Source of the DNA: Desulfobacter vibrioformis DSM 8776
GTDB lineage: Bacteria; Desulfobacterota; Desulfobacteria; Desulfobacterales; Desulfobacteraceae
DNA: 64,000 nt
Assembly (NCBI RefSeq): GCF_000745975.1
Contig: NZ_JQKJ01000004.1
Location: 1-64,000 of the forward strand
Direction: 5' to 3'
Made by a program: the position numbers and the translations under genes. This document shows, piece by piece, positions 1-64,000 of this stretch (its first letter is position 1; each line of letters opens with the position of its first letter). The notes beneath the pieces are model-generated. The model was not told the origin of the DNA and searched no databases. It saw only the letters and a list, made by a program, of their open reading frames with translations.

Positions 1-5
1 CGGTG

Positions 6-27
6 TGTGTCAAGCAAGTTGTCGCCT
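6..27. repeat. left terminal inverted repeat of the IS
   Basis: These 22 bp match the reverse complement of 1725-1746 at 18 positions. The outer 7 bp (TGTGTCA) and inner 8 bp (TGTCGCCT) are identical, and the differences lie in the middle. Confidence 0.75.
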
Positions 28-57
28 TTTTTTTCAAACGAAGTTCCAAGCTCTACC

Positions 58-123
58 GCACAATTCTCTCATGGCCTCCGACGAGCAATTGGGGGCCCAT
101 TCTCAGCCATGAGAGAATTGTGC
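58..123. repeat. long perfect inverted repeat inside the IS left end
   Basis: Two perfect 17-bp arms (58-74 and 107-123, core CAATTCTCTCATGG) enclose 33 bases or fewer, between the left IS end and the transposase stop codon. A transcript reading either way would form a strong hairpin. No T-run follows the stem on the minus strand, so a simple intrinsic terminator is unlikely. It could block transcription or translation entering from outside, or be a remnant of another element. Confidence 0.7.
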
Positions 124-146
124 TATACCGTACCATACTCAAACGG

Positions 147-1202
147 TTATACCGCTTGCTTATCTGCCGTTTTTTCAATTTTTTGCCGTTTAAATTTTTT
201 CAAAGTAACCATTGTTCCAGGTTCCCAATTCCTTGTCCTCCCTGACCATCTTTCAGGGTGTTTCGATCTGGCGTTCTGATAAATTTGATGTCTGTTGGCA
301 AGAACGGCTACATCATTGCCATTGTGCCGGTCAGCGGGGGTGACAAATCCAATGCCGCTGTGCAAATGGACGTTATTGTACCAATATGCGAAAGTATGGA
401 CCCATTCCCTGGCTTCCAGCATCGTATCAAATGGCTTGGCCGGATATTCAGGCCGATATTTCAGGGTTTTGAATAATGATTCAGAAAACGGATTATCGTT
501 ACTGACAGATGGCCGGCTAAAGGATGGTATCACGCCCAAATCCTGAAGTTTGGCCAGCATCGTTACAGATTTCATGGGAGCACCATTGTCTGAATGCAAG
601 GTGACCTGCTTTTCGTTAATTTTCTCCCGCAGGCAGGCATCCGTTATCAGATCAGAAGCAAGTTCTCCAGACTCACAGTCATACACCTGGTAGGCGACAA
701 TTTTACGGCTGTACAAATCCATTATCATGTAAAGGTAATAAAATTGGCCTGTTACTCTTGTTGGCAGGTACGTGATATCCCAGGACCACAGTTGATTCGG
801 ACCCGTTGCCGACAAAGGTTCCGGACTGGTCCTTTTGGCAGGTTGGCTGTCCTGTCGGTGAGCATTCATGTTATGCTGCCTTAATATTCTATATATTGTA
901 GATTCAGAACCGAGATAGATCCCTTGATCTGCAAGTCTGGGCACAATTTGATTCGGATTCAAATCCGCAAATTCAGGAGAATCAAGGGTGTTAAGGATTT
1001 GTTGCTGTTCCTCACCGGACAATTTATTAGCGGGTGTGGCACGAGATCCATGACGCCTATCGGCAGTCCCGGTTTTGCTCCAGCGTTGAAGTGTTCGGAG
1101 GGTAAGCCCCAGCAATGCTGAGGCTTTATGCTTCCTGGCACCTGCTTTTTGGGCCTCGCAAATCAGTTGTAATACCCTTTGTTTGTCTGCAGGTGATATC
1201 AA
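147..1202 (-). CDS. IS3-family transposase OrfB (DDE integrase catalytic subunit)
   Basis: This 351-aa protein would catalyse cutting and joining of the element ends. The N-terminal third holds a helix-turn-helix segment with the IS3-typical stretch ending in RILRQHNMNAHR. The rve catalytic core follows: the first Asp in SWDITYLPT, the second in LHSDNGAPMKS, and the Glu in DNPFSESLFKTLKY, giving a complete DDE triad. The start codon is TTG, and the start overlaps the OrfA stop (ATTGA), so translation is probably coupled. The length is normal for an active enzyme and I see no frameshift. Confidence 0.9.
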   Translation of the reverse strand: MISPADKQRVLQLICEAQKAGARKHKASALLGLTLRTLQRWSKTGTADRRHGSRATPANKLSGEEQQQILNTLDSPEFADLNPNQIVPRLADQGIYLGSESTIYRILRQHNMNAHRQDSQPAKRTSPEPLSATGPNQLWSWDITYLPTRVTGQFYYLYMIMDLYSRKIVAYQVYDCESGELASDLITDACLREKINEKQVTLHSDNGAPMKSVTMLAKLQDLGVIPSFSRPSVSNDNPFSESLFKTLKYRPEYPAKPFDTMLEAREWVHTFAYWYNNVHLHSGIGFVTPADRHNGNDVAVLANRHQIYQNARSKHPERWSGRTRNWEPGTMVTLKKFKRQKIEKTADKQAV

Positions 1203-1687
1203 TCTTCCTCTGGCTCCCCCCAGATTACCTGGGCTTTTTTTTTAAGAACCAATAAGGCTGCTGTTTCCGCAAGGGCTTTTTCTTTGCGGGAAAGGTCTTT
1301 TTTTAATGCCGAATTTTCCCGTCGTAACTGAGTCTCGATTACTGAGGTTTGTTTCTTGAAATCAGTTGCCATTCCGGAAACAGCATCTTGCCTCCACTGT
1401 TTCAGATGATGGAGAAAAATCCCGTTTTTACGACACCAGGAGGCGCTCTCCTCGGAAGACATAGACCCCGACGCCATCAGGGCTGAGACGCGCTCTTCCG
1501 GCGTCCAGTCTCTGGGGCGTTTTTCTTTTGATTTCAAGTTGATGTTACCGCCTTTTCTGTATTCTCTTAACCATTTGCCAATAGTTGACCGCCCAATCCC
1601 AAATTCTTTTGATATCTCATCATGGGTTTTGTTCCCCGAGAGTACCTTTTGTAATACAGCTTTTTTGATTTGAATAGAATGTCCCAT
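1199..1687 (-). CDS. IS3-family transposase OrfA (helix-turn-helix DNA-binding subunit)
   Basis: This 162-aa protein has an N-terminal helix-turn-helix (DEISKEFGIGRSTIGKWLREYR) and a charged C-terminal helix rich in Lys, Glu and Leu, suited to coiled-coil pairing as in other OrfA proteins. It lies immediately upstream of OrfB and overlaps it by 4 bp. It probably recognises the inverted repeats and works with OrfB. Its promoter would have to lie within or beside the right inverted repeat. Confidence 0.85.
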   Translation of the reverse strand: MGHSIQIKKAVLQKVLSGNKTHDEISKEFGIGRSTIGKWLREYRKGGNINLKSKEKRPRDWTPEERVSALMASGSMSSEESASWCRKNGIFLHHLKQWRQDAVSGMATDFKKQTSVIETQLRRENSALKKDLSRKEKALAETAALLVLKKKAQVIWGEPEED

Positions 1688-1724
1688 ATCATCACCTCAA
1701 TGCCCCACTTTTGTTTTTCAAGGG

Positions 1725-1746
1725 AGGCGACATCTATCCTGACACA
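1725..1746. repeat. right terminal inverted repeat of the IS
   Basis: This is the partner of the left repeat. It lies just upstream of the OrfA start, where the promoter of the element would be expected. Confidence 0.75.
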
Positions 1747-1777
1747 GGGGGGTGGTGTTTTGCATGTCTACCCCGGT

Positions 1778-2971
1778 TTACTCTTTTTCCTTCGCAACCT
1801 GACCTGTGCCGCAGCCATCCAGCAGCTTCAGGCATCTTTCATGGACGCAGTCCACGGATATGCCCTTGATGCAGGCGTTGTCGTGGCACGCCATGCGCTT
1901 GGAATTGTAAACGTTAATACACGGACTGCACCAGAGGTTCAGCGTGATAACTTCGTGCCGAGCACTGCAAGGGCCGTAGACGTTACATGATTCAGGCCCG
2001 AAAAGTGATACGGTCTTCGTTCCCTGGGCCACGGCGAGGTGCAATGGTCCGGAGTCATTTCCAACGTACAGGTGTGCTTTGGACAAGAGGGCTATCAACT
2101 CTATAAGGGACATTTGTCCCGCAAGGCTGAAAACGGACATGTGTCTGGCTTCTTCCTTCACCTGCAGAACGTATTCGCGTTCTTCCCTGCTGCCGATGAG
2201 AACGATGGGCAGGTTTGTTTCTTCGGCCAATTGTCGGGAAAGTCGGGAGAATCGGGCGGCGGGCCATCTACGACCGAGAAAAAGGTCTCCCGCATTCGGG
2301 TTGACCGCAATGAACGGCCCATTGATTCCAGCTTTAGCGAGTAGTGCTGCAGTGCTTTTTTTGACTTCTCCGGAAATGGTGAATGGGATGAGTTCACTGT
2401 ATGCGGATGCCGGGAGCTGCCCTTCTCGGGCGCTGGCAAGCTTGAGGAACTGTTGTCGAATATGCAGGCTGACGTCCAAGCTCGGCGTGACGTCGTAAAT
2501 GGCGTTTCTCCAAGCTCTCAGCGACTTGAAGCCAATAGAGCGGACCCCAACCGCCGCACAGCAGAGAGCGGAGAAGTTGGCGAAAAATTCAAAATCGTAC
2601 ACCGTGTCAAAGTGCAGGTCGCGGAGCCGCTTCATAAGTGGCAGGATGGAGACGAGGAAACGTGCTATGCTGTTACCGATGGACAAGGAGTGAATGACAT
2701 TCACTTCCTCTATGCATTCGACAATGGCCGCCTGCGGAGTCAGGGTCAGAAAGTGGATTTCCGCTTTGGGATGTTGATCCCTCAAATACCGCAGAGAAGG
2801 ACAAAGTTGTGTAATGGAGCCGATTCCCCAGAACTTTATGATAAGAATACGCTTAACAAATTGCCCTTCACCGGATTCCAGGCATGGAAAATATTTCTTG
2901 AACAACCTGCCGGCAAAGCAAGCTATTGGACCAAGGTAATGGTCGATGTTTTGTAGGAATCTGGTATTCAT
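1778..2971 (-). CDS. GT9 family (heptosyltransferase-like) glycosyltransferase
   Basis: This protein resembles ADP-heptose:LPS heptosyltransferases of the GT9 family, which add sugars to lipopolysaccharide cores or surface glycans in the cytoplasm. The N-terminal half starts with KRILIIKFWGIGSITQ, the first Rossmann strand of the family. The C-terminal half holds the donor-site pattern HLYVGNDSGPLHLAVAQG, with the family's GxDSGxxHxA-type loop, followed by VSLFGPES. I chose the ATG at 2971; the frame is open back to 3061, but those extra 30 residues look unlike the family. It is the last gene of the long minus-strand glycan operon. The donor and acceptor sugars cannot be read from the sequence. 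Confidence 0.8.
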   Translation of the reverse strand: MNTRFLQNIDHYLGPIACFAGRLFKKYFPCLESGEGQFVKRILIIKFWGIGSITQLCPSLRYLRDQHPKAEIHFLTLTPQAAIVECIEEVNVIHSLSIGNSIARFLVSILPLMKRLRDLHFDTVYDFEFFANFSALCCAAVGVRSIGFKSLRAWRNAIYDVTPSLDVSLHIRQQFLKLASAREGQLPASAYSELIPFTISGEVKKSTAALLAKAGINGPFIAVNPNAGDLFLGRRWPAARFSRLSRQLAEETNLPIVLIGSREEREYVLQVKEEARHMSVFSLAGQMSLIELIALLSKAHLYVGNDSGPLHLAVAQGTKTVSLFGPESCNVYGPCSARHEVITLNLWCSPCINVYNSKRMACHDNACIKGISVDCVHERCLKLLDGCGTGQVAKEKE

Positions 2972-3094
2972 ACGCTTACTTTTTGAGCTCTTTGCACGGG
3001 CATTACGGACATGGCAGTCTGACTCTAATGAGTCGTTTTTAATTTTACTATCAAGTTTCATATTCTATTTCTATTCAAAACTCGGAGAAGAGGC

Positions 3095-4054
3095 TTATCC
3101 CAACATGCCCAGTGCCTCACGAATTTTTTCTTCATTCTCAATCACACCCCCGGGTTTCCACATATCGTCGATATGTTGTTTACAGGCCTGATGCCGGTAG
3201 TTCATCGGTAAGCCAGCCAGCAGTAGGGTTTCCATGTCCCACATCTCCGGTTCGGTCATGACCAACCGGTCTATCTCGTTGTTGAAGAAAAGCATGGCAC
3301 CGCTTCGGATGAAGCTGGGCAAAACGTCGCGGTAACCTGGGGATTTCAAGCGCTCAAGAAGCTGCCTGAGTACTTGAGATTGTACGCTCCAATCCCTTCG
3401 GTTCTGGGTCCCGTAGGCGTCTTCATGGCGGCGGCGGGCAATGACCGGAGACGGGATGTGGCATAATCCGTACCGGAAAGCAACCACCAGATAGGCAAAC
3501 CAGTCACAGTGCCATTTCAGGTCGTCGAGAAAATATCCGGCCGTTTTGAGGGCTTTGCGATTGATGAAGCTGGCGCAACTGGGAACCCACCATCCCTTGA
3601 GGACTTCTGCGAATGCCTCCGGCGTGTAGTGGGCAGGCGCTTTTCCCCATCCGTTCTTCATCTCTTTGACCTTTCCCGTTTCAACATCGACCATGTAGTA
3701 GTCGCCGCAGCATATGCCCACGCCGGGGTGTTGTTTCAGCATGACTTCGGCCTGCTCGAACCATCCCGGCAGGACAACATCGTCCGCCGGGAATCCGAAG
3801 ATATAATCCCCTGTGGCCAGCCTGAAGGCGGTATTGCAAGCAGCCACCGGCCCCTGGTTTTCCTCGTGGTGGTGCAGGGAGAGCTGCGGATATCTTTTCA
3901 TCAGCCCTTGGATCACCTCCCGGCTGTTGTCTGTCGAGCCGTCATCCACCACGATGACCTCGTCCGGGGAACGGGATTGATCCAGTATTGATGTCAGGGA
4001 GTTACCGATGCGATCCCCGTGATTGTAGTTCGGCATGATGACAGAAAGTTTCAT
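3095..4054 (-). CDS. GT2 family glycosyltransferase
   Basis: This is a GT-A fold glycosyltransferase that uses a nucleotide sugar. It begins MKLSVIMPNYNHGDRIGNSL and has the family's VVDDGSTDNS motif. The metal-binding region reads FGFPADDVVLPGW, in which ADD plays the DXD role. The ATG at 4054 is preceded by GGAG at a good distance; the frame is open for 24 more codons upstream, without homology. It follows the CgeB-like glycosyltransferase closely, so both probably act on the same glycan. The acceptor is unknown. Confidence 0.85.
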   Translation of the reverse strand: MKLSVIMPNYNHGDRIGNSLTSILDQSRSPDEVIVVDDGSTDNSREVIQGLMKRYPQLSLHHHEENQGPVAACNTAFRLATGDYIFGFPADDVVLPGWFEQAEVMLKQHPGVGICCGDYYMVDVETGKVKEMKNGWGKAPAHYTPEAFAEVLKGWWVPSCASFINRKALKTAGYFLDDLKWHCDWFAYLVVAFRYGLCHIPSPVIARRRHEDAYGTQNRRDWSVQSQVLRQLLERLKSPGYRDVLPSFIRSGAMLFFNNEIDRLVMTEPEMWDMETLLLAGLPMNYRHQACKQHIDDMWKPGGVIENEEKIREALGMLG

Positions 4055-4086
4055 TGTATTTTCTCCGGACTGCGGCGGTTGGCGGT

Positions 4087-5199
4087 TTAGAGAAGAGCCG
4101 ACAGTTCTTCGTGAATCTGTTTGCAACGGGCCGTGAGCGTATGGCAGGTTAGGGTCTTTTTCTGGCCCCTGGTCGCCACGGACTTGCGCAGGGCTGCATT
4201 ACCGAGTAACTCTTCGAGTTTGATAAAACACTCTTCCCTGCTGGAAAAGGTCACGACGTCCACCCCTTCCTCGAAAAGCTCCGGCATGTTCACCCCGGTG
4301 TCAGTAAGCAGGCAAACCCCGACGCCGGTGGCTTCAAACAACCGCATGTTGCCGACATATTTGTCGGCAGCATCTGTATGCATATTCAATACCACGCCGC
4401 AAGAGAGAAGGCGTTTGTACATTTCCAGACCAAAACAGGGATTTTCCACCTGGTCAGGATACAACTTGGACAGCGGTCTTTGGTCGACCGGACGGTTAGG
4501 TTCAATTTCATGTAACCACCCTCGCAGTTCTGTCTTTTCAAAGAGTTCCGCAAGCAGGGAGTAGCGAAAGGAATGGTTTGGGTAGCCGTATCCTGACGAA
4601 CCGATAAAGCCGCAGGGCCATTGCTGCACTATTTTTTCATTCCCGGCAAAGGCGTCCAGAATGGTCTCATCAAAGCAGTGGTACAGCAGGCGGGCGTTGA
4701 CGCCTTTTTTTTGGAATTGATCAACAATGCCGGGTGTGCATGTATAGACCAGATCCGCAGTTGCCAGTTCCTTGAAAGCGTGGGGAAATCCTTTCTGGGA
4801 TACAAAAAGCCGGATAAATGGGAACCGGGTTTTGAAATCCTTGAGAATTGCAACAGGCAGAAAAAATATCTCCATGGCATAGACTACGTCGGGGCGATAA
4901 TGTCGAATTTGTTCAAGAATGATCTCTTGTTGCCAGTTTTTTTCACTGTAAGTGAAATGATGTTCGTCAGCCCATTTTTTCTGTAGGCATTCCACATCAT
5001 AAACGATGTCTATTGCCTTGTTTCCCAACGCCTCCATGCAATCCGCAAACGCATTGATGTAGATGTATCTTCTGCTGCGGTAGGCATCATGCAGCTCGGT
5101 ATAGTTCAAGTTCTCCCAGTCCGGGATTTCCCTGAGAAAATTGTCGAGTACCGCGTACCCGTGCTTTGCCGAAAAACGAAGTATCGTGAACTGCGTCAT
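4087..5199 (-). CDS. CgeB-like glycosyltransferase
   Basis: This roughly 370-aa protein resembles the CgeB/Glyco_trans_1_2 type of retaining GT-B transferase. The C-terminal part carries MRLFEATGVGVCLLTDTGVNMPELFEEG, matching the family's pattern of R-L-F-E-x-x-x-x-G followed by an Asp or Glu ending the next strand. The ATG at 5199 has AAGGAG five bases upstream and is preferred over the GTG at 5205. It lies between an aminotransferase gene and a GT2 gene in the same orientation. It likely adds one sugar of the surface glycan; donor specificity cannot be inferred. Confidence 0.75.
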   Translation of the reverse strand: MTQFTILRFSAKHGYAVLDNFLREIPDWENLNYTELHDAYRSRRYIYINAFADCMEALGNKAIDIVYDVECLQKKWADEHHFTYSEKNWQQEIILEQIRHYRPDVVYAMEIFFLPVAILKDFKTRFPFIRLFVSQKGFPHAFKELATADLVYTCTPGIVDQFQKKGVNARLLYHCFDETILDAFAGNEKIVQQWPCGFIGSSGYGYPNHSFRYSLLAELFEKTELRGWLHEIEPNRPVDQRPLSKLYPDQVENPCFGLEMYKRLLSCGVVLNMHTDAADKYVGNMRLFEATGVGVCLLTDTGVNMPELFEEGVDVVTFSSREECFIKLEELLGNAALRKSVATRGQKKTLTCHTLTARCKQIHEELSALL

Positions 5200-5251
5200 A
5201 TCCACTCCTTTTGTGGCATTGTGAAAACCCGGCTGACTGTCATGCTCTCCC

Positions 5252-6367
5252 TTATTCCTTCACTAAGCCGATAACGGCCTGGGCCACCCGGTCCACCTGA
5301 TCCGGAGTCATTTCGGGAAAAATTGGCAGAGAGATAATGGAACCAGCCAGTTTATGGGTAATTGGCAAGGCTTCAGGTGCAATGTCCATCCCTTTGAATA
5401 CCGGTTGTTCATGGAGTGGTACGGGGTAGTGAATCCCTGCTCCGATTTTTTGCTCATGCAGCCCGGCAAGAACCCGGTCCCGTTCCGGAACCTGGATGAC
5501 ATAAAGATGAAATACATGATCTGCTTCTTTGGCTACGGTCGGGGTAACAACTGCGTGGACGGCGCAGAAGGCTTTGTCATATAGCGCGGCAATTTGTCTC
5601 CGCCGTTCGTTCCACTCCCGAAGATACCGGATTTTTACGTTGAGCACGGCAGCCTGGATTCCATCCAGCCTGGAGTTCAACCCAGAGGTCTCATGGAAGT
5701 ATTTGCCCTTCCGTCCATGGTTGGCGGCCATGGTTATGGCTTCGGCGAGGGATTTGTCCCGGGTGAAGATGGCCCCGCCGTCACCCCACGCCCCAAGGTT
5801 TTTTCCCGGATAAAAACTGAAGCAGGCCGCATCCCCGTACATGCCCGGTCCCTTTCCTTTCCAGGACGCCCCGTGGGCCTGGGCCGCATCTTCGATCACG
5901 GCCAGGCCGTGATCTGCCGCAATTTCCATGATTCCTTCCATATTCACCATCTGGCCGTACAGGTGTACCGGCACTATTCCTTTGGTGCGGGGGGTGATGG
6001 CCCGGGCCACAAGTTCCGGGGTCATGATCCAGGTATGGGGATCAATGTCCACGAAGACCGGGACATATCCCGCCATGATAATGGCTTCCGCAGTGGCTAT
6101 GAAGGTGTGGGAAGGGAGGATAATCTCTTTGGTGTTGTCCCCCGGGCCCAATACGCAGCGGATGACAAGGTACAGGGCGTCGGTTCCGTTTCCACATAAG
6201 ACCGCATGGCCGCCGCCACAAAATTTGGCAAAAGCTTCTCTAAATTCCGCATGTGCCGTACCGCCAATAAAACTGGTGGATGAGATGCACTGTTCAACGG
6301 CTGCGTCGAATTCATGTTTGTAAGCGCTATATTGTGCTTTCAGGTCTACCAATGGAATTGTGGTCAT
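5252..6367 (-). CDS. DegT/DnrJ/EryC1/StrS family sugar aminotransferase
   Basis: This PLP-dependent enzyme of about 371 aa would transaminate a keto-sugar nucleotide to an amino sugar. It begins TTIPLVDLKAQY, a typical start for the family. The PLP-binding Lys is in CFSFYPGKNLGAWGDGG, and the Asp that contacts the pyridine ring is in VIEDAAQAHGA. The ATG at 6367 overlaps the preceding oxidoreductase stop (ATGA), so the two are translationally coupled. A Gfo/Idh/MocA dehydrogenase followed by DegT is a common pair: the first makes a 3- or 4-keto sugar and the second aminates it. The exact product is not deducible. Confidence 0.9.
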   Translation of the reverse strand: MTTIPLVDLKAQYSAYKHEFDAAVEQCISSTSFIGGTAHAEFREAFAKFCGGGHAVLCGNGTDALYLVIRCVLGPGDNTKEIILPSHTFIATAEAIIMAGYVPVFVDIDPHTWIMTPELVARAITPRTKGIVPVHLYGQMVNMEGIMEIAADHGLAVIEDAAQAHGASWKGKGPGMYGDAACFSFYPGKNLGAWGDGGAIFTRDKSLAEAITMAANHGRKGKYFHETSGLNSRLDGIQAAVLNVKIRYLREWNERRRQIAALYDKAFCAVHAVVTPTVAKEADHVFHLYVIQVPERDRVLAGLHEQKIGAGIHYPVPLHEQPVFKGMDIAPEALPITHKLAGSIISLPIFPEMTPDQVDRVAQAVIGLVKE

Positions 6368-7374
6368 GGAATCATCTTTCGGATATGCGTGTTGGTGTTC
6401 AGGATGTTCACAACGCCAAGGGCATGATTGGCGTCGGTAAGACAGGCGGCATCCCCTCTGATGCAATCCATGAAATGCTGGATTTCCACCTTGAGCGGTT
6501 CCTGGAAATTCACCCTGGGCATAATCAAATCGCCGGAGCGGTGGGTGAAGGTGGGAAATGCGTGGGTGTCATAATCCATATTCTCGCCAAGAACAGCCAT
6601 CCGGTCAATTCCCTTGTCAAAAATGGCAATCTTGTTCTCGGCCATGTCGTCGTATACAACCATTTTCTTTTCGCCGACCACGGTCATGCGCCGCACCTTT
6701 TGCGGGTCCAGCCAGCTGACGTGCACATGGGCCATGACCTTGCCCGGATACAGGATGTTCAAGAACACGGTGTCTTCAATTCCCTTCTGGATATAATCCA
6801 TGCCTTGACGCTGCACGGCAAGGGGGGACACGTCATCAAGAAGGTATTGGATGATACTGATGTCATGAGGCCCAAGGTTCCACAGGACATCTACATCCGA
6901 ACGGATCCGCCCAAGGTTCAAACGCTGACTGTAGATGTACCGGATGTTACCAAGCTGCCCCGAGGAAACAAGTTTTTTAAGGAACCTGACAGCAGGATTG
7001 TAGAGAAAGGTGTGTCCGACCATGGCAATCAACCCCTTTTCCCGGGCCAGGTCCCGGATATGTTCAACCTCTTCCACCGTACCTGCCATGGGTTTTTCAA
7101 CCAGGATATGCTTTCCTTGTCCCAATGCCCTCATCGCCAGGTCGTAATGGGTGAAAACGGGTGTAGCGATAACCACGGCGTCGATCTCAGGGTCTGCAAG
7201 AACACTCTGACAATCATCCGTGACGTCAATGGCAGGATATAGACCGCTCACGTACTTCCGGCGTTCCGCAGCCAGGTCGCACAGGGATTTCACCCGGCAC
7301 TGGGAATTGGCAACGAGATTTCGGAGCAGGTTGGGGCCCCAATAGCCGCAACCGATCTGGGCAACGCAAATCAT
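6364..7374 (-). CDS. Gfo/Idh/MocA family NAD(P)-dependent sugar oxidoreductase
   Basis: The N-terminal Rossmann fold starts ICVAQIGCGYWGPNLLRN, with the GxGxxG-type nucleotide-binding loop. The conserved EKP motif (HILVEKPMAGTVEE) supplies the lysine common to the family. The C-terminal domain reads NLGPHDISIIQYLL, which contains the usual His near the active site. It probably oxidises a sugar-nucleotide hydroxyl to supply the keto substrate for the aminotransferase that it overlaps by 4 bp. The ATG at 7374 is chosen because the protein start matches the family; the open frame upstream does not. Confidence 0.88.
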   Translation of the reverse strand: MICVAQIGCGYWGPNLLRNLVANSQCRVKSLCDLAAERRKYVSGLYPAIDVTDDCQSVLADPEIDAVVIATPVFTHYDLAMRALGQGKHILVEKPMAGTVEEVEHIRDLAREKGLIAMVGHTFLYNPAVRFLKKLVSSGQLGNIRYIYSQRLNLGRIRSDVDVLWNLGPHDISIIQYLLDDVSPLAVQRQGMDYIQKGIEDTVFLNILYPGKVMAHVHVSWLDPQKVRRMTVVGEKKMVVYDDMAENKIAIFDKGIDRMAVLGENMDYDTHAFPTFTHRSGDLIMPRVNFQEPLKVEIQHFMDCIRGDAACLTDANHALGVVNILNTNTHIRKMIP

Positions 7375-7378
7375 GCTT

Positions 7379-8761
7379 TTATACCTCCCGCCAGGACAGG
7401 TCGTGCCCGTTCCAGGCGCTTTCAATATAGGGCATCTCCCTCCGCGGGAAGACCAAACCGTCAAGGTGTTCCTTGAACCAGTCGAGCAGCTCTTCATCCA
7501 CATAGGCGGGCCTTCCCATCCTCCGTGTGTGGACCATCACGTCGGCCCAGTTTTCCATAGTCTTTGGGACGGGCCAGCCCATATCAAAGCACTCCTGGCA
7601 GGATGGTGTTCCCGGATTGGGAATGAGTTGGTTTAAATTCACCTGGGCATAGGGATTGGTGGCGCTGATGCGATACATGGCCCGGTAGGTTGCCTCCAAA
7701 TCTTCACGGCGTTCTCCCGGGAATCCAAAAATGAAATGGTACCAGGCCTTGATGCCGTGTTTGGCAAGTTTTTTGCTAGCCTCGAACGTGACGTCGATAC
7801 CCTCCTTTTTCCGGATGTGATCCAACACCCTGTTGGAGCCGCTCTCTACCCCAATGCCAAACATGGTTACGCCCGCCTTGATCAGCAGCTCATAAAAAGC
7901 ATCATCCTGGGCTGCCAGAAAGTCTGACCGGACAGCAATAAACATTTCAAGTTTCCAGCCCCGCCGGATGATCTCATTAAGGATGGTTTCAGCCCGCCGT
8001 TTGTCCACGAACAGGTTGTCGTCGTTAAACGTAATGGAGTTGACACCCTGGTTCACGATGTCTTCGACGCAGGAAATGACCTTTTCAGCACTCATTTTTC
8101 GAAATTTTTCCCGTTTGGCCGCATTGACGCAATAGGTGCAGCGAAAGGCGCATCCGCGGGTGGACTCGATGGATAGAATTTGTTCGCCCTTGAGCCCGAA
8201 AAAATCCTCCGGCCCTTTGCCTCGCTTGTACAGGCTCAGATCAATAAGATGATAGGGCAGGGCAGGCAGGGAATCAAGATCGAAATATTCATGGCGCTTC
8301 CGGGTAAACACGGGTTTGCCGTTTTCCATAAACCCGATACTGTGAACATTGTGAAGGGAGGTGCCGTTTGCTATGGCATCATAGAGTTCAAGGACGGTCT
8401 CCTCACCCTCGCCTAGGCAAACGATGTCCACGGCATCATGGGCCAGGGTAGTATCAGGTTCCGTGCTCGGATGGACGCCACCCCATACTACGGGCAGGTC
8501 CGGATTGAAGCGGCGGACGATTTCAGCAGCGGCAATACCGCTGCGAAGCATGGGGCCTATAACCACACTGATACCGACAAATATTGTGTTGTCGTTCAAC
8601 AGGGCTTGCAGGCGAGCCAATCCATCCGGCAGGACTGATAAATCGAGGATTTCGACAGTTACACCCTGTTGCAACAACATTGCTGCAAGATGCAGTGTCC
8701 CCAGTTGAGGCCGGGTATTGGGACAACCACTGTCAGGGTCAATGAGAATTACGTTGGCCAT
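7379..8761 (-). CDS. B12-binding-domain radical SAM enzyme
   Basis: This 460-aa protein combines a cobalamin-binding-type N-terminal domain (about residues 1-140, starting VILIDPDSGCPNTRPQLGT) with a radical SAM core. The cluster-binding motif is CAFRCTYC, near residue 208. Members of this class carry out methylations or other radical chemistry on unactivated carbons. The classical DxHxxG cobalamin-ligand motif is not evident, so cobalamin may bind base-off without a His ligand, or not at all. Its stop is 4 bp from the oxidoreductase start. In this glycan locus it may modify a sugar or lipid precursor; that is inference. Confidence 0.8.
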   Translation of the reverse strand: MANVILIDPDSGCPNTRPQLGTLHLAAMLLQQGVTVEILDLSVLPDGLARLQALLNDNTIFVGISVVIGPMLRSGIAAAEIVRRFNPDLPVVWGGVHPSTEPDTTLAHDAVDIVCLGEGEETVLELYDAIANGTSLHNVHSIGFMENGKPVFTRKRHEYFDLDSLPALPYHLIDLSLYKRGKGPEDFFGLKGEQILSIESTRGCAFRCTYCVNAAKREKFRKMSAEKVISCVEDIVNQGVNSITFNDDNLFVDKRRAETILNEIIRRGWKLEMFIAVRSDFLAAQDDAFYELLIKAGVTMFGIGVESGSNRVLDHIRKKEGIDVTFEASKKLAKHGIKAWYHFIFGFPGERREDLEATYRAMYRISATNPYAQVNLNQLIPNPGTPSCQECFDMGWPVPKTMENWADVMVHTRRMGRPAYVDEELLDWFKEHLDGLVFPRREMPYIESAWNGHDLSWREV

Positions 8762-8842
8762 GATTCCTCATTTCAGGATCTGCATTGTGAGAATTCATTA
8801 AAAACCTTTTTAGTATTCCCAACTGGTTGTTTTTGTTGGTAT

Positions 8843-10312
8843 TCATTGTTTAATTGCTTTAATAACAGCGGTTTGACACAATAAATCTTCTACCTTGTAA
8901 GGGAACCAGGACTTGTCAATAATTGGCGGAATATTTGAACTGACTATTTTTCTGACCACTTCAACCTTGAAACCGATTTCTTCCCATAATTTGATGAAGT
9001 CGTTGATACGCATCAAATTTGTACCGGTCCATTTTCTAGTCCAATCGCCCCGGGAATATTTAAGAAAACCAAAATGTATCCCGGAACTGCTTCCTCCTGT
9101 GTGATCATTCATCCCGATTTCATGAAGCATTTCCCCGCCTTTTTTTAAAACACGAAAAATTTCTTCAGAAAGGGATGCTACATCCAGAACATGTTCAAAA
9201 ACCATTTTCGATGTACAAAAATCGACACTTTCCGACGCTAAATCAAGATCATGCAGAGGCGTGTTATGAATAGAAAAACGGGGTAAATGTGATGGTGTAT
9301 GGGATGATACCGATTCCGATAAATAAGGAAATAACTCGCTTAGCTGCATAAAAAAAGATTTAGCCAATTGGTCATTGAATTCAAATTTTTCAAATGGCTC
9401 TAAAGCGATGACTTCTTTAAATCGAGATGCCATTAAAAAGGAAATAAGTGGCATATGCCCGAAACCTAACTCTATATACCGATCCCCGCTTGCAGGAAAT
9501 TGATTTTCGAATCTTTGAAACCATCGAATCTGTCCTGCAAGTTTTTCCATGGGGATGGTTGATAAAAAATGTTGTTCTACAAAATCGTCTAACCAATCAA
9601 TTCCGGGTACATTGAAGTAGGTTGCTGAATATTTTTCTCTTGATTGCCGTGAAAACCAAAGGTCAGCATTGTGCGTTTGATAAAAAGATGAAATGAATTG
9701 GTTGGGCATGGAACCGGTGTCTCCGGCATACTTCATGAGCCAAAGAAACTCTTCACTTTTTGTATAGGCATGCTGAGCATGAGTTCCCCTCAATCGACCG
9801 GTGGCATTTCTATCAATGGCTTGCGGTTTAGACGGAACGATTGACTGGTCATTTACTGACAGCAGAAAATCAATGGTTGCTGAATTGATGATGCTGAATT
9901 CCAAATTGCTTAAAGCGACGTTTGCCCCGGCAAAATCAAATTCGCCACTTTGGACTCTCATGAATTGATTCTGTATAAACACGTCATCAAAAAAATAGGT
10001 ATAGGAACTGATACAGCAAACAATGTCCCATTCTTTGGCTTTCGATAATTTGGCCACCCGAATGTGGGGATAGACATCGTGACCAATATCAAATTCAAAT
10101 CCCCATTTGGAGATGATCTCAATGAACCTGGGTGGAACATCAGGAGAAACAGAGAATACGATCTGGCTGAAAACGTTTTGTTTGATGAGTTCACGAAGGA
10201 TTTTGGGATAAAGATACTCCCCCTCACACTTGAGCATTGACAGACAATTATCCGATAAAGGCCGCACTACGGAAATGCAGGGAATTGCGTTGGAATGGAG
10301 GCTATTGCTCAT
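8843..10312 (-). CDS. bidomain protein with C-terminal SAM methyltransferase
   Basis: This protein is about 489 aa long. The C-terminal half is a class I methyltransferase: motif I reads RYIELGFGHMPLISFL, and the later strands include VDFCTSKMVFEHVLDV and RVLKKGGEMLHEIGM. The N-terminal roughly 170 residues begin CISVVRPLSDNC and loosely resemble CMP-sialate-synthetase or SpsF-type nucleotidyltransferases, but the motif match is weak. I chose the ATG at 10312 because AGGAG lies 5 bases upstream; other starts (10324, or TTG at 10333) lack a ribosome site. Codon use is more AT-rich than in the genes either side, a possible sign of separate acquisition. Confidence 0.7.
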   Translation of the reverse strand: MSNSLHSNAIPCISVVRPLSDNCLSMLKCEGEYLYPKILRELIKQNVFSQIVFSVSPDVPPRFIEIISKWGFEFDIGHDVYPHIRVAKLSKAKEWDIVCCISSYTYFFDDVFIQNQFMRVQSGEFDFAGANVALSNLEFSIINSATIDFLLSVNDQSIVPSKPQAIDRNATGRLRGTHAQHAYTKSEEFLWLMKYAGDTGSMPNQFISSFYQTHNADLWFSRQSREKYSATYFNVPGIDWLDDFVEQHFLSTIPMEKLAGQIRWFQRFENQFPASGDRYIELGFGHMPLISFLMASRFKEVIALEPFEKFEFNDQLAKSFFMQLSELFPYLSESVSSHTPSHLPRFSIHNTPLHDLDLASESVDFCTSKMVFEHVLDVASLSEEIFRVLKKGGEMLHEIGMNDHTGGSSSGIHFGFLKYSRGDWTRKWTGTNLMRINDFIKLWEEIGFKVEVVRKIVSSNIPPIIDKSWFPYKVEDLLCQTAVIKAIKQ

Positions 10313-10376
10313 AAGGCTCCTCATTGTTTTCAAAGTGGTCTAAATATGTATTTTAATGACGGTTGGCACAGACTTT

Positions 10377-11357
10377 TCAATTCCTGTTCCCACCGGCTTC
10401 TACATCGTTGACTGCCGTCCACAGTTCAGGGAAGGTCTCACGATGGGTCCCTTTGACATACCAACTGTTGCCCCTGGTACTCACAGTTCTCACCAGCAGG
10501 GTCTTCCATGGCCGGAAATAGTAGTTGGGGTCGGATTTGCCCGCCTCATCGGCATAGGAGGGCGGAAGATCCTTGAGATCACAGACAAGGGTGCAAAAGT
10601 CTTCTACGGTTTTTCCTTTTTGGCGGGCTGCGTTTCGAACCATGGACAACGCCTTGAGAAAAATCTCCGGAGCCATGACCGCACTTCCGAAGCTGGACAG
10701 GGTTCCGCCTTCTATGGATTCCAGTATGTTGGCAAAATAGAGGAAATCTGTGTAACTGGCCTTACCTGCCGTTGCTCCGTCAAAATTAGGATGCTGGTGG
10801 ATGATATCATAGCCGATGCCGATATGAACGGTGACAGGGATATTCAGCTGATATGCCCTTGCCAGCAGACTGATTTCCCGGTGGGGCAATTTGTTTTCAA
10901 GAATATAACGACCGACGCATTCCCCCAACCCTTCATCCCGGGCCACACCCTCGGCTATAATTTCATTGAGATATCCAGTTTCCTGCCAGAAACCGAAACG
11001 GCCATCTTTTATGTAATGCGCCACAGATTCTGTTGTTTGGCCGATAAGGGCAAATTCGTAGTCATGGATAACGCAAGCACCATTAACCGCTATGCAGGAA
11101 ATAAGATGCCGCTCCATGAGATCAATAATAAAAGGCTGTACGCCTGAACGGATGGTATGCGCCCCAAGCATGAATACATTGGACGCCTTTTGATTCCTGG
11201 CCTTAAGCATTTTCCGGGCAACGTCCCGGAAGGGCGGCCGAACAGATGCTGTCGGATGTAAATGCATAATAGTGGATAGATCCAGGTCGTTCCTGCGCTT
11301 TTTTAAAGGAATCACCTCAATACTGCTGACGTCAAATTGTGTATACTTCCCTGTCAT
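10377..11357 (-). CDS. deoxyhypusine synthase-like protein
   Basis: This roughly 326-aa protein resembles the deoxyhypusine synthase (DS) fold, an NAD-dependent family that moves the aminobutyl group of spermidine. Visible DS-like segments are VFMLGAHTIRSGVQPFIIDL followed by ISCIAVNGACVIHDYEFAL, and the late segment YYFRPWKTLLVRTV. In that late segment, a Lys near residue 285 could sit where the catalytic Lys of DS sits (WGKIRV in the human enzyme). Bacteria lack eIF5A, so the acceptor would differ. The call rests on motif reading only and could be a distant structural relative with another job. The ATG at 11357 has AGG seven bases upstream; the TTG six codons earlier is less likely. Confidence 0.5.
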   Translation of the reverse strand: MTGKYTQFDVSSIEVIPLKKRRNDLDLSTIMHLHPTASVRPPFRDVARKMLKARNQKASNVFMLGAHTIRSGVQPFIIDLMERHLISCIAVNGACVIHDYEFALIGQTTESVAHYIKDGRFGFWQETGYLNEIIAEGVARDEGLGECVGRYILENKLPHREISLLARAYQLNIPVTVHIGIGYDIIHQHPNFDGATAGKASYTDFLYFANILESIEGGTLSSFGSAVMAPEIFLKALSMVRNAARQKGKTVEDFCTLVCDLKDLPPSYADEAGKSDPNYYFRPWKTLLVRTVSTRGNSWYVKGTHRETFPELWTAVNDVEAGGNRN

Positions 11358-11378
11358 GGAATAACCTGCGGACAATTC

Positions 11379-12527
11379 TCATTCCCTCTGCTCGACGGGT
11401 ATCGCGTAGAGAATGGTCTCATTTAGAAAGTGGCAGTAGTGTCCAATATGAAAGATGTAGTCCTTTAACATGTTGTTCAGCAGCAGAGGGAGGCGAAAGA
11501 TATCTTCCTTTTTGTGGTAGATGGACACAGCCAGGTTAGGCCGGTGTTCTGTGATGGTTTTTTTTGCGCCCACTAATGCCTGGGCCTCGGCACCCTCAAT
11601 ATCCAGGCATATATAATCCACACGCTTGATGCGATGCATCATTACAAACTCATCAATAGAAATTGTATGAATGGTTTTGGTTTTTGGGTTTAATGGTGCA
11701 TCGGACCGCAGGGTCGCGCAGGCGCCATGACCTGTCATGGGCAAAATATCACGGGAATGCCACAACCCCATGGGATGGATGTGAACCTTTCCGGACTGTT
11801 CGATAAGCTTGAGAGTTTCCCGGGATATGTTTGAGTTTCCCCAGGGTTCAAAGCCATGGATAGCTTCTATGCCGGGGAAAAACCCCAAAAATTTTAAACA
11901 GTCCATGCCGTCAAACACACCTGCATGGAGGATGGTCTTGATCGTATCCCTTTGTATAAAATCCAGATATTGCTCCGTGAGATGAGAGAAGACTGTGTTC
12001 CGTATCCGGGGATAATCAACAATTTGGGAATTGATGGCATCAAGATTGACCAAAGAAGACCCTTCACATCTTCCATCGACCAAAAATTGAAATATTGTTT
12101 TATCTTTATCCGTATTTAGCAACGCCTTAGCCGCTTTAATATCATCCTGGGCTTGAATCATATCCCCATGTGTGTACACATATTTGTGCCATAGCCCCAA
12201 AGAAGCCACGCCATAGTCAGAAATACCGGCCATTTCCAACTTAGTGACGATGTCCCGCCACCAGGCAGAGGTGATCAGAATAAAGTCGTACTGTATGTTT
12301 AGTGAGGGAAGATCGTCCAGTTTGACCTTCCGTAATCCAGCCACCGCACCGTTGTCAAAGGAATCCAAAAAACAAACAACCTTTATGTCAGGACGACGGT
12401 CGCGGATTTTGTTCAGCACTGAAAGACCGGCATCACCACTGCCATACAATAGAATCCGCCCGTTATGCGGCAGCTTGTCCAGCGTAAAATCTGTTTTTGG
12501 GGCCTTGGTAATTTCCTTTGGTTTCAT
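11379..12527 (-). CDS. FkbM-family methyltransferase with N-terminal nucleotide-binding domain
   Basis: The C-terminal part matches FkbM-type SAM methyltransferases: a motif around ILHAGVFDGMDCLKFLG, then IHGFEPWGNS and DYICLDIEGAEAQALVGA, the last being the family's signature acidic stretch. The N-terminal 100 residues (GRILLYGSGDAGLSVLNKI, then VVCFLDS) form a separate Rossmann-like nucleotide-binding domain of the PglD_N or CapF type. A similar domain forms the C-terminus of the locus regulator at 20141-20836. It probably O-methylates a sugar of the glycan. The ATG at 12527 is chosen on family length; the ribosome site is weak, so translation may depend on the upstream gene, which ends 13 bp before. 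Confidence 0.8.
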   Translation of the reverse strand: MKPKEITKAPKTDFTLDKLPHNGRILLYGSGDAGLSVLNKIRDRRPDIKVVCFLDSFDNGAVAGLRKVKLDDLPSLNIQYDFILITSAWWRDIVTKLEMAGISDYGVASLGLWHKYVYTHGDMIQAQDDIKAAKALLNTDKDKTIFQFLVDGRCEGSSLVNLDAINSQIVDYPRIRNTVFSHLTEQYLDFIQRDTIKTILHAGVFDGMDCLKFLGFFPGIEAIHGFEPWGNSNISRETLKLIEQSGKVHIHPMGLWHSRDILPMTGHGACATLRSDAPLNPKTKTIHTISIDEFVMMHRIKRVDYICLDIEGAEAQALVGAKKTITEHRPNLAVSIYHKKEDIFRLPLLLNNMLKDYIFHIGHYCHFLNETILYAIPVEQRE

Positions 12528-12540
12528 GGGAGATGAACGT

Positions 12541-14637
12541 CTACTCCAATATGCCGATGTGGGTTTCACCCAGACCGTCACACGGCGCGCAAAAGCCATA
12601 ATCCGGGCAGATGTCCAGGCAGATGTTTTCCTTAAGGGAATGGGTCAGCATATTTTCCATGGGCTGTGTTTTGCGCATTAGACGCGAAACACACTGGTAG
12701 CGTGTCCCTTCCGGATCGATGAGGTATATTTTTCGACGGCAGACAGCTTTTTGGGCGTTATTCTGCATACAGCCCGGAAAATTGCGTTGATCTGCATCCA
12801 AATCAATGTTCAATCCATTGTTTCTGAAAAATGCTAAATCCTGGGTTAAAAATTCTCTGTTTTCAGGGGCATCAACGGCATGAACAGTAAGTGAAAACAG
12901 GGGATTGTCTTGAATTGTCTTGATATTATTTAAAAATATATCACGACCAGGCATTTGGCGGGCATGCCAGCTGACAAAAAAACGGACCTCCCTGTCAATG
13001 TCTGCAAGCTGATCCCTGACATCAATACTCAGATTAGAATAAACAGATATGGATAAAAATGGATCAATATGGTTGATTATTTTTACCAAGTCCTTGTATA
13101 AGAATGGTTCCCCACCGGTGAACACGACATGACACATTTCCCGATTGATTGCTTTAATCCATTTTTCCCCGGGAATAATTTTATGATTTTTTTCTATTCC
13201 TTTGATATTTGCATTGACACAGTACGGACAGTTTAAATTACATTGAAGTGTCAGATAAATACGTAATTTCCCATCAAACTGGGCTGAATTGATATAAGTA
13301 TCTTTAAGTTTCCAGCCATTGGATTTTGCAATATTGCTCAAATTTTCCAATTGATTGGGCGCGTAACGAAAGGGTCGATCATGATTATTAAGTTCCGGCC
13401 GGCTGCCGGTTTTATTTAAAAGTGTTAATGCCTGTCCGTACTCCCTCTGATAACGGCTGAAAAAATTAGGATTATCCGTTATTGAAGCTTGCGACTCATA
13501 AAAGTTGACGGCTGATTTTAGAAGTGATGCTGCATAGTCTTTATCCGTGTTTTCTATGTGCAGCCCGGCACAGCGGATATATTCATCCAGCGTGGCATGG
13601 GTGTTGTGGTTTATGGCACAAAAATCAAATAGGGCGTCATGGCCTTTTCTGCCTTTATTTTCTTTAAAAAAATCAAGCATCTGGGCCGCGTTTTCTTTTT
13701 CTGAGCCCATGCCTTGAATATGCTCAAGTGCGGCCTTTGAAAACGCTTCCCACTGTTTGGGATTCTCCTGGAGCTGAATGATGCGGTTGGCTGCATGATT
13801 GATATTACCGACGTCAATTTGATACCCGGTGACTTGATCAACACAATAGTCCGTCATTCCGCCAATATTGGTGCATATGGGTACGGCGCCGCAGGCCATT
13901 GCTTCCATGGGTGGAATGTGTAATCCTTCTTGGTCACTCATTGCCAGCCAGACATGGCAGCAGCGCATCATGTCCCGTAATTCCATCCGGCTGGGATAGG
14001 CTATATATTCAGCATGGTCAGGCAGTATGTCCGGTCTTTTGGCCGCACCGAAAAGTTTTAGCTTTGCATGGCACCCTTTTTGTCGAACTTCTTCAACAAC
14101 TTCCAGAAGGTCGGCAAAACGTTTTCTGGGCATTGAGTTGTATAGTCCTCCAATGACAATTTCCTGGGTTGGCGGCGCTTTAACGGGCGAATTAAAAATA
14201 TCGAAATCAATGCCGTAGGGAATGAGGCAGGCCTTCTTGGACGTATGTTGCATCGCCGCATCTGCCAGGTAACGGGCAACGGCTATAAGATGGACAGGCT
14301 GGCGCCAGTTTTTAATGATGGCCTCACTTGTGCCGGACCAATTCTCAAAGTCCTGCAGATAGGCAAATTTAACGCCTTTAGAAGCCGGCAGGGCAGATAG
14401 TTTGCCGGCCATATACCAGGAGGAACATAAAACTGCATCACAATCGGGTACTTCATTGGGCTTAAGTTCAGGTGAAAATATTCTTTTCCCACGGACTTCA
14501 ATCAGGTTAAAGCAAAAGGAATGGGTATAGGTGATAAATATTTCATGACCCATATTTGCGAGGATATTGGCATATTTGATAAGCTGCAGACATCCTCCGC
14601 AATTGCGGTATCCATCATTTAGAAAATTGATTTTCAT
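12541..14637 (-). CDS. GT4 glycosyltransferase fused to a radical SAM/SPASM-type domain
   Basis: This 698-aa fusion has three parts. Residues 1 to about 330 are a GT4 glycosyltransferase with the E-x7-E region EGLHIPPMEAMACGAVP. Residues 330-455 are a helical linker. Residues 457-690 are a radical SAM domain with CNLNCPYC (Cys466, Cys470, Cys473) and the SAM-binding GGEP at 508-511. The last 75 residues contain seven Cys (623, 633, 649, 673, 677, 683, 686), suggesting an auxiliary iron-sulfur cluster of SPASM type. The ATG start overlaps the stop of the preceding GT9 gene by 4 bp. The frame is continuous with no frameshift, so this is a true fusion. It could transfer a sugar and oxidise or epimerise it; the substrate is unknown. 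Confidence 0.8.
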   Translation of the reverse strand: MKINFLNDGYRNCGGCLQLIKYANILANMGHEIFITYTHSFCFNLIEVRGKRIFSPELKPNEVPDCDAVLCSSWYMAGKLSALPASKGVKFAYLQDFENWSGTSEAIIKNWRQPVHLIAVARYLADAAMQHTSKKACLIPYGIDFDIFNSPVKAPPTQEIVIGGLYNSMPRKRFADLLEVVEEVRQKGCHAKLKLFGAAKRPDILPDHAEYIAYPSRMELRDMMRCCHVWLAMSDQEGLHIPPMEAMACGAVPICTNIGGMTDYCVDQVTGYQIDVGNINHAANRIIQLQENPKQWEAFSKAALEHIQGMGSEKENAAQMLDFFKENKGRKGHDALFDFCAINHNTHATLDEYIRCAGLHIENTDKDYAASLLKSAVNFYESQASITDNPNFFSRYQREYGQALTLLNKTGSRPELNNHDRPFRYAPNQLENLSNIAKSNGWKLKDTYINSAQFDGKLRIYLTLQCNLNCPYCVNANIKGIEKNHKIIPGEKWIKAINREMCHVVFTGGEPFLYKDLVKIINHIDPFLSISVYSNLSIDVRDQLADIDREVRFFVSWHARQMPGRDIFLNNIKTIQDNPLFSLTVHAVDAPENREFLTQDLAFFRNNGLNIDLDADQRNFPGCMQNNAQKAVCRRKIYLIDPEGTRYQCVSRLMRKTQPMENMLTHSLKENICLDICPDYGFCAPCDGLGETHIGILE

Positions 14638-15935
14638 ATGTAATTTGCGGCAAGGGAAGGGCAGATACGGTCAACTGCTGACAGAACCATATCCACGGAC
14701 ATGTTTTTAAGGCATGCGTATTTCAGCGTACATGCATAATCCCACGGTTTCAGGCGTCCAGGCCCATTGTGTTTCCCCTGGCATGGCTGACAGTCAAGCC
14801 CAAGACTCAGACAGTGTGCATTCTTTTTTAAGGGTTTGTTTTTTTTAATTGATGACGGCCCAAACAGGATAATCGTCGGCGCATTGGCCGCAACAGCAAT
14901 ATGGGCCAGGCCGCAGTCGTTGGCAATCACTAATTTGGCATGCCTCAGTATGGCTGCAACTTCCGGCAGATCAGCATTTTTTATTATTGTCGCCCCGCAA
15001 TCACAAAGCGTTGAAAGAAAATTAAGGGTGCTGTAGGCATCTATGTCCATTTGCTGACAAAGGATGATTGGATTATCTAATTGTTTCGCCAATTGTGAAA
15101 AATAAGGCCAGCGCTTGGAATCCCAGCCCGGCTTGCTGCCGGGACATAGAACGATACGTTGCTTGAACTGCTCAGAAAGACTAACGTCTAAGCCGCCTAC
15201 AAATGTTTCTTCCACAAAAGGCTTGATACCTGTGACGTTTTTGAAAAAATCGGCATATGCTTCACCTTCGTTTTTATGCATTGGTTCACGATAAGGAGAA
15301 TAAAAAAAGTCTTCATTGTGAATATGGGCCCGGCATTCAATATTGAGTCGTACATCCGCCTTAAACTGTAAGGCGTCCTCCGGTTCAATCAGCGCCAGGC
15401 CCGGTAAAGCATTTTTAAATAGTCTTGTCAGGGAGCCTCCACTGTCAAATAATGGGCAAAATGCCGTATGCATTCCATGTTGGACTGCGGCTGAGAGCAA
15501 GGAAGTCATCTGGATGACATTGCCGATACCTGCACATGCAATTAAGAAAATGGTATGGATATGTTCTGATTTTTTACAATAAGGAGGTGAAATGACAAAT
15601 TCACCAGACTGACTGATGAGCCGAACCGTTGTAACCCCCATAAGTCCCAGTGATGTAATATAACTTTCCCAGCCCCAGGGCCGTGTGTCGTCTTTCACAA
15701 GAATAATTTCATCAAATGACACTATATTTATAGCCAGAGAAAAGAGGTCATCCCGTGAAGGTATTAGGGGGCCATTGTCAAAAAAAAGAGAATGACAATG
15801 GGGAAAACGGGAGTGAATAATTGGGGCATCGCTTTTATGGCATAACAGGGTTGAGGCAGGTCCAATGACGTGATCCAGGAACTCTAGTTGAGCCAGTCCG
15901 GGCTCGGGAAGTATTATAGAGTCACAGCTTGACAT
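14634..15935 (-). CDS. GT9 family (heptosyltransferase-like) glycosyltransferase
   Basis: This is a second GT9-type protein in the locus, 433 aa long. The family start appears only after about 125 residues (HTIFLIACAGIGNVIQMTSLL). The donor-site loop reads AKLVIANDCGLAHIAVAANA, followed by IILFGPSS. The extra N-terminal region (with PIIHSRFPHCHSLFFDNG) is unusual for the family. The C-terminus has a Cys-rich tail (LGLDCQPCQGKHNGPG) like many of these transferases. It overlaps its neighbours at both ends (4 bp and 1 bp), consistent with a tightly coupled operon. Confidence 0.78.
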   Translation of the reverse strand: MSSCDSIILPEPGLAQLEFLDHVIGPASTLLCHKSDAPIIHSRFPHCHSLFFDNGPLIPSRDDLFSLAINIVSFDEIILVKDDTRPWGWESYITSLGLMGVTTVRLISQSGEFVISPPYCKKSEHIHTIFLIACAGIGNVIQMTSLLSAAVQHGMHTAFCPLFDSGGSLTRLFKNALPGLALIEPEDALQFKADVRLNIECRAHIHNEDFFYSPYREPMHKNEGEAYADFFKNVTGIKPFVEETFVGGLDVSLSEQFKQRIVLCPGSKPGWDSKRWPYFSQLAKQLDNPIILCQQMDIDAYSTLNFLSTLCDCGATIIKNADLPEVAAILRHAKLVIANDCGLAHIAVAANAPTIILFGPSSIKKNKPLKKNAHCLSLGLDCQPCQGKHNGPGRLKPWDYACTLKYACLKNMSVDMVLSAVDRICPSLAANYI

Positions 15936-16888
15936 TATTGAATTTGCTCTACCAGTTGCTCAGATACTTTTCGGGGCGACCAGTTCTTCTCCATAAACTC
16001 CCTGGACTCTCGGCCTATTTCTTTTACTTTATCAGGATCGTTGATCAGTATATTCAGCTGTTTTTCGAGCTCCGGGGGCGTTGTAATGACCCATGGGAGC
16101 TGGGTTGTCCTGGCGAATATTTTAATATGTTGGATATTCCATTCATCTAATCCGGCTATTACGCAAAGTCCCTGGCTTAGTCCTTCAAGGCTGGTGACGC
16201 CAAAATATCCTTGAAGATGATCGAAAAGAATATGACACTGCCGTTTTAAGTTAAGGCATTCTTTGTGGGCCGTGTTTTCTATAAGGCGCATTTTTACAGG
16301 CGTTTGTGAAGAATTGCCTATTTCATTCATGATCTGAATAAACTCATCTGTATTTTTAAGATCTTTTCTCGTTGGTGAATGGCAAATCAATACAGGGTGT
16401 TCTGGTTTATTTTTTATGGGGGAATATAATGGATCTTCTATGGGAACCAAATTAGGCTGCCATTTTGCCTGGGGCAGAAGCTTTAGTAAATCCGGAGTGC
16501 TTACTAAAAGATTAGAACGGCCTAATTTCTTATATTTTTCCCGGTATTTTCCGGGGTTTCCCCGAAAATCAGGATGGCCGTGGTGGTGATGGACGATCCG
16601 TTTTCCTTTAACATAATCTTTGGGAAGAAAAGGGCCAAGCTCGGTGTATTCATCGGCTGTCATGTGAAAATGAAAAACGTCGCTTTCCTTTAACAAACTT
16701 TCCACTTCTCCCCATCCATCCTGGTCAAGCCAGGGTAAATGGATATCTTTTTCAAACATGAAGTTGTAACGAATCTCTTTAGTAATCAGGCGGCAGGTGT
16801 GATGGGTATATCTGTTAATGGCCTTTGTAAATTCTATGGCTGTTCCTGCAGGATCGTTTATGGCTATCATTAATATGCGCATGATCAT
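15935..16888 (-). CDS. glycosyltransferase, GT4-like
   Basis: This 317-aa GT-B type protein has an N-terminal domain including SDVFHFHMTADEYTELGPF and a conserved basic KRIVHHHHGHPDF stretch. Its C-terminal nucleotide-sugar domain reads GYFGVTSLEGLSQGLCVIAG, an E-rich region resembling the GT4 donor site. It is somewhat short for GT4 (usually 350-400 aa). It lies between the sialidase-like gene and the second GT9 gene, and overlaps the latter by one base. ATG codons at 16888 and 16882 are both possible; no clear ribosome site separates them. Confidence 0.65.
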   Translation of the reverse strand: MIMRILMIAINDPAGTAIEFTKAINRYTHHTCRLITKEIRYNFMFEKDIHLPWLDQDGWGEVESLLKESDVFHFHMTADEYTELGPFLPKDYVKGKRIVHHHHGHPDFRGNPGKYREKYKKLGRSNLLVSTPDLLKLLPQAKWQPNLVPIEDPLYSPIKNKPEHPVLICHSPTRKDLKNTDEFIQIMNEIGNSSQTPVKMRLIENTAHKECLNLKRQCHILFDHLQGYFGVTSLEGLSQGLCVIAGLDEWNIQHIKIFARTTQLPWVITTPPELEKQLNILINDPDKVKEIGRESREFMEKNWSPRKVSEQLVEQIQ

Positions 16889-16928
16889 AAACGCTGCAGG
16901 TCGGTATAATGCCTAATATTAAATATGG

Positions 16929-18026
16929 TCATTTCCCTTCCGAAATATCCATTATCCATTTCAGATTAAAACGAGCAAGGGCCATGGAGCAGCATTGATC
17001 AGAGGATGATGGAAGACCCGTCATGGACGGGGTGGTTTTGTACATGAGAAGGATAGTGCCGTCTGCTGCTATTGTCATTGCTGAATAGTCAAACCAGGCT
17101 CCGAAACCCGTTACGGCTCTGGAATATTGCCAGGTTTCCCCGCCATCTGTGCTTAGACGGACCACGCCGTGTTCCCGGTAGGAGGTGTCACTGTCCGGAT
17201 TGGCAAAGAGGATAACATCCTCGCCAATTCGGTCTGACATACCTGTTTTTTTGAGTAGCTCTTTTGGGTAACGGATCATGCTCGCATTGCATCCCTGGGA
17301 GAGTTCCTTCAGGGCCGGGTCATCTTTGGTCTCGAAAAACGATGTACCTGCGTCACGGCTCAGTGCGGTCTTTCTCCTGAAGTCATCAAAATAGGCCCGG
17401 GCATTGAAGTAGATATCACCATTGTTCCTTTCCGCAAGGCAGGCCTCTCCTGTCCCTTGATGGAATGCATTTGCCCGGTAAAGGGTTTTGCCGTGGTCGT
17501 CACTGAAGATGGCCGTGCTGTAACATTTTTCCCTTCTGTCGGAGATGGATTGGTCATTATACCCATTGGTGGTGATGGTTACTCTGGCCGGCCATACCAG
17601 GCGGCCCTTATGCCTGCCAAACCGGAGCTGAATTCCGGGCGCACTGCCATGGGTGCCACCCAATCCGCCGGGGGATTGCATGTTGTATTCAGGCCGCCAG
17701 TCCGTCCAGGTATCCCCATTGTCTGCACTTTGAAGCCACCCACCGCCGCACATGAGAAGAACGTTGCCGGTTTCGCTGTCTGTCACCGCCGATCCCATAT
17801 GCCACTTGGCACCTTGCTTGCGACGCAGTTCCGTAAGCTGTCCCCATGTTTGACCGTTATCTTTGCTTTTTTTCATTACAATATGGCATTCGCCCACATC
17901 ATCGCATGGCGATTGCCACCGTTGCTCGCAAAAGGCCAGAATGGAGCCGTCCGGTGCGGTCACAATAGAGGGAACATGGTAAAAGGCGTTCTCTTTTTGG
18001 GCAATAATGATAAATCGTTCGAACAC
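16929..18026 (-). CDS. sialidase-like (BNR/Asp-box) protein without signal peptide
   Basis: This 365-aa beta-propeller has five Asp boxes: SKDNGQTW (54-61), SADNGDTW (100-107), SDDHGKTL (175-182), SRDAGTSF (223-230) and STDGGETW (292-299). That layout is typical of GH33 sialidases. A candidate nucleophile Tyr is in WFDYSAM (Tyr314) and a candidate Glu is in GTGEACLAE (Glu194). The usual (F/Y)RIP motif is YHVP here, so the first Arg of the catalytic triad is missing. There is no signal peptide, which suggests a cytoplasmic enzyme acting within glycan synthesis or turnover, not a secreted sialidase. Its start lies 11 bp after the nonulosonate synthase stop, so the two are co-transcribed. Confidence 0.75.
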   Translation of the reverse strand: MFERFIIIAQKENAFYHVPSIVTAPDGSILAFCEQRWQSPCDDVGECHIVMKKSKDNGQTWGQLTELRRKQGAKWHMGSAVTDSETGNVLLMCGGGWLQSADNGDTWTDWRPEYNMQSPGGLGGTHGSAPGIQLRFGRHKGRLVWPARVTITTNGYNDQSISDRREKCYSTAIFSDDHGKTLYRANAFHQGTGEACLAERNNGDIYFNARAYFDDFRRKTALSRDAGTSFFETKDDPALKELSQGCNASMIRYPKELLKKTGMSDRIGEDVILFANPDSDTSYREHGVVRLSTDGGETWQYSRAVTGFGAWFDYSAMTIAADGTILLMYKTTPSMTGLPSSSDQCCSMALARFNLKWIMDISEGK

Positions 18027-18037
18027 GGAAGTATCGG

Positions 18038-19909
18038 TTACCTCATGTATTTGGAAATTAAGGAGATCGCTTTGAAAAATGCCCGCCCGTTGTTGAGGTG
18101 TCCCCGCCAGATTTCAGGGACCCATGATTCTGTGTAATTTGAAAAGAGCGGCATGATCCGGGTAAGATCAATGTCTCCCTCGCCAAACTGGACGCCTTCG
18201 CCGTCTACACCATAGGCATCGGCTAAATGAAGGTGTCTAATCAGCGGGTAGACTTTTTGAATGTACTCTTTGAGATCTATTCCCTTGGCATTGCAGTAAA
18301 GGGCGGCGTGGGAAAGGTCAAAAACCATATGAAGGCCTGCCTCATTGCACACTGAGACGATTTCATCCGGGTCCATGAAAAAATTCCCCTTCCATTCTCC
18401 GCCAAAAAGCCAGGGATAGGGGGGCAGGTTTTCCAAAAGCAGTTCAACGCCGCTGGTATCTATTTCAAATAATGATTGCATTAAAGCTTTTCGAAGAGGG
18501 GCTTTCGGCAGCTTCTCTTTCAGGCTGACAGCATCCGGGTGGACCACAATTTTGGGGATCCCCTGGAAAAAAGGACTCATTTCATTGGCCAATGCAATGG
18601 TTCTTTGGACAAGATCCACTGATTTGGATCTGATGGCATGATCTGAATGGCATAGGTTTATGATCCCGCCATCAATAAATTCCGGGGCATGGATGATCAA
18701 CTCCTGCCGATGGGGATGCTCGGGGATAAAGGCTGTGGCAAAATCCTTTTCTGCCAGATGAATTTCGATGACTTCGGGATCAAAGGAGATGATGTCATAA
18801 AAATCATTGAATCGTGCAATCAATCCCCATTTACTCTGGAAAGAATACGCCGATGGATGGGGAAGTCCGCCATTTCCATTTGTTTCCAAATCTTCTTCAA
18901 AGAAAAAAGTGTTTTTCTGGATGTTGCGATGAATGGATTTTCCGACCAAGTCATCCTTTCTGGATGTATGCAGACCCCTGCCGGGTCCCATTACTTTAAT
19001 ATGGGATTCATTGATAACACTGCCTTTGGGAAGGTCTTCCGCCGCGGCAAGGCTCTTTGCAAAAACTTCACGGTTGAGCACTTCACCACGGAGAAGGAAC
19101 CGCTTTCGGCTGCCCATGGCCTGATCTGCAATTTCAATATCTCTGACCAGCCGTTTGAAAGAGTACGGGTCAAGGCTGACTTTATGGTCGGTTCCTTCCA
19201 TGGTTGGATCAAGTGTCAGATGCTTTTCAATGATGCAGGCCCCCATGGATGCAGCGACAAGGGGGATGATAATGCCGATATCGTGTCCCGAATATCCCAC
19301 GGGCTTATCAAATTGCTTTAGCCAGTTAATCATTTTAAGATTCACATCTCTGGGCCAGACCGGGTACGCACTGCGGCAGTGGAGAATGGCATAATCTGCG
19401 GTCCGTTCATTCAGGAAGCGGACGGTTTGCTGGATTTCATGCCTGTAAGCCATTCCCGTGGAAATGATAATGGGAAGATCTTTGGATGCAATATATTCCA
19501 AAAGCGGATAATTTGTCAGATCTGCTGAGGCGACTTTAAATGCGGCAATGCCGGCGTTGTAGATCAACCGGGCACTGGTTATGTCAAATGGGGTGCAGAT
19601 GAAATCAATGGGCTTGTCCTCGGCATATCTTCTCAGTTCAAGGTAATCGTCGTTGGACAGTTCAAATTTTTTAAGAAGGGGAATGATATACTGAAAATTT
19701 TGCTCATACTTTTCAGGGTGATTGAGCATATCTTCCGGATAGAGGCTTATCAGGTCTCTTTTTTGAAATTTTACGGCATGGGCACCTGCGTCAACTGCGG
19801 CATCCACCAATTCTTTTGCTAATTTGAGGCTTCCATTATGATTGATTCCGGCTTCGGCCACAATGTAGGTTGGATGGTCTTGCCCAATTTTTCGGTTTCC
19901 GATGATCAT
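18038..19909 (-). CDS. NeuB-type nonulosonate synthase with SAF domain fused to a xylose-isomerase-like TIM barrel
   Basis: Residues 1 to about 280 are a NeuB-family synthase, which condenses phosphoenolpyruvate with an aldo-sugar to make sialic, legionaminic, pseudaminic or related acids. Visible motifs are EAGINHNG (19-26), VKFQKRD, CTPFD and GYSGHD. Residues 283-340 form the SAF (antifreeze-like) domain with PKGSVINESHIKVMGPGRGL. Residues 350-623 form a second TIM barrel of the AP-endonuclease-2/xylose-isomerase type (LLLENLPPYPWLFGG, FDLSHAALYC, HLHLADAYG). Typical NeuB is about 340-350 aa, so the extra barrel is a fusion. It could isomerise the sugar substrate or act on the product. The gene is first after the regulator. 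Confidence 0.85.
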   Translation of the reverse strand: MIIGNRKIGQDHPTYIVAEAGINHNGSLKLAKELVDAAVDAGAHAVKFQKRDLISLYPEDMLNHPEKYEQNFQYIIPLLKKFELSNDDYLELRRYAEDKPIDFICTPFDITSARLIYNAGIAAFKVASADLTNYPLLEYIASKDLPIIISTGMAYRHEIQQTVRFLNERTADYAILHCRSAYPVWPRDVNLKMINWLKQFDKPVGYSGHDIGIIIPLVAASMGACIIEKHLTLDPTMEGTDHKVSLDPYSFKRLVRDIEIADQAMGSRKRFLLRGEVLNREVFAKSLAAAEDLPKGSVINESHIKVMGPGRGLHTSRKDDLVGKSIHRNIQKNTFFFEEDLETNGNGGLPHPSAYSFQSKWGLIARFNDFYDIISFDPEVIEIHLAEKDFATAFIPEHPHRQELIIHAPEFIDGGIINLCHSDHAIRSKSVDLVQRTIALANEMSPFFQGIPKIVVHPDAVSLKEKLPKAPLRKALMQSLFEIDTSGVELLLENLPPYPWLFGGEWKGNFFMDPDEIVSVCNEAGLHMVFDLSHAALYCNAKGIDLKEYIQKVYPLIRHLHLADAYGVDGEGVQFGEGDIDLTRIMPLFSNYTESWVPEIWRGHLNNGRAFFKAISLISKYMR

Positions 19910-19983
19910 GGATTTATCGTGGCTTTTTGTATGATTGGACGAGCTGTTTGTTTTTTATTGTCCCAATCGGTAGTAAAAACTAT

Positions 19984-20161
19984 GGACTTTAGTCCAAGAC
20001 TTTTAGTGCATTATTTTTATAGGCATTAAGGGGCATGCTACGGATTTCGGTTCTTAGTTCTTGTAGCCGTATAAAAATGATCCGCGCAGCGGTACCTTAG
20101 ATCAGCGACTTTCAGTCGCAACGGGCTTTAGCCCGCCATTCTATGGACTTTCAGTCCATAG
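19984..20161. repeat. cluster of REP-like short palindromes
   Basis: Four small palindromes share the pattern arm-CTTT(C)AG-arm. They are GGACTTTAGTCC (19984-19995), GCGACTTTCAGTCGC (20105-20119), GGGCTTTAGCCC (20123-20134) and a 21-bp palindrome at 20141-20161 centred on GGACTTTCAGTCC. They sit between the regulator gene and the nonulosonate synthase gene. The last one contains the stop codon and final residues of the regulator. Such arrays resemble the REP elements spread by RAYT/TnpA-REP transposases. No such transposase gene is in the window. Confidence 0.75.
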
Positions 20162-20836
20162 TGGTTGAATTGCTTTGCGGGTTAATTCCGGAAGAGGCGG
20201 TTGTCGAAGCTGTTGCAGTGCTGTTAGTGTCAATACCTTTATATTGTCGCCCATAATCGTTTCAATATTATTATAAATTTCATCCTGGCGGGCAAAAGAG
20301 GTAATCAATACAGCGTCCGGATCAATCTGCGAAATGGCCTCTGGGGTCTGAATCAAGGTGCCGTTAAAAAGCCGGCCTTGTTTGCCTGGATCTCCATCCA
20401 CAATGCCTATAACAACAAGCCGTGTATGGGGGATGGCGGACATAACGATTTCCGCGGTGTCCGATGCCCCGTAAAGAACTACGGTGCGAATTCCGTTGGT
20501 TTCATATTGCTTAAGCAACCGGATGATTTCTCTTTTTACGGAGGCATAAATTTGAACGGCTTCAGATGAAAAGGAAATAAAATCCTGAAATAATTTTTTT
20601 TGTCCGTTCTCTGTCAGATGATATTCTGTGGTGCGGTTTGTCTTTCCGGAGACGGTAATCAGTCCAGCCTGGCTCAGTTCTCTTATGTATATGTTTACCA
20701 TTGAACTGCTCAGATGGCTTTTTTCTGCCAGAAGGTGCTGGCTGGAATGGGGCATTTCTTTGATGAGCAGTAATAAAGAAAGCCTTCTATATTCCTTGCT
20801 TGGAGAAAAATACGTTGTGGTGTAAGGGACAATCAA
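20141..20836 (-). CDS. winged-helix transcriptional regulator with C-terminal nucleotide-binding-like domain
   Basis: The N-terminal 80 residues form a winged helix-turn-helix (LLAEKSHLSSSMVNIYIREL, then GLITVSGKTNRTTEYHLTENG). Residues 110-215 (TVVLYGASDTAEIVMSAIP, then VVIGIVDGDPGKQGRLFNG) resemble the PglD_N/CapF Rossmann domain that also begins the FkbM protein of the locus. This suggests a regulator that senses a sugar nucleotide or another nucleotide ligand; the ligand is unknown. The start is TTG at 20836, with CGGAG about 10 bases upstream. The last codons and TAG stop lie in a REP-like palindrome. It probably controls the locus and itself through the shared upstream blocks. Confidence 0.7.
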   Translation of the reverse strand: MIVPYTTTYFSPSKEYRRLSLLLLIKEMPHSSQHLLAEKSHLSSSMVNIYIRELSQAGLITVSGKTNRTTEYHLTENGQKKLFQDFISFSSEAVQIYASVKREIIRLLKQYETNGIRTVVLYGASDTAEIVMSAIPHTRLVVIGIVDGDPGKQGRLFNGTLIQTPEAISQIDPDAVLITSFARQDEIYNNIETIMGDNIKVLTLTALQQLRQPPLPELTRKAIQPLWTESP

Positions 20837-20840
20837 AAGA

Positions 20841-20991
20841 TATAGCTCCGCTCTTTCGGTTACATGTCTATTCTGATGTAACTATGCTTCAGATTCTGTA
20901 ACGGCTGAAATTGAATTCCGCTTTTCCAGGTTGCCTTTATTATTCTGAAGTATAGTATCGGTAAGAACCATCCATACATTAAATGGTTTTT
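20841..20991 (-). promoter_or_regulatory. control region of the regulator gene (copy A of a duplicated upstream region)
   Basis: Two blocks are shared with 22011-22161. Block 1 (20841-20861) has 2 mismatches in 21 bp against the other copy and includes the GGAG used as ribosome site here. Block 2 (20970-20991) is identical over 22 bp and contains the near-palindrome CCATACATTAAATGG. The blocks start 130 bp apart in both copies. On the minus strand a candidate promoter lies just downstream of block 2: TTACCG, 17 bp, AATAAA. This is a plausible operator-promoter for autoregulation. Confidence 0.55.
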
Positions 20992-21013
20992 TAAAAAAAA
21001 AGAAAAATTAACG

Positions 21014-21961
21014 TTAGATAACGATTTCTTTAAAAAAATTTATGGTTTTATGCAGGCCTTGTTCAAGTTTGACCTTGGGTTCCCATCCCAGGTTCTCTTT
21101 GGCCATGGAAATATCCGGTCTGCGCTGGGTCGGGTCATCTTCCGGCAGTGGTTTAAATACGATTTTAGATGTGGTCTGGGTAAGCCTGATGATTGTTTCG
21201 GCTAATTCGAGCATACTGAACTCCACAGGGTTTCCTAAGTTAAAAGGACCGGTAATCGTATCTTTTGTTGCCATAAAAGCAATAAAGGCGTTAATCATGT
21301 CATCCACATAGCAAAATGATCTTGTTTGACTGCCATCCCCATAGACGGTTATTGGCTCGCCTTTGAGCGCCTGAACAATAAAGTTGGACACTACACGCCC
21401 GTCGTTGGGATGCATCCTGGGGCCGTAGGTATTGAAAATACGTGCGACTTTGATATTCAGGTGATGTTGCCGATGATAATCAAAAAACAGGGTCTCTGCA
21501 CATCGTTTCCCTTCGTCATAGCAGGAGCGAAGCCCGATTGGGTTGACATGTCCCCAATACTCTTCTGTTTGCGGATGAATCTGGGGATCACCGTAAACTT
21601 CACTGGTGGACGCCTGCAGAATTTTGGCCTTTGTCCGTTTAGCCAAACCAAGCATGTTTATGGCGCCGTGAACACTTGTCTTTGTGGTTTGCACCGGATC
21701 ATGCTGGTAATGAACAGGCGATGCAGGACACGCAAGATTATAAATTTCATCAACTTCAACATACAGCGGAAAAGTGATGTCATGCCTCAAAATCTCGAAA
21801 TTAGGTTTTCCTAAAAGGTGTTCTACGTTTTTTTTCTGGCCGGTGAAATAGTTGTCTAAGCATAGAATATCATCCCCATGTTCAACCAGGCGTTCGCATA
21901 AATGGGAACCTAAAAATCCGGCTCCGCCGGTAACCAAAATTCTTTTTTGCATGTGTTTCAT
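21014..21961 (-). CDS. UDP-glucuronate decarboxylase (UDP-xylose synthase)
   Basis: This short-chain dehydrogenase-type sugar-nucleotide enzyme of 315 aa is close to UXS proteins, which turn UDP-glucuronate into UDP-xylose using bound NAD. The NAD loop is [13 protein letters not shown], and the catalytic Tyr and Lys are in [11 protein letters not shown] (YxxxK). [15 protein letters not shown] and [10 protein letters not shown] are typical of UXS. Related 4,6-dehydratases and epimerases share most motifs, so product identity is likely but not certain. The ATG at 21961 has AGGTGG upstream; the long open frame further 5' is the leader. Its upstream region shares two blocks with that of the regulator gene. 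Confidence 0.85.
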
Positions 21962-22010
21962 TTGGCAGCCACCTTTTTGTTTTTTTGTTTCGAAAGTTAG
22001 GGGGGAGGGG

Positions 22011-22161
22011 TATAGCTCCGCTTTCTCGGTTCCATTGCGTCTGTTCCATTGCTTTTTAGGCGTTTCAATGCGAGATCGGTTGAAATGGTTGAGAAGTTGA
22101 ATTAATCCATACCATTGCATTATACCATCGTCAAGGACTATCCATACATTAAATGGTTTTT
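22011..22161 (-). promoter_or_regulatory. control region of the UDP-glucuronate decarboxylase gene (copy B of a duplicated upstream region)
   Basis: This carries the same two blocks as copy A, again with starts 130 bp apart: 22011-22031 and 22140-22161. The roughly 110 bp between the blocks is largely different except next to block 2. There both copies keep a CGAT-TATA stretch overlapping a candidate minus-strand promoter (TTGACG, 17 bp, TATGGA). The ribosome-site-like GGAG of block 1 lies about 50 bp from the true start here, so block 1 must be kept for another reason, such as an operator. Confidence 0.55.
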
Positions 22162-22298
22162 GGAAAAATATAATAGAAACATACGCTTGAATCCTGTTTC
22201 CACAACATAATATTATCCTGGAACATGGCGGATTTTTCCACAGACTTTTCTGATTTTCGAAAATGCGTTTCAACCGAAAAAGCCTGTATTGATTATCT

Positions 22299-22320
22299 CA
22301 TCAGCCTCAGGTGGCTGATG
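22299..22320. repeat. 8-bp hairpin in the divergent intergenic region
   Basis: CATCAGCC and GGCTGATG flank a 6-base loop. It lies between the upstream region of the decarboxylase gene (minus strand) and the promoter of the acidic-protein gene (plus strand). No T-run follows closely, so I do not call it a terminator. The rest of 22162-22462 shows nothing else I can identify. Confidence 0.4.
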
Positions 22321-22462
22321 GGATGTCATACCGACTCTTTTTTTTGCCGGATCTAAAGTTTAGGATTGAAAAAAAATAAAACCTTCTTTATCAAGAAATA
22401 ATATGTTGGGGCTGTATTCAGGCGCAATCATGTTTGAGGTAAACATTATGGCGCTTGCTTAT

Positions 22463-22490
22463 TTGACAATTATAAAACCATTACTAAAAT
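22463..22490 (+). promoter_or_regulatory. sigma70-type promoter for the acidic protein and downstream genes
   Basis: TTGACA (22463-22468), a 16-bp spacer and TAAAAT (22485-22490) lie about 30 bp upstream of the acidic-protein start. Confidence 0.6.
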
Positions 22491-22521
22491 AGAAAGCTAA
22501 TTAAAATCCGGGAGATTGAAC

Positions 22522-22899
22522 ATGGCAAAAAAAATGACCATTTTTGATGCCGTTGAGGCGTTTGAGTTGTATGACCTGTATAAAGACATAATTGATGCGT
22601 ATGAAGCCGATTTTTATGCCCGGTCTGAAATGGAAACCGATCTTAGAGACCTGATTGAAGAGCATGAGGAGGTCTATGAATTTTCGTCAGATGAGGATGA
22701 CGATTATGCTGAAAGCTTTGAACGTAATTTGAAAGAAGCCATCAGTATCATTTTTGATGACCACGGGCTTGATGTTCAATTTGATGATGCGTTCATGGAT
22801 GAGGATATTGATGTGTATGATGATGAACCCCTGGATGGCGCTACGGGGCAGGATGAGGATGAAGGTGTCTTTGGGGAAGATGAAGATGAACTGTTTTGA
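22522..22899 (+). CDS. small highly acidic hypothetical protein
   Basis: I do not recognise this 125-aa protein. It starts MAKKMTIFDAVEAFELYDLY and becomes extremely acidic, with Asp/Glu runs (SSDEDDDYAES, then EDIDVYDDEP and a terminal EDEDELF). No membrane segment or Cys is visible. Such a protein could be a nucleic-acid mimic, a metal or calcium buffer, or a chaperone-like tail; none of these can be chosen from sequence. The ATG at 22522 has GGAG seven bases upstream and a good promoter before it. The metallo-hydrolase gene follows 18 bp later in the same direction and is probably in the same operon. Confidence 0.75.
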   Translation: MAKKMTIFDAVEAFELYDLYKDIIDAYEADFYARSEMETDLRDLIEEHEEVYEFSSDEDDDYAESFERNLKEAISIIFDDHGLDVQFDDAFMDEDIDVYDDEPLDGATGQDEDEGVFGEDEDELF

Positions 22900-22917
22900 A
22901 AAATAAGGATTGAGTGC

Positions 22918-23619
22918 TTGGATATTCAACAATTTAGATACGGTGCGGACAATCTGGGGTATTTGGTTTATAGTGAAAACTCCTGCATTGCCATTGACCC
23001 TGGAGCCTGGGAGGAGATGGCAAAATTTGCCAAAGAGAAAAATATTCCCATTGACATTGTCACCAATACCCATACCCATGCCGACCACACCCAGGGAAAC
23101 AATGCACTTCTCAAAAAGACAAATGCGCGGTTTATTGACTGCACTTCGCTTTCACATGGCCAGATTCTTGACCTGAAAGACGAAACCGGGCTTGAGGTGA
23201 TGCTGACCCCCGGACATACCATGGATTCGCTTTGTTTCAAGGGGGCAGGATTTGTTGTAACCGGTGACACACTGTTCAATGCCACGGTTGGCAATTGTTT
23301 TTCAGGGGATCTTGAATCCTTTTTTAACTCGTTAAAACTGTTGATGGCCCTTCCGGGTGACACCCTGGTCTATGCCGGCCATGATTACGTTCTTGAGGCG
23401 GTTAAATATGCCCGAATCATTGAACCGGATAATCCGGATTTAAGCGGGTATGCGTCCTCCTATAATCCGGCCCATGTTGTTTCCCGTCTGTCCGATGAAC
23501 TTAAGGTCAACCCCTATCTGCGTTTTGACGCGTTGTCCATGATTGAGCGCCTCAAAGAAAAAAATCTGCCCAAAGAAACCCCATTTCAAAGATTCTCCTC
23601 TGTTATGGAAGTGTTCTGA
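22918..23619 (+). CDS. metallo-beta-lactamase-fold hydrolase (glyoxalase II-like)
   Basis: This 233-aa hydrolase binds two metal ions. The signature is THTHADH, with further ligands in TPGHTMDS, TGDTLFNATVG and AGHDY. The order and spacing fit hydroxyacylglutathione hydrolase or related thioester hydrolases. The C-terminus (NPYLRFDALSMIERL) also resembles that of glyoxalase II proteins. The start is TTG, with AAGGA 8 bases upstream. It sits between the acidic protein and speD. The substrate is not certain. Confidence 0.85.
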   Translation: MDIQQFRYGADNLGYLVYSENSCIAIDPGAWEEMAKFAKEKNIPIDIVTNTHTHADHTQGNNALLKKTNARFIDCTSLSHGQILDLKDETGLEVMLTPGHTMDSLCFKGAGFVVTGDTLFNATVGNCFSGDLESFFNSLKLLMALPGDTLVYAGHDYVLEAVKYARIIEPDNPDLSGYASSYNPAHVVSRLSDELKVNPYLRFDALSMIERLKEKNLPKETPFQRFSSVMEVF

Positions 23620-23667
23620 TCTCCTGTTTTAACAATTTAATCATGATTCGGAGTATTTTTTTTAAAA

Positions 23668-24507
23668 TTGCTTGATAAAAACAAAAAGCAGGCGGTCTCT
23701 CATTCTGATCCGGGGTTTGCCCTGGGTCGGCATATTACCATAGAATATTACGATTGCGCATCCGATGTCCTTCTTGATAAAGTCAGGGTTGAAAAAATTC
23801 TGCTTAAAGCGGCGATAGATAGCGGGGCCACAATTATCAGCAGTTCCTTTCATCAGTTTGAACCCCAGGGGGTGTCCGGCGTAGTGATTATCGCTGAATC
23901 CCATTTTACGGTTCATGCCTGGCCCGAGCATGATTATGCAGCCGTGGATATTTTTACATGCGCAGATAATATTGATCTGGACACAGCCATTCATTCCATA
24001 GAAGCACAATTTTCATCCAAGCGGGTTTTTATCTCTTCGGATCAAAACAGGGGGATACTGCAGCCCGGATTGAACAGTCGTATGGCAAACCGCAATGAAA
24101 AGGTGATGGATAGACCAACGCTTCCCATAGCCTGGAAAAAAGTGTGTGAAAATACAAACCCCTGGGGATTGTCCACATCTGTTGATGTGTATGATTGCAG
24201 TCCTGATATGATAAACGATCCGGGCCACATAAAAAACTTTGTCTTTGGGCTGTGCGGGCTGCTTGGTATTGAAAACAAGCAGAATTCATCTGAGGTTTAT
24301 TATGATGAAAACAAAACATCTGCAGGGTTTTCCATGACCCGGTCCATTGAAACATCCGGAATCTCCGGACATTTTGCCCATGCAACCCATACCGCATATC
24401 TGGATATTTTTTCCTGCAATAGTTATGAGCCCCGGGAGTTAGCAGAGTTCTCCCTGTTATATTTTCGGGGCAGCCACTACAAAATGCAGGTGGCGTTAAG
24501 ACAGTAA
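23668..24507 (+). CDS. speD: S-adenosylmethionine decarboxylase, tandem two-domain form
   Basis: This enzyme makes decarboxylated SAM, the aminopropyl donor for spermidine. Residues 18-125 match the bacterial/archaeal SpeD domain. It would self-cleave at Glu77-Ser78 in IIAESHFTVHAWPEH to form the pyruvoyl group, and has the DIFTC strand with Cys98. Residues 165-279 look like a second, degenerate copy: GLSTSVDVYDCSPDMIND parallels ITIEYYDCASDVLLD, and THTAYLDIFSCNSYEP parallels the DIFTC region. The cleavage Ser is not kept in the second copy. Ordinary class 1B SpeD is about 120-130 aa, so this is a duplication and fusion. The start is TTG. speE follows 148 bp later. Confidence 0.82.
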   Translation: MLDKNKKQAVSHSDPGFALGRHITIEYYDCASDVLLDKVRVEKILLKAAIDSGATIISSSFHQFEPQGVSGVVIIAESHFTVHAWPEHDYAAVDIFTCADNIDLDTAIHSIEAQFSSKRVFISSDQNRGILQPGLNSRMANRNEKVMDRPTLPIAWKKVCENTNPWGLSTSVDVYDCSPDMINDPGHIKNFVFGLCGLLGIENKQNSSEVYYDENKTSAGFSMTRSIETSGISGHFAHATHTAYLDIFSCNSYEPRELAEFSLLYFRGSHYKMQVALRQ

Positions 24508-24602
24508 ATTTTGATCGACATATCTGAACTTGTTGATTTAATGTCTTTTTGACTAAAATTAGCCACATTATCATGTGTAGAATATAAAATATATTACAAT
24601 AT

Positions 24603-24637
24603 ATTTAGTGGTCGATTTCCTTGAAATCGGACTAAAT
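24603..24637. repeat. hairpin between speD and speE
   Basis: ATTTAGT (24603) pairs with ACTAAAT (ending 24637), and inside it CGATTTC pairs with GAAATCG around a CTT loop. This interrupted 14-bp stem ends 18 bp before the speE start. It could attenuate or stabilise the message between the genes. No T-run follows it directly. Confidence 0.5.
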
Positions 24638-24655
24638 CAACAGGCTCATATATAA

Positions 24656-25528
24656 ATGAAAAATTCAGACACGATACATAACGGATGGTTTTCAGAGGTT
24701 TGTTCCATGTGGGAAGGCATTGCCATTTCACTGAAGGTGGATGAACTTCTTTACAGTAAAAAAAGCAGGTTCCAGCAGATTGATCTGTACCAGACCCGGT
24801 CCCACGGCCGGATGCTGGTACTGGACGGGATTATTCAACTGACCGAACGGGATGAATTCAGTTACCAGGAGATGATGGCGCATCTGCCCCTGTTTTCCCA
24901 CCCCCACCCTGAAAACGTACTTGTGATCGGGGGAGGAGACGGCGGCGTTTTGCGTGAGATTAATCGTCACCATGATGTCTGCTGTATTGATTTCTGTGAA
25001 ATCGATGAAGAGGTCATCAAGGTTTCAAAACAGTTTCTGCCGACCCTGGCCTGCGGATTCGACGATCCCAGGGTCTGTGTTCATATTCAAGACGGAACTG
25101 CCTTTGTCCGGGAACACCCCAATTGTTATGATGTTATTATTGTGGATTCCTCGGACCCGGTTGGACCTGGTGAAGCTTTGTTTGAAAATCAGTTTTACCA
25201 GGATTTAAAGCATGCGCTTAAACCCGGGGGCCTGATTGCCACCCAAGGCGAATCCTTTTTCCTTCACCCGGACTGGGTTGAAAAACTGATGGGCATTACC
25301 CGGTCTTTGTTTCCCATACATGCCTATGCAAATATTATTGTCCCCACATATACCGGCGGTCACATCGGCATCTGTTTGGGATCTTTAGGACCTAGGCTTG
25401 CGGCACCGGCGCGTCCGGTGCCGCAAGTGCTTCAGTCCCAGCTTAAATATTATAGCCTGGGGATGCACAAAGCCGCCTTTGCGCTTCCCTATTTTGTCGA
25501 AAAAATGTTGGAGGGCAAAGGTAAATGA
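24656..25528 (+). CDS. speE: spermidine synthase (polyamine aminopropyltransferase)
   Basis: This cytoplasmic enzyme transfers the aminopropyl group from decarboxylated SAM to putrescine. It has about 290 aa, the usual length. Family motifs are LVLDGIIQLTERDEFSYQEM, VIGGGDGGVLREI (SAM-type loop), CEIDEEVI and VDSSDPVGPGEALF. The last includes the catalytic Asp and the substrate-binding acidic residues. It follows the tandem speD, giving a complete two-step route, and overlaps the downstream acetyltransferase start (ATGA). An N-acetyltransferase coupled to spermidine synthase invites a role in polyamine acetylation; that is inference. Confidence 0.93.
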   Translation: MKNSDTIHNGWFSEVCSMWEGIAISLKVDELLYSKKSRFQQIDLYQTRSHGRMLVLDGIIQLTERDEFSYQEMMAHLPLFSHPHPENVLVIGGGDGGVLREINRHHDVCCIDFCEIDEEVIKVSKQFLPTLACGFDDPRVCVHIQDGTAFVREHPNCYDVIIVDSSDPVGPGEALFENQFYQDLKHALKPGGLIATQGESFFLHPDWVEKLMGITRSLFPIHAYANIIVPTYTGGHIGICLGSLGPRLAAPARPVPQVLQSQLKYYSLGMHKAAFALPYFVEKMLEGKGK

Positions 25529-25950
25529 AGACAGAAAAACTCGATGGGCTTGAGATAAAACTTGTACACACAGTACCTGTGGACGAGCTTCAGGCCTTAT
25601 ACCAGGATGCCGGGTGGTGGCAGGACAATTATAAAATATCAGATGCATTTTTGCGCCAGATTCCTGAAAAATCCGCATTGTTTGCAGGTGCTTTTTGGGA
25701 AAAAAAATTAATTGGAATGGGAAGGGCCCTTTCCGATCTGTGCAGTGATGCTTATATTCAGGATATTGCCGTGCTGTCTGCCTATCAAAAACTTGGCATC
25801 GGCACCTTAATTGTAAGTTTTCTGATCCAGGAACTTAAAAAAAGGGGGGTGGACTGGATTGGATTGATCGGTGAACCGGGAACCCTTTCATTTTATGAAA
25901 AACTCGGGTTTCGGCCAATGAAGGATCACATCCCCTTTAAACTTGAATAA
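25525..25950 (+). CDS. GNAT family N-acetyltransferase
   Basis: This 141-aa protein has the GNAT core: the AYIQDIAVLSAYQKLGIGTLI stretch contains the acetyl-CoA loop (QKLGIG, a variant of Q/RxxGxG/A), and FYEKLGF is the usual final strand. The start codon overlaps the speE stop (ATGA). Coupling to speE suggests a polyamine or related amine substrate, but small GNATs vary widely in target. Confidence 0.85.
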   Translation: MKTEKLDGLEIKLVHTVPVDELQALYQDAGWWQDNYKISDAFLRQIPEKSALFAGAFWEKKLIGMGRALSDLCSDAYIQDIAVLSAYQKLGIGTLIVSFLIQELKKRGVDWIGLIGEPGTLSFYEKLGFRPMKDHIPFKLE

Positions 25951-25971
25951 AAGCTATAAAAAGGAAAAACA

Positions 25972-26955
25972 ATGATATGTCATAGCCGTCAATCCGATAC
26001 CTGCAATACACCGCCAATGGTCGGCAACAGTGCTGATGATCAGCAGATAGAACCGAGTATACTAAAGCCCGGGAAATTTGATCTGGAAACCCGCCACCTG
26101 ATCCTTGATTTCCTGGGCCTTTATCCACCCTGCTCATGTGAATACAGCTTTGTCAATCTTTTCTGCTGGCAGAATCTGTATCGCTATTCATGGTTTCTTT
26201 ATGAGGATAGACTGGTCATTCATGACGATCGCAGCCAGGCCCTGTTCATGCCCCTGGGAGACGATTTTGAACCGGAAGCGTTGTTTTCTCTTTCAAAAAA
26301 GGCTGTTGCCGCAGGGCTGTCCGGAAACATCGGGCTGGTGCCCGAATCGTACGTGGCTATCTGGCAGGATCTGGATCGTTATTTCAGTATTACATCGGAC
26401 AGGGATGCGGCTGAATATGTTTACCTGGCCGAGGCGTTGACCGGGTTGAAGGGCAGCAAACTGCATAAGAAAAAAAATCTCATTTCCCAGTTTAAGCGTG
26501 AGTATCCGGATTATTCCCTAGTCCCCATGAATGAGGACAATTGCAAGGAGGTGATGCAGTTTGAGAAGCGTCTGCTTGCCGGTATGCCTTCCATGCCCCG
26601 CTCCCTGGTTGAAGAGTCCGATGCCATGGCCATGGCCTTTTCCCATTGGAACGATTTGGGCTTGAGCGGACTGATACTGCGGGTCAAGGATGAAATTGCG
26701 GCGTTTGCTGTTTTCAGTCCCCTGTCCCCTGACACCTGGGATGTTCATTTTGAAAAATCAGATGTGGCTTTCAAGGGTGGATCCCAGATGATCAATTATG
26801 AGACTGCCAAATTTCTGAAAGGAACAGCACGATATATCAACCGGGAACAGGATCTTGGAATACCGGGACTGCGCCAGGCAAAATTGTCATATGCTCCCTA
26901 TGCGTTGATAGAACCCTATTTTCTGGTGCCTAAACTGGAGTTAAGAACCCATTAA
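25972..26955 (+). CDS. DUF2156 (GNAT-like) protein
   Basis: This 327-aa protein belongs to the DUF2156 group, related to the C-terminal domain of phosphatidylglycerol lysyltransferase and to FemX-like GNAT folds. It has the conserved N-terminal CEYSFVNLFCWQNLYRYSW, a middle GSKLHKKKNLISQFKREYP basic stretch, and the C-terminal INREQDLGIPGLRQAKLSY. It lacks the membrane domain of MprF. The substrate is unknown, possibly an aminoacyl or acyl transfer. It follows the acetyltransferase by 21 bp, with AAGGA before the ATG, and ends at a terminator. Confidence 0.75.
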   Translation: MICHSRQSDTCNTPPMVGNSADDQQIEPSILKPGKFDLETRHLILDFLGLYPPCSCEYSFVNLFCWQNLYRYSWFLYEDRLVIHDDRSQALFMPLGDDFEPEALFSLSKKAVAAGLSGNIGLVPESYVAIWQDLDRYFSITSDRDAAEYVYLAEALTGLKGSKLHKKKNLISQFKREYPDYSLVPMNEDNCKEVMQFEKRLLAGMPSMPRSLVEESDAMAMAFSHWNDLGLSGLILRVKDEIAAFAVFSPLSPDTWDVHFEKSDVAFKGGSQMINYETAKFLKGTARYINREQDLGIPGLRQAKLSYAPYALIEPYFLVPKLELRTH

Positions 26956-26970
26956 TGAGGTCGTGTGGCG

Positions 26971-27004
26971 GCCATCTTAAAATATGATTTTGAGATGGCT
27001 TTTA
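26971..27004 (+). terminator. intrinsic terminator after the speDE operon
   Basis: A 13-bp stem (GCCATCTTAAAAT and ATTTTGAGATGGC, one G-U pair) with a 3-base loop is followed by TTTT. It lies between converging genes. Confidence 0.75.
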
Positions 27005-27035
27005 AACACAAGGCCTTTGATGGTGGATGCAAGAA

Positions 27036-27671
27036 TTATCCGGCATTTTTTTTAAGAAAATGTCCGGCGGTGATGAAATGCTTTTTAAAATAAACATTGT
27101 CCAGCGAGGTAAGTGTCACCTTGCGCCCCCTGCCCGGGGCATGGATAAATTGCCCTTTACCGATGTAAATCCCTACGTGAACAACCCCCCTTCTTCTGGG
27201 TACTGAAAAGAAGATCAGATCTGCCGGTTTGATGTCTTTTCGTGTGACTGCCGTGCAGTTTTCGAGCTGGGCACTGGCTGTTCTTGGAACATGAATCCCG
27301 ATTTTGGCGTAGGTGTATACCACTAGGCCTGAGCAGTCAAACCCCTTGGGCGAAAGCCCGCCCCAGAAATAGGGACTGCCCACGGCAGTCCTGGCCGCCT
27401 GGACAATGGTCTGACGTTTTTTGCCGAAAGGGGCAGGGGCTGAGCGGTTCGTAGCAAGTTCGGATTCAAGTTCAGGTTCAGGGTCGGATTCAGGATCGGG
27501 CCGGGGGCAGGGGCTGTTGTAATATCCGGGCTGATGAGATTTTCCGGGAAGGGCAGACTGGCCGCCTGAATCATGGGGGATCCTTACTTCAGGCCTGCCA
27601 CAACCAAAACAGATCAGCACAGCCAGGAAAAAGGTCAGAATATTGCGGGTTAAAAAAGTAAGTTTTGGCAT
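27036..27671 (-). CDS. NlpC/P60 family cell-wall peptidase, probable lipoprotein
   Basis: This 211-aa protein has an N-terminal hydrophobic segment (ILTFFLAVLICFGCG) ending in a Cys that can serve as a lipobox, so it is probably anchored to the outer or inner membrane on the periplasmic side. A Pro/Glu/Ser-rich linker with alternating P-x-P-E-S residues follows (about 45-75). The NlpC/P60 domain has catalytic Cys in GFDCSGLVVY, His in VHVGIYIGKG and a third residue near FIHAPG. It would cut peptide stems of peptidoglycan, usually gamma-D-Glu-diamino-acid bonds. It stands alone and converges with the DUF2156 gene. Confidence 0.88.
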   Translation of the reverse strand: MPKLTFLTRNILTFFLAVLICFGCGRPEVRIPHDSGGQSALPGKSHQPGYYNSPCPRPDPESDPEPELESELATNRSAPAPFGKKRQTIVQAARTAVGSPYFWGGLSPKGFDCSGLVVYTYAKIGIHVPRTASAQLENCTAVTRKDIKPADLIFFSVPRRRGVVHVGIYIGKGQFIHAPGRGRKVTLTSLDNVYFKKHFITAGHFLKKNAG

Positions 27672-27752
27672 AACAAAAAAAATAATGAATTGATGGAACG
27701 GTTATTCGCGCGCATTGGTGGATGGGTTCGTTTTTATTTTAAACCTGCCGGG

Positions 27753-28106
27753 TTATCCAATGGTGTCCAATAGGGTTCCGGTTGTTTCATCATAGGCCTG
27801 AATCATTTTTGCGTTGGCCTCAAATCCGTTTCGGGCTGGAATCTGAACAACCATCTCCTCTGCAATATTTGTATTGGATAATTCTTTTAAAGAACCGTCA
27901 TTTTTAAGGGGATCTTCAACCAGCGGTGCGCTGGTCTGGGTTTGGGAGATGGACGTTTGTACCTGTCCGCTCTTTGCCTCGACGTTATATGCTCTGCCCG
28001 CCTTGAACTCGTCTGACAGGGCATTGGCAACATTATTTGAAGAAACCGACATCTGGTTTGAAAAAGCCTGTAAAGCCGAGACACTGCTCTGGATGGTCAT
28101 GCTCAT
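27753..28106 (-). CDS. flagellar basal-body rod FlgC-like protein
   Basis: This is a short protein of 117 aa. The N-terminus SSVSALQAFSNQMSVSSNNVANAL matches the flagellar rod/hook N-terminal motif with its SxxNVAN box. The C-terminus ARNGFEANAKMIQAYDETTGTLLDTIG matches the flagellar rod C-terminal motif. Both ends together with little between them suggest a FlgC-like rod protein or a small relative. It is away from other flagellar genes in this window. The ATG at 28106 has GGAGG upstream. The next upstream gene on the same strand is the SprA-type protein. Confidence 0.65.
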   Translation of the reverse strand: MSMTIQSSVSALQAFSNQMSVSSNNVANALSDEFKAGRAYNVEAKSGQVQTSISQTQTSAPLVEDPLKNDGSLKELSNTNIAEEMVVQIPARNGFEANAKMIQAYDETTGTLLDTIG

Positions 28107-28229
28107 GATTTTTTCCTCCAAATTTACAACCTTCAAGATCCAAATACTATCAAAAAATTATCTTCATAACAATAATATTATGATTGATTTGATGAACAAG
28201 CTTGAAATCTAAAAAAATTAATGGGCTAT

Positions 28230-28946
28230 TTAAACAGAGATGTGAAATGAATTTTGCGTATTCTGGATGGACATACTGTCTGATTTCGTGTACGCATCAG
28301 AAACCTGCTGCTGGATATAGCCGGACACTGCGGCCCCTCTCTGGTTGGCCTGTTCTTCTGCTCTTAGCTGTGTGATTTCAGCCATGGCTTTTGCCGCCTG
28401 GGATGCCGCATTTGATGCGACTTTCAAGTCCTGTGAGGATGGCTGTGCCGGTGCAAGTGCAGCGGCACGCACCTGCCGCATTTTCTGTAATGTTGCCTCG
28501 GGATCTCCAGGCTCGGACGATGTGTCAATGCTGACCTCTCCGCCTACGGCATAGCTTTTTCCGTCAGGGCCCTGCTGGTAGGAAAAGGTGGCACCAGAGG
28601 AGATATATTCGCCGCCGGCGGCAATATGGGCCATTTCGTGGGCCCGGACCTCAGTGTCAACGTTTTCAAGTTCTGAAATGAGAAGTTTTTCTTCCTGGGT
28701 AAGCCCCGACTCAGTACCGGACGCCAGGGGCTGATCTTCATCCTGGGAGGCTTCATCGTCCTGGGTCCGGGCTTGGGAAATCGAATCAACTTGTTCTTCA
28801 CTGTCAGACAGGGGCAGGGTTTCACTGATATCCGTATCCTGGGCCTGGGATTCGGATCTGGAGGATAAAGATATCAGATCAGATCCCTGTTCAAGGACGG
28901 GCGGATATGTATAATAGCTGTTTATTCCTGCAGCCTGGATGTCCAT
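28230..28946 (-). CDS. SprA-related putative metalloprotease (CJM1_0395-type)
   Basis: This 238-aa protein belongs to the SprA-related family. The core reads VDTEVRAHEMAHIAAGGEYI, with an HExxH-like HEMAH zinc site, followed by FSYQQGPDGKSYAVGGEVSID and a long alanine-rich helix (KVASNAASQAAKAMAEI). The N-terminal 80 residues are Ser, Gln and acidic and look disordered. Family members are often annotated as putative metalloproteases; activity is not proven. It has a good ribosome site (AAGGAAG) and is probably co-transcribed with the downstream FlgC-like gene. Confidence 0.75.
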   Translation of the reverse strand: MDIQAAGINSYYTYPPVLEQGSDLISLSSRSESQAQDTDISETLPLSDSEEQVDSISQARTQDDEASQDEDQPLASGTESGLTQEEKLLISELENVDTEVRAHEMAHIAAGGEYISSGATFSYQQGPDGKSYAVGGEVSIDTSSEPGDPEATLQKMRQVRAAALAPAQPSSQDLKVASNAASQAAKAMAEITQLRAEEQANQRGAAVSGYIQQQVSDAYTKSDSMSIQNTQNSFHISV

Positions 28947-29039
28947 AACACTTCCTTAATATTAGACACTTCTAATATACCAATTATTTCAAATATTTCA
29001 AGTAGTTATTTGAAACTGTTTCCGCTGAAGAATTCAGTA

Positions 29040-29068
29040 TTGACAAATATTAGAAAAACGCATATCTT
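29040..29068 (+). promoter_or_regulatory. sigma70-type promoter of hisB
   Basis: TTGACA (29040-29045), a 17-bp spacer and TATCTT (29063-29068). It leaves a leader of about 110 bases before hisB. Confidence 0.65.
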
Positions 29069-29186
29069 AAAAAGATTCGTTGTGGCGTGATTACACCGTG
29101 ATGGACCGGAGAAAAGCAGGGCGCCGATTAATTGTAAGGTTGTATAAAACAGATTTCTGCCGGTTTCAAGTTTCAAGGAATTTTTT

Positions 29187-29774
29187 ATGAGTCGACAATC
29201 CGAGGTGTCAAGGCAGACTAAGGAAACCCGGATAGATATCCGGCTGAATTTGGACGGACAGGGAAACGCTGACCTCTGCACAGGCATTCCTTTTTTTGAC
29301 CACATGCTTACAGCGTTTACAGTCCATGGCTTTTTTGACCTTCGGGTTTCAGCCACAGGCGATCTTGACGTAGATTTCCATCATACCGTAGAGGACACGG
29401 GTCTTGTTCTAGGGCAGGCGATCCAGCAGGCGTTGTCTGAAAAAGGTGGTATTCAGCGGTTTGGTGATGCAAGCGTTCCCATGGATGAATCCTTGTCCCG
29501 GGTAACCATTGATTTGTCCAACCGGCCATATCTTGTTTACAATATTCCCGAGAATTTGAAGTCCCGGGGGCCTTTCGATGCACATCTTGCCAGGGAGTTC
29601 TTCCAGGCAGTCTGTGTTAAAGGCGGATTTAATCTGCATATTAATACTTGTTACGGTGAGAATGAACACCACGTACTTGAGTCCATATTCAAGGCATTCG
29701 GGCGATCTTTGCATGCTGCGACCCGTCCGGTCTCTCAAGTATCAGGCGTATTATCCACCAAGGGATGTTTATAG
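29187..29774 (+). CDS. hisB: imidazoleglycerol-phosphate dehydratase
   Basis: This enzyme catalyses the sixth step of histidine synthesis, dehydrating imidazoleglycerol phosphate. The 195-aa protein is the monofunctional form. It has the metal-binding histidines of the family: FFDHMLTAFTVHG, DFHHTVEDTGLVLGQA, and ENEHHVLESIFKAFGR near the C-terminus. It is not beside other his genes here. It precedes dnaG by about 110 bp, and a separate promoter lies in that gap. Confidence 0.93.
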   Translation: MSRQSEVSRQTKETRIDIRLNLDGQGNADLCTGIPFFDHMLTAFTVHGFFDLRVSATGDLDVDFHHTVEDTGLVLGQAIQQALSEKGGIQRFGDASVPMDESLSRVTIDLSNRPYLVYNIPENLKSRGPFDAHLAREFFQAVCVKGGFNLHINTCYGENEHHVLESIFKAFGRSLHAATRPVSQVSGVLSTKGCL

Positions 29775-29806
29775 TTAATTGCGCGGTTCATTTGTGCGAT
29801 TTATTG

Positions 29807-29834
29807 TTGACAGGTCGTATTCACTGCTTATCCT
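29807..29834 (+). promoter_or_regulatory. sigma70-type promoter of dnaG-rpoD
   Basis: TTGACA (29807-29812), a 16-bp spacer and TATCCT (29829-29834) lie 48 bp upstream of the dnaG start. Confidence 0.55.
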
Positions 29835-29882
29835 GTTTAACTTATATAACGTATTGATATTTTGGAGCCTGCACCACCCAGA

Positions 29883-31664
29883 ATGCTCATCCCTGAAGAA
29901 AAAATTGCAGAAATTTTAGCTGCCTCGGATATTTTTGATGTTGTTTCCGAAGCAGTTATTCTAAAAAAGTCAGGCAGAAATTTTTTCGGTCTGTGCCCCT
30001 TTCATTCTGAAAAATCACCTTCTTTTTCCGTTAATCCCGATAAACAGATTTTTCATTGTTTCGGGTGCAGCGCCGGCGGCAATGTCCTGTCATTTGTCAT
30101 GAAATATCATGGAATCTCCTTTCCCGAAGCGGCAAGGATGCTGGCCAGAAAATACAACATTGTCATTGAAACCCAAAAGATGACGCTGGAACAGCGTAAG
30201 GCCGTTCAGGCCCGGGAATCTCTTTTCCGGCTGAATAAAAATGTGATGCAGGCATATACAGGGTTTTTAAATGACCATTTAAAAGGCGATTGCGCCAGGC
30301 AGTATCTTGAACGGCGGGGAACCAGCAAACAAATCATTGAGCAGTTTCAGCTTGGATACGCCCCTGATGCCTGGGATGCTGTGGTCAATCTTTTGAAAGA
30401 AGAGAAAGTTGCCAAAGGGGTTGCGGTCCGTTCCGGTCTGGTGCTTGAGAAAAAACAGAAAAACAGCTTTTACGACAGATTTAGAAACCGGCTGATGTTT
30501 CCTATTTTTGACATCAACATGCAGGTGGCCGGATTTGGCGGCCGGGTCATGGACGACAGCATGCCCAAATACATGAACTCTCCTGAAACCCCGGTGTACA
30601 GTAAAAGCCGTATCCTTTACGGGTTGCACGCAGCAAAACAGGCATGCCGCAGGCAGGGTCAGGTGTTTATTGTGGAAGGCTATTTTGATTTTCTCTCCCT
30701 TTATCAGCACGGGATTGAAAATAGTGTGGCAAGCCTTGGTACAGCCCTGACCCGGGAGCATGTCAGGATTCTTAAAGGGTATGCAACGACCATGACCCTG
30801 GTTTTTGACTCGGATGAAGCAGGCATAAAGGCTGCCAAAAGAAGCATTGACATTTTTGTTCAGGAGGGAATTGATACCCGGATTCTGGTGCTTCCGGGAA
30901 ATAATGATCCCGACTCCTATGTGATGGCCCATGGCCGGGATGCCTTTCTTGCGCTTGCAGACACTGCCAAGACAGTGATGCAGTTTTTGCTTCATCTGGC
31001 TGTGGATACCCACGGCATGTCCGTTGAAGGGCGTATCAAAATTCTGGACGAGATGAAGCAGCACCTGGCTAGGGTCCAGGATTATGCGGTCCGTTCAATT
31101 TATGTTCGGGAACTTGCTGAAACCCTTAATATTGATGAAAAGGCTGTTCTTGAAAAAGTAAAGGATGCCTATCAAAAACAGGCAAACAGACAAGCCCGTG
31201 GCCCTATCATTCCTGGGGTTGAGGAAGCATCCCAAAGCGTTCTGGAATCAGACCCAAGGGAAAAACAGATCCTTTCCATGATGCTTCACTGGCCTGAATT
31301 GATACCTGTTGCCGTGGAAAAAAAAGTACTCCCCTCCTTTTATTCAAAGCCGCTTAAACAGCTTGGCTGTTTAATCATCGACAGCGGGACGGACACACAA
31401 AATATTGTGGGTGCGGTCATGGCCCGGGTTGAAACAGACGAAGACCGGCAATTGATTGCATCCATGGCTATGGAAGATTATACCGGGGTCCAGGATCCAG
31501 TACAGACGTTTGAGATTCTGGTCAACCGGGTCATAAAGATAAAAAATAAAACCGACAGAGTGATTGTCAGTGAATTAACAAAAGTAAAAGAGGGCTGTGA
31601 TGTTGATGTGATGGCGCTGCTGAAACTTAAACAGCAGCAAATCCAGCAGTTGCATGGCAGTTAA
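29883..31664 (+). CDS. dnaG: DNA primase
   Basis: This enzyme makes RNA primers for chromosome replication and works with the replicative helicase. The zinc-binding domain shows [13 protein letters not shown] and then IFHCFGC, giving the Cys/His ligands. The TOPRIM core shows [13 protein letters not shown] and [12 protein letters not shown]. The C-terminal helical domain binds helicase. The ATG at 29883 gives the classical start [12 protein letters not shown]; a TTG seven codons earlier is also in frame. It is followed closely by rpoD, forming a macromolecular synthesis operon that lacks rpsU here. Confidence 0.95.
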
Positions 31665-31687
31665 CTTTAAGCCTTTGGGAGGCATAT

Positions 31688-33583
31688 ATGGCAGAAAAGA
31701 CCAGCACGTCTGAACAAGGTGTGATGATCAGCAAGGACGAAATGCGCAGACTTATCAAAAAGGGAGAGGAAACAGGTATCCTGTCCTTTGCCGAAATCAA
31801 TGACGCCATTTCAGATGATCTGCAAACTTTTGACCAGATAGATGATATTGTCATTCAGTTTCAGGAACTGGGTATTGAACTGGTTGATGACAGCGACGAG
31901 GATACGTCTGCCATTAACCCTGGTAAGGCAAAAAGTCTGAAAAAGACTTCCCGTTCATCAGCTTCTCGGTCATTAAAAGACAAAAGGGGCCACCTCGCTG
32001 GATCCCGCAGCGATGCTGATGACGAAGGCCTTGAAGACGATATGGATAAGAAAGGGAACAAGGATGCGTTCTCTTCCCGGCGTGAACGTTCCGATATGGA
32101 GTTTGGCGCGGTTACTGATCCTGTGAAGATGTATCTTAAAGAGATGGGGATGGTCACCCTGCTCAGCCGCGAAGGTGAAATTGAGATCGCCAAAAAAATA
32201 GAGGTCGGGGAACGGGATATACTCCGGGCCATGCTGGATTGTCCTCTGGCGCTGAATACCATTTTTATGTACGGTAAAAAAATGGAAGAGAAGGCCATGC
32301 GTCCCAAGCACATACTCCGGGATGTGGATGAGGGCGATGGGGTGGTTGATGAAGTCACCAAACAGGAAAAGTTCCTTGAATCCCTATCTCGGATAAGAGC
32401 CTTGCATGAGCAGAATCAGTCCTGCCGTGATCAGCTTGAAAATATCAGGAAAGGGACAAAAAAATACAGCAGCCTTGGGGAACAGATTGACTGCAACACA
32501 GAAGAAATTTTTGAGTTGCTTAAAAGCTGGCGATTTGAATCCAATGTTATTGATAACATAGAAAAGAGTATCCGAAACACAATAACCTGGTTCAAAACCG
32601 TGGACGATCTGCTGATCAGGTGTGCCAAAACATTTAATGTACAGCTCAGCACCATGATGAAACAAATAAAAGACCAGGCTACTTTTGTTGAATGGGCCAT
32701 GACGAGAAACGAAATCACCCTGGACCGTGCCACGATCCTTTTTCATGATATTACAGCCTTGTGCGAGCAGGTTACCGTAAAAAAGAACCTGGTCAAAGGC
32801 AGTGCGGATGATTTGAGTGCGATTGTTTATGGGATTGAAATAGGGCGTAAAAACGCTGATTCCGCCAAGCGGGAACTGGTCCGTGCCAACCTGAGGCTTG
32901 TGGTCAGTATTGCCAAAAAATATACCAACAGGGGATTGCAGTTTCTTGATTTGATCCAGGAAGGCAATATCGGTTTGATGAAGGCGGTGGATAAATTTGA
33001 GTATCGCCGGGGATACAAGTTTTCCACATATGCCACCTGGTGGATCCGCCAGGCCATTACCCGCGCCATTGCAGACCAGGCCAGAACCATCAGGATTCCG
33101 GTTCATATGATCGAAACCATTAATAAGCTGATCCGCACCTCCCGGTACCTGGTTCAGGAGATGGGCAAGGAACCTTCACCCGAAGAAATTGCCGAAAAAA
33201 TGGAAATCCCCATTGATAAGGTTCGGCGGGTACTTAAGATTGCCAAGGAGCCCATTTCCCTTGAAACACCCATTGGTGAGGAAGAAGACAGCCATCTTGG
33301 TGATTTCATTGAAGACAAGAAATTTTCTATTCCTTCCGAGGCTGCCATTGATTTAAGCCTTGCCGAACAGACGCGTAAAATACTGGCAACGCTTACGCCC
33401 AGGGAGGAAAAAGTGTTAAGGATGCGTTTTGGTATCGGAGAAAAGTCTGATCACACGTTAGAAGAGGTTGGAAAGGATTTTACCGTTACAAGGGAGCGTA
33501 TCCGCCAGATTGAAGCCAAGGCCTTGCGTAAACTTCGTCATCCGACCAGGAGCAAAAAGCTAAAAACTTTTATAGAGAATTAG
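31688..33583 (+). CDS. rpoD: primary RNA polymerase sigma factor (sigma-70/RpoD)
   Basis: This 631-aa sigma factor directs housekeeping transcription. Region 1.2 reads [20 protein letters not shown]. Regions 2.1-2.4 run from [20 protein letters not shown] through [20 protein letters not shown]. Region 3 and the region 4 helix-turn-helix ([19 protein letters not shown]) follow. A long non-conserved insert lies between regions 1.2 and 2, and an acidic-to-basic region 1.1 at the start, as in other deltaproteobacterial RpoD. It lies 24 bp after dnaG. Confidence 0.96.
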
Positions 33584-33586
33584 TGC

Positions 33587-33615
33587 TTGACAGTAAACAG
33601 GCGTTACTATATATA
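33587..33615 (+). promoter_or_regulatory. sigma70-type promoter of tRNA-Met
   Basis: TTGACA (33587-33592), a 17-bp spacer and TATATA (33610-33615) lie just after the rpoD stop. Confidence 0.75.
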
Positions 33616-33655
33616 TCTCAAATTTGCTTGTAATACAGTAGCAAAGCGGCTTTCC

Positions 33656-33732
33656 GGGCCTATAGCTCAGTTTGGCAGAGCCACCGGCTCATAACCGGTC
33701 GGTCCCTGGTTCGAACCCAGGTGGGCCCACCA
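33656..33732 (+). tRNA. tRNA-Met (CAT), elongator type
   Basis: The 77-nt cloverleaf has acceptor GGGCCTA pairing with TGGGCCC, anticodon stem CCGGC/ACCGG around CTCATAA, a T-arm with GGTTCGAAC, and an encoded CCA end. The anticodon is CAT. The first acceptor pair is G-C, so it is not initiator tRNA. An Ile2 tRNA (lysidine-modified CAT) is a less likely alternative. Confidence 0.92.
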
Positions 33733-33857
33733 AAGAACCTATTCATGTATAAGATTTTAAGCAGGAAAGCCAATGAATATGCTGAAAAGAGGGAAAGGAT
33801 GACCAGGTCATACATGGATATGCCTGTAAATCAATACGAAAATAGACTGAATCTAAA

Positions 33858-33884
33858 GCGTGGAGTGTACTCCACGCTTTTTTA
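33858..33884 (+). terminator. intrinsic terminator after tRNA-Met
   Basis: The stem GCGTGGAG/CTCCACGC with loop TGTA is followed by seven T. It lies just before the Nif3-like gene, whose true start must be downstream at 33905. Confidence 0.85.
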
Positions 33885-33904
33885 TTTTAAGGCGGCTTGA
33901 AAGA

Positions 33905-34720
33905 ATGCCCACGGTAAAACAGGTTATTGATATTATAGATCAAATTGCGCCTTTTTCCCTTGCTGAATCCTGGGACAATTCAGGGCTCCAGGCAGGTGAT
34001 CCCGGGTGGCAGGTATCCAAGCTCCTGATTGCCCTGGATATCACAGACAAGGCCCTGGCCGAAGCGGAAAAGCTGGGGTGTGACATGCTGATTACCCATC
34101 ATCCCCTGATGATGTCTCCTGAAAAACAGATTGATTTCAGCCGGATGCCTGGAACCGCCATCCTGACCAGTGCCAGATCCCGGATCGCCCTGGTCTGTGC
34201 CCATACAAATCTGGATAAAGCCCAGGACGGTCTGAACGACTATCTGGCCCAAAAACTGGACATCTTTTGCACCCATGTTTTTCTTGCCGATGTCATGGAA
34301 GATGACTCTGCCGGTCAGGTCCAGGGGCTTGGGCGCATCGGGCAGATTGGTGGGTCCATGACACTTGAGCAACTGGGGCTCCGGATTAAAGAAAAATTGG
34401 GAATTGCCCGGGTAAGAATCATTGGTAATCCCGGGAACATGGTATCAACCGCAGTACTATGTTCGGGTTCAGGCGGTTCCTTGACAACGCATTTTTTAGG
34501 GTCAGGAATGGATGTATATATCACCGGGGATCTGAAGTACCACGAGGCCCGGGATATAGAGTCCCATGGTAAATCCGCTGTGGATGTCGGCCACTTTTAT
34601 TCTGAATCCATTGCCATTGAGCTTTTGAAAATCCGTCTCGGACAGGTGTTTGATGCTTTGGGGTATCAGATTGTAATTCATACGTATGATCAGGAACAAG
34701 ATCCATTTTTAACCATATGA
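33905..34720 (+). CDS. Nif3-like dinuclear metal center hexameric protein (YbgI/GTP cyclohydrolase I type 2 family)
   Basis: This 271-aa protein of the Nif3/YbgI family forms hexameric toroids with a two-metal site; the reaction is not firmly known. Ligand motifs are DMLITHHPLMM (HH pair), VCAHTNLDKAQDGLN (HTNxD) and, near the end, DVGHFYSESIAIELL (GHxxSE). ESWDNSGLQ at the N-terminus is also conserved. The ATG at 33905 gives the family start and lies beyond the tRNA terminator. The zinc-ribbon coiled-coil gene follows 14 bp later, a pairing often seen in Deltaproteobacteria. Confidence 0.9.
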   Translation: MPTVKQVIDIIDQIAPFSLAESWDNSGLQAGDPGWQVSKLLIALDITDKALAEAEKLGCDMLITHHPLMMSPEKQIDFSRMPGTAILTSARSRIALVCAHTNLDKAQDGLNDYLAQKLDIFCTHVFLADVMEDDSAGQVQGLGRIGQIGGSMTLEQLGLRIKEKLGIARVRIIGNPGNMVSTAVLCSGSGGSLTTHFLGSGMDVYITGDLKYHEARDIESHGKSAVDVGHFYSESIAIELLKIRLGQVFDALGYQIVIHTYDQEQDPFLTI

Positions 34721-34734
34721 GGATGTAACACCTT

Positions 34735-35460
34735 ATGTCAAAACCAGTTATGTCAAAACCAGATATTGCTACCCTTGTAAAACTTCAGGAGGCTGAAACC
34801 CAGATAGTCCGTCTTAAGGATGTACTGAACGAGGTCGAAAAAAAGAAAATCAAACTGGCATCCAGGCTCAAACAGTTTGCGGCAGCACTTAAGGAAAATA
34901 CCGAAGAGCTTGAGATGCTTGAAAAAAATTGTCTTGACAGTGAAGCGGAAATCAAAGTTGTTGACGCCCGTATTATCAAAAGCAACGAAACCTTGCGCAA
35001 TGTCAATACAAATAAAGAGTATCAGGTTTTGCTCAGGGAGGTGGATGATAACAAAAAAAGAAAAGATGCCTTAGAAACAGCCCTGTTACAGATCATGGAA
35101 GAGCGGGAAAAATCCCAGGCTATTGTGGATGAAAGTACAAAAGAGTATCAGCAGCTTGAAGAACAGATCAAAGCGGAACAGAACCGGATTGAAGAACAAA
35201 CCACGAAAGACCGGGAGCTTCTTGGGGAATATATTGAAAGCCAGAAAGAAATTGGTGTAAGGTTGGATACCAAACTTTTAGATCGGTTCAAACGCATTTC
35301 CAAAATGAACCAGGGATCTGCCGTTGCCAAGGTCCAGGATCAGGTCTGTCTAGGGTGTTTTATGAATATCCCGCCCCAGCTGTATATTGAGGTTCAGCGG
35401 GCAAACGAGTTGATATTCTGCCCCCAGTGCAGCCGGATTCTTTATTATGAAAAAAGCTGA
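34735..35460 (+). CDS. coiled-coil protein with C-terminal C4 zinc ribbon (DUF164/CT398-type)
   Basis: Residues 10-190 are a long charged coiled coil. The C-terminus is a zinc ribbon, VCLGCFMNIPPQ then FCPQCSRILYYE, with two CxxC pairs. Family members (CT398, HP0958-like) bind nucleic acid or sigma factors in some bacteria; the role here is inferred only. The first 15 bases of the gene are nearly repeated (MSKPVMSKP), so there are two in-frame ATG starts, at 34735 and 34750. The RNase P RNA gene lies directly downstream. Confidence 0.85.
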   Translation: MSKPVMSKPDIATLVKLQEAETQIVRLKDVLNEVEKKKIKLASRLKQFAAALKENTEELEMLEKNCLDSEAEIKVVDARIIKSNETLRNVNTNKEYQVLLREVDDNKKRKDALETALLQIMEEREKSQAIVDESTKEYQQLEEQIKAEQNRIEEQTTKDRELLGEYIESQKEIGVRLDTKLLDRFKRISKMNQGSAVAKVQDQVCLGCFMNIPPQLYIEVQRANELIFCPQCSRILYYEKS

Positions 35461-35490
35461 TGCTTTGGGTTGAGTTGAAGAATAATTTTT

Positions 35491-35935
<445 letters not shown>

Positions 35936-35954
35936 CAATACCGGATAAATAGTT

Positions 35955-37265
35955 ATGAATGACACCTGTGACATATCTTTTAACGAAAAGGCAAATATTT
36001 TTTCATATGAGTATCTTCAGTGCATTCTGTTCATTGTTGGACTGAATGACGACAGTTATCTTTTTACCAAGAAACTTTGCTCAAAACTGATCATCACCTC
36101 CCACATCATGGAAGATTTTCTTGACTTCCACGGTGCAAAAAAAAACAAGGACTGGGTGTTTTACCGTGCAATATCCGCAGCCATTCGACACCTTTCCCTG
36201 GCCTGTTATTCCCAGCGCCACACCCTGGACCGGTTCGATTTTTACAATTTCGGGAATCAGAACCACAGTGCCTTTAAACATGAAGCACTGGATATGCTTA
36301 AATTTCTCCAGGATGCCATTTATCAGGCCGCACCTGTTGCCTTAAAAGAGGCAAAACGTTTGGGTATCACCATCCCGGAATCCGGCTATGACCTGGACTA
36401 TTTTCCCGGCATTGCCACTGCCGGTCAACTGGAACATAATATTGACGATACCATGCCCAAAAGAAGTCAGAAAAAAAATCTGACGCGAATCGCCAGTCAA
36501 TTTCTTGAGCTGATCCGGGATTTTGAACAGTTTACCTTTTACGAACGGTATAACCTTGAGACCATTTACAAGCTTGTCCCTGACGTTATCAACGAGGTGA
36601 CAATCCGGAGCTATGAGATGCGGGTGCATAATATCCAGTCCTCTTTTGATTCCTATGTGGTCACGACGTTGCAATCTCCTGATGTTGAAATTTTAAGCCA
36701 GCTGCGCAGCCATTTTTCCATTGTATTTCATATTCTGCAGGTTATGGGGCGTTTGCTCCATTTTTATGAGCGCCACCTGTATGATACCGGTTTCAAACAT
36801 GTGTATAAAAACATCAGTCTGTCCCTTTCCGATCTCATTGATCCGGATGCGGTTCTGGACCGTGCCATAAATTATTGTCTGTATTATGCAGGCCGGTTTT
36901 TATCCTCGGGCAAGAATGTAGCCACCCGGGTTTTAAACGATAATATGGAATCAGACACAATTGACGTGGGTATTCCCAAAGACAGAGGGTTTCACAGCCG
37001 GCCAAGCCTTCTGGTGGCAAAGATTGTCCAGCATTACGGCGGAGAAGTTAAGCTTCATGTGGGAAAAGACCAGTTTGATGCCGCCTCGGTCCTTGATATT
37101 CAGTGGGCCGGGGGAAAAATTAAAAAAGAAAACATTGAGACGGTCGTCTTTACGGGAGATTCCAGGGCGTTGAATGATTTAAAAATCCTGGCCAGTGTTA
37201 ATTACGGTGAGGACCATATGGGCAAGGGCATTCCCTTGCCCTGTGAATTGAACTACCTGATTTAA
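35955..37265 (+). CDS. large helical protein with C-terminal HPr-like domain
   Basis: Residues 1-330 show no recognised motif; they look alpha-helical and contain many aromatic and His residues. Residues 338-425 resemble the phosphocarrier HPr: the active-site stretch is DRGFHSRPSLLVAKIV, with His347 where HPr has its phosphorylated His15 (GLHARP). The later GKIKKENIETVVFTG region resembles the second half of HPr. The Ser46-region motif is not clearly kept. A 436-aa HPr fusion of this kind is not a classic PTS part and may be a regulatory protein. It follows rnpB and precedes ispD by 18 bp. Confidence 0.7.
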   Translation: MNDTCDISFNEKANIFSYEYLQCILFIVGLNDDSYLFTKKLCSKLIITSHIMEDFLDFHGAKKNKDWVFYRAISAAIRHLSLACYSQRHTLDRFDFYNFGNQNHSAFKHEALDMLKFLQDAIYQAAPVALKEAKRLGITIPESGYDLDYFPGIATAGQLEHNIDDTMPKRSQKKNLTRIASQFLELIRDFEQFTFYERYNLETIYKLVPDVINEVTIRSYEMRVHNIQSSFDSYVVTTLQSPDVEILSQLRSHFSIVFHILQVMGRLLHFYERHLYDTGFKHVYKNISLSLSDLIDPDAVLDRAINYCLYYAGRFLSSGKNVATRVLNDNMESDTIDVGIPKDRGFHSRPSLLVAKIVQHYGGEVKLHVGKDQFDAASVLDIQWAGGKIKKENIETVVFTGDSRALNDLKILASVNYGEDHMGKGIPLPCELNYLI

Positions 37266-37283
37266 AGGTCATGTTTAAAATTC

Positions 37284-38054
37284 ATGCCTGACACAGAAAA
37301 TAAAGAGTCCGTTAAAAATATTGCCGTTGTTGTGGCAGGTGGAAAAGGTCTGCGCATGCAGTCCACTGTTAAAAAACAGTTCATTGATCTGGAAGGTGTT
37401 CCGGTAATTGTTCACACGCTTACCGCCTTTGACACGCACTGCCGGGTGGATGAGATTATTCTGGTAGTACCGGAACCGGATCTGGATTTTACCCGCAATG
37501 ACCTGATGCACCGATTTTCATTTTCAACACCCTTGCATATTATCAAAGGTGGTGTTACCCGCCAGGATTCCGTGGGCAATGGCCTTGATAAAGCGTTGAA
37601 AATGTGTGCTCAACCTGAAACAACCTTTGTGTTGATTCATGACGGGGTTCGGCCCTTTGTGGGTGAAAATCTGGTGGACCGGTGCCTTGACGGTGCTTTG
37701 AAACATGGTGCCTGCATCCCGGTTCTGGGGATCTTTGATACAGTAAAAAGGGGGGATAAAAATGGCAGGATTATCTGCACCCTTGACCGGGATGGACTGT
37801 TCCGGGCCCAGACGCCCCAGGTCTTTCGTCTGGACCTGATTGTCAAGGCTGTTGCCCATGCCCGGAATACCGGCTTTTGGGGCACGGATGAAGCGTCGGT
37901 CTGCGAACATGCGAAACTCCCGGTGGATATGGTGGAGGGCGGACCATTCAATATTAAACTCACCTCTCCCCAGGATCTGATTTTCGCAGGCCTGATTCTT
38001 CGAGCAAAAAAAGAGGCCGCATTCACCGGGCATTCAGGTTCTTTTTTAGGTTAA
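37284..38054 (+). CDS. ispD: 2-C-methyl-D-erythritol 4-phosphate cytidylyltransferase
   Basis: This enzyme couples MEP to CTP in the non-mevalonate isoprenoid pathway. The nucleotide loop is VVVAGGKGLRMQSTVKKQF. Further conserved stretches are HDGVRPFVGENLVDRCL, RAQTPQVFRLDLI and TDEASVCE. The length (256 aa) is slightly above the usual 230-240. ispF is not adjacent. It probably shares a transcript with the HPr-domain gene upstream. Confidence 0.93.
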   Translation: MPDTENKESVKNIAVVVAGGKGLRMQSTVKKQFIDLEGVPVIVHTLTAFDTHCRVDEIILVVPEPDLDFTRNDLMHRFSFSTPLHIIKGGVTRQDSVGNGLDKALKMCAQPETTFVLIHDGVRPFVGENLVDRCLDGALKHGACIPVLGIFDTVKRGDKNGRIICTLDRDGLFRAQTPQVFRLDLIVKAVAHARNTGFWGTDEASVCEHAKLPVDMVEGGPFNIKLTSPQDLIFAGLILRAKKEAAFTGHSGSFLG

Positions 38055-38193
38055 GATCATCAGCCGTCCTGGCTTTACATGACCATCTTATTTTATACCG
38101 CACCGGGGTTTACTTTGTTGCACAATTATGGCAGATTACTAATCTAAATGGTGTGAAAAATCCCGCAATAAACCTGTCCAAAGCTTTTAGGGA

Positions 38194-38223
38194 TTGACTT
38201 TGAATTAAACTTACGCATAATCA
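38194..38223 (+). promoter_or_regulatory. candidate promoter of the NrtA/SsuA-like gene
   Basis: TTGACT (38194-38199), an 18-bp spacer and TAATCA (38218-38223) lie 57 bp upstream of the chosen start. The match to consensus is moderate. Confidence 0.45.
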
Positions 38224-38279
38224 GTTAATGAGATTCAGCATTATTTATTACACACTAATCATCCCCGGAGGTGCCTGAA

Positions 38280-39218
38280 ATGGCGGAAAAACCCGTGATC
38301 AAGATTGGATATCTTAAAATCACTGATCATTTCATTCTCGGTGTAACAGCTAGAAAATTACAACAAGGTATGGAAACCTTTCAACACTGCACACTGGAAC
38401 CTGTGGTTAAAAACGGGTGGAACGAAGTTGCTGACGCACTTTCTGCAAAATCCCTGGACGGGGCGCTGGTTCTGGCACCGACAGCCATGGACCTTTTCAA
38501 GTCCGGTGTTGATCTCAAACTGCTGTTGCTGGCCCATAAATCCGGCAGTGTTCTGGTTAAAAATAAAAGGGCCAATATCAATTCTGTTGAGGATTTCGCG
38601 GGTAAGACCGTACTGATTCCCTATCAGCTTTCCATCCACAATATGCTGTTTCACAAGCTGTTATCCGAAAAAGGGTTGAAACCCGGACGTGCCACGGAAA
38701 AGGGAATTGATGTCACCCTTGAGGTTGTTGCACCTTTCCAGATGCCCGAAGCCCTTGAGTATGACGAAGCCGGCGAAATCGGCGGGTTTATCGTCGCTGA
38801 ACCCTTTGGCTCCCAGGTGATAGCATCCGGGCATGGTGAAGAATTTGAACTGTCAAAAAATTTGTGGGCTAAGCATCCCTGCTGTGTTTTTGTCATGCGC
38901 ACCGAGGTGATTGAAAAGAATCCCGAAGCCATTCAGGAAATTTGCACAAGTTTTGTCCGGTCCGGGATTGCCATTGATGCCCAGCCTGGACCTGCCTCAA
39001 TTATTGGCGCTGATTTTCTTTCCCAGGATAAGAATATCATCCTGCGGGTGCTTACAGACCCGCCAGACCGGATTCTGACAGGAGAGCTTTATCCCGGAAA
39101 AGAAGATCTTGATATTATCCAGAAATATATGATGGATAAAATGAATATTATGACTTCTCTCATTGATCTGGATAAATTTGTGGATACGCGCTTTGCCGAT
39201 GCGGCAGGGGCAAAATAA
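38280..39218 (+). CDS. ABC-type substrate-binding protein (NrtA/SsuA/TauA-like) lacking a signal peptide
   Basis: This 312-aa protein has the two-lobed periplasmic-binding fold of nitrate/sulfonate binders. It begins KIGYLKITDHFILGV and has DGALVLAPTAMDLFKSG, SVEDFAGKTVLIPY and GFIVAEPFGSQVIASG. The chosen ATG has GGAGG 8 bases upstream. No hydrophobic signal peptide precedes the fold, and no permease or ATPase gene lies beside it. It may be a cytoplasmic sensor or enzyme (ThiY/NMT1-like) rather than a transporter part. The ligand is unknown. Confidence 0.75.
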   Translation: MAEKPVIKIGYLKITDHFILGVTARKLQQGMETFQHCTLEPVVKNGWNEVADALSAKSLDGALVLAPTAMDLFKSGVDLKLLLLAHKSGSVLVKNKRANINSVEDFAGKTVLIPYQLSIHNMLFHKLLSEKGLKPGRATEKGIDVTLEVVAPFQMPEALEYDEAGEIGGFIVAEPFGSQVIASGHGEEFELSKNLWAKHPCCVFVMRTEVIEKNPEAIQEICTSFVRSGIAIDAQPGPASIIGADFLSQDKNIILRVLTDPPDRILTGELYPGKEDLDIIQKYMMDKMNIMTSLIDLDKFVDTRFADAAGAK

Positions 39219-39239
39219 AAAAAAATTTTGCAGGGTCCC

Positions 39240-40661
39240 TTATTTTGCGGAATCAATAAAGCCGTAAATTTTATCCATGGCTTTCAATCCCCAGGCGGGT
39301 TTCCCGGACAGGGTGGCGACACCATCGCGATTGAGGCGATCTGTTGTCTGCTGAGCTGTAAAGCCCTGTTCCTTTAATTCAATAATGATTTTCATGACAG
39401 CAGCCTTGTATTTACCCATATCCTGATCCGGCGAAATATCCGGTTTTATCACGGGTGTTTCCTTAACCTGGATGTCTGCCCCAGGCGGCACCTGCCCTGA
39501 TTTTTCCCCGGTGCCGTCCACAAGCAACGACAGATCATCCATGGAATCCTGGGATTGATCCGGTTTTTCAACCAGTGCGGATAAATCATCTAAATCCGCA
39601 ACAGCCTTTTTACCGGCAGGTTCTTCAATAAGCTTGGACAGATCATCCAACTCTTCATGAAAAGCCTTTGGCATATCCGGCACATGGGTATCCATATCCA
39701 CAAGGCTGAACAGATCATCAAGGTCATCTTCATTATCCAGGGCATTAGACGAAGACAAATCAGAATCAACCAGTTTTGACAAATCATCCATATCATTTGA
39801 CAGATTCTTTGCATCAGGTACTGGCGGCGTCTCTTCCAGCAGGCTTTCAAGGTTGTCAAGGTCTTTGTACGGATCTGGTACAGAGTCAATCAATGAGGAT
39901 AAGTCATCAATATCTTTAGGTGCCAGGTCCGTTTCTTTGACCAGCAAAGACAGGTCATCCATGTCGGAAGAACCAATGTCTTCAAGATCTTTGTGATCCT
40001 GGGCCTTGAATGGGTCTTCCATGGGGACAGGGGATTCAAACAGATGCTCATTTTCATTAGCGTTGATATCCAAAGGGCTTTGGTCAAGCCCGGGTTCTTC
40101 TTCTTCCAAGGCCAGGGTTTCCACGGCGCGTCCGGCAATTTCCATGGCCTGGGGAGCAGCACTATGCCGCAGGTTCATTTCCTGCAATGCCAGGGCAATG
40201 TTTGTCATTGCATCGGCTTTTTTTTCTTCTGCTGCTGCCCGTTTTTCCATGGCATCGGCTTTTCTTTCTTCCACCCGGGTAAGTGCTTCCTGGGCTAAAG
40301 CAATACGGTCTTGTTTTTCGATAAATATCCGGAGCATATCCTTGAATAAAGATGCCGATTCTATATCCACAGAGCGTGTACCTTGGTTGCCGGCAGGAGG
40401 TTGTACATTTGCCGTAACATTAAGCATTTCTGCTTCCTGGGCAAGGAATGCCTCAATCTGATCGGGGAGTATACCTGTATCCAGAAATTTTTTAATTTTT
40501 AAAAGGGTGGTAACCGCCTGTTCAGTGTAACATGTTTCATGGTTGACAATTTGTGTGGCAAGCCACGGACTGAACCGATGTAAAATGAACTTTAAAGTGG
40601 CCTTGCCCATATCCAGCTCATCTATCAGATCCTCAATGGTCAACAGCTTTGAACGGGTCAT
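39240..40661 (-). CDS. MerR-like HTH protein with coiled coil and eight acidic DDLS repeats
   Basis: The N-terminal 75 residues resemble a MerR-type helix-turn-helix (LLTIEDLIDELDMGKATLKF, then FLDTGILPDQIEAFL). Residues 105-165 form a coiled coil rich in Ala, Glu and Lys. Residues 234-385 hold eight copies of D-(M/L/I)-D-(D/N)-L-x-x-L-(V/I/L) spaced 16-24 residues apart, such as DMDDLSLLV and DLDDLSALV. The C-terminal 60 residues resemble the DNA-contacting end of serine recombinases (LNRDGVATLSGKPAWG). I know no family with this whole layout. The ATG at 40661 has AGGGA five bases upstream. It is divergent from the prkA operon and may regulate it. Confidence 0.7.
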   Translation of the reverse strand: MTRSKLLTIEDLIDELDMGKATLKFILHRFSPWLATQIVNHETCYTEQAVTTLLKIKKFLDTGILPDQIEAFLAQEAEMLNVTANVQPPAGNQGTRSVDIESASLFKDMLRIFIEKQDRIALAQEALTRVEERKADAMEKRAAAEEKKADAMTNIALALQEMNLRHSAAPQAMEIAGRAVETLALEEEEPGLDQSPLDINANENEHLFESPVPMEDPFKAQDHKDLEDIGSSDMDDLSLLVKETDLAPKDIDDLSSLIDSVPDPYKDLDNLESLLEETPPVPDAKNLSNDMDDLSKLVDSDLSSSNALDNEDDLDDLFSLVDMDTHVPDMPKAFHEELDDLSKLIEEPAGKKAVADLDDLSALVEKPDQSQDSMDDLSLLVDGTGEKSGQVPPGADIQVKETPVIKPDISPDQDMGKYKAAVMKIIIELKEQGFTAQQTTDRLNRDGVATLSGKPAWGLKAMDKIYGFIDSAK

Positions 40662-40771
40662 TATTTCCCTCATTTGCGAAAGTTAATTTAAGTTATGTTC
40701 TTTTATTGGTATCATAAAATCAAGGAGACCAAAAGCGTTTATAGCAAAGGAGAATACGGGTGCGATAGTAT

Positions 40772-40800
40772 TTGACACTTTTTTTTTCGCTTGATATATC
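40772..40800 (+). promoter_or_regulatory. sigma70-type promoter of the prkA operon
   Basis: TTGACA (40772-40777), a 17-bp spacer and TATATC (40795-40800). The transcript would have a leader of about 200 bases (40807-41007). In that leader, CCGGAAAA occurs twice near 40917 and 40930. Confidence 0.7.
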
Positions 40801-41007
40801 TCTCCAAGATAGTCCTGTTTCAAGATATTAAAAAGCGCAAATTTTTCAACCCTGACAAAAACCTGTGTACTGTCTTTTTTCCGGGAAGCTAAAGCGCTTT
40901 TAACCTATCTATCCAGTCCGGAAAACAATCCGGAAAAGAAGAATTTAACTAAATTCCAACCAAAGACTTGGCAGCACTTGCCGCCTTTGCTGCCCATGGA
41001 GGGTAAA

Positions 41008-43071
41008 ATGGCCACTACAACAGATCCTAAGACCTTTAACCACCACGTCGAAGCCGTTAAAAAGGGGACCCGGGTATTTGAGGATGCGTTCCAGGGGGTC
41101 TCCCGCATGATTCTGGACGCCGGTATCCGCAAGGTCACGGTCAAGGGAAAGACCACCTACCAGTTTGACCTGTTCAGCGGAGGCAAAAGGCACCTGGTGG
41201 GCATGTATGACGAAATCAATTCCTTTGTCTCTTTTGTCAAAGATGCCTCCGAAGGTGGGTCTTCCAGGGAAATGGCTTATGTCCTGGTGGGCGAGCCGGG
41301 GAATGGAAAAACCTTTTTTGTGGAATACCTGTGCGCCCGGTACAGAGAGTTTTTATCAACCCCCCAAAATATGAAGTATACGTTCCGTTTTAAGAATCTT
41401 GATAAGCTGGGCGGATATGGCAGGATCAATGTGATCGAATCCCAGACTTACGAGGATCCCATGATTCTTGCCATGAGTTTTAAGGAGAACAAAGATGCCT
41501 CCGCAAGTTATCTTGCCAAAGCATTTAAGTTCAAGGATAAGGAGATAGAAGTCCTTTATGAGAAGTATCGTCCTCTAGGGGCCTGTTCGGCCTATATATG
41601 GCATCAGATCCGGGAATATTGTGATGATACCCCTGCCGACATGATGGAATTCATCGAAATTGTCCCGGTACCGTTAATAGAAAGTCTTGGCACGATTACC
41701 GGCAAATATCCGGCCAAGGACAAAATCACCTCTTCGGCCGTGGATCTTATGGGTGAAGAGTCCATCCAGCGACTGCTGCATATCCCGGATTCCAACAACC
41801 CCTACCGGTTTGACCTGCGCCGGGGCGCTCTGGCCCGGGTGGCCGGCGGCGGCATCCATTTTGCCGATGAAATTTATAAAAACAAAAAGGATCTGGTGCA
41901 GGTGTATCTTGGTGTGATCCAGAACCGTATGATTGAACTGGATGGGTTTAAATGGCCCATTGACACCCTGATTATCGCCACCTCAAATAACTCCGAGTTC
42001 AACACCTTTTTGATGGAACGTGAAGAAGCTCCCATTGTTGACCGGTGCCGGATCTGCTATGTGGCCCATAATACGGATTATAAGATCCAGAAAACGTTGA
42101 CCGAATATGCCATCGGCACTGATGTCAAGCGTTCCCTTGACCAGGAAGTACTTCACCAGGATCCAAATTTGAACCACGCCGCATCCGTTGCCGTGGTGCT
42201 GACCCGGCTTCCCCGGTCCGACAAACTCACTCCCGTTGAAATCATGAAGCTTGCCGCAGGGGAGGTCGCGGGTGAAAAAAGCCTTAAAACCCTGGCTGAG
42301 CTCATTGACCAGCTCAACCAGGATACGGATATTACCAAACGCTTTGGCCAGAAAGGCCTGGGACAGAGAAACCTTGGCCGGGCCGTGCAGTTCCTTCTGG
42401 AATCTTCTGAAACCAATGACGGCAAGTGCATGTTTGCCCTGGATATTTTCAACGCCCTGAACCGGGTGGTACTTGATTATGTTCAGGAACCTGCTGACCG
42501 GGCCAAGTTCATGGAAGATCTGAAAATTGCCAGGGGCCTTTACCGGGAACGCATCATGACAGAGATGTTCAACGCATACATGGACGAACCGCTGGCCATC
42601 AAAAAGGATGTACTCAACTATGTAAATATGATCATTGGTGTGGATGCCGAACACCTGGGGTCTGATATGATGTGGAAGTACAAGGATCCCCAGACAGGCG
42701 AGCTTCGGGCCCTTAAAATTGATGAGCGGTATATCAAAAACGTAGAGGAGCGCCTGGGCCTTAAAACCGAGGAACAGCGCGCCTCCTTTAGAAATTCCAT
42801 TAGAAAGATCTATGGACAGAAATTGTCTGTGGATGCCAATTATGATTTCATGGACAATCTGGAACTGGTTAAAGCCGTGACCGATGTCCGGCTTAAATCG
42901 GACATTGCCGGGGCCGGTTCTTTGATCGGGGCCCTGGCCAACCGGACCAATGAAGAAAATCAAAAACTGTATGACAGGATGATTTACACCATGGATCAGA
43001 AGCTTGGGTACTGCCCTACCTGTGCCCAGAAAACCATAGAGTATTTCTGCAGCCAGGAAGATGATAAATAG
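41008..43071 (+). CDS. prkA: PrkA serine protein kinase (AAA-type), YeaG homolog
   Basis: This 687-aa PrkA-family protein is an ATPase-type domain followed by a protein-kinase-like C-terminal part. Walker A is VGEPGNGKTFFVEY near residue 90 and a Walker-B-like region is GGIHFADEIYKNKKD. In E. coli the homolog yeaG with yeaH responds to stress and nitrogen starvation. The C-terminus ends in YCPTCAQKTIEYFC, a CxxC pair. The ATG at 41008 has GGAGGG upstream; the open frame before it is non-coding leader. It is followed by YeaH, SpoVR and a second PrkA-like gene. Confidence 0.92.
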   Translation: MATTTDPKTFNHHVEAVKKGTRVFEDAFQGVSRMILDAGIRKVTVKGKTTYQFDLFSGGKRHLVGMYDEINSFVSFVKDASEGGSSREMAYVLVGEPGNGKTFFVEYLCARYREFLSTPQNMKYTFRFKNLDKLGGYGRINVIESQTYEDPMILAMSFKENKDASASYLAKAFKFKDKEIEVLYEKYRPLGACSAYIWHQIREYCDDTPADMMEFIEIVPVPLIESLGTITGKYPAKDKITSSAVDLMGEESIQRLLHIPDSNNPYRFDLRRGALARVAGGGIHFADEIYKNKKDLVQVYLGVIQNRMIELDGFKWPIDTLIIATSNNSEFNTFLMEREEAPIVDRCRICYVAHNTDYKIQKTLTEYAIGTDVKRSLDQEVLHQDPNLNHAASVAVVLTRLPRSDKLTPVEIMKLAAGEVAGEKSLKTLAELIDQLNQDTDITKRFGQKGLGQRNLGRAVQFLLESSETNDGKCMFALDIFNALNRVVLDYVQEPADRAKFMEDLKIARGLYRERIMTEMFNAYMDEPLAIKKDVLNYVNMIIGVDAEHLGSDMMWKYKDPQTGELRALKIDERYIKNVEERLGLKTEEQRASFRNSIRKIYGQKLSVDANYDFMDNLELVKAVTDVRLKSDIAGAGSLIGALANRTNEENQKLYDRMIYTMDQKLGYCPTCAQKTIEYFCSQEDDK

Positions 43072-43195
43072 TGTTTGAACGCAAAGTCACCCATCTGCGG
43101 CGTTGCAGAATAATCTGCAATCCTCACAACCATGAGGTTGCTCCGGTTGCAAATTTTTCTGCGCCTTGCATCTGGGCAACTTTTCGTCCAAACAC
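43071..43195. repeat. palindromic MITE-like element between prkA and yeaH
   Basis: The 125 bp form one long imperfect palindrome. The outer arms GTGTTTGAACGCAAAGT and GTGTTTGGACGAAAAGT (read inward from each end) differ at 2 of 17 positions. Partial matching continues for about 50 bp per side (TGC, GCAGAA, AAT, TGCAA). The centre is near CATGAGG. The first base is also the last base of the prkA stop codon. It looks like a non-autonomous mobile element or a folded RNA element in the operon. It contains no gene. Confidence 0.65.
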
Positions 43196-43256
43196 GGGGT
43201 TTGGGTCAGACACTTGGTAACGGCACACACTGAATAAAAAAACGAAGGGGAAGCGT

Positions 43257-44435
43257 ATGATAACCCTTGATGAATTATTGGAACGGGATCGGCAGCGGGA
43301 AGAGGACGGATTTAAGCGTAAAATCCGTATCGGCCGCATTGTCAAACCAGGTACCGGGGGAAAGGATAAAATCATTGTGGTCCCCACCACCGTGGAGGAG
43401 AAGTTTGTCCACGATGAACCTTCCTTTGACCCGGAAACCGGAGAGGGAGAATCTTCCAGCGGTACCGGAGAGGGAGAAGAGGGCGATATCATCGGCGAAC
43501 AGCCGGTTCGCCCGGACCAGGGAGAGGGCGAGGGGGAAGGAGAGGGTGCCGGCGAAGGAGAAGGCGAAGGCCAGGGTGGCGAACATGAGTTTGAATCCAG
43601 TGCCTACGAACTGGGCAAGGTACTGTCCCAGGACTTCCAGCTTCCCAACCTCCAGGACAAAGGTAAAAGGCGTGCCTTATCCCGCTATGTCTATGACCTG
43701 ACAGATAAAAACCGGGGCATGGGCCAGATTCTGGATAAAAAAGCCACGTTAAAGCAGATTGTCCAGACCAATATTGCCCTTGGCACAATTCCGGATGTCA
43801 ACGACATAGACCCGGGCCGGTTTATTGTCTCCCCCCGGGATCTTGTTTACAGGATTCTGTCCAGGGAAAAAGAGTATGAATCCCAGGCCCTGGTCTTTTT
43901 CCTGAGAGATTATTCAGGATCCATGGGCGGCAAGGTGACCGAAGCGGTGGTTTCCCAGCATGTGATGCTCTATTCATGGCTGCTGTATCAATATGACAGA
44001 CAGGTGGAAACCCGTTTTATTCTCCATGACACCCAGGCAAGGGAGGTGCAGGATTTTTATAAATACCACTCTTATAAGGTGGCCGGAGGCACCAAGGTGT
44101 ATACTGCTTTTGAGCTGGTGAATAAAATCGTGGAGCAGGAGAGCCTGGCCAGAGATTACAATATCTATGTTTTTCATGGGACCGATGGCGATGACTGGGA
44201 CAGGGACGGCGTGAACACCCTGGAACAAATAGAAAAAATGGTGCGCTATGCTGCCCGGATAGGTATCTCCATTGTAGAGCATTCCTATGTGGGAACAGGG
44301 CAGACCGAAGTTGAAAAATATTTAAGAAAATCCGGCATACTTGAAAAACACAAGAACCATGTCAAACTGGATGTCATGAATGAAAATGTGGATGATTCCA
44401 GAATTATTCAGGGGATCAAAAATCTGATTTCCTGA
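43257..44435 (+). CDS. yeaH: DUF444/YeaH family protein with vWA-like domain
   Basis: This 392-aa protein has an N-terminal basic region, then a Gly/Glu-rich low-complexity stretch (residues 60-108), then a von Willebrand A-like domain. The domain has a MIDAS motif FLRDYSGSMGGKVTE, which binds a divalent metal, and the later HGTDGDDWDRDG. In E. coli yeaG and yeaH are co-transcribed and functionally linked in stress survival. Here it sits in the same order after prkA. The low-complexity part is encoded by a GGNGAR hexamer-like repeat near 43516-43580. Confidence 0.9.
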   Translation: MITLDELLERDRQREEDGFKRKIRIGRIVKPGTGGKDKIIVVPTTVEEKFVHDEPSFDPETGEGESSSGTGEGEEGDIIGEQPVRPDQGEGEGEGEGAGEGEGEGQGGEHEFESSAYELGKVLSQDFQLPNLQDKGKRRALSRYVYDLTDKNRGMGQILDKKATLKQIVQTNIALGTIPDVNDIDPGRFIVSPRDLVYRILSREKEYESQALVFFLRDYSGSMGGKVTEAVVSQHVMLYSWLLYQYDRQVETRFILHDTQAREVQDFYKYHSYKVAGGTKVYTAFELVNKIVEQESLARDYNIYVFHGTDGDDWDRDGVNTLEQIEKMVRYAARIGISIVEHSYVGTGQTEVEKYLRKSGILEKHKNHVKLDVMNENVDDSRIIQGIKNLIS

Positions 44436-44475
44436 TCAATAACGCGCCGGATAAAAAAAAGAAAGGCAGGGCCCA

Positions 44476-46140
44476 ATGGAACTTGTCAGTCAGCATGTTA
44501 AAAAAATCATGGAAGAGTGCAAGGTCAGAGCCAGGGATGAAGGCCTCAAGTTTGATGATGAAACCCTTGAATATATCGTCACCAACCGGGACATGATCGA
44601 ACTGTCCCCCAAGATCATGATTCCCACCCTGTATGACTACTGGGTTCATGATGTCAGGGTCTTGTCAGGCAAGGGCATGTACGAAGCCTATCCTTCCAAT
44701 CCGTATGAAACCGTTATCAATACCCGGCCGGCCATTTCCTATTATAACGATAATAACCCGGACTGGCTCAATGTCATGATTTTCTATCATGTGCTTGGGC
44801 ATATTGATTTTTTTCAGAACAATCTTTTTTTTACAAATACCTGGGACGTTGATCTCACAGGCCAGGCCCTGGCGGATAAAAGGTTGATTGCCCAGCTCAG
44901 AAGCGAGAAGGGCCGGCGCTGGGTGGATTATATCATTGAATTTTCCAGGGGCATGGACAATCTGGTGGGCTATCACAAAGCCCTTGATACGACCTTGAGA
45001 TCCCGGAACCAGCCCATTCCGAAGTTATCCAGGCAGGATTACTATTTTGATGTTTTTCTGCAGAAAATCAAGCAGGTGTCCCACAACACCTATTTAAAGG
45101 AAATTGCAAGATTCAATCAGTGCAGGGAAAATCTTCCTAAATTTTTTGAACTGGTTCTCTCCCAGTACCCGGAGTTTGAGCAGATGTATAAAAAAGCACG
45201 AAAAGACCGGGAAAAGCCTGTTTGGGACATCATGGACTACATTATCAGGCATTCCCCGTTTTTACGTGCCCAGGAAAACCAATGGATGAAATCTGTGATC
45301 CAGATCGTGCGCGACACCTCATTGTACTTCCAGCCCCAGATCCGCACAAAGATTATGAATGAAGGCTGGGCCAGCTACTGGCACGAATATCTGTTCATGA
45401 AGGATGAACGTATCCGTGGCCATGAAACGGATTTTGCAAAGGTCAATGCCATGGTAACCGCACTGCCCAAGGTGGGGCTCAACCCCTATGCCCTGGGTCT
45501 GCGCCTTTTTGAACATATTGAAGATATGCAGAACAGAGGGTGCTATTCCTTTGAGTATTTCTGCCTGAAAGATGAGATAAACAGGCAGCACTTTGATAAA
45601 GGGAAGAAAAACGGCCATGATTTTATCTTTAAAGTCAGGGAGAACATGAATGATTTTACCTTTATCAACAGGTTTGTGGACCAGGATTTTTTAGACCATT
45701 ACAAGCTGTTTGTCACAGGCAAGCGGTTCAATCGGGAACGTATGAGCTGGCAGTACTATATTAAATCTAAGAAAGCCGACGATTATAAAGATATGGTCAT
45801 CAACACCCTGTATCATCCGCCGGTGATACATGTGGATGAAGAAAAATCCAAAGACGGTTTGCTCTATCTTGTCCATGAATTTGAAAACAAGCCCCTTAAA
45901 ACGGATTACATTGAAAATACCATGGTTGGCATTGAATTTTTATGGGGGGGCCCCGTTTACCTTGAAACCAGCGAACCTGACGGAACAGAACAGGCAAAAC
46001 CCCCTTACATTAGTTTCCGGGATCCATCCACACCGGGTGCCGGTACAGCGGGGGATGCGGCCAAATCTGTAAAAATCAAGTGGAAAAGGGTATGTTACAT
46101 CATGGATAAACGGAAACTGAACAAACGGGAGGCGGCATGA
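44476..46140 (+). CDS. spoVR: SpoVR family protein (YcgB-like)
   Basis: This 554-aa cytoplasmic protein is of the SpoVR family. It has conserved stretches such as MIFYHVLGHIDFFQNN, TKIMNEGWASYWHEYLFMKDE (the NEGWASYWH signature) and ITFINRFVDQDFLDHYKLF-like segments near residue 395. SpoVR was named from Bacillus sporulation, but in proteobacteria the gene accompanies yeaG and yeaH and its biochemical role is not settled. The His-rich motifs look like a metal site. It overlaps the next gene by 4 bp, which suggests coupled translation. Confidence 0.92.
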   Translation: MELVSQHVKKIMEECKVRARDEGLKFDDETLEYIVTNRDMIELSPKIMIPTLYDYWVHDVRVLSGKGMYEAYPSNPYETVINTRPAISYYNDNNPDWLNVMIFYHVLGHIDFFQNNLFFTNTWDVDLTGQALADKRLIAQLRSEKGRRWVDYIIEFSRGMDNLVGYHKALDTTLRSRNQPIPKLSRQDYYFDVFLQKIKQVSHNTYLKEIARFNQCRENLPKFFELVLSQYPEFEQMYKKARKDREKPVWDIMDYIIRHSPFLRAQENQWMKSVIQIVRDTSLYFQPQIRTKIMNEGWASYWHEYLFMKDERIRGHETDFAKVNAMVTALPKVGLNPYALGLRLFEHIEDMQNRGCYSFEYFCLKDEINRQHFDKGKKNGHDFIFKVRENMNDFTFINRFVDQDFLDHYKLFVTGKRFNRERMSWQYYIKSKKADDYKDMVINTLYHPPVIHVDEEKSKDGLLYLVHEFENKPLKTDYIENTMVGIEFLWGGPVYLETSEPDGTEQAKPPYISFRDPSTPGAGTAGDAAKSVKIKWKRVCYIMDKRKLNKREAA

Positions 46141-48467
46141 CCATGGATACCAATACCAGTTCTGTGGATTCCAGTGCAGTTGATTCTGTCAGCCAGGCCC
46201 TGGACTTTTTAAACCGGAATATCCAGGATTACCAGCGGCATAAACCCGTTTCTTTTCAGACATTTTTGCAGCTTCTCAATGCCAACCCTGCCCAGGTTTT
46301 AAGAAATATTTTTCAGTCATTTCATGACATGATTAAAAGTCATGTGTTTGAATTAGAAGAAAATTCCGAACGTTCGGCTGTAACCCAATATGATACCAGC
46401 AAGCTTTTTACGGAAGATGCAGATGCACCGTATTTTCCGGATATGCTGTTTGCCAACCGGTTTATGAAACAGATGGACTATCTGCGTCATGGCGCCCAGC
46501 AGAATCGGATTTATGTATTTTACGGTCCCCATGGGTGCGGTAAATCCACTTTTTTAAACAACCTTCTGGAAAAATTTGAGCAGTACGCAAATACCGAAGA
46601 AGGATTGCGTTACGAGGTGGTATGGCGCCTGGATGTAAAAATGCTTAAATGTCGTGAAACAACATCGTTAATGATGTCCTCTTTTGAAAAATTGATCCAG
46701 TATATTGACGGGGATTCAGCAGAAAGCAAGCCGGCTGTGGAAGAAAACCCAGTGATGTTTGACGGACCGGATCCGGAATTTATTGAAATTCCCTGCCTGT
46801 GCCATGACAATCCATTCTTAGTGATACCCAAGGACCAGAGGCGGGCCGTTCTGGACGAACTGATCAAAAACGATGAATTCAAATGGAAGCTGTTTACGGA
46901 AAAGCAGTATGAATGGGTATTCAAAGACGAGGTCTGCACCGTGTGCGCGTCCATTTACCAGAGCCTTTTAGAACGCCTGGGCAGTCCTGCCAAGGTGTTT
47001 GACATGTTATATGCCAGGCCCTACTATTTCAACCGCCGCCTGGGTAACGGGATCTCTGTTTTCAACCCCGGTGACAAGCCGTTGCGGCGAAACGTCATCC
47101 TCAACCAGATGCTCCAGGGACGAATCAATGCACTGTTTCAGGATTCCAACGTGATTAACTATATTTATTCCTCATATGCAAAAGTTCATAACGGTATTTA
47201 TGCACTGATGGATATTAAATCCCATAATGTCGAGCGCATGGTGGAACTTCATAATATAATTTCAGAAGGTGTTCACAAGGTGGAGGATATCGAGGAAATG
47301 GTTGAGGCTTTGTTTTTTGCCCTCATGAATCCCGAGGATAAACAAAATCTTAAAGACTTTCCCTCTTTTGAAGACCGCATTCAGTATATCGACATTCCAT
47401 ATGTTCTTGATGTGAATACGGAAGTTAAGATTTACCTGAACATCTTTGGCCGCCATGTTGAAAACAGTTTTCTGCCCATGGTGCTGGAGAATTTTGCAAG
47501 AATCATTATCTGCACCAGAATCGGCAGAAAATCCACGGCCCTGGAGCAATGGATAAAAGAGCCTAAAAAATACCTGAATTTCTGCGATGAGTGCCTTATC
47601 CTGCTGATTATGGAAATTTTCAGGGGAAACATCCCTAAATGGCTGGATGACGAGGATCTAAAAGCGCTTGATAAAAAAACGATGAAAAAAATTCTTGTGG
47701 AATCGGAAGAATTTGGAAAACAGGGACTATCCGGCCGGGATTCCATTAAAATTTTTGACCGGTTTTATTCGAAATTTACCAAGGAAGACAGACTCATCAA
47801 CATGCCCGACTTATGCTCGTTTTTCAATAAACTCGAAGATCCCATACGTCAGATGATTCCCCAGGGGTTTTTGTCTTCAATTTTAAGGATGTATGACTAT
47901 TCCATTCTCCAGCAGGTCAAAGAGTCTCTCTACTATTACAATGAGGAACAAATCGCAAAGGACATCAAAAATTATATTTCCGCTGTGACCAATGAAATGG
48001 ATTCTGTTGTGAACTGTATTTTTACCAAAGAAGAGCTCCATGTTACCGAGGCATTCCTTGAAAGCATTGAAATCAGGCTTTTGTCTGAACATGCCGATGC
48101 GATACGGCGCCAGGGGATGCGCCTGGATGTATTAAAACAATATACAGGGTTTACCCTTACCCAAGAGATTATGATTGAAGGAAAGAATATTGCCCAGACC
48201 CGGTTGTTTCAAACCCTTCATGAACGGTATGTACACAACTTGAAAAAACGGGTTTTAGAGCCGTTTATTGACAATGAAAATTTCAGGCGTGCCATAAAGG
48301 ATTTTGATACAGAAGAGTTTAAAGCCCATGACAAACGCATCAAACGCGATGTGACATTTCTCATTGACAACCTGGTCAGTAAATTTGGTTATTCACATCA
48401 AGGTGCCAATGAGATCTGCATTTATCTCATTGATAATGATCTGGCCAATAAATTCAAGGATGCCTGA
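46137..48467 (+). CDS. second, divergent PrkA-like AAA protein
   Basis: This 776-aa protein resembles PrkA in overall layout. The Walker A is VFYGPHGCGKSTFLNN (about residue 130). A central PCLCHDNPFLVI and later EVCTVCASIYQ contain Cys pairs that could bind metal. YFNRRLGNGISVFNPGDKP parallels the PrkA ATP-domain region preceding the kinase part. It shares little sequence with the first PrkA of the operon. Its start overlaps the SpoVR stop (ATGA). A PrkA-type pair around YeaH and SpoVR suggests two kinases or a kinase and a partner ATPase. ATG codons at 46137 and 46143 are both possible. Confidence 0.8.
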   Translation: MTMDTNTSSVDSSAVDSVSQALDFLNRNIQDYQRHKPVSFQTFLQLLNANPAQVLRNIFQSFHDMIKSHVFELEENSERSAVTQYDTSKLFTEDADAPYFPDMLFANRFMKQMDYLRHGAQQNRIYVFYGPHGCGKSTFLNNLLEKFEQYANTEEGLRYEVVWRLDVKMLKCRETTSLMMSSFEKLIQYIDGDSAESKPAVEENPVMFDGPDPEFIEIPCLCHDNPFLVIPKDQRRAVLDELIKNDEFKWKLFTEKQYEWVFKDEVCTVCASIYQSLLERLGSPAKVFDMLYARPYYFNRRLGNGISVFNPGDKPLRRNVILNQMLQGRINALFQDSNVINYIYSSYAKVHNGIYALMDIKSHNVERMVELHNIISEGVHKVEDIEEMVEALFFALMNPEDKQNLKDFPSFEDRIQYIDIPYVLDVNTEVKIYLNIFGRHVENSFLPMVLENFARIIICTRIGRKSTALEQWIKEPKKYLNFCDECLILLIMEIFRGNIPKWLDDEDLKALDKKTMKKILVESEEFGKQGLSGRDSIKIFDRFYSKFTKEDRLINMPDLCSFFNKLEDPIRQMIPQGFLSSILRMYDYSILQQVKESLYYYNEEQIAKDIKNYISAVTNEMDSVVNCIFTKEELHVTEAFLESIEIRLLSEHADAIRRQGMRLDVLKQYTGFTLTQEIMIEGKNIAQTRLFQTLHERYVHNLKKRVLEPFIDNENFRRAIKDFDTEEFKAHDKRIKRDVTFLIDNLVSKFGYSHQGANEICIYLIDNDLANKFKDA

Positions 48468-48532
48468 CTGCCAGGAAGGGGGACAACACCGTTGCTTTAA
48501 GATGAACATAAAAAAACAATTGAGGCTGGATC

Positions 48533-49903
48533 ATGAAGAAAGCAAATGTGCTGATTGTTGACGATTCCAAGTCGGCCCTTTTTGCCGTGAAAGCATTGTT
48601 GAGTCCTGCAGGGATTAAGACGGTAACTGCGTCCGATGCGGTGCAGGGACAGGAGGCGCTTAGAAAAGAGCCGTTTGATCTGGTGATTACGGATGTGGAT
48701 ATGCCTAACCTTTCCGGATTGGAATTTTGTCAGTGGATCAAATCAAACCCGGAAACGTCGCATATACCTGTGATTGTCTTAAGTTCCCTTGATACCGATG
48801 CTGATATTGAAAACGGTTTCAGGGTCGGTGCGGATGCATATGTGCCCAAACGCCTGGCAAATAAGGAACTTATTCCCCGCATTGAAAGCGTGATGAACAC
48901 ATGTACCTTTGTCAAGGATAAAACCATACTTGTGGTTGAAGACAGTACAACCATTCAGATGCTTACAAAACAGGGGCTTGAGGATGCCGGCTTCAAGGTG
49001 GCACTGGCCGATGACGGGCAGCATGCCCTTGACATCATTAATGATGTTTCCCCCGATGTTCTGCTTACGGATCTGAATATGCCCCGGATGGACGGCACTG
49101 AGCTTTGTCGCAGGCTGTTCAATATTGAAGCGTATAAATTTCTGCCCATTGTGGTTATGAGTTCCCTGGGTGACAAGCCGATGATGAGACGTCTGATCAG
49201 GGACGGTGTTACGGCCTTTATTGTCAAGCCGTTTAACGTGGATATGCTTGTTGTTACCATGGAAAAACTGCTTTCCGATCATTTCCAGCGCATGCTTGAA
49301 GAAAGGGAGCGGCTTGTTCTTGAACAAAAGCTGACGGTTGGTTCCATCACCAGTCTTATCAACGCATTGGAAGCCAGGGATAAATACACCAGTGGCCACT
49401 CCGAATCCGTTACCAGACTTTCCATAGCCATTGGCAGGGAACTGGGCTTCTCAGATACGGAACTGAACCGTCTTCAGATCGCTGCAAGCCTTCATGACCT
49501 GGGTAAAATCGGTGTACGTGACAATGTGCTGCTCAAGCCCGGTAAACTGACACCGGATGAATTTGAGCACATTCAAACCCATACCGTCGTTGTTCAGGAC
49601 ATCCTTAAACCATTGCACAACATGGAAGATGTCCTTGTTGCAGCCTCTTCCCATCACGAACGCTGGGACGGTACAGGTTACCCCAACGGGTTGAAGAGCG
49701 AAGATATTCCCTTATTCGGAAGAATCATTGCTGTTGCCGACGTGTTTGATGCACTGACCAGTGACAGGCCATATCGTGACGGCATGCCCGCCGAAAAGGC
49801 GCTTCAGATTATTTCCCAAGGGGTTGGCTCTCATTTTTGTCCAATGGTTGGGGCTGCTTTTTTTAAATATATGAAGACACTTAAAAACGGCAATCTTACT
49901 TAG
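48533..49903 (+). CDS. response regulator with two REC domains and HD-GYP phosphodiesterase domain
   Basis: This 456-aa signalling protein probably degrades cyclic di-GMP. REC1 (residues 5-125) has acceptor Asp in LVITDVDMPNLSG, and REC2 (130-255) has it in VLLTDLNMPRMDG. The HD-GYP domain (280-450) shows HDLGKIGV, then HHERWDGTGYPNGLKSEDIP, which holds the GYP signature and following catalytic residues, and ends with FDALTSDRPYRDG. It follows the second PrkA-like gene by 65 bp and may belong to that operon. A clear terminator lies downstream. Confidence 0.93.
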   Translation: MKKANVLIVDDSKSALFAVKALLSPAGIKTVTASDAVQGQEALRKEPFDLVITDVDMPNLSGLEFCQWIKSNPETSHIPVIVLSSLDTDADIENGFRVGADAYVPKRLANKELIPRIESVMNTCTFVKDKTILVVEDSTTIQMLTKQGLEDAGFKVALADDGQHALDIINDVSPDVLLTDLNMPRMDGTELCRRLFNIEAYKFLPIVVMSSLGDKPMMRRLIRDGVTAFIVKPFNVDMLVVTMEKLLSDHFQRMLEERERLVLEQKLTVGSITSLINALEARDKYTSGHSESVTRLSIAIGRELGFSDTELNRLQIAASLHDLGKIGVRDNVLLKPGKLTPDEFEHIQTHTVVVQDILKPLHNMEDVLVAASSHHERWDGTGYPNGLKSEDIPLFGRIIAVADVFDALTSDRPYRDGMPAEKALQIISQGVGSHFCPMVGAAFFKYMKTLKNGNLT

Positions 49904-49964
49904 GAACGGGCCTTAAATAACTTACCCATGTATAGTGATAAAAACTGGCTTTTTTTCTTTAGCA

Positions 49965-49998
49965 CCGGCGCATCCAACGATGCGCCGGCTTTTTATTT
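49965..49998 (+). terminator. intrinsic terminator after the HD-GYP gene
   Basis: The perfect 10-bp GC-rich stem CCGGCGCATC/GATGCGCCGG around CAAC is followed by a T-rich run. It closes the prkA-to-HD-GYP transcription unit. Confidence 0.88.
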
Positions 49999-50135
49999 TC
50001 TGTTTGTAAGCGGACTGATAAACATTGACAAGATCGTGGCAAAAAATATAATCCTTAAACTTTGTGTTTGAGTTCCTGAACAGTGGAAAGACTTATCCGG
50101 CAGATTTAGATGAACCTGAGTGAGAGGGGAAAAAT

Positions 50136-51110
50136 ATGATATTGACGATCTTGGCTGTAATTGCCGGACTTGTGATCCTTGTCTGGGGGGCAGACCGGTT
50201 TGTGGATGGTGCTGCATCTGCGGCAAGGTCTTTTGGCATGCCGTCACTGCTCATTGGCATGGTCATTCTGGGCTTTGGCACTTCTGCACCTGAAATGGTT
50301 GTCTCTGCGCTGGCTGCTGTCGATGGGAATGCAGGGATCGGTCTTGGTAATGCGTATGGGTCAAATATAGCCAATATTGCGCTGATACTTGGCATGACAG
50401 CCATGATTAGTCCGATCAAGGTCTCTTCGACGGTGTTGCGCAGGGAACTGCCTATTTTAACGCTTGTTACGGTTCTCTCTGTTTTTTTTCTGTCAGATTT
50501 ATATTTGTCCAGACAGAACGCAGTGATTCTGCTGGTTATTTTTTTCATCCTCATGGCCTGGGCAATCATCCAGGGGATGAATCAGGATTCCGATTCTCTG
50601 GCAAAAGAGGTTGAAAAAGAGAGATCTGAAAAATTCATGCCGCTTACCCGTGCGATCTTCTGGCTTGTGGCCGGCCTTGTGCTGCTTGTGGCAGGATCCC
50701 GGATTTTTGTCTGGGGGGCCGTGGCAATGGCCCGTCTGCTTGGGGTCAGCGATTTGATCATCGGGTTGACCGTTGCAGCGTTAGGCACCTCTTTGCCAGA
50801 GCTTGCCTCTTCTATCCTGGCAGCCAAAAAGGGCGAACATGAACTGGCTTTGGGAAATGTGATTGGTTCTAATCTGTTTAATACCCTGGCGGTTGTCGGC
50901 ATATCAGGAGCCATTCATCCTGTTGCCGTGGAAGCGGAAACCCTTTATCGGGATATGACGGTTATGGTCGTGCTGACGCTTTCCCTTTTTATCATTGGGT
51001 ATGGATTCAGAAAAGAGCAGGGCTGTATCAGCCGCTTTGACGGGGCAATGCTTTTCCTGGCCTATCTAAGTTATACGGCGTGGCTGGCGATCAAAGTATT
51101 AAAGGCGTAA
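50136..51110 (+). CDS. CaCA family sodium/calcium antiporter-type membrane protein (YrbG-like)
   Basis: This 324-aa integral membrane protein has about ten hydrophobic segments in two inverted halves. Each half carries the alpha-repeat: GFGTSAPEMVVSAL (first) and ALGTSLPELASSIL (second), with GLGNAYGSNIANI and ALGNVIGSNLFNTL nearby. These are the hallmark Glu/Ser motifs of the Ca2+:cation antiporter superfamily. It probably exports calcium or a similar cation using sodium or proton gradients. It converges with recJ, leaving only 15 bp between stops. Confidence 0.92.
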   Translation: MILTILAVIAGLVILVWGADRFVDGAASAARSFGMPSLLIGMVILGFGTSAPEMVVSALAAVDGNAGIGLGNAYGSNIANIALILGMTAMISPIKVSSTVLRRELPILTLVTVLSVFFLSDLYLSRQNAVILLVIFFILMAWAIIQGMNQDSDSLAKEVEKERSEKFMPLTRAIFWLVAGLVLLVAGSRIFVWGAVAMARLLGVSDLIIGLTVAALGTSLPELASSILAAKKGEHELALGNVIGSNLFNTLAVVGISGAIHPVAVEAETLYRDMTVMVVLTLSLFIIGYGFRKEQGCISRFDGAMLFLAYLSYTAWLAIKVLKA

Positions 51111-51125
51111 GTGATTTTTGTTTAA

Positions 51126-52829
51126 TCACATGTCCTGGACAATAACCTGAACGCGATTCTGCTTAAATCTGTCCGCCTTAAGCTTTACCAGCAGTTTCGG
51201 GAAAAATTCGGGCAGGCAGGTCGTGTCAGACAGGTTGAAGTGCAATGCTTCCACCTGGTATTCCTCCCTTTGGTCCTTAAGGGTCATTTTCCGATGGCAG
51301 CCGCCAATGATGACGGAAGATGCCACCCACATATTTTCCATCAGAAAGACCGGTTCCGGATTGCCGGTGCCAAAGGGGCGAAGCATATCTATCTGGCGGA
51401 CAAGTTCCGGGGTAATATCCGCAATCTTAATCACGGCATCAATTTTCCGGACAGGTGCAAAATCTTTTTCTGTGCAGACTAAAGCCAGGATATCTGTCAG
51501 AGCGGGTTTCAAACGCGCCAGGTTTTCCTTTCTGACTGACAGTCCTGCTGCCATGGCGTGCCCCCCAAAGGTTTCCAGCAGATCCCGGGTTCCGGACAAT
51601 ACCTCGTGTATATTTATCTGGTTAATACTTCGGCAAGATCCTTTTGCAATTTCGTCTTTTGAATTCAGCAGCACCACCGGACAGACATGCTTTCTGGCAA
51701 GCCTTGATGCGGCAATGCCAAGCACGGATGTTTCCCATTTGCTGTCCCACAATACAATCAGCCGGTTTTCAAGTATGGATGGATCGCCCGCAATACGCTG
51801 TTCAATATCTTCGACAATCTCTTTTTCAATGAGCTGGCGTTTTCTGTTCAGTTCATCCAGAAGGGTCGCGATTGTCTCTGTCTGGGCCGGGGCAGGGCAG
51901 GTCAGGTGGGAAACACATATTCTTGCATGTGATATGCGGCCAGCGGCGTTAAGCCTGGGTACAATTTTAAATGAAATGTCGTCGGAATCAAGCTTATCCA
52001 TGTCAATTCTTGATGTGCGGGCCATGGAAACAAGTGCCGGGCGAAGGCCCATGCGAATGCGTTTTATTCCTGCCATGCAAAGAACCCGGTTGTCCTGCAC
52101 CAGGGGAACCATGTCCCCGATGGTGCCGATGGCGAACAAGTCCAGGTATTCGGACAATTTGGGTTCCGGGTATTGTTCCCATACCCCATTGTCTCTGAAT
52201 GCTTTGCGCAGGCCCATAATCAGATAAAATGCCACGCCGACACCGGCCAGGTATTCAAGACAGGCGTTGCAGTCGGCCTGCTTTGGATTGATTACGGCAA
52301 AGGCCTTTGGGATGGTGGTGCCAGGTTCATGGTGGTCGGTGATGATGACGTCAATGTCTTCCCTGGCTGCCGCCTGAACCGCTTCATGGGAACTGATGCC
52401 GCAGTCCACAGTGATGATCAGGTCAACAGCCATGGACACGGCCATCTCAATGTGGGGCAATTGAAGGCTGTAGCCCTCCTTTGCCCTGTGGGGCACATAC
52501 CAGGACAGATCCGCTTCTACCAGGGAAAGAAATTGGTAAAGCATCGCTGTCGCCGTGACCCCGTCTGCATCAAAATCGCCAAAAATAAAAATTTTTTCTT
52601 TGTTGCGTACCGCCGTATGAATCCGCTCTACCGCCTTGTCCATGTCCTTTAATTCAAAGGGGGTACTCAGTCTGGAATAATCCGGATTCAGAAAAAATTT
52701 GGCCTCATCCGCTGTTGTGATCCCTTTTTCCACCAGCAGACCGGCAATAACATGATGGCAGCCAAGGGCCTTTTGAAGTCTTTGAACAACATTCCTGTCA
52801 GGTGTTGTATATGTAAGTTTGATCTCCAT
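51126..52829 (-). CDS. recJ: single-stranded-DNA-specific exonuclease RecJ
   Basis: This 567-aa 5'-3' exonuclease acts in recombination and repair. DHH-family motifs are FGDFDADGVTATAML (motif I), IITVDCGISSHE and IITDHHEPGTTIP (DHH motif III). The DHHA1 domain follows with SKWETSVLGIAASRLARK and GGHAMAAGLSV, and the C-terminal OB domain holds LRPFGTGNPEPVF. The ATG at 52829 opens with MEIKLTYTTPD, and the gene stands alone with no close upstream neighbour. Confidence 0.93.
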   Translation of the reverse strand: MEIKLTYTTPDRNVVQRLQKALGCHHVIAGLLVEKGITTADEAKFFLNPDYSRLSTPFELKDMDKAVERIHTAVRNKEKIFIFGDFDADGVTATAMLYQFLSLVEADLSWYVPHRAKEGYSLQLPHIEMAVSMAVDLIITVDCGISSHEAVQAAAREDIDVIITDHHEPGTTIPKAFAVINPKQADCNACLEYLAGVGVAFYLIMGLRKAFRDNGVWEQYPEPKLSEYLDLFAIGTIGDMVPLVQDNRVLCMAGIKRIRMGLRPALVSMARTSRIDMDKLDSDDISFKIVPRLNAAGRISHARICVSHLTCPAPAQTETIATLLDELNRKRQLIEKEIVEDIEQRIAGDPSILENRLIVLWDSKWETSVLGIAASRLARKHVCPVVLLNSKDEIAKGSCRSINQINIHEVLSGTRDLLETFGGHAMAAGLSVRKENLARLKPALTDILALVCTEKDFAPVRKIDAVIKIADITPELVRQIDMLRPFGTGNPEPVFLMENMWVASSVIIGGCHRKMTLKDQREEYQVEALHFNLSDTTCLPEFFPKLLVKLKADRFKQNRVQVIVQDM

Positions 52830-53071
52830 GGAATGCCAGGTTTATACATTCTTGGGTTACTATGTGTCAATCCGCGGAACGATAAAGACATCAAGCAAGT
52901 CCGAACCCAAATCGTGAAAAGACCAAGACCAAAGACACGCAGTTTAAAACAGTTCACAGGACCTTGCACCAAGATGAAAAGGCGGGAAGGCTTACAGAAA
53001 GCCCTCATTGAAAGCGTGAGGGGCTGCGCAATGAGGTGACGGCTGAATATATGGGGATATTTCGTTTAAAA
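52830..53071. other. intergenic region upstream of recJ, no gene seen
   Basis: About 240 bases between the recJ start and the terminator of the AidA/PixA genes. It should contain the minus-strand recJ promoter, but I cannot pick a clear one. An open plus-strand frame (52752-53039) covers it but has no recognisable motif. Confidence 0.4.
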
Positions 53072-53121
53072 CAAGACCCGTGAAAAAATATCCGAAAATG
53101 GAATTTTCTCCACGGGTCTTG
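53072..53121 (-). terminator. hairpin terminator of the AidA/PixA gene group
   Basis: Perfect 11-bp arms CAAGACCCGTG (53072-53082) and CACGGGTCTTG (53111-53121), with a smaller stem in the loop. On the minus strand the stem is followed by TTTTAAA. It lies 9 bp past the stop of the last gene. Confidence 0.7.
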
Positions 53122-53129
53122 ACGGTCTT

Positions 53130-53531
53130 CTAGTTCACGACAACCAAAAACGGATCAAATGTCAATTCCTCGGCGTTGTCAAATTCCAAGGTCGCATTGT
53201 ACTGGTAGGAGTTCCCTGCCGAACCACCCGGCGGCTGGAATTTTGATTCCCATACCCCGGCCGAAAGCGGATCCTGAACCGGGGTGATATACTTGTCACT
53301 AACCGCTTGTCCTGAGAAGCTTTTGATAGTGACATTCAAACCGGGATCAATAGACGCAACAGACCAAACGATGGTGTCGCCTGTATTCAATTTTGTAACC
53401 AACTCATTTTGGCCCTCACTGCCGGACCCCAGGTATTTGTTGGTATCAACCAGGTATATATTTGCACCTAGATTGCTGGAGGCCAGCGCAGCCTCCACGT
53501 CAACCATCATCAAAACATCAACTTGTGCCAT
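53130..53531 (-). CDS. AidA/PixA-type inclusion-body family protein, copy 1
   Basis: This 133-aa protein resembles the AidA/PixA (inclusion body protein) family. It starts with a VDVLMMVDVEAAL strand, then ANIYLVDTNKYLGSGSEGQ, NTGDTIVWSVASIDPG and a C-terminal LTFDPFLVVVN. Family members form cytoplasmic crystalline inclusions in Xenorhabdus and are secreted or phenotype-switch proteins elsewhere; the role here is unknown. No signal peptide or membrane segment is visible. A GGGAG ribosome site precedes the ATG. It is the third of three related genes on this strand. Confidence 0.75.
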   Translation of the reverse strand: MAQVDVLMMVDVEAALASSNLGANIYLVDTNKYLGSGSEGQNELVTKLNTGDTIVWSVASIDPGLNVTIKSFSGQAVSDKYITPVQDPLSAGVWESKFQPPGGSAGNSYQYNATLEFDNAEELTFDPFLVVVN

Positions 53532-53587
53532 GGTTTTCTCCCTTCTTGATTATAAATTATCTTTGTGGGTTCAAAACAGCCGGTCTG

Positions 53588-53986
53588 CTATTTGACAGTC
53601 AGAAAAGGATCGAACGTCATTACTTTACCTTCAAAGGACAAGGACATCGTATACTGAAATGATGAGCCTGATGCCGTCCCGCCGGGAGCTTCGAACCGTG
53701 ATTCAAAGGACTGCGGAGATAACGGGTCCTGAACAGGATTGATATATCCGTCACTGACGGCTGTGCCTGAAAAACTTTGGATCTCAACATTGGTACCCGG
53801 ATCAATAGGGGCAACCGTCCAGACAATAATATCATCGATATTCAACGTGGTTTTCAGCTCGGCCGTACCTTCTGCCCCCGACCCCGCATATTTGTTTGTG
53901 TCTACCATATAGACATTTGCCCCCAGATTATTGCTGGTGAGAGCGCCTTCGACATCCACCGCACATAAAACATTAACTGTGGCCAT
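53588..53986 (-). CDS. AidA/PixA-type inclusion-body family protein, copy 2
   Basis: A paralog of the downstream gene (132 aa), with the same order of motifs: VNVLCAVDVEGAL, ANVYMVDTNKYAGSGAEGT, NIDDIIVWTVAPIDPGTNV and a C-terminal MTFDPFLTVK. The two are alike along their whole length, so they arose by tandem duplication. It has AAAAGGAG upstream of the ATG. The gap to copy 1 is 56 bp, so they are probably co-transcribed. Confidence 0.75.
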   Translation of the reverse strand: MATVNVLCAVDVEGALTSNNLGANVYMVDTNKYAGSGAEGTAELKTTLNIDDIIVWTVAPIDPGTNVEIQSFSGTAVSDGYINPVQDPLSPQSFESRFEAPGGTASGSSFQYTMSLSFEGKVMTFDPFLTVK

Positions 53987-54012
53987 TTATTTCTCCTTTT
54001 TTAAGGTGAGTG

Positions 54013-54174
54013 TTAAGCGATGACCAGGAACGGGTCATAGGCCATCACTGTGTATTCAAAGGACAACGATACCGTATATTGTAATGTTGTCCCGGAATGT
54101 AAGGTGCTCGGCGGCTGAAATTTACTTTTCAATTGTAAAAATGCCTGGGTATAGCATGGGGTTGTGGTGGTCAT
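54013..54174 (-). CDS. AidA/PixA-type C-terminal stub, copy 3
   Basis: This 53-aa protein corresponds to only the last 40 or so residues of the two genes downstream: LKSKFQPPSTLHSGTTLQYT parallels WESKFQPPGGSAGNSYQYN, and VMAYDPFLVIA parallels LTFDPFLVVVN. About 80 N-terminal residues are missing, and no trace of them is seen upstream. It nevertheless has its own GAGGGG ribosome site and ATG. The first 11 residues (MTTTTPCYTQAF) are unrelated to the family. It may be a pseudogene, or a kept mini-protein that pairs with the full-length ones. Confidence 0.55.
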   Translation of the reverse strand: MTTTTPCYTQAFLQLKSKFQPPSTLHSGTTLQYTVSLSFEYTVMAYDPFLVIA

Positions 54175-54641
54175 GATAATTTTTCCCCTCGATTTGGACG
54201 GTGGCCCCCTACGGAGCCGCTCCTCTGGAATCATGAATAGACCCTTCGACGCGTCCGGTCTCTTTCATGTCTGTCTTTTTGCTACTGAAATGGCGTATTC
54301 GTTATTGTAGAAATTTGTTAATTACCTGAATTGCAGACACCCCTATGACTGAATTTTCTTTTCAAATATGTTTGAATGTGAACATTAATATAAGTGATAT
54401 CTGGATAATATTAAGAGTTATATGACAGATTAAAATAGAAGATTACTTCAAGATACCTTATGACTTCCTCTCATATATTATATCCAGACAGGAGTCAATA
54501 CATAAAAATTTTTATTTTGCAGTATCACAGGACAGGGACAGTGCTGACCCATGAAAATTGCTGTTATTCTGGCAAAATTCTTGAGTAACCGGCTTTGTTG
54601 ATGATATAACGCGGTTCATAAAGGATTAGGTTTAAAATGTT
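54175..54641. other. divergent intergenic region, no gene seen
   Basis: 467 bases between the AidA/PixA stub (minus strand) and the DUF4911 gene (plus strand). It is AT-rich in the middle. It should contain both promoters; I find no consensus pair good enough to call, no RNA gene and no long repeat. Confidence 0.5.
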
Positions 54642-54851
54642 ATGCAATCTATTATAAAAGAATATATGGTGGATAAAACAAAAATCGGATTTATCCGTTT
54701 TATTTTTGAAGCCTATGAAGGTATCGCCGTGGTCACAACAGTGGAGTCCGGAACCGGCCATATCCGGCTTGCCATGCCCCCGGACCGGCAGGATGAGGTA
54801 AATATGGTCACCCAAGCGTTGAAAAAGGACTTTTATTTTGAGCCAAGATAA
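54642..54851 (+). CDS. DUF4911 small protein
   Basis: This 69-aa protein of the DUF4911 type is found next to miaB in many Deltaproteobacteria. It reads KIGFIRFIFEAYEGIAVVTT, then GHIRLAMPPDRQDEVNMVTQ and ends FYFEPR. No membrane or metal motif. Its last codons overlap the start of miaB by 14 bp and carry the miaB ribosome site (AAAAAGGAC), so the two are translated together. Function unknown. Confidence 0.8.
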   Translation: MQSIIKEYMVDKTKIGFIRFIFEAYEGIAVVTTVESGTGHIRLAMPPDRQDEVNMVTQALKKDFYFEPR

Positions 54852-56202
54852 GCCCAAAGCCTATGTAAACACCATCGGGTGCCAGATGAATGTGTATGAT
54901 TCCCAGATTCTGGCAGGCCTTTTGCAAAATGCAGGATATGAACAAACCCATGACCCGGATCTGGCAGATCTGGTTTTGTGCAATACCTGCGCCATCCGCC
55001 ATAAGGCCCAGGAAAAGGCCTATAGCTTTCTGGGCCGTTTTGCAGGCACAAGGATCAAAGGAAAACGTCCGCTGACCATCATGGCCGGCTGTGTGGCACA
55101 AAAAGAAAAGGAAAACGCATTTGTACGCCTGCCTCACCTTGACCTGGTTTTAGGCACCCAGGCCTTTGGGCGTTTTGAAACCCATATTAAAGCACTGGCT
55201 GCCGGTGAAACCCGCATTGTGGACACCGAACCCAGCGAAAATATTTTCGAAGGCTTTCCCAGGGATACATTGACCAGACAAAATCAGGTGTCACGCTTTA
55301 TCACCATCATGCAGGGGTGTGAAAATTTTTGCACCTATTGTGTGGTGCCCTATGTCCGGGGAAAGGAGAGAAGCCGGAATCCATCTGCCATTGTGGAAGA
55401 AATTGAAGGGCTGGCCGGTTCCGGGGTGCGTGAAATTACCCTGCTGGGCCAGAATGTTAATTCCTATGCCGGTAATGATGGACAGGTCTCCTTTGCTGAT
55501 TTGCTGCACCTTGTCAGCAGGGTGGACGGGATTGAACGTATCCGGTTTGCCACATCCCACCCCAAGGATTTATCAACGGATCTGATCCAGGCGATCAAGG
55601 ATATTGACAAGGTGTGCAACCATCTTCATCTGCCGGTTCAGTCCGGTTCAAACGATATATTAAAACGGATGAACCGCAAATATGACCGTGACACCTATTT
55701 TACAAGAATTTCAGCCCTGAGGCAGACCTGCCCGGATATTGCCCTGTCCACGGATATTATTGTGGGGTTTCCCGGAGAAACAATATCTGATTTTCAGCAG
55801 ACCATGAGTCTGCTTGAAACCGTAGAATTTGATGCGGTCTTTGCCTTTGCCTATTCAGCAAGGTCATTTACACCGGCTGCCAAATTTTCAAACCAGATAG
55901 ATGAACAGACCAAACGGGACAGGCTTAACGCACTTCTTGATTTCCAGGAAAAGATAACAGAAAAGAAAAACAAAGCCTTTGTTGACAAAAAAGTTACGGT
56001 GCTGGTGGAAGGTGACAGCCCTAAACCCAGGGACGGATTTGTAAAAAAGAATAAACATACCAGACAGATGTTTGGCAGAAGCGATGCAAACAAAATTGTG
56101 CATTTTGCATCGGACCAGGCCGCCGTCGGGGATCTGGTCACAGTTCAAATTATAAACGCATACCCCCATTCCCTTTGGGGAGAGATCTGCGAAAGCGATT
56201 AA
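54838..56202 (+). CDS. miaB: tRNA-2-methylthio-N6-dimethylallyladenosine synthase
   Basis: This radical-SAM methylthiotransferase modifies A37 of tRNAs reading UNN codons. It shows the UPF0004 domain (VNTIGCQMNVYDSQ, CNTCAIRHKAQEKAYSFLG and MAGCVAQ with three cluster Cys), the radical SAM motif CENFCTYCVVPYVRG, and the C-terminal TRAM region (FVDKKVTVLVEG). 454 aa is the normal length. The start is TTG at 54838, overlapping the DUF4911 gene. map follows 6 bp later. Confidence 0.95.
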   Translation: MSQDKPKAYVNTIGCQMNVYDSQILAGLLQNAGYEQTHDPDLADLVLCNTCAIRHKAQEKAYSFLGRFAGTRIKGKRPLTIMAGCVAQKEKENAFVRLPHLDLVLGTQAFGRFETHIKALAAGETRIVDTEPSENIFEGFPRDTLTRQNQVSRFITIMQGCENFCTYCVVPYVRGKERSRNPSAIVEEIEGLAGSGVREITLLGQNVNSYAGNDGQVSFADLLHLVSRVDGIERIRFATSHPKDLSTDLIQAIKDIDKVCNHLHLPVQSGSNDILKRMNRKYDRDTYFTRISALRQTCPDIALSTDIIVGFPGETISDFQQTMSLLETVEFDAVFAFAYSARSFTPAAKFSNQIDEQTKRDRLNALLDFQEKITEKKNKAFVDKKVTVLVEGDSPKPRDGFVKKNKHTRQMFGRSDANKIVHFASDQAAVGDLVTVQIINAYPHSLWGEICESD

Positions 56203-56208
56203 AACGTT

Positions 56209-57090
56209 ATGAAAATTAAATCAACGGCCATTCGATCCAATGAATCCTGCCCGTGCGGCAGTGGGAAAAAATTTAAAAACTGCTGCAGGAACAGGAAAAC
56301 TGAGATTTCCTTGAAGGATAAGTATAAAAACAAGTATGACATTATCCTGAAAACGCCTGAACAGATTGAGGGCATCAGAAAATGCGGGGAACTGCTTTTG
56401 TCTATTATGGATGGGGTTGAGGCCATGATCCGGCCCGGTTTAAAAACCGACGACATCAACACCTATGTCCATGAACAGACCATAAAAGCCGGGGCAGTAC
56501 CTGCACCGCTCAATTACAGGGGATATCCCAAAAGTGTCTGTGTTTCCATTAATGAGGTGATCTGCCACGGAATACCCGGGGACCGGGTGCTTGAGGACGG
56601 GGATATTGTCAATATTGATATCACACCGATTCTAAACGGTTACTATGCCGACGCCAACAAAACCTTTTTTGTGGGCACGCCCGGACGTGATGCACGGAAT
56701 ATTGTTGCCGTGGCTGCCGAAAGCCTTCGGCTGGGTATAGAACAGGTTAAACCCGGGGCCACGCTGGGAGATATTGGGCATGCCATTCAAAAATATGCCG
56801 AAGGCCAGGGATGTTCGGTTGTCAGGGAATTTGTGGGGCATGGTGTGGGACTTGATTTCCATGAACAGCCCCAGGTGCTTCATTTTGGACGGCCCGGTAC
56901 CGGTGTGACCCTTGTTCCCGGCATGGTGTTCACCATTGAGCCCATGGTCAACCTAGGCAAAAAAGAGCTGCATGTACTTGGGGACCGGTGGACAGCCGTG
57001 ACCAATGACGGATCCTTATCCGCCCAGTTTGAGCAGACCATCCTTGTGACAGATGACGGATATGAGAGTTTAACCCCATATGCGTTATAG
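56209..57090 (+). CDS. map: type I methionine aminopeptidase with N-terminal SEC-C motif
   Basis: This enzyme removes N-terminal Met from new proteins. It has the metal ligands of the family: NIDITPILNGYYADANKTF (Asp pair), FVGHGVGLDFHEQP (His), FTIEPMVNLG and FEQTILVTDDG (Glu). Residues 14-26 are CPCGSGKKFKNCC, the SEC-C zinc motif that contacts ribosomes or SecA-type partners. Such SEC-C-bearing aminopeptidases are known in some bacteria. The plsC start overlaps its end by 11 bp. Confidence 0.95.
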   Translation: MKIKSTAIRSNESCPCGSGKKFKNCCRNRKTEISLKDKYKNKYDIILKTPEQIEGIRKCGELLLSIMDGVEAMIRPGLKTDDINTYVHEQTIKAGAVPAPLNYRGYPKSVCVSINEVICHGIPGDRVLEDGDIVNIDITPILNGYYADANKTFFVGTPGRDARNIVAVAAESLRLGIEQVKPGATLGDIGHAIQKYAEGQGCSVVREFVGHGVGLDFHEQPQVLHFGRPGTGVTLVPGMVFTIEPMVNLGKKELHVLGDRWTAVTNDGSLSAQFEQTILVTDDGYESLTPYAL

Positions 57091-57841
57091 TCAGACGGTA
57101 TTAAATACGGTTTTTTCAGCCGTGTTTCTTGCCTTTTTCGGTACCACCTCCGCCTTTTTTTTCTGTGTGGCCTGTGTGTTGCGCATATGCACAGCGCCCT
57201 TTGATCCGCGAAGGATTGTGTCAAACCTTTTCAGTGCGTTCTGGGCCTCGGTGTATACCTGGGTTATGCCGTCCGGGTCCGTAAAAATTGTGGGCCGGGA
57301 AAAGCTTGATATCCGCAAAAATTATGTGTTTGTATCCAATCACCAAAGCCAGCTTGACATCCTTGTCCTCTACCGGCTGCTGTTTCCCTACCGGTGGGTG
57401 GCCAAGGCTTCCGTTTTCCGGCTGCCCTTCATTGGGTGGAATATGGCATTGAACAACGGGGACATTAAACTCAAGCGGGGTGACAAGGACAGTATCAAGG
57501 CCATGATGGCCCGATGTGAGGCGCTTTTACGGCAAAACATCTCCATTTTTTTCTTTCCCGAAGGCACAAGGTCCAAAAACGGCTGTATAGGGAAGTTCAA
57601 ACCCGGGGCATTTATCCTGGCTAAAAACGCAGGTGTTGACATTCAGCCCATTGCCATCAGCAATACCAATAAGGCGTTGCCTAAATACTCGCTGACCTTT
57701 CAGGAACACACGAAGATGACAGTAAAGGTTCTGGATACCATTCCTTTTTCCCGGTTCAGGGATATGCCCCCTGAAAAGATTGCCGCTATGGCAAGGACAT
57801 TGATTGCCGGCCAAGTTGCCCGTTGCCGGGAACCGGCCTGA
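57080..57841 (+). CDS. plsC: 1-acyl-sn-glycerol-3-phosphate acyltransferase
   Basis: This 253-aa membrane enzyme makes phosphatidic acid in phospholipid synthesis. An N-terminal hydrophobic segment is followed by the acyltransferase motifs: VSNHQSQLDILVL (NHxxxxD), then FPEGTRSKNGCIGKFKPGAF and a later IQPIAISNT. The gene overlaps map, so it belongs to the DUF4911-miaB-map-plsC operon. Converging folC lies 43 bp away. Confidence 0.93.
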   Translation: MRYSQTVLNTVFSAVFLAFFGTTSAFFFCVACVLRICTAPFDPRRIVSNLFSAFWASVYTWVMPSGSVKIVGREKLDIRKNYVFVSNHQSQLDILVLYRLLFPYRWVAKASVFRLPFIGWNMALNNGDIKLKRGDKDSIKAMMARCEALLRQNISIFFFPEGTRSKNGCIGKFKPGAFILAKNAGVDIQPIAISNTNKALPKYSLTFQEHTKMTVKVLDTIPFSRFRDMPPEKIAAMARTLIAGQVARCREPA

Positions 57842-57884
57842 TCGTATCATCTAAGTTGGAAATTAAAATAGTTATGGGTTTAAT

Positions 57885-59204
57885 TCAGGTCATAAGATCC
57901 ATATCAAATTTTTCCTTAGCCTCTCCTGCCACATACAGGGAACCTGCAATGCATATGGCGTCATCCTTGCAACTCGTCGAAATCGCGTAGGATACCGCCT
58001 CTTTCACATCTTCGATGACCTGCACTTCCCCGTTGAATATTTTTCTGACTGCTGCGGTCAGCACCGCAGGTTCAGTGCTGCGGTTTATTTTGGCTTTGGT
58101 CACAATGACGCGGTGGGCCCTGGGCAAAAGATGGGCCAGCATGGCTTCATAGGGTTTGTCATCCAGAATGCCGATGACAAAGGTCAGTTTTTTGTCTCCC
58201 AAGGTCTGGTTGAGGTATTTGCCCAGCAGAACCGATGCCTTGAAATTGTGGGCTCCGTCCAGAATAACCAGGGGATGATCCATGATTTTTTCAAGGCGCC
58301 CCGGCCAATTGACCTGGGCAAGTCCTTTATGAACCTGTTCCCGGGTCAGTTCATATCGTGGATCAGTGCCTTTGTTCTGTTCAAAAATCAGCTCGCTGGC
58401 AGCCAGGGCCAAAGCAAGGTTTTCCCGCTGGTGTTCTCCGGGTAAGGGTTTGGTAAGGCTTTTGAAATTTTGATAAATTCCCTTGTAATCATATGTTGGC
58501 CGGCCAGGGGTTTTTCGGATCGAAAAGTCCTTTTTGAAGCGGTAAAGGGATGATGCCCGGTCTTTGGCTATCTGGGTCAGCTTGTCTATTCCCGATGGCT
58601 GGGATACAGCCGTAACTGCAGGCACACCTGGTTTGATGATGCCGCCTTTTTCCCGGGCCAGGTCCCTGATGGTATGTCCAAGATAATCGGTGTGCTCAAT
58701 GGACAGGTTGGTGATCACACTGACCTTGGGTGTAATAATGTTGGTGGCGTCAAATCTGCCCCCCATGCCGGTTTCAATGACCGCCCATTCCACCCCCTCT
58801 TTGGCAAAATAGTAAAAAGCCATGGCGGTGACAATTTCAAAAAAAGTGGCCTGGCGAGATCCCTGGCGCGATTTATGGTCCGCAGCGTTCACTGCCTCGT
58901 ATGCGCTGACTACATCTGCATCGCTGATCTGTTTCCCGTTCACGCAGATCCGTTCATTGAATCGGACCAGGTGGGGGCTTGTGTATATGCCGGTTTTAAA
59001 CCCCGCTGCAGTGAGGATTGACGCGATACAGGTCGCTGTGGAGCCCTTACCGTTGGTTCCGGCCACATGGACCATTTTGTAATTGTTATGGGGGGTGTTG
59101 AGTTGTGAAAGGATGTTTAAGATGGTATCCAGTTCAAGCTTGATACCGAACCGGCCCAGTTTGTAAATCTTTTCCAGGCACAGTTCATAAGGGGTGTTTG
59201 CCAT
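57885..59204 (-). CDS. folC: dihydrofolate synthase/folylpolyglutamate synthase
   Basis: This bifunctional Mur-ligase-type enzyme adds Glu to dihydropteroate and to folates. Visible motifs are VHVAGTNGKGSTATCIASIL (P-loop), SPHLVRFNERICVNG, VIETGMGGRFDATN, ITNLSIEHTDYLGHT and VILDGAHNFKASVLLG. 439 aa, as expected. It is transcribed after rpsU, past an intrinsic terminator between them. Confidence 0.94.
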   Translation of the reverse strand: MANTPYELCLEKIYKLGRFGIKLELDTILNILSQLNTPHNNYKMVHVAGTNGKGSTATCIASILTAAGFKTGIYTSPHLVRFNERICVNGKQISDADVVSAYEAVNAADHKSRQGSRQATFFEIVTAMAFYYFAKEGVEWAVIETGMGGRFDATNIITPKVSVITNLSIEHTDYLGHTIRDLAREKGGIIKPGVPAVTAVSQPSGIDKLTQIAKDRASSLYRFKKDFSIRKTPGRPTYDYKGIYQNFKSLTKPLPGEHQRENLALALAASELIFEQNKGTDPRYELTREQVHKGLAQVNWPGRLEKIMDHPLVILDGAHNFKASVLLGKYLNQTLGDKKLTFVIGILDDKPYEAMLAHLLPRAHRVIVTKAKINRSTEPAVLTAAVRKIFNGEVQVIEDVKEAVSYAISTSCKDDAICIAGSLYVAGEAKEKFDMDLMT

Positions 59205-59217
59205 GAAAAATGTCCAT

Positions 59218-59256
59218 AAAAAAACCCGGCATATCAGCCAATTTGATACGCCGGGT
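59218..59256 (-). terminator. intrinsic terminator after rpsU
   Basis: A 13-bp stem with one mismatch or wobble (ACCCGGCATATCA with TGATACGCCGGGT) is followed on the minus strand by six T. It lies between rpsU and folC. Confidence 0.85.
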
Positions 59257-59269
59257 GATTTTTAATGCT

Positions 59270-59479
59270 TTAGCTACGTTTTCTGCGTGATCTTGAGGCG
59301 GCAATTCTTTGTCTTCTCATTGCCTCTCTCATCTTACGTCTTCTGTACTGACAAGGTTTTTCAAAATGTTTTTTGACCTTGAGACGTTTGAACAGCCCGT
59401 CGTTCTGAATTTTTTTCTTCAGAATACGCAGCGCTTTTTCAACGTCATTATCAATAACGGTGACAGTAATTTCTTTCAA
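59270..59479 (-). CDS. rpsU: 30S ribosomal protein S21
   Basis: This 69-aa ribosomal protein is needed for 16S rRNA positioning in translation initiation. It reads EITVTVIDNDVEKALRILKK and ends with the typical basic tail RRQRIAASRSRRKRS. The start is TTG, with GGGG about 9 bases upstream, unusual for a ribosomal protein and maybe limiting expression. In many proteobacteria rpsU precedes dnaG and rpoD; here it lies 28 kb away from them. Confidence 0.93.
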   Translation of the reverse strand: MKEITVTVIDNDVEKALRILKKKIQNDGLFKRLKVKKHFEKPCQYRRRKMREAMRRQRIAASRSRRKRS

Positions 59480-59726
59480 GCAGCATCGCCCCTTTCAAAA
59501 TGAATTTAAATATAACAATCATGGGCTGACTTGGTTTATTGGCACCCGGACCTAACCCACAACAAAACATGAAAGTCATTCACAAACACATTGCGACTTT
59601 CATATAAAAATATTTATAAACGGGTCTTTTAACAAATTGAATAAATTAAGGCAAGGCAAAAATGCTTGATGCACCGGGTAATTGGGGGGAGGAGAAGATT
59701 AATATGGGTCAACATGTTTGAAGTTG

Positions 59727-59760
59727 AAAAACCCGGACGCTGTGTTAGGGCACGTCCGGG
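59727..59760 (-). terminator. intrinsic terminator after adk
   Basis: The 8-bp GC-rich stem CCCGGACG/CGTCCGGG with a 13-base loop is followed on the minus strand by TTTTT. It lies 12 bp past the adk stop. Confidence 0.82.
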
Positions 59761-59772
59761 CCGGATAAAATT

Positions 59773-60441
59773 TTACAGCTTGGAGATCAGTTCTGCTGTA
59801 ACGTCGGGCAGTGCCTGCTCGCCGTTCAGCGTGATGTATTTGAAATCTGCATCAGGCAGATCCCTGAAGTAGTAAGAAGAGGCCAGGGTGCCGGTATCGG
59901 TGTCATAATAAATGGAGTGGCGTTTGTCGATGGCAGCCTCGTCCTGGTCATCGGCACGGGTACTCAGCGCCCCGCCGCATACCCGGCATTTGTCCCCGTC
60001 AGGCTTGATGGCGTCGATGAAAATGTTGTTGGGATGGTTGTTGTCATTTTCGCACAACCGTCTGCCCATAATTCTGTTTTTGGCAATTTCACGGTCCAGC
60101 AGCATTTCGATAACATAGTCAAGTTTGATGCCCTGTTCGTTCAGTGCGGCATGCAGTTTTTCAGACTGAACTTTATTTCTTGGAAAACCGTCCAGCAGCC
60201 AGCCGTTTTTGCAGTCATCCTGTTTGATACGGTCGATCATCATGGGGATGGTGATTTCATCGGGCACCAGGTCACCCTTGTCGATATATTCTTTGGCTTT
60301 TTTGCCAAGCTCGGTGCCGCCTTTGATATTGTCGCGGAAAATCGCACCGGATTCAACATGGGCCATGTTGTATTTGTCTTTCAGGATTTTTCCCTGGGTG
60401 CCTTTGCCGCTGCCGTTGGGGCCGAAAAATAAAATGTTCAT
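59773..60441 (-). CDS. adk: adenylate kinase with metal-binding LID (C-X5-H-X15-C-X2-C)
   Basis: This enzyme balances ATP, ADP and AMP. The P-loop is FFGPNGSGKGTQG, the AMP-site Arg is in GAIFRDNI, and WLLDGFPRN is conserved. In the LID, Cys130, His136, Cys152 and Cys155 match the Cys-X5-His-X15-Cys-X2-Cys pattern known from Desulfovibrio gigas adenylate kinase, which binds Zn, Co or Fe. 222 aa. I chose the ATG at 60441, which has AAAGGAG upstream; the frame is open for 18 codons before it. Confidence 0.93.
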   Translation of the reverse strand: MNILFFGPNGSGKGTQGKILKDKYNMAHVESGAIFRDNIKGGTELGKKAKEYIDKGDLVPDEITIPMMIDRIKQDDCKNGWLLDGFPRNKVQSEKLHAALNEQGIKLDYVIEMLLDREIAKNRIMGRRLCENDNNHPNNIFIDAIKPDGDKCRVCGGALSTRADDQDEAAIDKRHSIYYDTDTGTLASSYYFRDLPDADFKYITLNGEQALPDVTAELISKL

Positions 60442-60506
60442 CTTCACTCCTTTAAGTTGATTTATATTCATGTCCAGTCGGGACACGTCCGACATAATAA
60501 AAAATC

Positions 60507-60535
60507 GTAATATAGGACTGTCCTTTTTTTGTCAA
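60507..60535 (-). promoter_or_regulatory. sigma70-type promoter of adk
   Basis: On the minus strand TTGACA (60535-60530), a 17-bp spacer and TATTAC (60512-60507). It lies 66 bp upstream of the adk start. Confidence 0.72.
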
Positions 60536-60647
60536 GGTATTGAAGCCTTCCTTCATGTTCTGTATGTGCTTTGGTTTTCTTTCATTGAGCCGGATAAAAC
60601 ATGTTAAAAAGTCAGTACAGGCTCGGCAAATTAAATTGAGGAAGACC

Positions 60648-60676
60648 TTGAATGTACTCTGGCAAATTGATATTAA
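60648..60676 (+). promoter_or_regulatory. sigma70-type promoter of eno
   Basis: TTGAAT (60648-60653), a 17-bp spacer and TATTAA (60671-60676) lie 75 bp upstream of the eno start. Confidence 0.6.
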
Positions 60677-60739
60677 AGACAAGATTCTTAATTCAGACAA
60701 TCCGGTGCATACATAAATAATTATCCATATAAAATATGA

Positions 60740-62029
<1,290 letters not shown>

Positions 62030-62077
62030 ACAAGACGTTGTTCATGGTAAAAATAGTTTTATTTATCAGGTGAGGAA

Positions 62078-62120
62078 AAGGTGAGGTGTTTATCCTTATA
62101 AATACCTCACCTTTATTATT
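62078..62120 (+). terminator. hairpin terminator between eno and pyrG
   Basis: A near-perfect stem of about 16 bp (AAGGTGAGGT, then TTTAT; ATAAA, then ACCTCACCTT) is followed by TATTATT. The T-run is weak, so termination may be partial. Confidence 0.65.
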
Positions 62121-62146
62121 ATAGATGATTAAAGAAAGCTTAATGA

Positions 62147-64000
<1,854 letters not shown>

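Follow-up and report, generated by a model that had tools for sequence, protein, structure and literature searches.

A gene in a surface-glycan locus of Desulfobacter vibrioformis DSM 8776 encodes a GT4 glycosyltransferase fused to a radical SAM domain, and this fusion is real and recurs in glycan loci of other genomes. The gene lies in a window of 64,000 nucleotides (contig NZ_JQKJ01000004.1, positions 1 to 64,000), and the features of the gene and its surroundings are listed in Table 1. We put the probability at about one half that the encoded protein functions in surface-glycan assembly, where it would tailor a sugar of a carrier-linked glycan.

The reading frame runs from an ATG at 14637 to a TAG at 12541 and is open across 698 codons. 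According to the Pfam search of the translated protein, a single chain carries both Glycos_transf_1 (aa 170-304, E 1.2e-16) and Radical_SAM (aa 461-526, E 1.9e-7), each above the curated cut-off; Glycos_transf_1 and Glyco_trans_1_4 together span aa 161-304, likewise above the curated cut-offs. This result, obtained by the domain-database search that an earlier note on this DNA had proposed, bears out the one continuous GT4 and radical SAM frame described there, and the motifs CNLNCPYC and GGEP occur in the radical SAM part as that note had stated. The note had named two findings that would speak against the fusion: a break of the frame, by stop or frameshift, in the interval of residues 330-457, and a lack of homologues of the same architecture. 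Neither a stop nor a frameshift is present; there are no in-frame stops between the domains, whereas the other two frames hold 7 and 11. Homologues with the same architecture were found in four other genomes, and the fusion recurs in surface-glycan clusters, an arrangement that had been put forward in advance as support for a real unit. The possibility that an assembly or sequencing error joined two genes is virtually ruled out: the same fusion is present in four other assemblies, in one of them on a contig of 3.9 Mb, the five fusions can be aligned across the linker, which is homologous throughout, and the stops are confined to the frames that are not used. No evidence in support of such an error was found.

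Table 1. Features of the fusion gene and its locus, in window coordinates.
Feature	Coordinates	Strand	Basis or remark
Collinear glycan block containing the fusion	1778..19909	-	Profile searches of window genes
FkbM-family methyltransferase partner	11379..12527	-	PF05050; start re-set to ATG 12527
GT4-helical linker-radical SAM/twitch-like fusion gene	12541..14637	-	698 aa; AlphaFold2 pLDDT 92.1, pTM 0.87
Twitch-like C-terminal segment, aa 630-698	12544..12750	-	Invariant C633, C649, C677, C683, C686
Radical SAM core, aa 452-629	12751..13284	-	PF04055; radical SAM folds with Z 13-15
GGEP, SAM-binding motif, aa 508-511	13105..13116	-	Invariant among 23 relatives
CX3CX2C (CNLNCPYC), SAM cluster, aa 466-473	13219..13242	-	Invariant in 23 relatives
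Helical linker, aa 334-451	13285..13638	-	Helices in model; 28-44% identity across fusions
GT4 (GT-B) domain, aa 1-333	13639..14637	-	Pfam PF00534/PF13692; BshA fold match
GT4 EX7E motif, E237...E245	13903..13929	-	Kept in 5/5 fusions
GT9 (heptosyltransferase family) partner	14634..15935	-	PF01075, E 6.7e-22

The N-terminal half of the window protein has the GT-B fold and the PF00534/PF13692 profile of GT4 enzymes together with the EX7E motif and a basic residue in the phosphate-binding loop. The best solved match of aa 1-333 of the full model was BshA (Z 33.5, 324 residues aligned, rmsd 3.6, 19% identity). The C-terminal half belongs to the radical SAM superfamily by its CX3CX2C cluster, its GGE motif, the PF04055 profile, and a partial TIM barrel. 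None of the named NCBIfam radical SAM equivalogs scored above its cut-off (MoaA, 40.7 bits versus 284; NrdG2, 40.5 versus 131). Pfam matches for both domains, again above the cut-offs, were also obtained for the fusions of loci L072, L073, and L049, and the linker between the domains yielded no Pfam match. As GT4 matches took up the results of the fold search with the complete model, the radical SAM part was folded and searched separately. This model (pLDDT 90.8) matched SuiB, viperin, DesII, EpeE, and MoaA, tied at Z 14-15, and BtrN at 13.3, and by this search falls in the SPASM/twitch fold group with DesII, BtrN, and BlsE. Peptide enzymes (SuiB, anSME, EpeE) are thus tied with enzymes acting on sugars or nucleotides (DesII, BtrN, viperin), and the fold neighbours of the predicted structure do not decide between a peptide and a sugar substrate.

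The C-terminal tail had been described in the earlier note as SPASM-like, with seven cysteines in the last 75 or so residues. All seven are present, but conservation across 23 relatives extends to just five of them. In total, eight cysteines are invariant among these proteins, three of the SAM cluster and the five of the tail, which has the conserved pattern CX10GX4C...CX5CX2C. The SPASM motif is defined as CX9-15GX4C-gap-CX2CX5CX3C-gap-C with seven cysteines (PMC6231123). Its first part corresponds to C633-X10-G-X4-C649; CX2CX5CX3C and the final cysteine are missing, only CX10GX4C and CX5CX2C being conserved. In addition, PF13186 gave no match at E up to 1 in the four complete fusions and two stand-alone relatives; it does match radical SAM proteins encoded nearby. 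As the seven-cysteine motif is lacking and PF13186 does not match, the tail is, judged by its sequence, twitch-like and not SPASM. The sequence pattern and a predicted hairpin-helix fit a twitch, a truncated SPASM with cysteines on both sides of a beta-hairpin, a later cysteine, and a single auxiliary cluster. The twitch class includes BtrN, which acts on an aminocyclitol, and MoaA, which acts on GTP (PMC9012708). Since the class holds sugar and nucleotide enzymes, a peptide or protein substrate, as previously deduced from the tail, does not follow from it.

A scan of genome contigs by two narrow peptide patterns, which limited its recall, picked up two MAGs of Pseudodesulfovibrio, at 61% identity over the radical SAM part. 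The same fusion was present in four other genomes (51-63% identity), all from the class of these matches: complete in L049 (706 aa; L049:8645-10762, + strand), in L072 on the 3.9-Mb contig, and in L073 (with the start adjusted, exactly 698 aa), and interrupted by the contig start in L050. In the family of the Pseudodesulfovibrio matches (288 genomes), eight genomes had close radical SAM matches, four fused and four stand-alone (L074-L077, about 270-330 aa), and extending the search to the entire class (348 genomes) added none to these eight. Within the window's own family (86 genomes), close members occurred only in the window genome and, as a stand-alone copy, in one further genome (L004/L051). 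Overall, the radical SAM part was found fused in five cases and alone in five, the stand-alone close relatives being 37-52% identical. With close members in so few genomes across the families and the class, this radical SAM family is rare and patchy. Phages had no match to the radical SAM domain, and on plasmids the only matches were separate GT4 genes, 21-27% identical.

The fusion nearest to the window protein is that of L072 (63% identity), which sits in a different class and suggests that the fusion moved by horizontal transfer. Transposase genes (HTH_Tnp_1, rve; window 147-1687, - strand) flank the glycan block and fit a mobile history. The distribution of the fused form on the radical SAM tree requires two changes, and L073 groups with stand-alone proteins (91/85). 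This position, which is not firmly resolved, would fit a loss of the GT4 part. The fusion may, but need not, have arisen once.

The core activity lies in the radical domain, and the GT4 part is accessory, lost or never present in the stand-alone relatives. This conclusion follows from the stand-alone radical SAM relatives, four of them in a cassette lacking GT4, and from the loss of motifs in the GT4 part of one fusion. In L074-L077, no GT4 homologue was detected at E 1e-6, and the rest of the cassette is common to them. The GT4 half of L049 shows 48-55% identity to those of the other fusions, which share 61-74% among themselves, whereas its radical SAM half is unremarkable (56-66% identity). 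The phosphate-binding loop reads PRKRF in the window protein versus PGGGF in L049, where E237/E245 are still in place; the RKR loop is kept in the window, L072, and L073, and lies outside the part of the protein covered in L050. With its Gly-rich and RKR loops gone and a faster divergence than that of the radical SAM half, the GT4 half of L049 looks as if it were losing function. Both this divergence and the stand-alone forms in the same cassette would be expected if the fusion were a loose tethering of two uncoupled, independently acting enzymes, or if the GT4 part were decaying. We consider such an explanation doubtful, as the GT4 half of the other fusions is as well conserved as the radical SAM half with its motifs intact, and as the GT4-plus-linker part matched in 4 of 287 genomes at E 1e-20, all four being the fusions, with no free GT4 homologue among them. 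The same observations on L049 and on the four stand-alone relatives weaken the previous suggestion that modification takes place during glycosylation.

The block around the fusion comprises two GT9 genes, genes for a GT2, a GT4-like, and a further glycosyltransferase, a DegT aminotransferase, a Gfo/Idh protein (closest to UDP-GlcNAc 3-dehydrogenase models, below cut-off), NeuB, a BNR protein, FkbM and other methyltransferases, a B12-radical SAM protein, and a GSU2086-family protein. The upstream GT9 gene and the fusion gene overlap by ATGA, and the FkbM-family gene begins 13 bases past the fusion stop. A GT9 partner is present in 7 of the 10 loci of close radical SAM relatives; if a distant family of ~290 aa is included, GT9 lies next to the radical SAM gene or no more than a few genes away in 13 of 17 loci, the exceptions being L050 (contig end), L072, L086, and L089. 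FkbM homologues occur in L050, L072, L074, L075, and L076. Homologues of the window's GT9, FkbM, and Gfo/Idh-DegT genes and of a GT2 from L074 recur around close relatives. More tentatively than for the single protein, and with less than even confidence, we propose a radical SAM family dedicated to carrier-linked surface glycans, which would be partnered by GT9 across Desulfobacterota and in some lineages fused to a glycosyltransferase so that both steps share one protein.

Other genes of the block, all on the - strand, encode a GSU2086-family protein with weak similarity to deoxyhypusine synthase/ArgZ (10377-11375; NF052581, 374 bits), a B12-binding radical SAM protein that is the second radical enzyme of the glycan locus (7379-8761), a BNR/sialidase-like protein within the NeuB-containing biosynthetic block (16929-18026), and a NeuB protein joined to a TIM barrel resembling xylose isomerase (PF01261), with a SAF domain (18038-19909).

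Alternatively, the radical domain might make or modify a nucleotide-activated sugar donor, which the GT4 part then uses. One of the best matches by fold (Z 14.8) is DesII, a radical SAM enzyme acting on a TDP-sugar, and both in the window and in L072 the fusion is accompanied by the amino-sugar genes Gfo/Idh and DegT. However, partnership is strongest with transferases (GT9, GT2), not with nucleotide-sugar enzymes, and stand-alone members occur without a GT4 to use the donor, so that we regard this route as rather improbable. Because its partners are transferases rather than nucleotide-sugar enzymes, we infer a glycan, most likely on a lipid carrier, as the substrate.

The earlier note had favoured a glycoprotein-maturation enzyme, in which the radical domain would modify a peptide or protein, e.g. 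pilin or flagellin, glycosylated by the GT4 part. The SPASM basis of this proposal is not supported. Peptide radical SAM enzymes are among the fold neighbours, and distant radical SAM relatives beside type IV pilin (N_methyl), TPR, and PMT-like genes make a protein acceptor possible; this link is indirect. These relatives are only ~25-28% identical, and their pilin and radical SAM genes lie on opposite strands. Type IV pilin and TPR genes are located near the distant radical SAM gene in L084, L087, and L088, with a PMT_2 gene in L084. In these three 15-kb loci and in L091, all from other Desulfobacterota, the ~290-aa radical SAM protein belongs to a conserved cluster with a SPASM radical SAM protein, an E1-type TPP enzyme pair, GT2, a B12-radical SAM protein, and GT9. 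A different fusion, GT2-radical SAM-GT2, near a flagellin gene would also agree with a protein acceptor. This 1194-aa GT2-radical SAM-GT2-TPR protein (L090:5450-9031, - strand; flagellin, L090:14652-15500) is a separate, unrelated glycosyltransferase-radical SAM fusion in a probable flagellar glycan island; tested as a second fused lineage, its radical SAM part had no relatives in 23 other genomes of its order. Another locus carries an 844-aa open frame with a radical SAM domain after repeated units of ~120 residues (L048:1-2535, + strand) and a methyltransferase-like frame. Within the scanned part of the window (147-24507), none of the genes could be identified as coding for a flagellin, a pilin, or an oligosaccharyltransferase. 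We consider glycoprotein maturation unlikely.

In the favoured role in surface-glycan assembly, the N-terminal GT4 domain would transfer a sugar from a nucleotide donor to a carrier-linked glycan, and the C-terminal radical SAM/twitch-like domain would draw on SAM and a single auxiliary Fe-S cluster in tailoring a sugar of this glycan or of its precursor. As guesses from the architecture, dehydrogenation as in BtrN or epimerisation would be the preferred reactions, the latter possibly with C677 as hydrogen donor. The protein would work in a conserved cassette with the GT9 transferase, the FkbM methyltransferase, and GT2. The fusion would put the modification beside the step of sugar addition, and because a stand-alone form exists, it would not be required for the modification. 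If this is true, the recurrent fusion and the lasting association with GT9 enzymes would imply that anaerobes diversify LPS, capsule, or glycoprotein glycans by radical chemistry. The radical SAM, GT9, FkbM, and GT2 genes also make up a small set that lends itself to testing.

In the open-licence papers that could be searched, no description of the GT4-radical SAM architecture came up; the only relevant case found there was a Brachyspira hyodysenteriae plasmid on which radical SAM and group-1 glycosyltransferase genes are adjacent in a surface-glycan block (PMC4267127). In that plasmid, compared here by gene arrangement only, the two are separate proteins. The fusion shares the GT-B fold, the EX7E motif, and PF00534 with GT4 enzymes of the BshA/PimA/WaaG type, to which it adds a C-terminal extension of 365 aa with the radical SAM domain. 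SPASM peptide maturases (SuiB, anSME, EpeE) reach similar fold scores with its radical SAM part; in contrast to these, the fusion has neither the seven-cysteine SPASM motif nor a Pfam match to a precursor-recognition domain of the PqqD type. Sugar-acting radical SAM enzymes are best known from antibiotic pathways. Twitch enzymes on sugar-like substrates (BtrN and SpeY; BlsE and DesII by fold) have in common with the fusion the CX3CX2C cluster, the partial barrel, and, in a short C-terminal segment that would bind Fe-S in the fusion, CX9-15GX4C plus CX2C; the fold scores are Z 10-15. However, the fusion is <20% identical to them in fold alignments, its tail holds one extra invariant cysteine (C677) where BtrN uses four, and it is joined to a GT4 enzyme and encoded in surface-glycan loci instead of antibiotic clusters.
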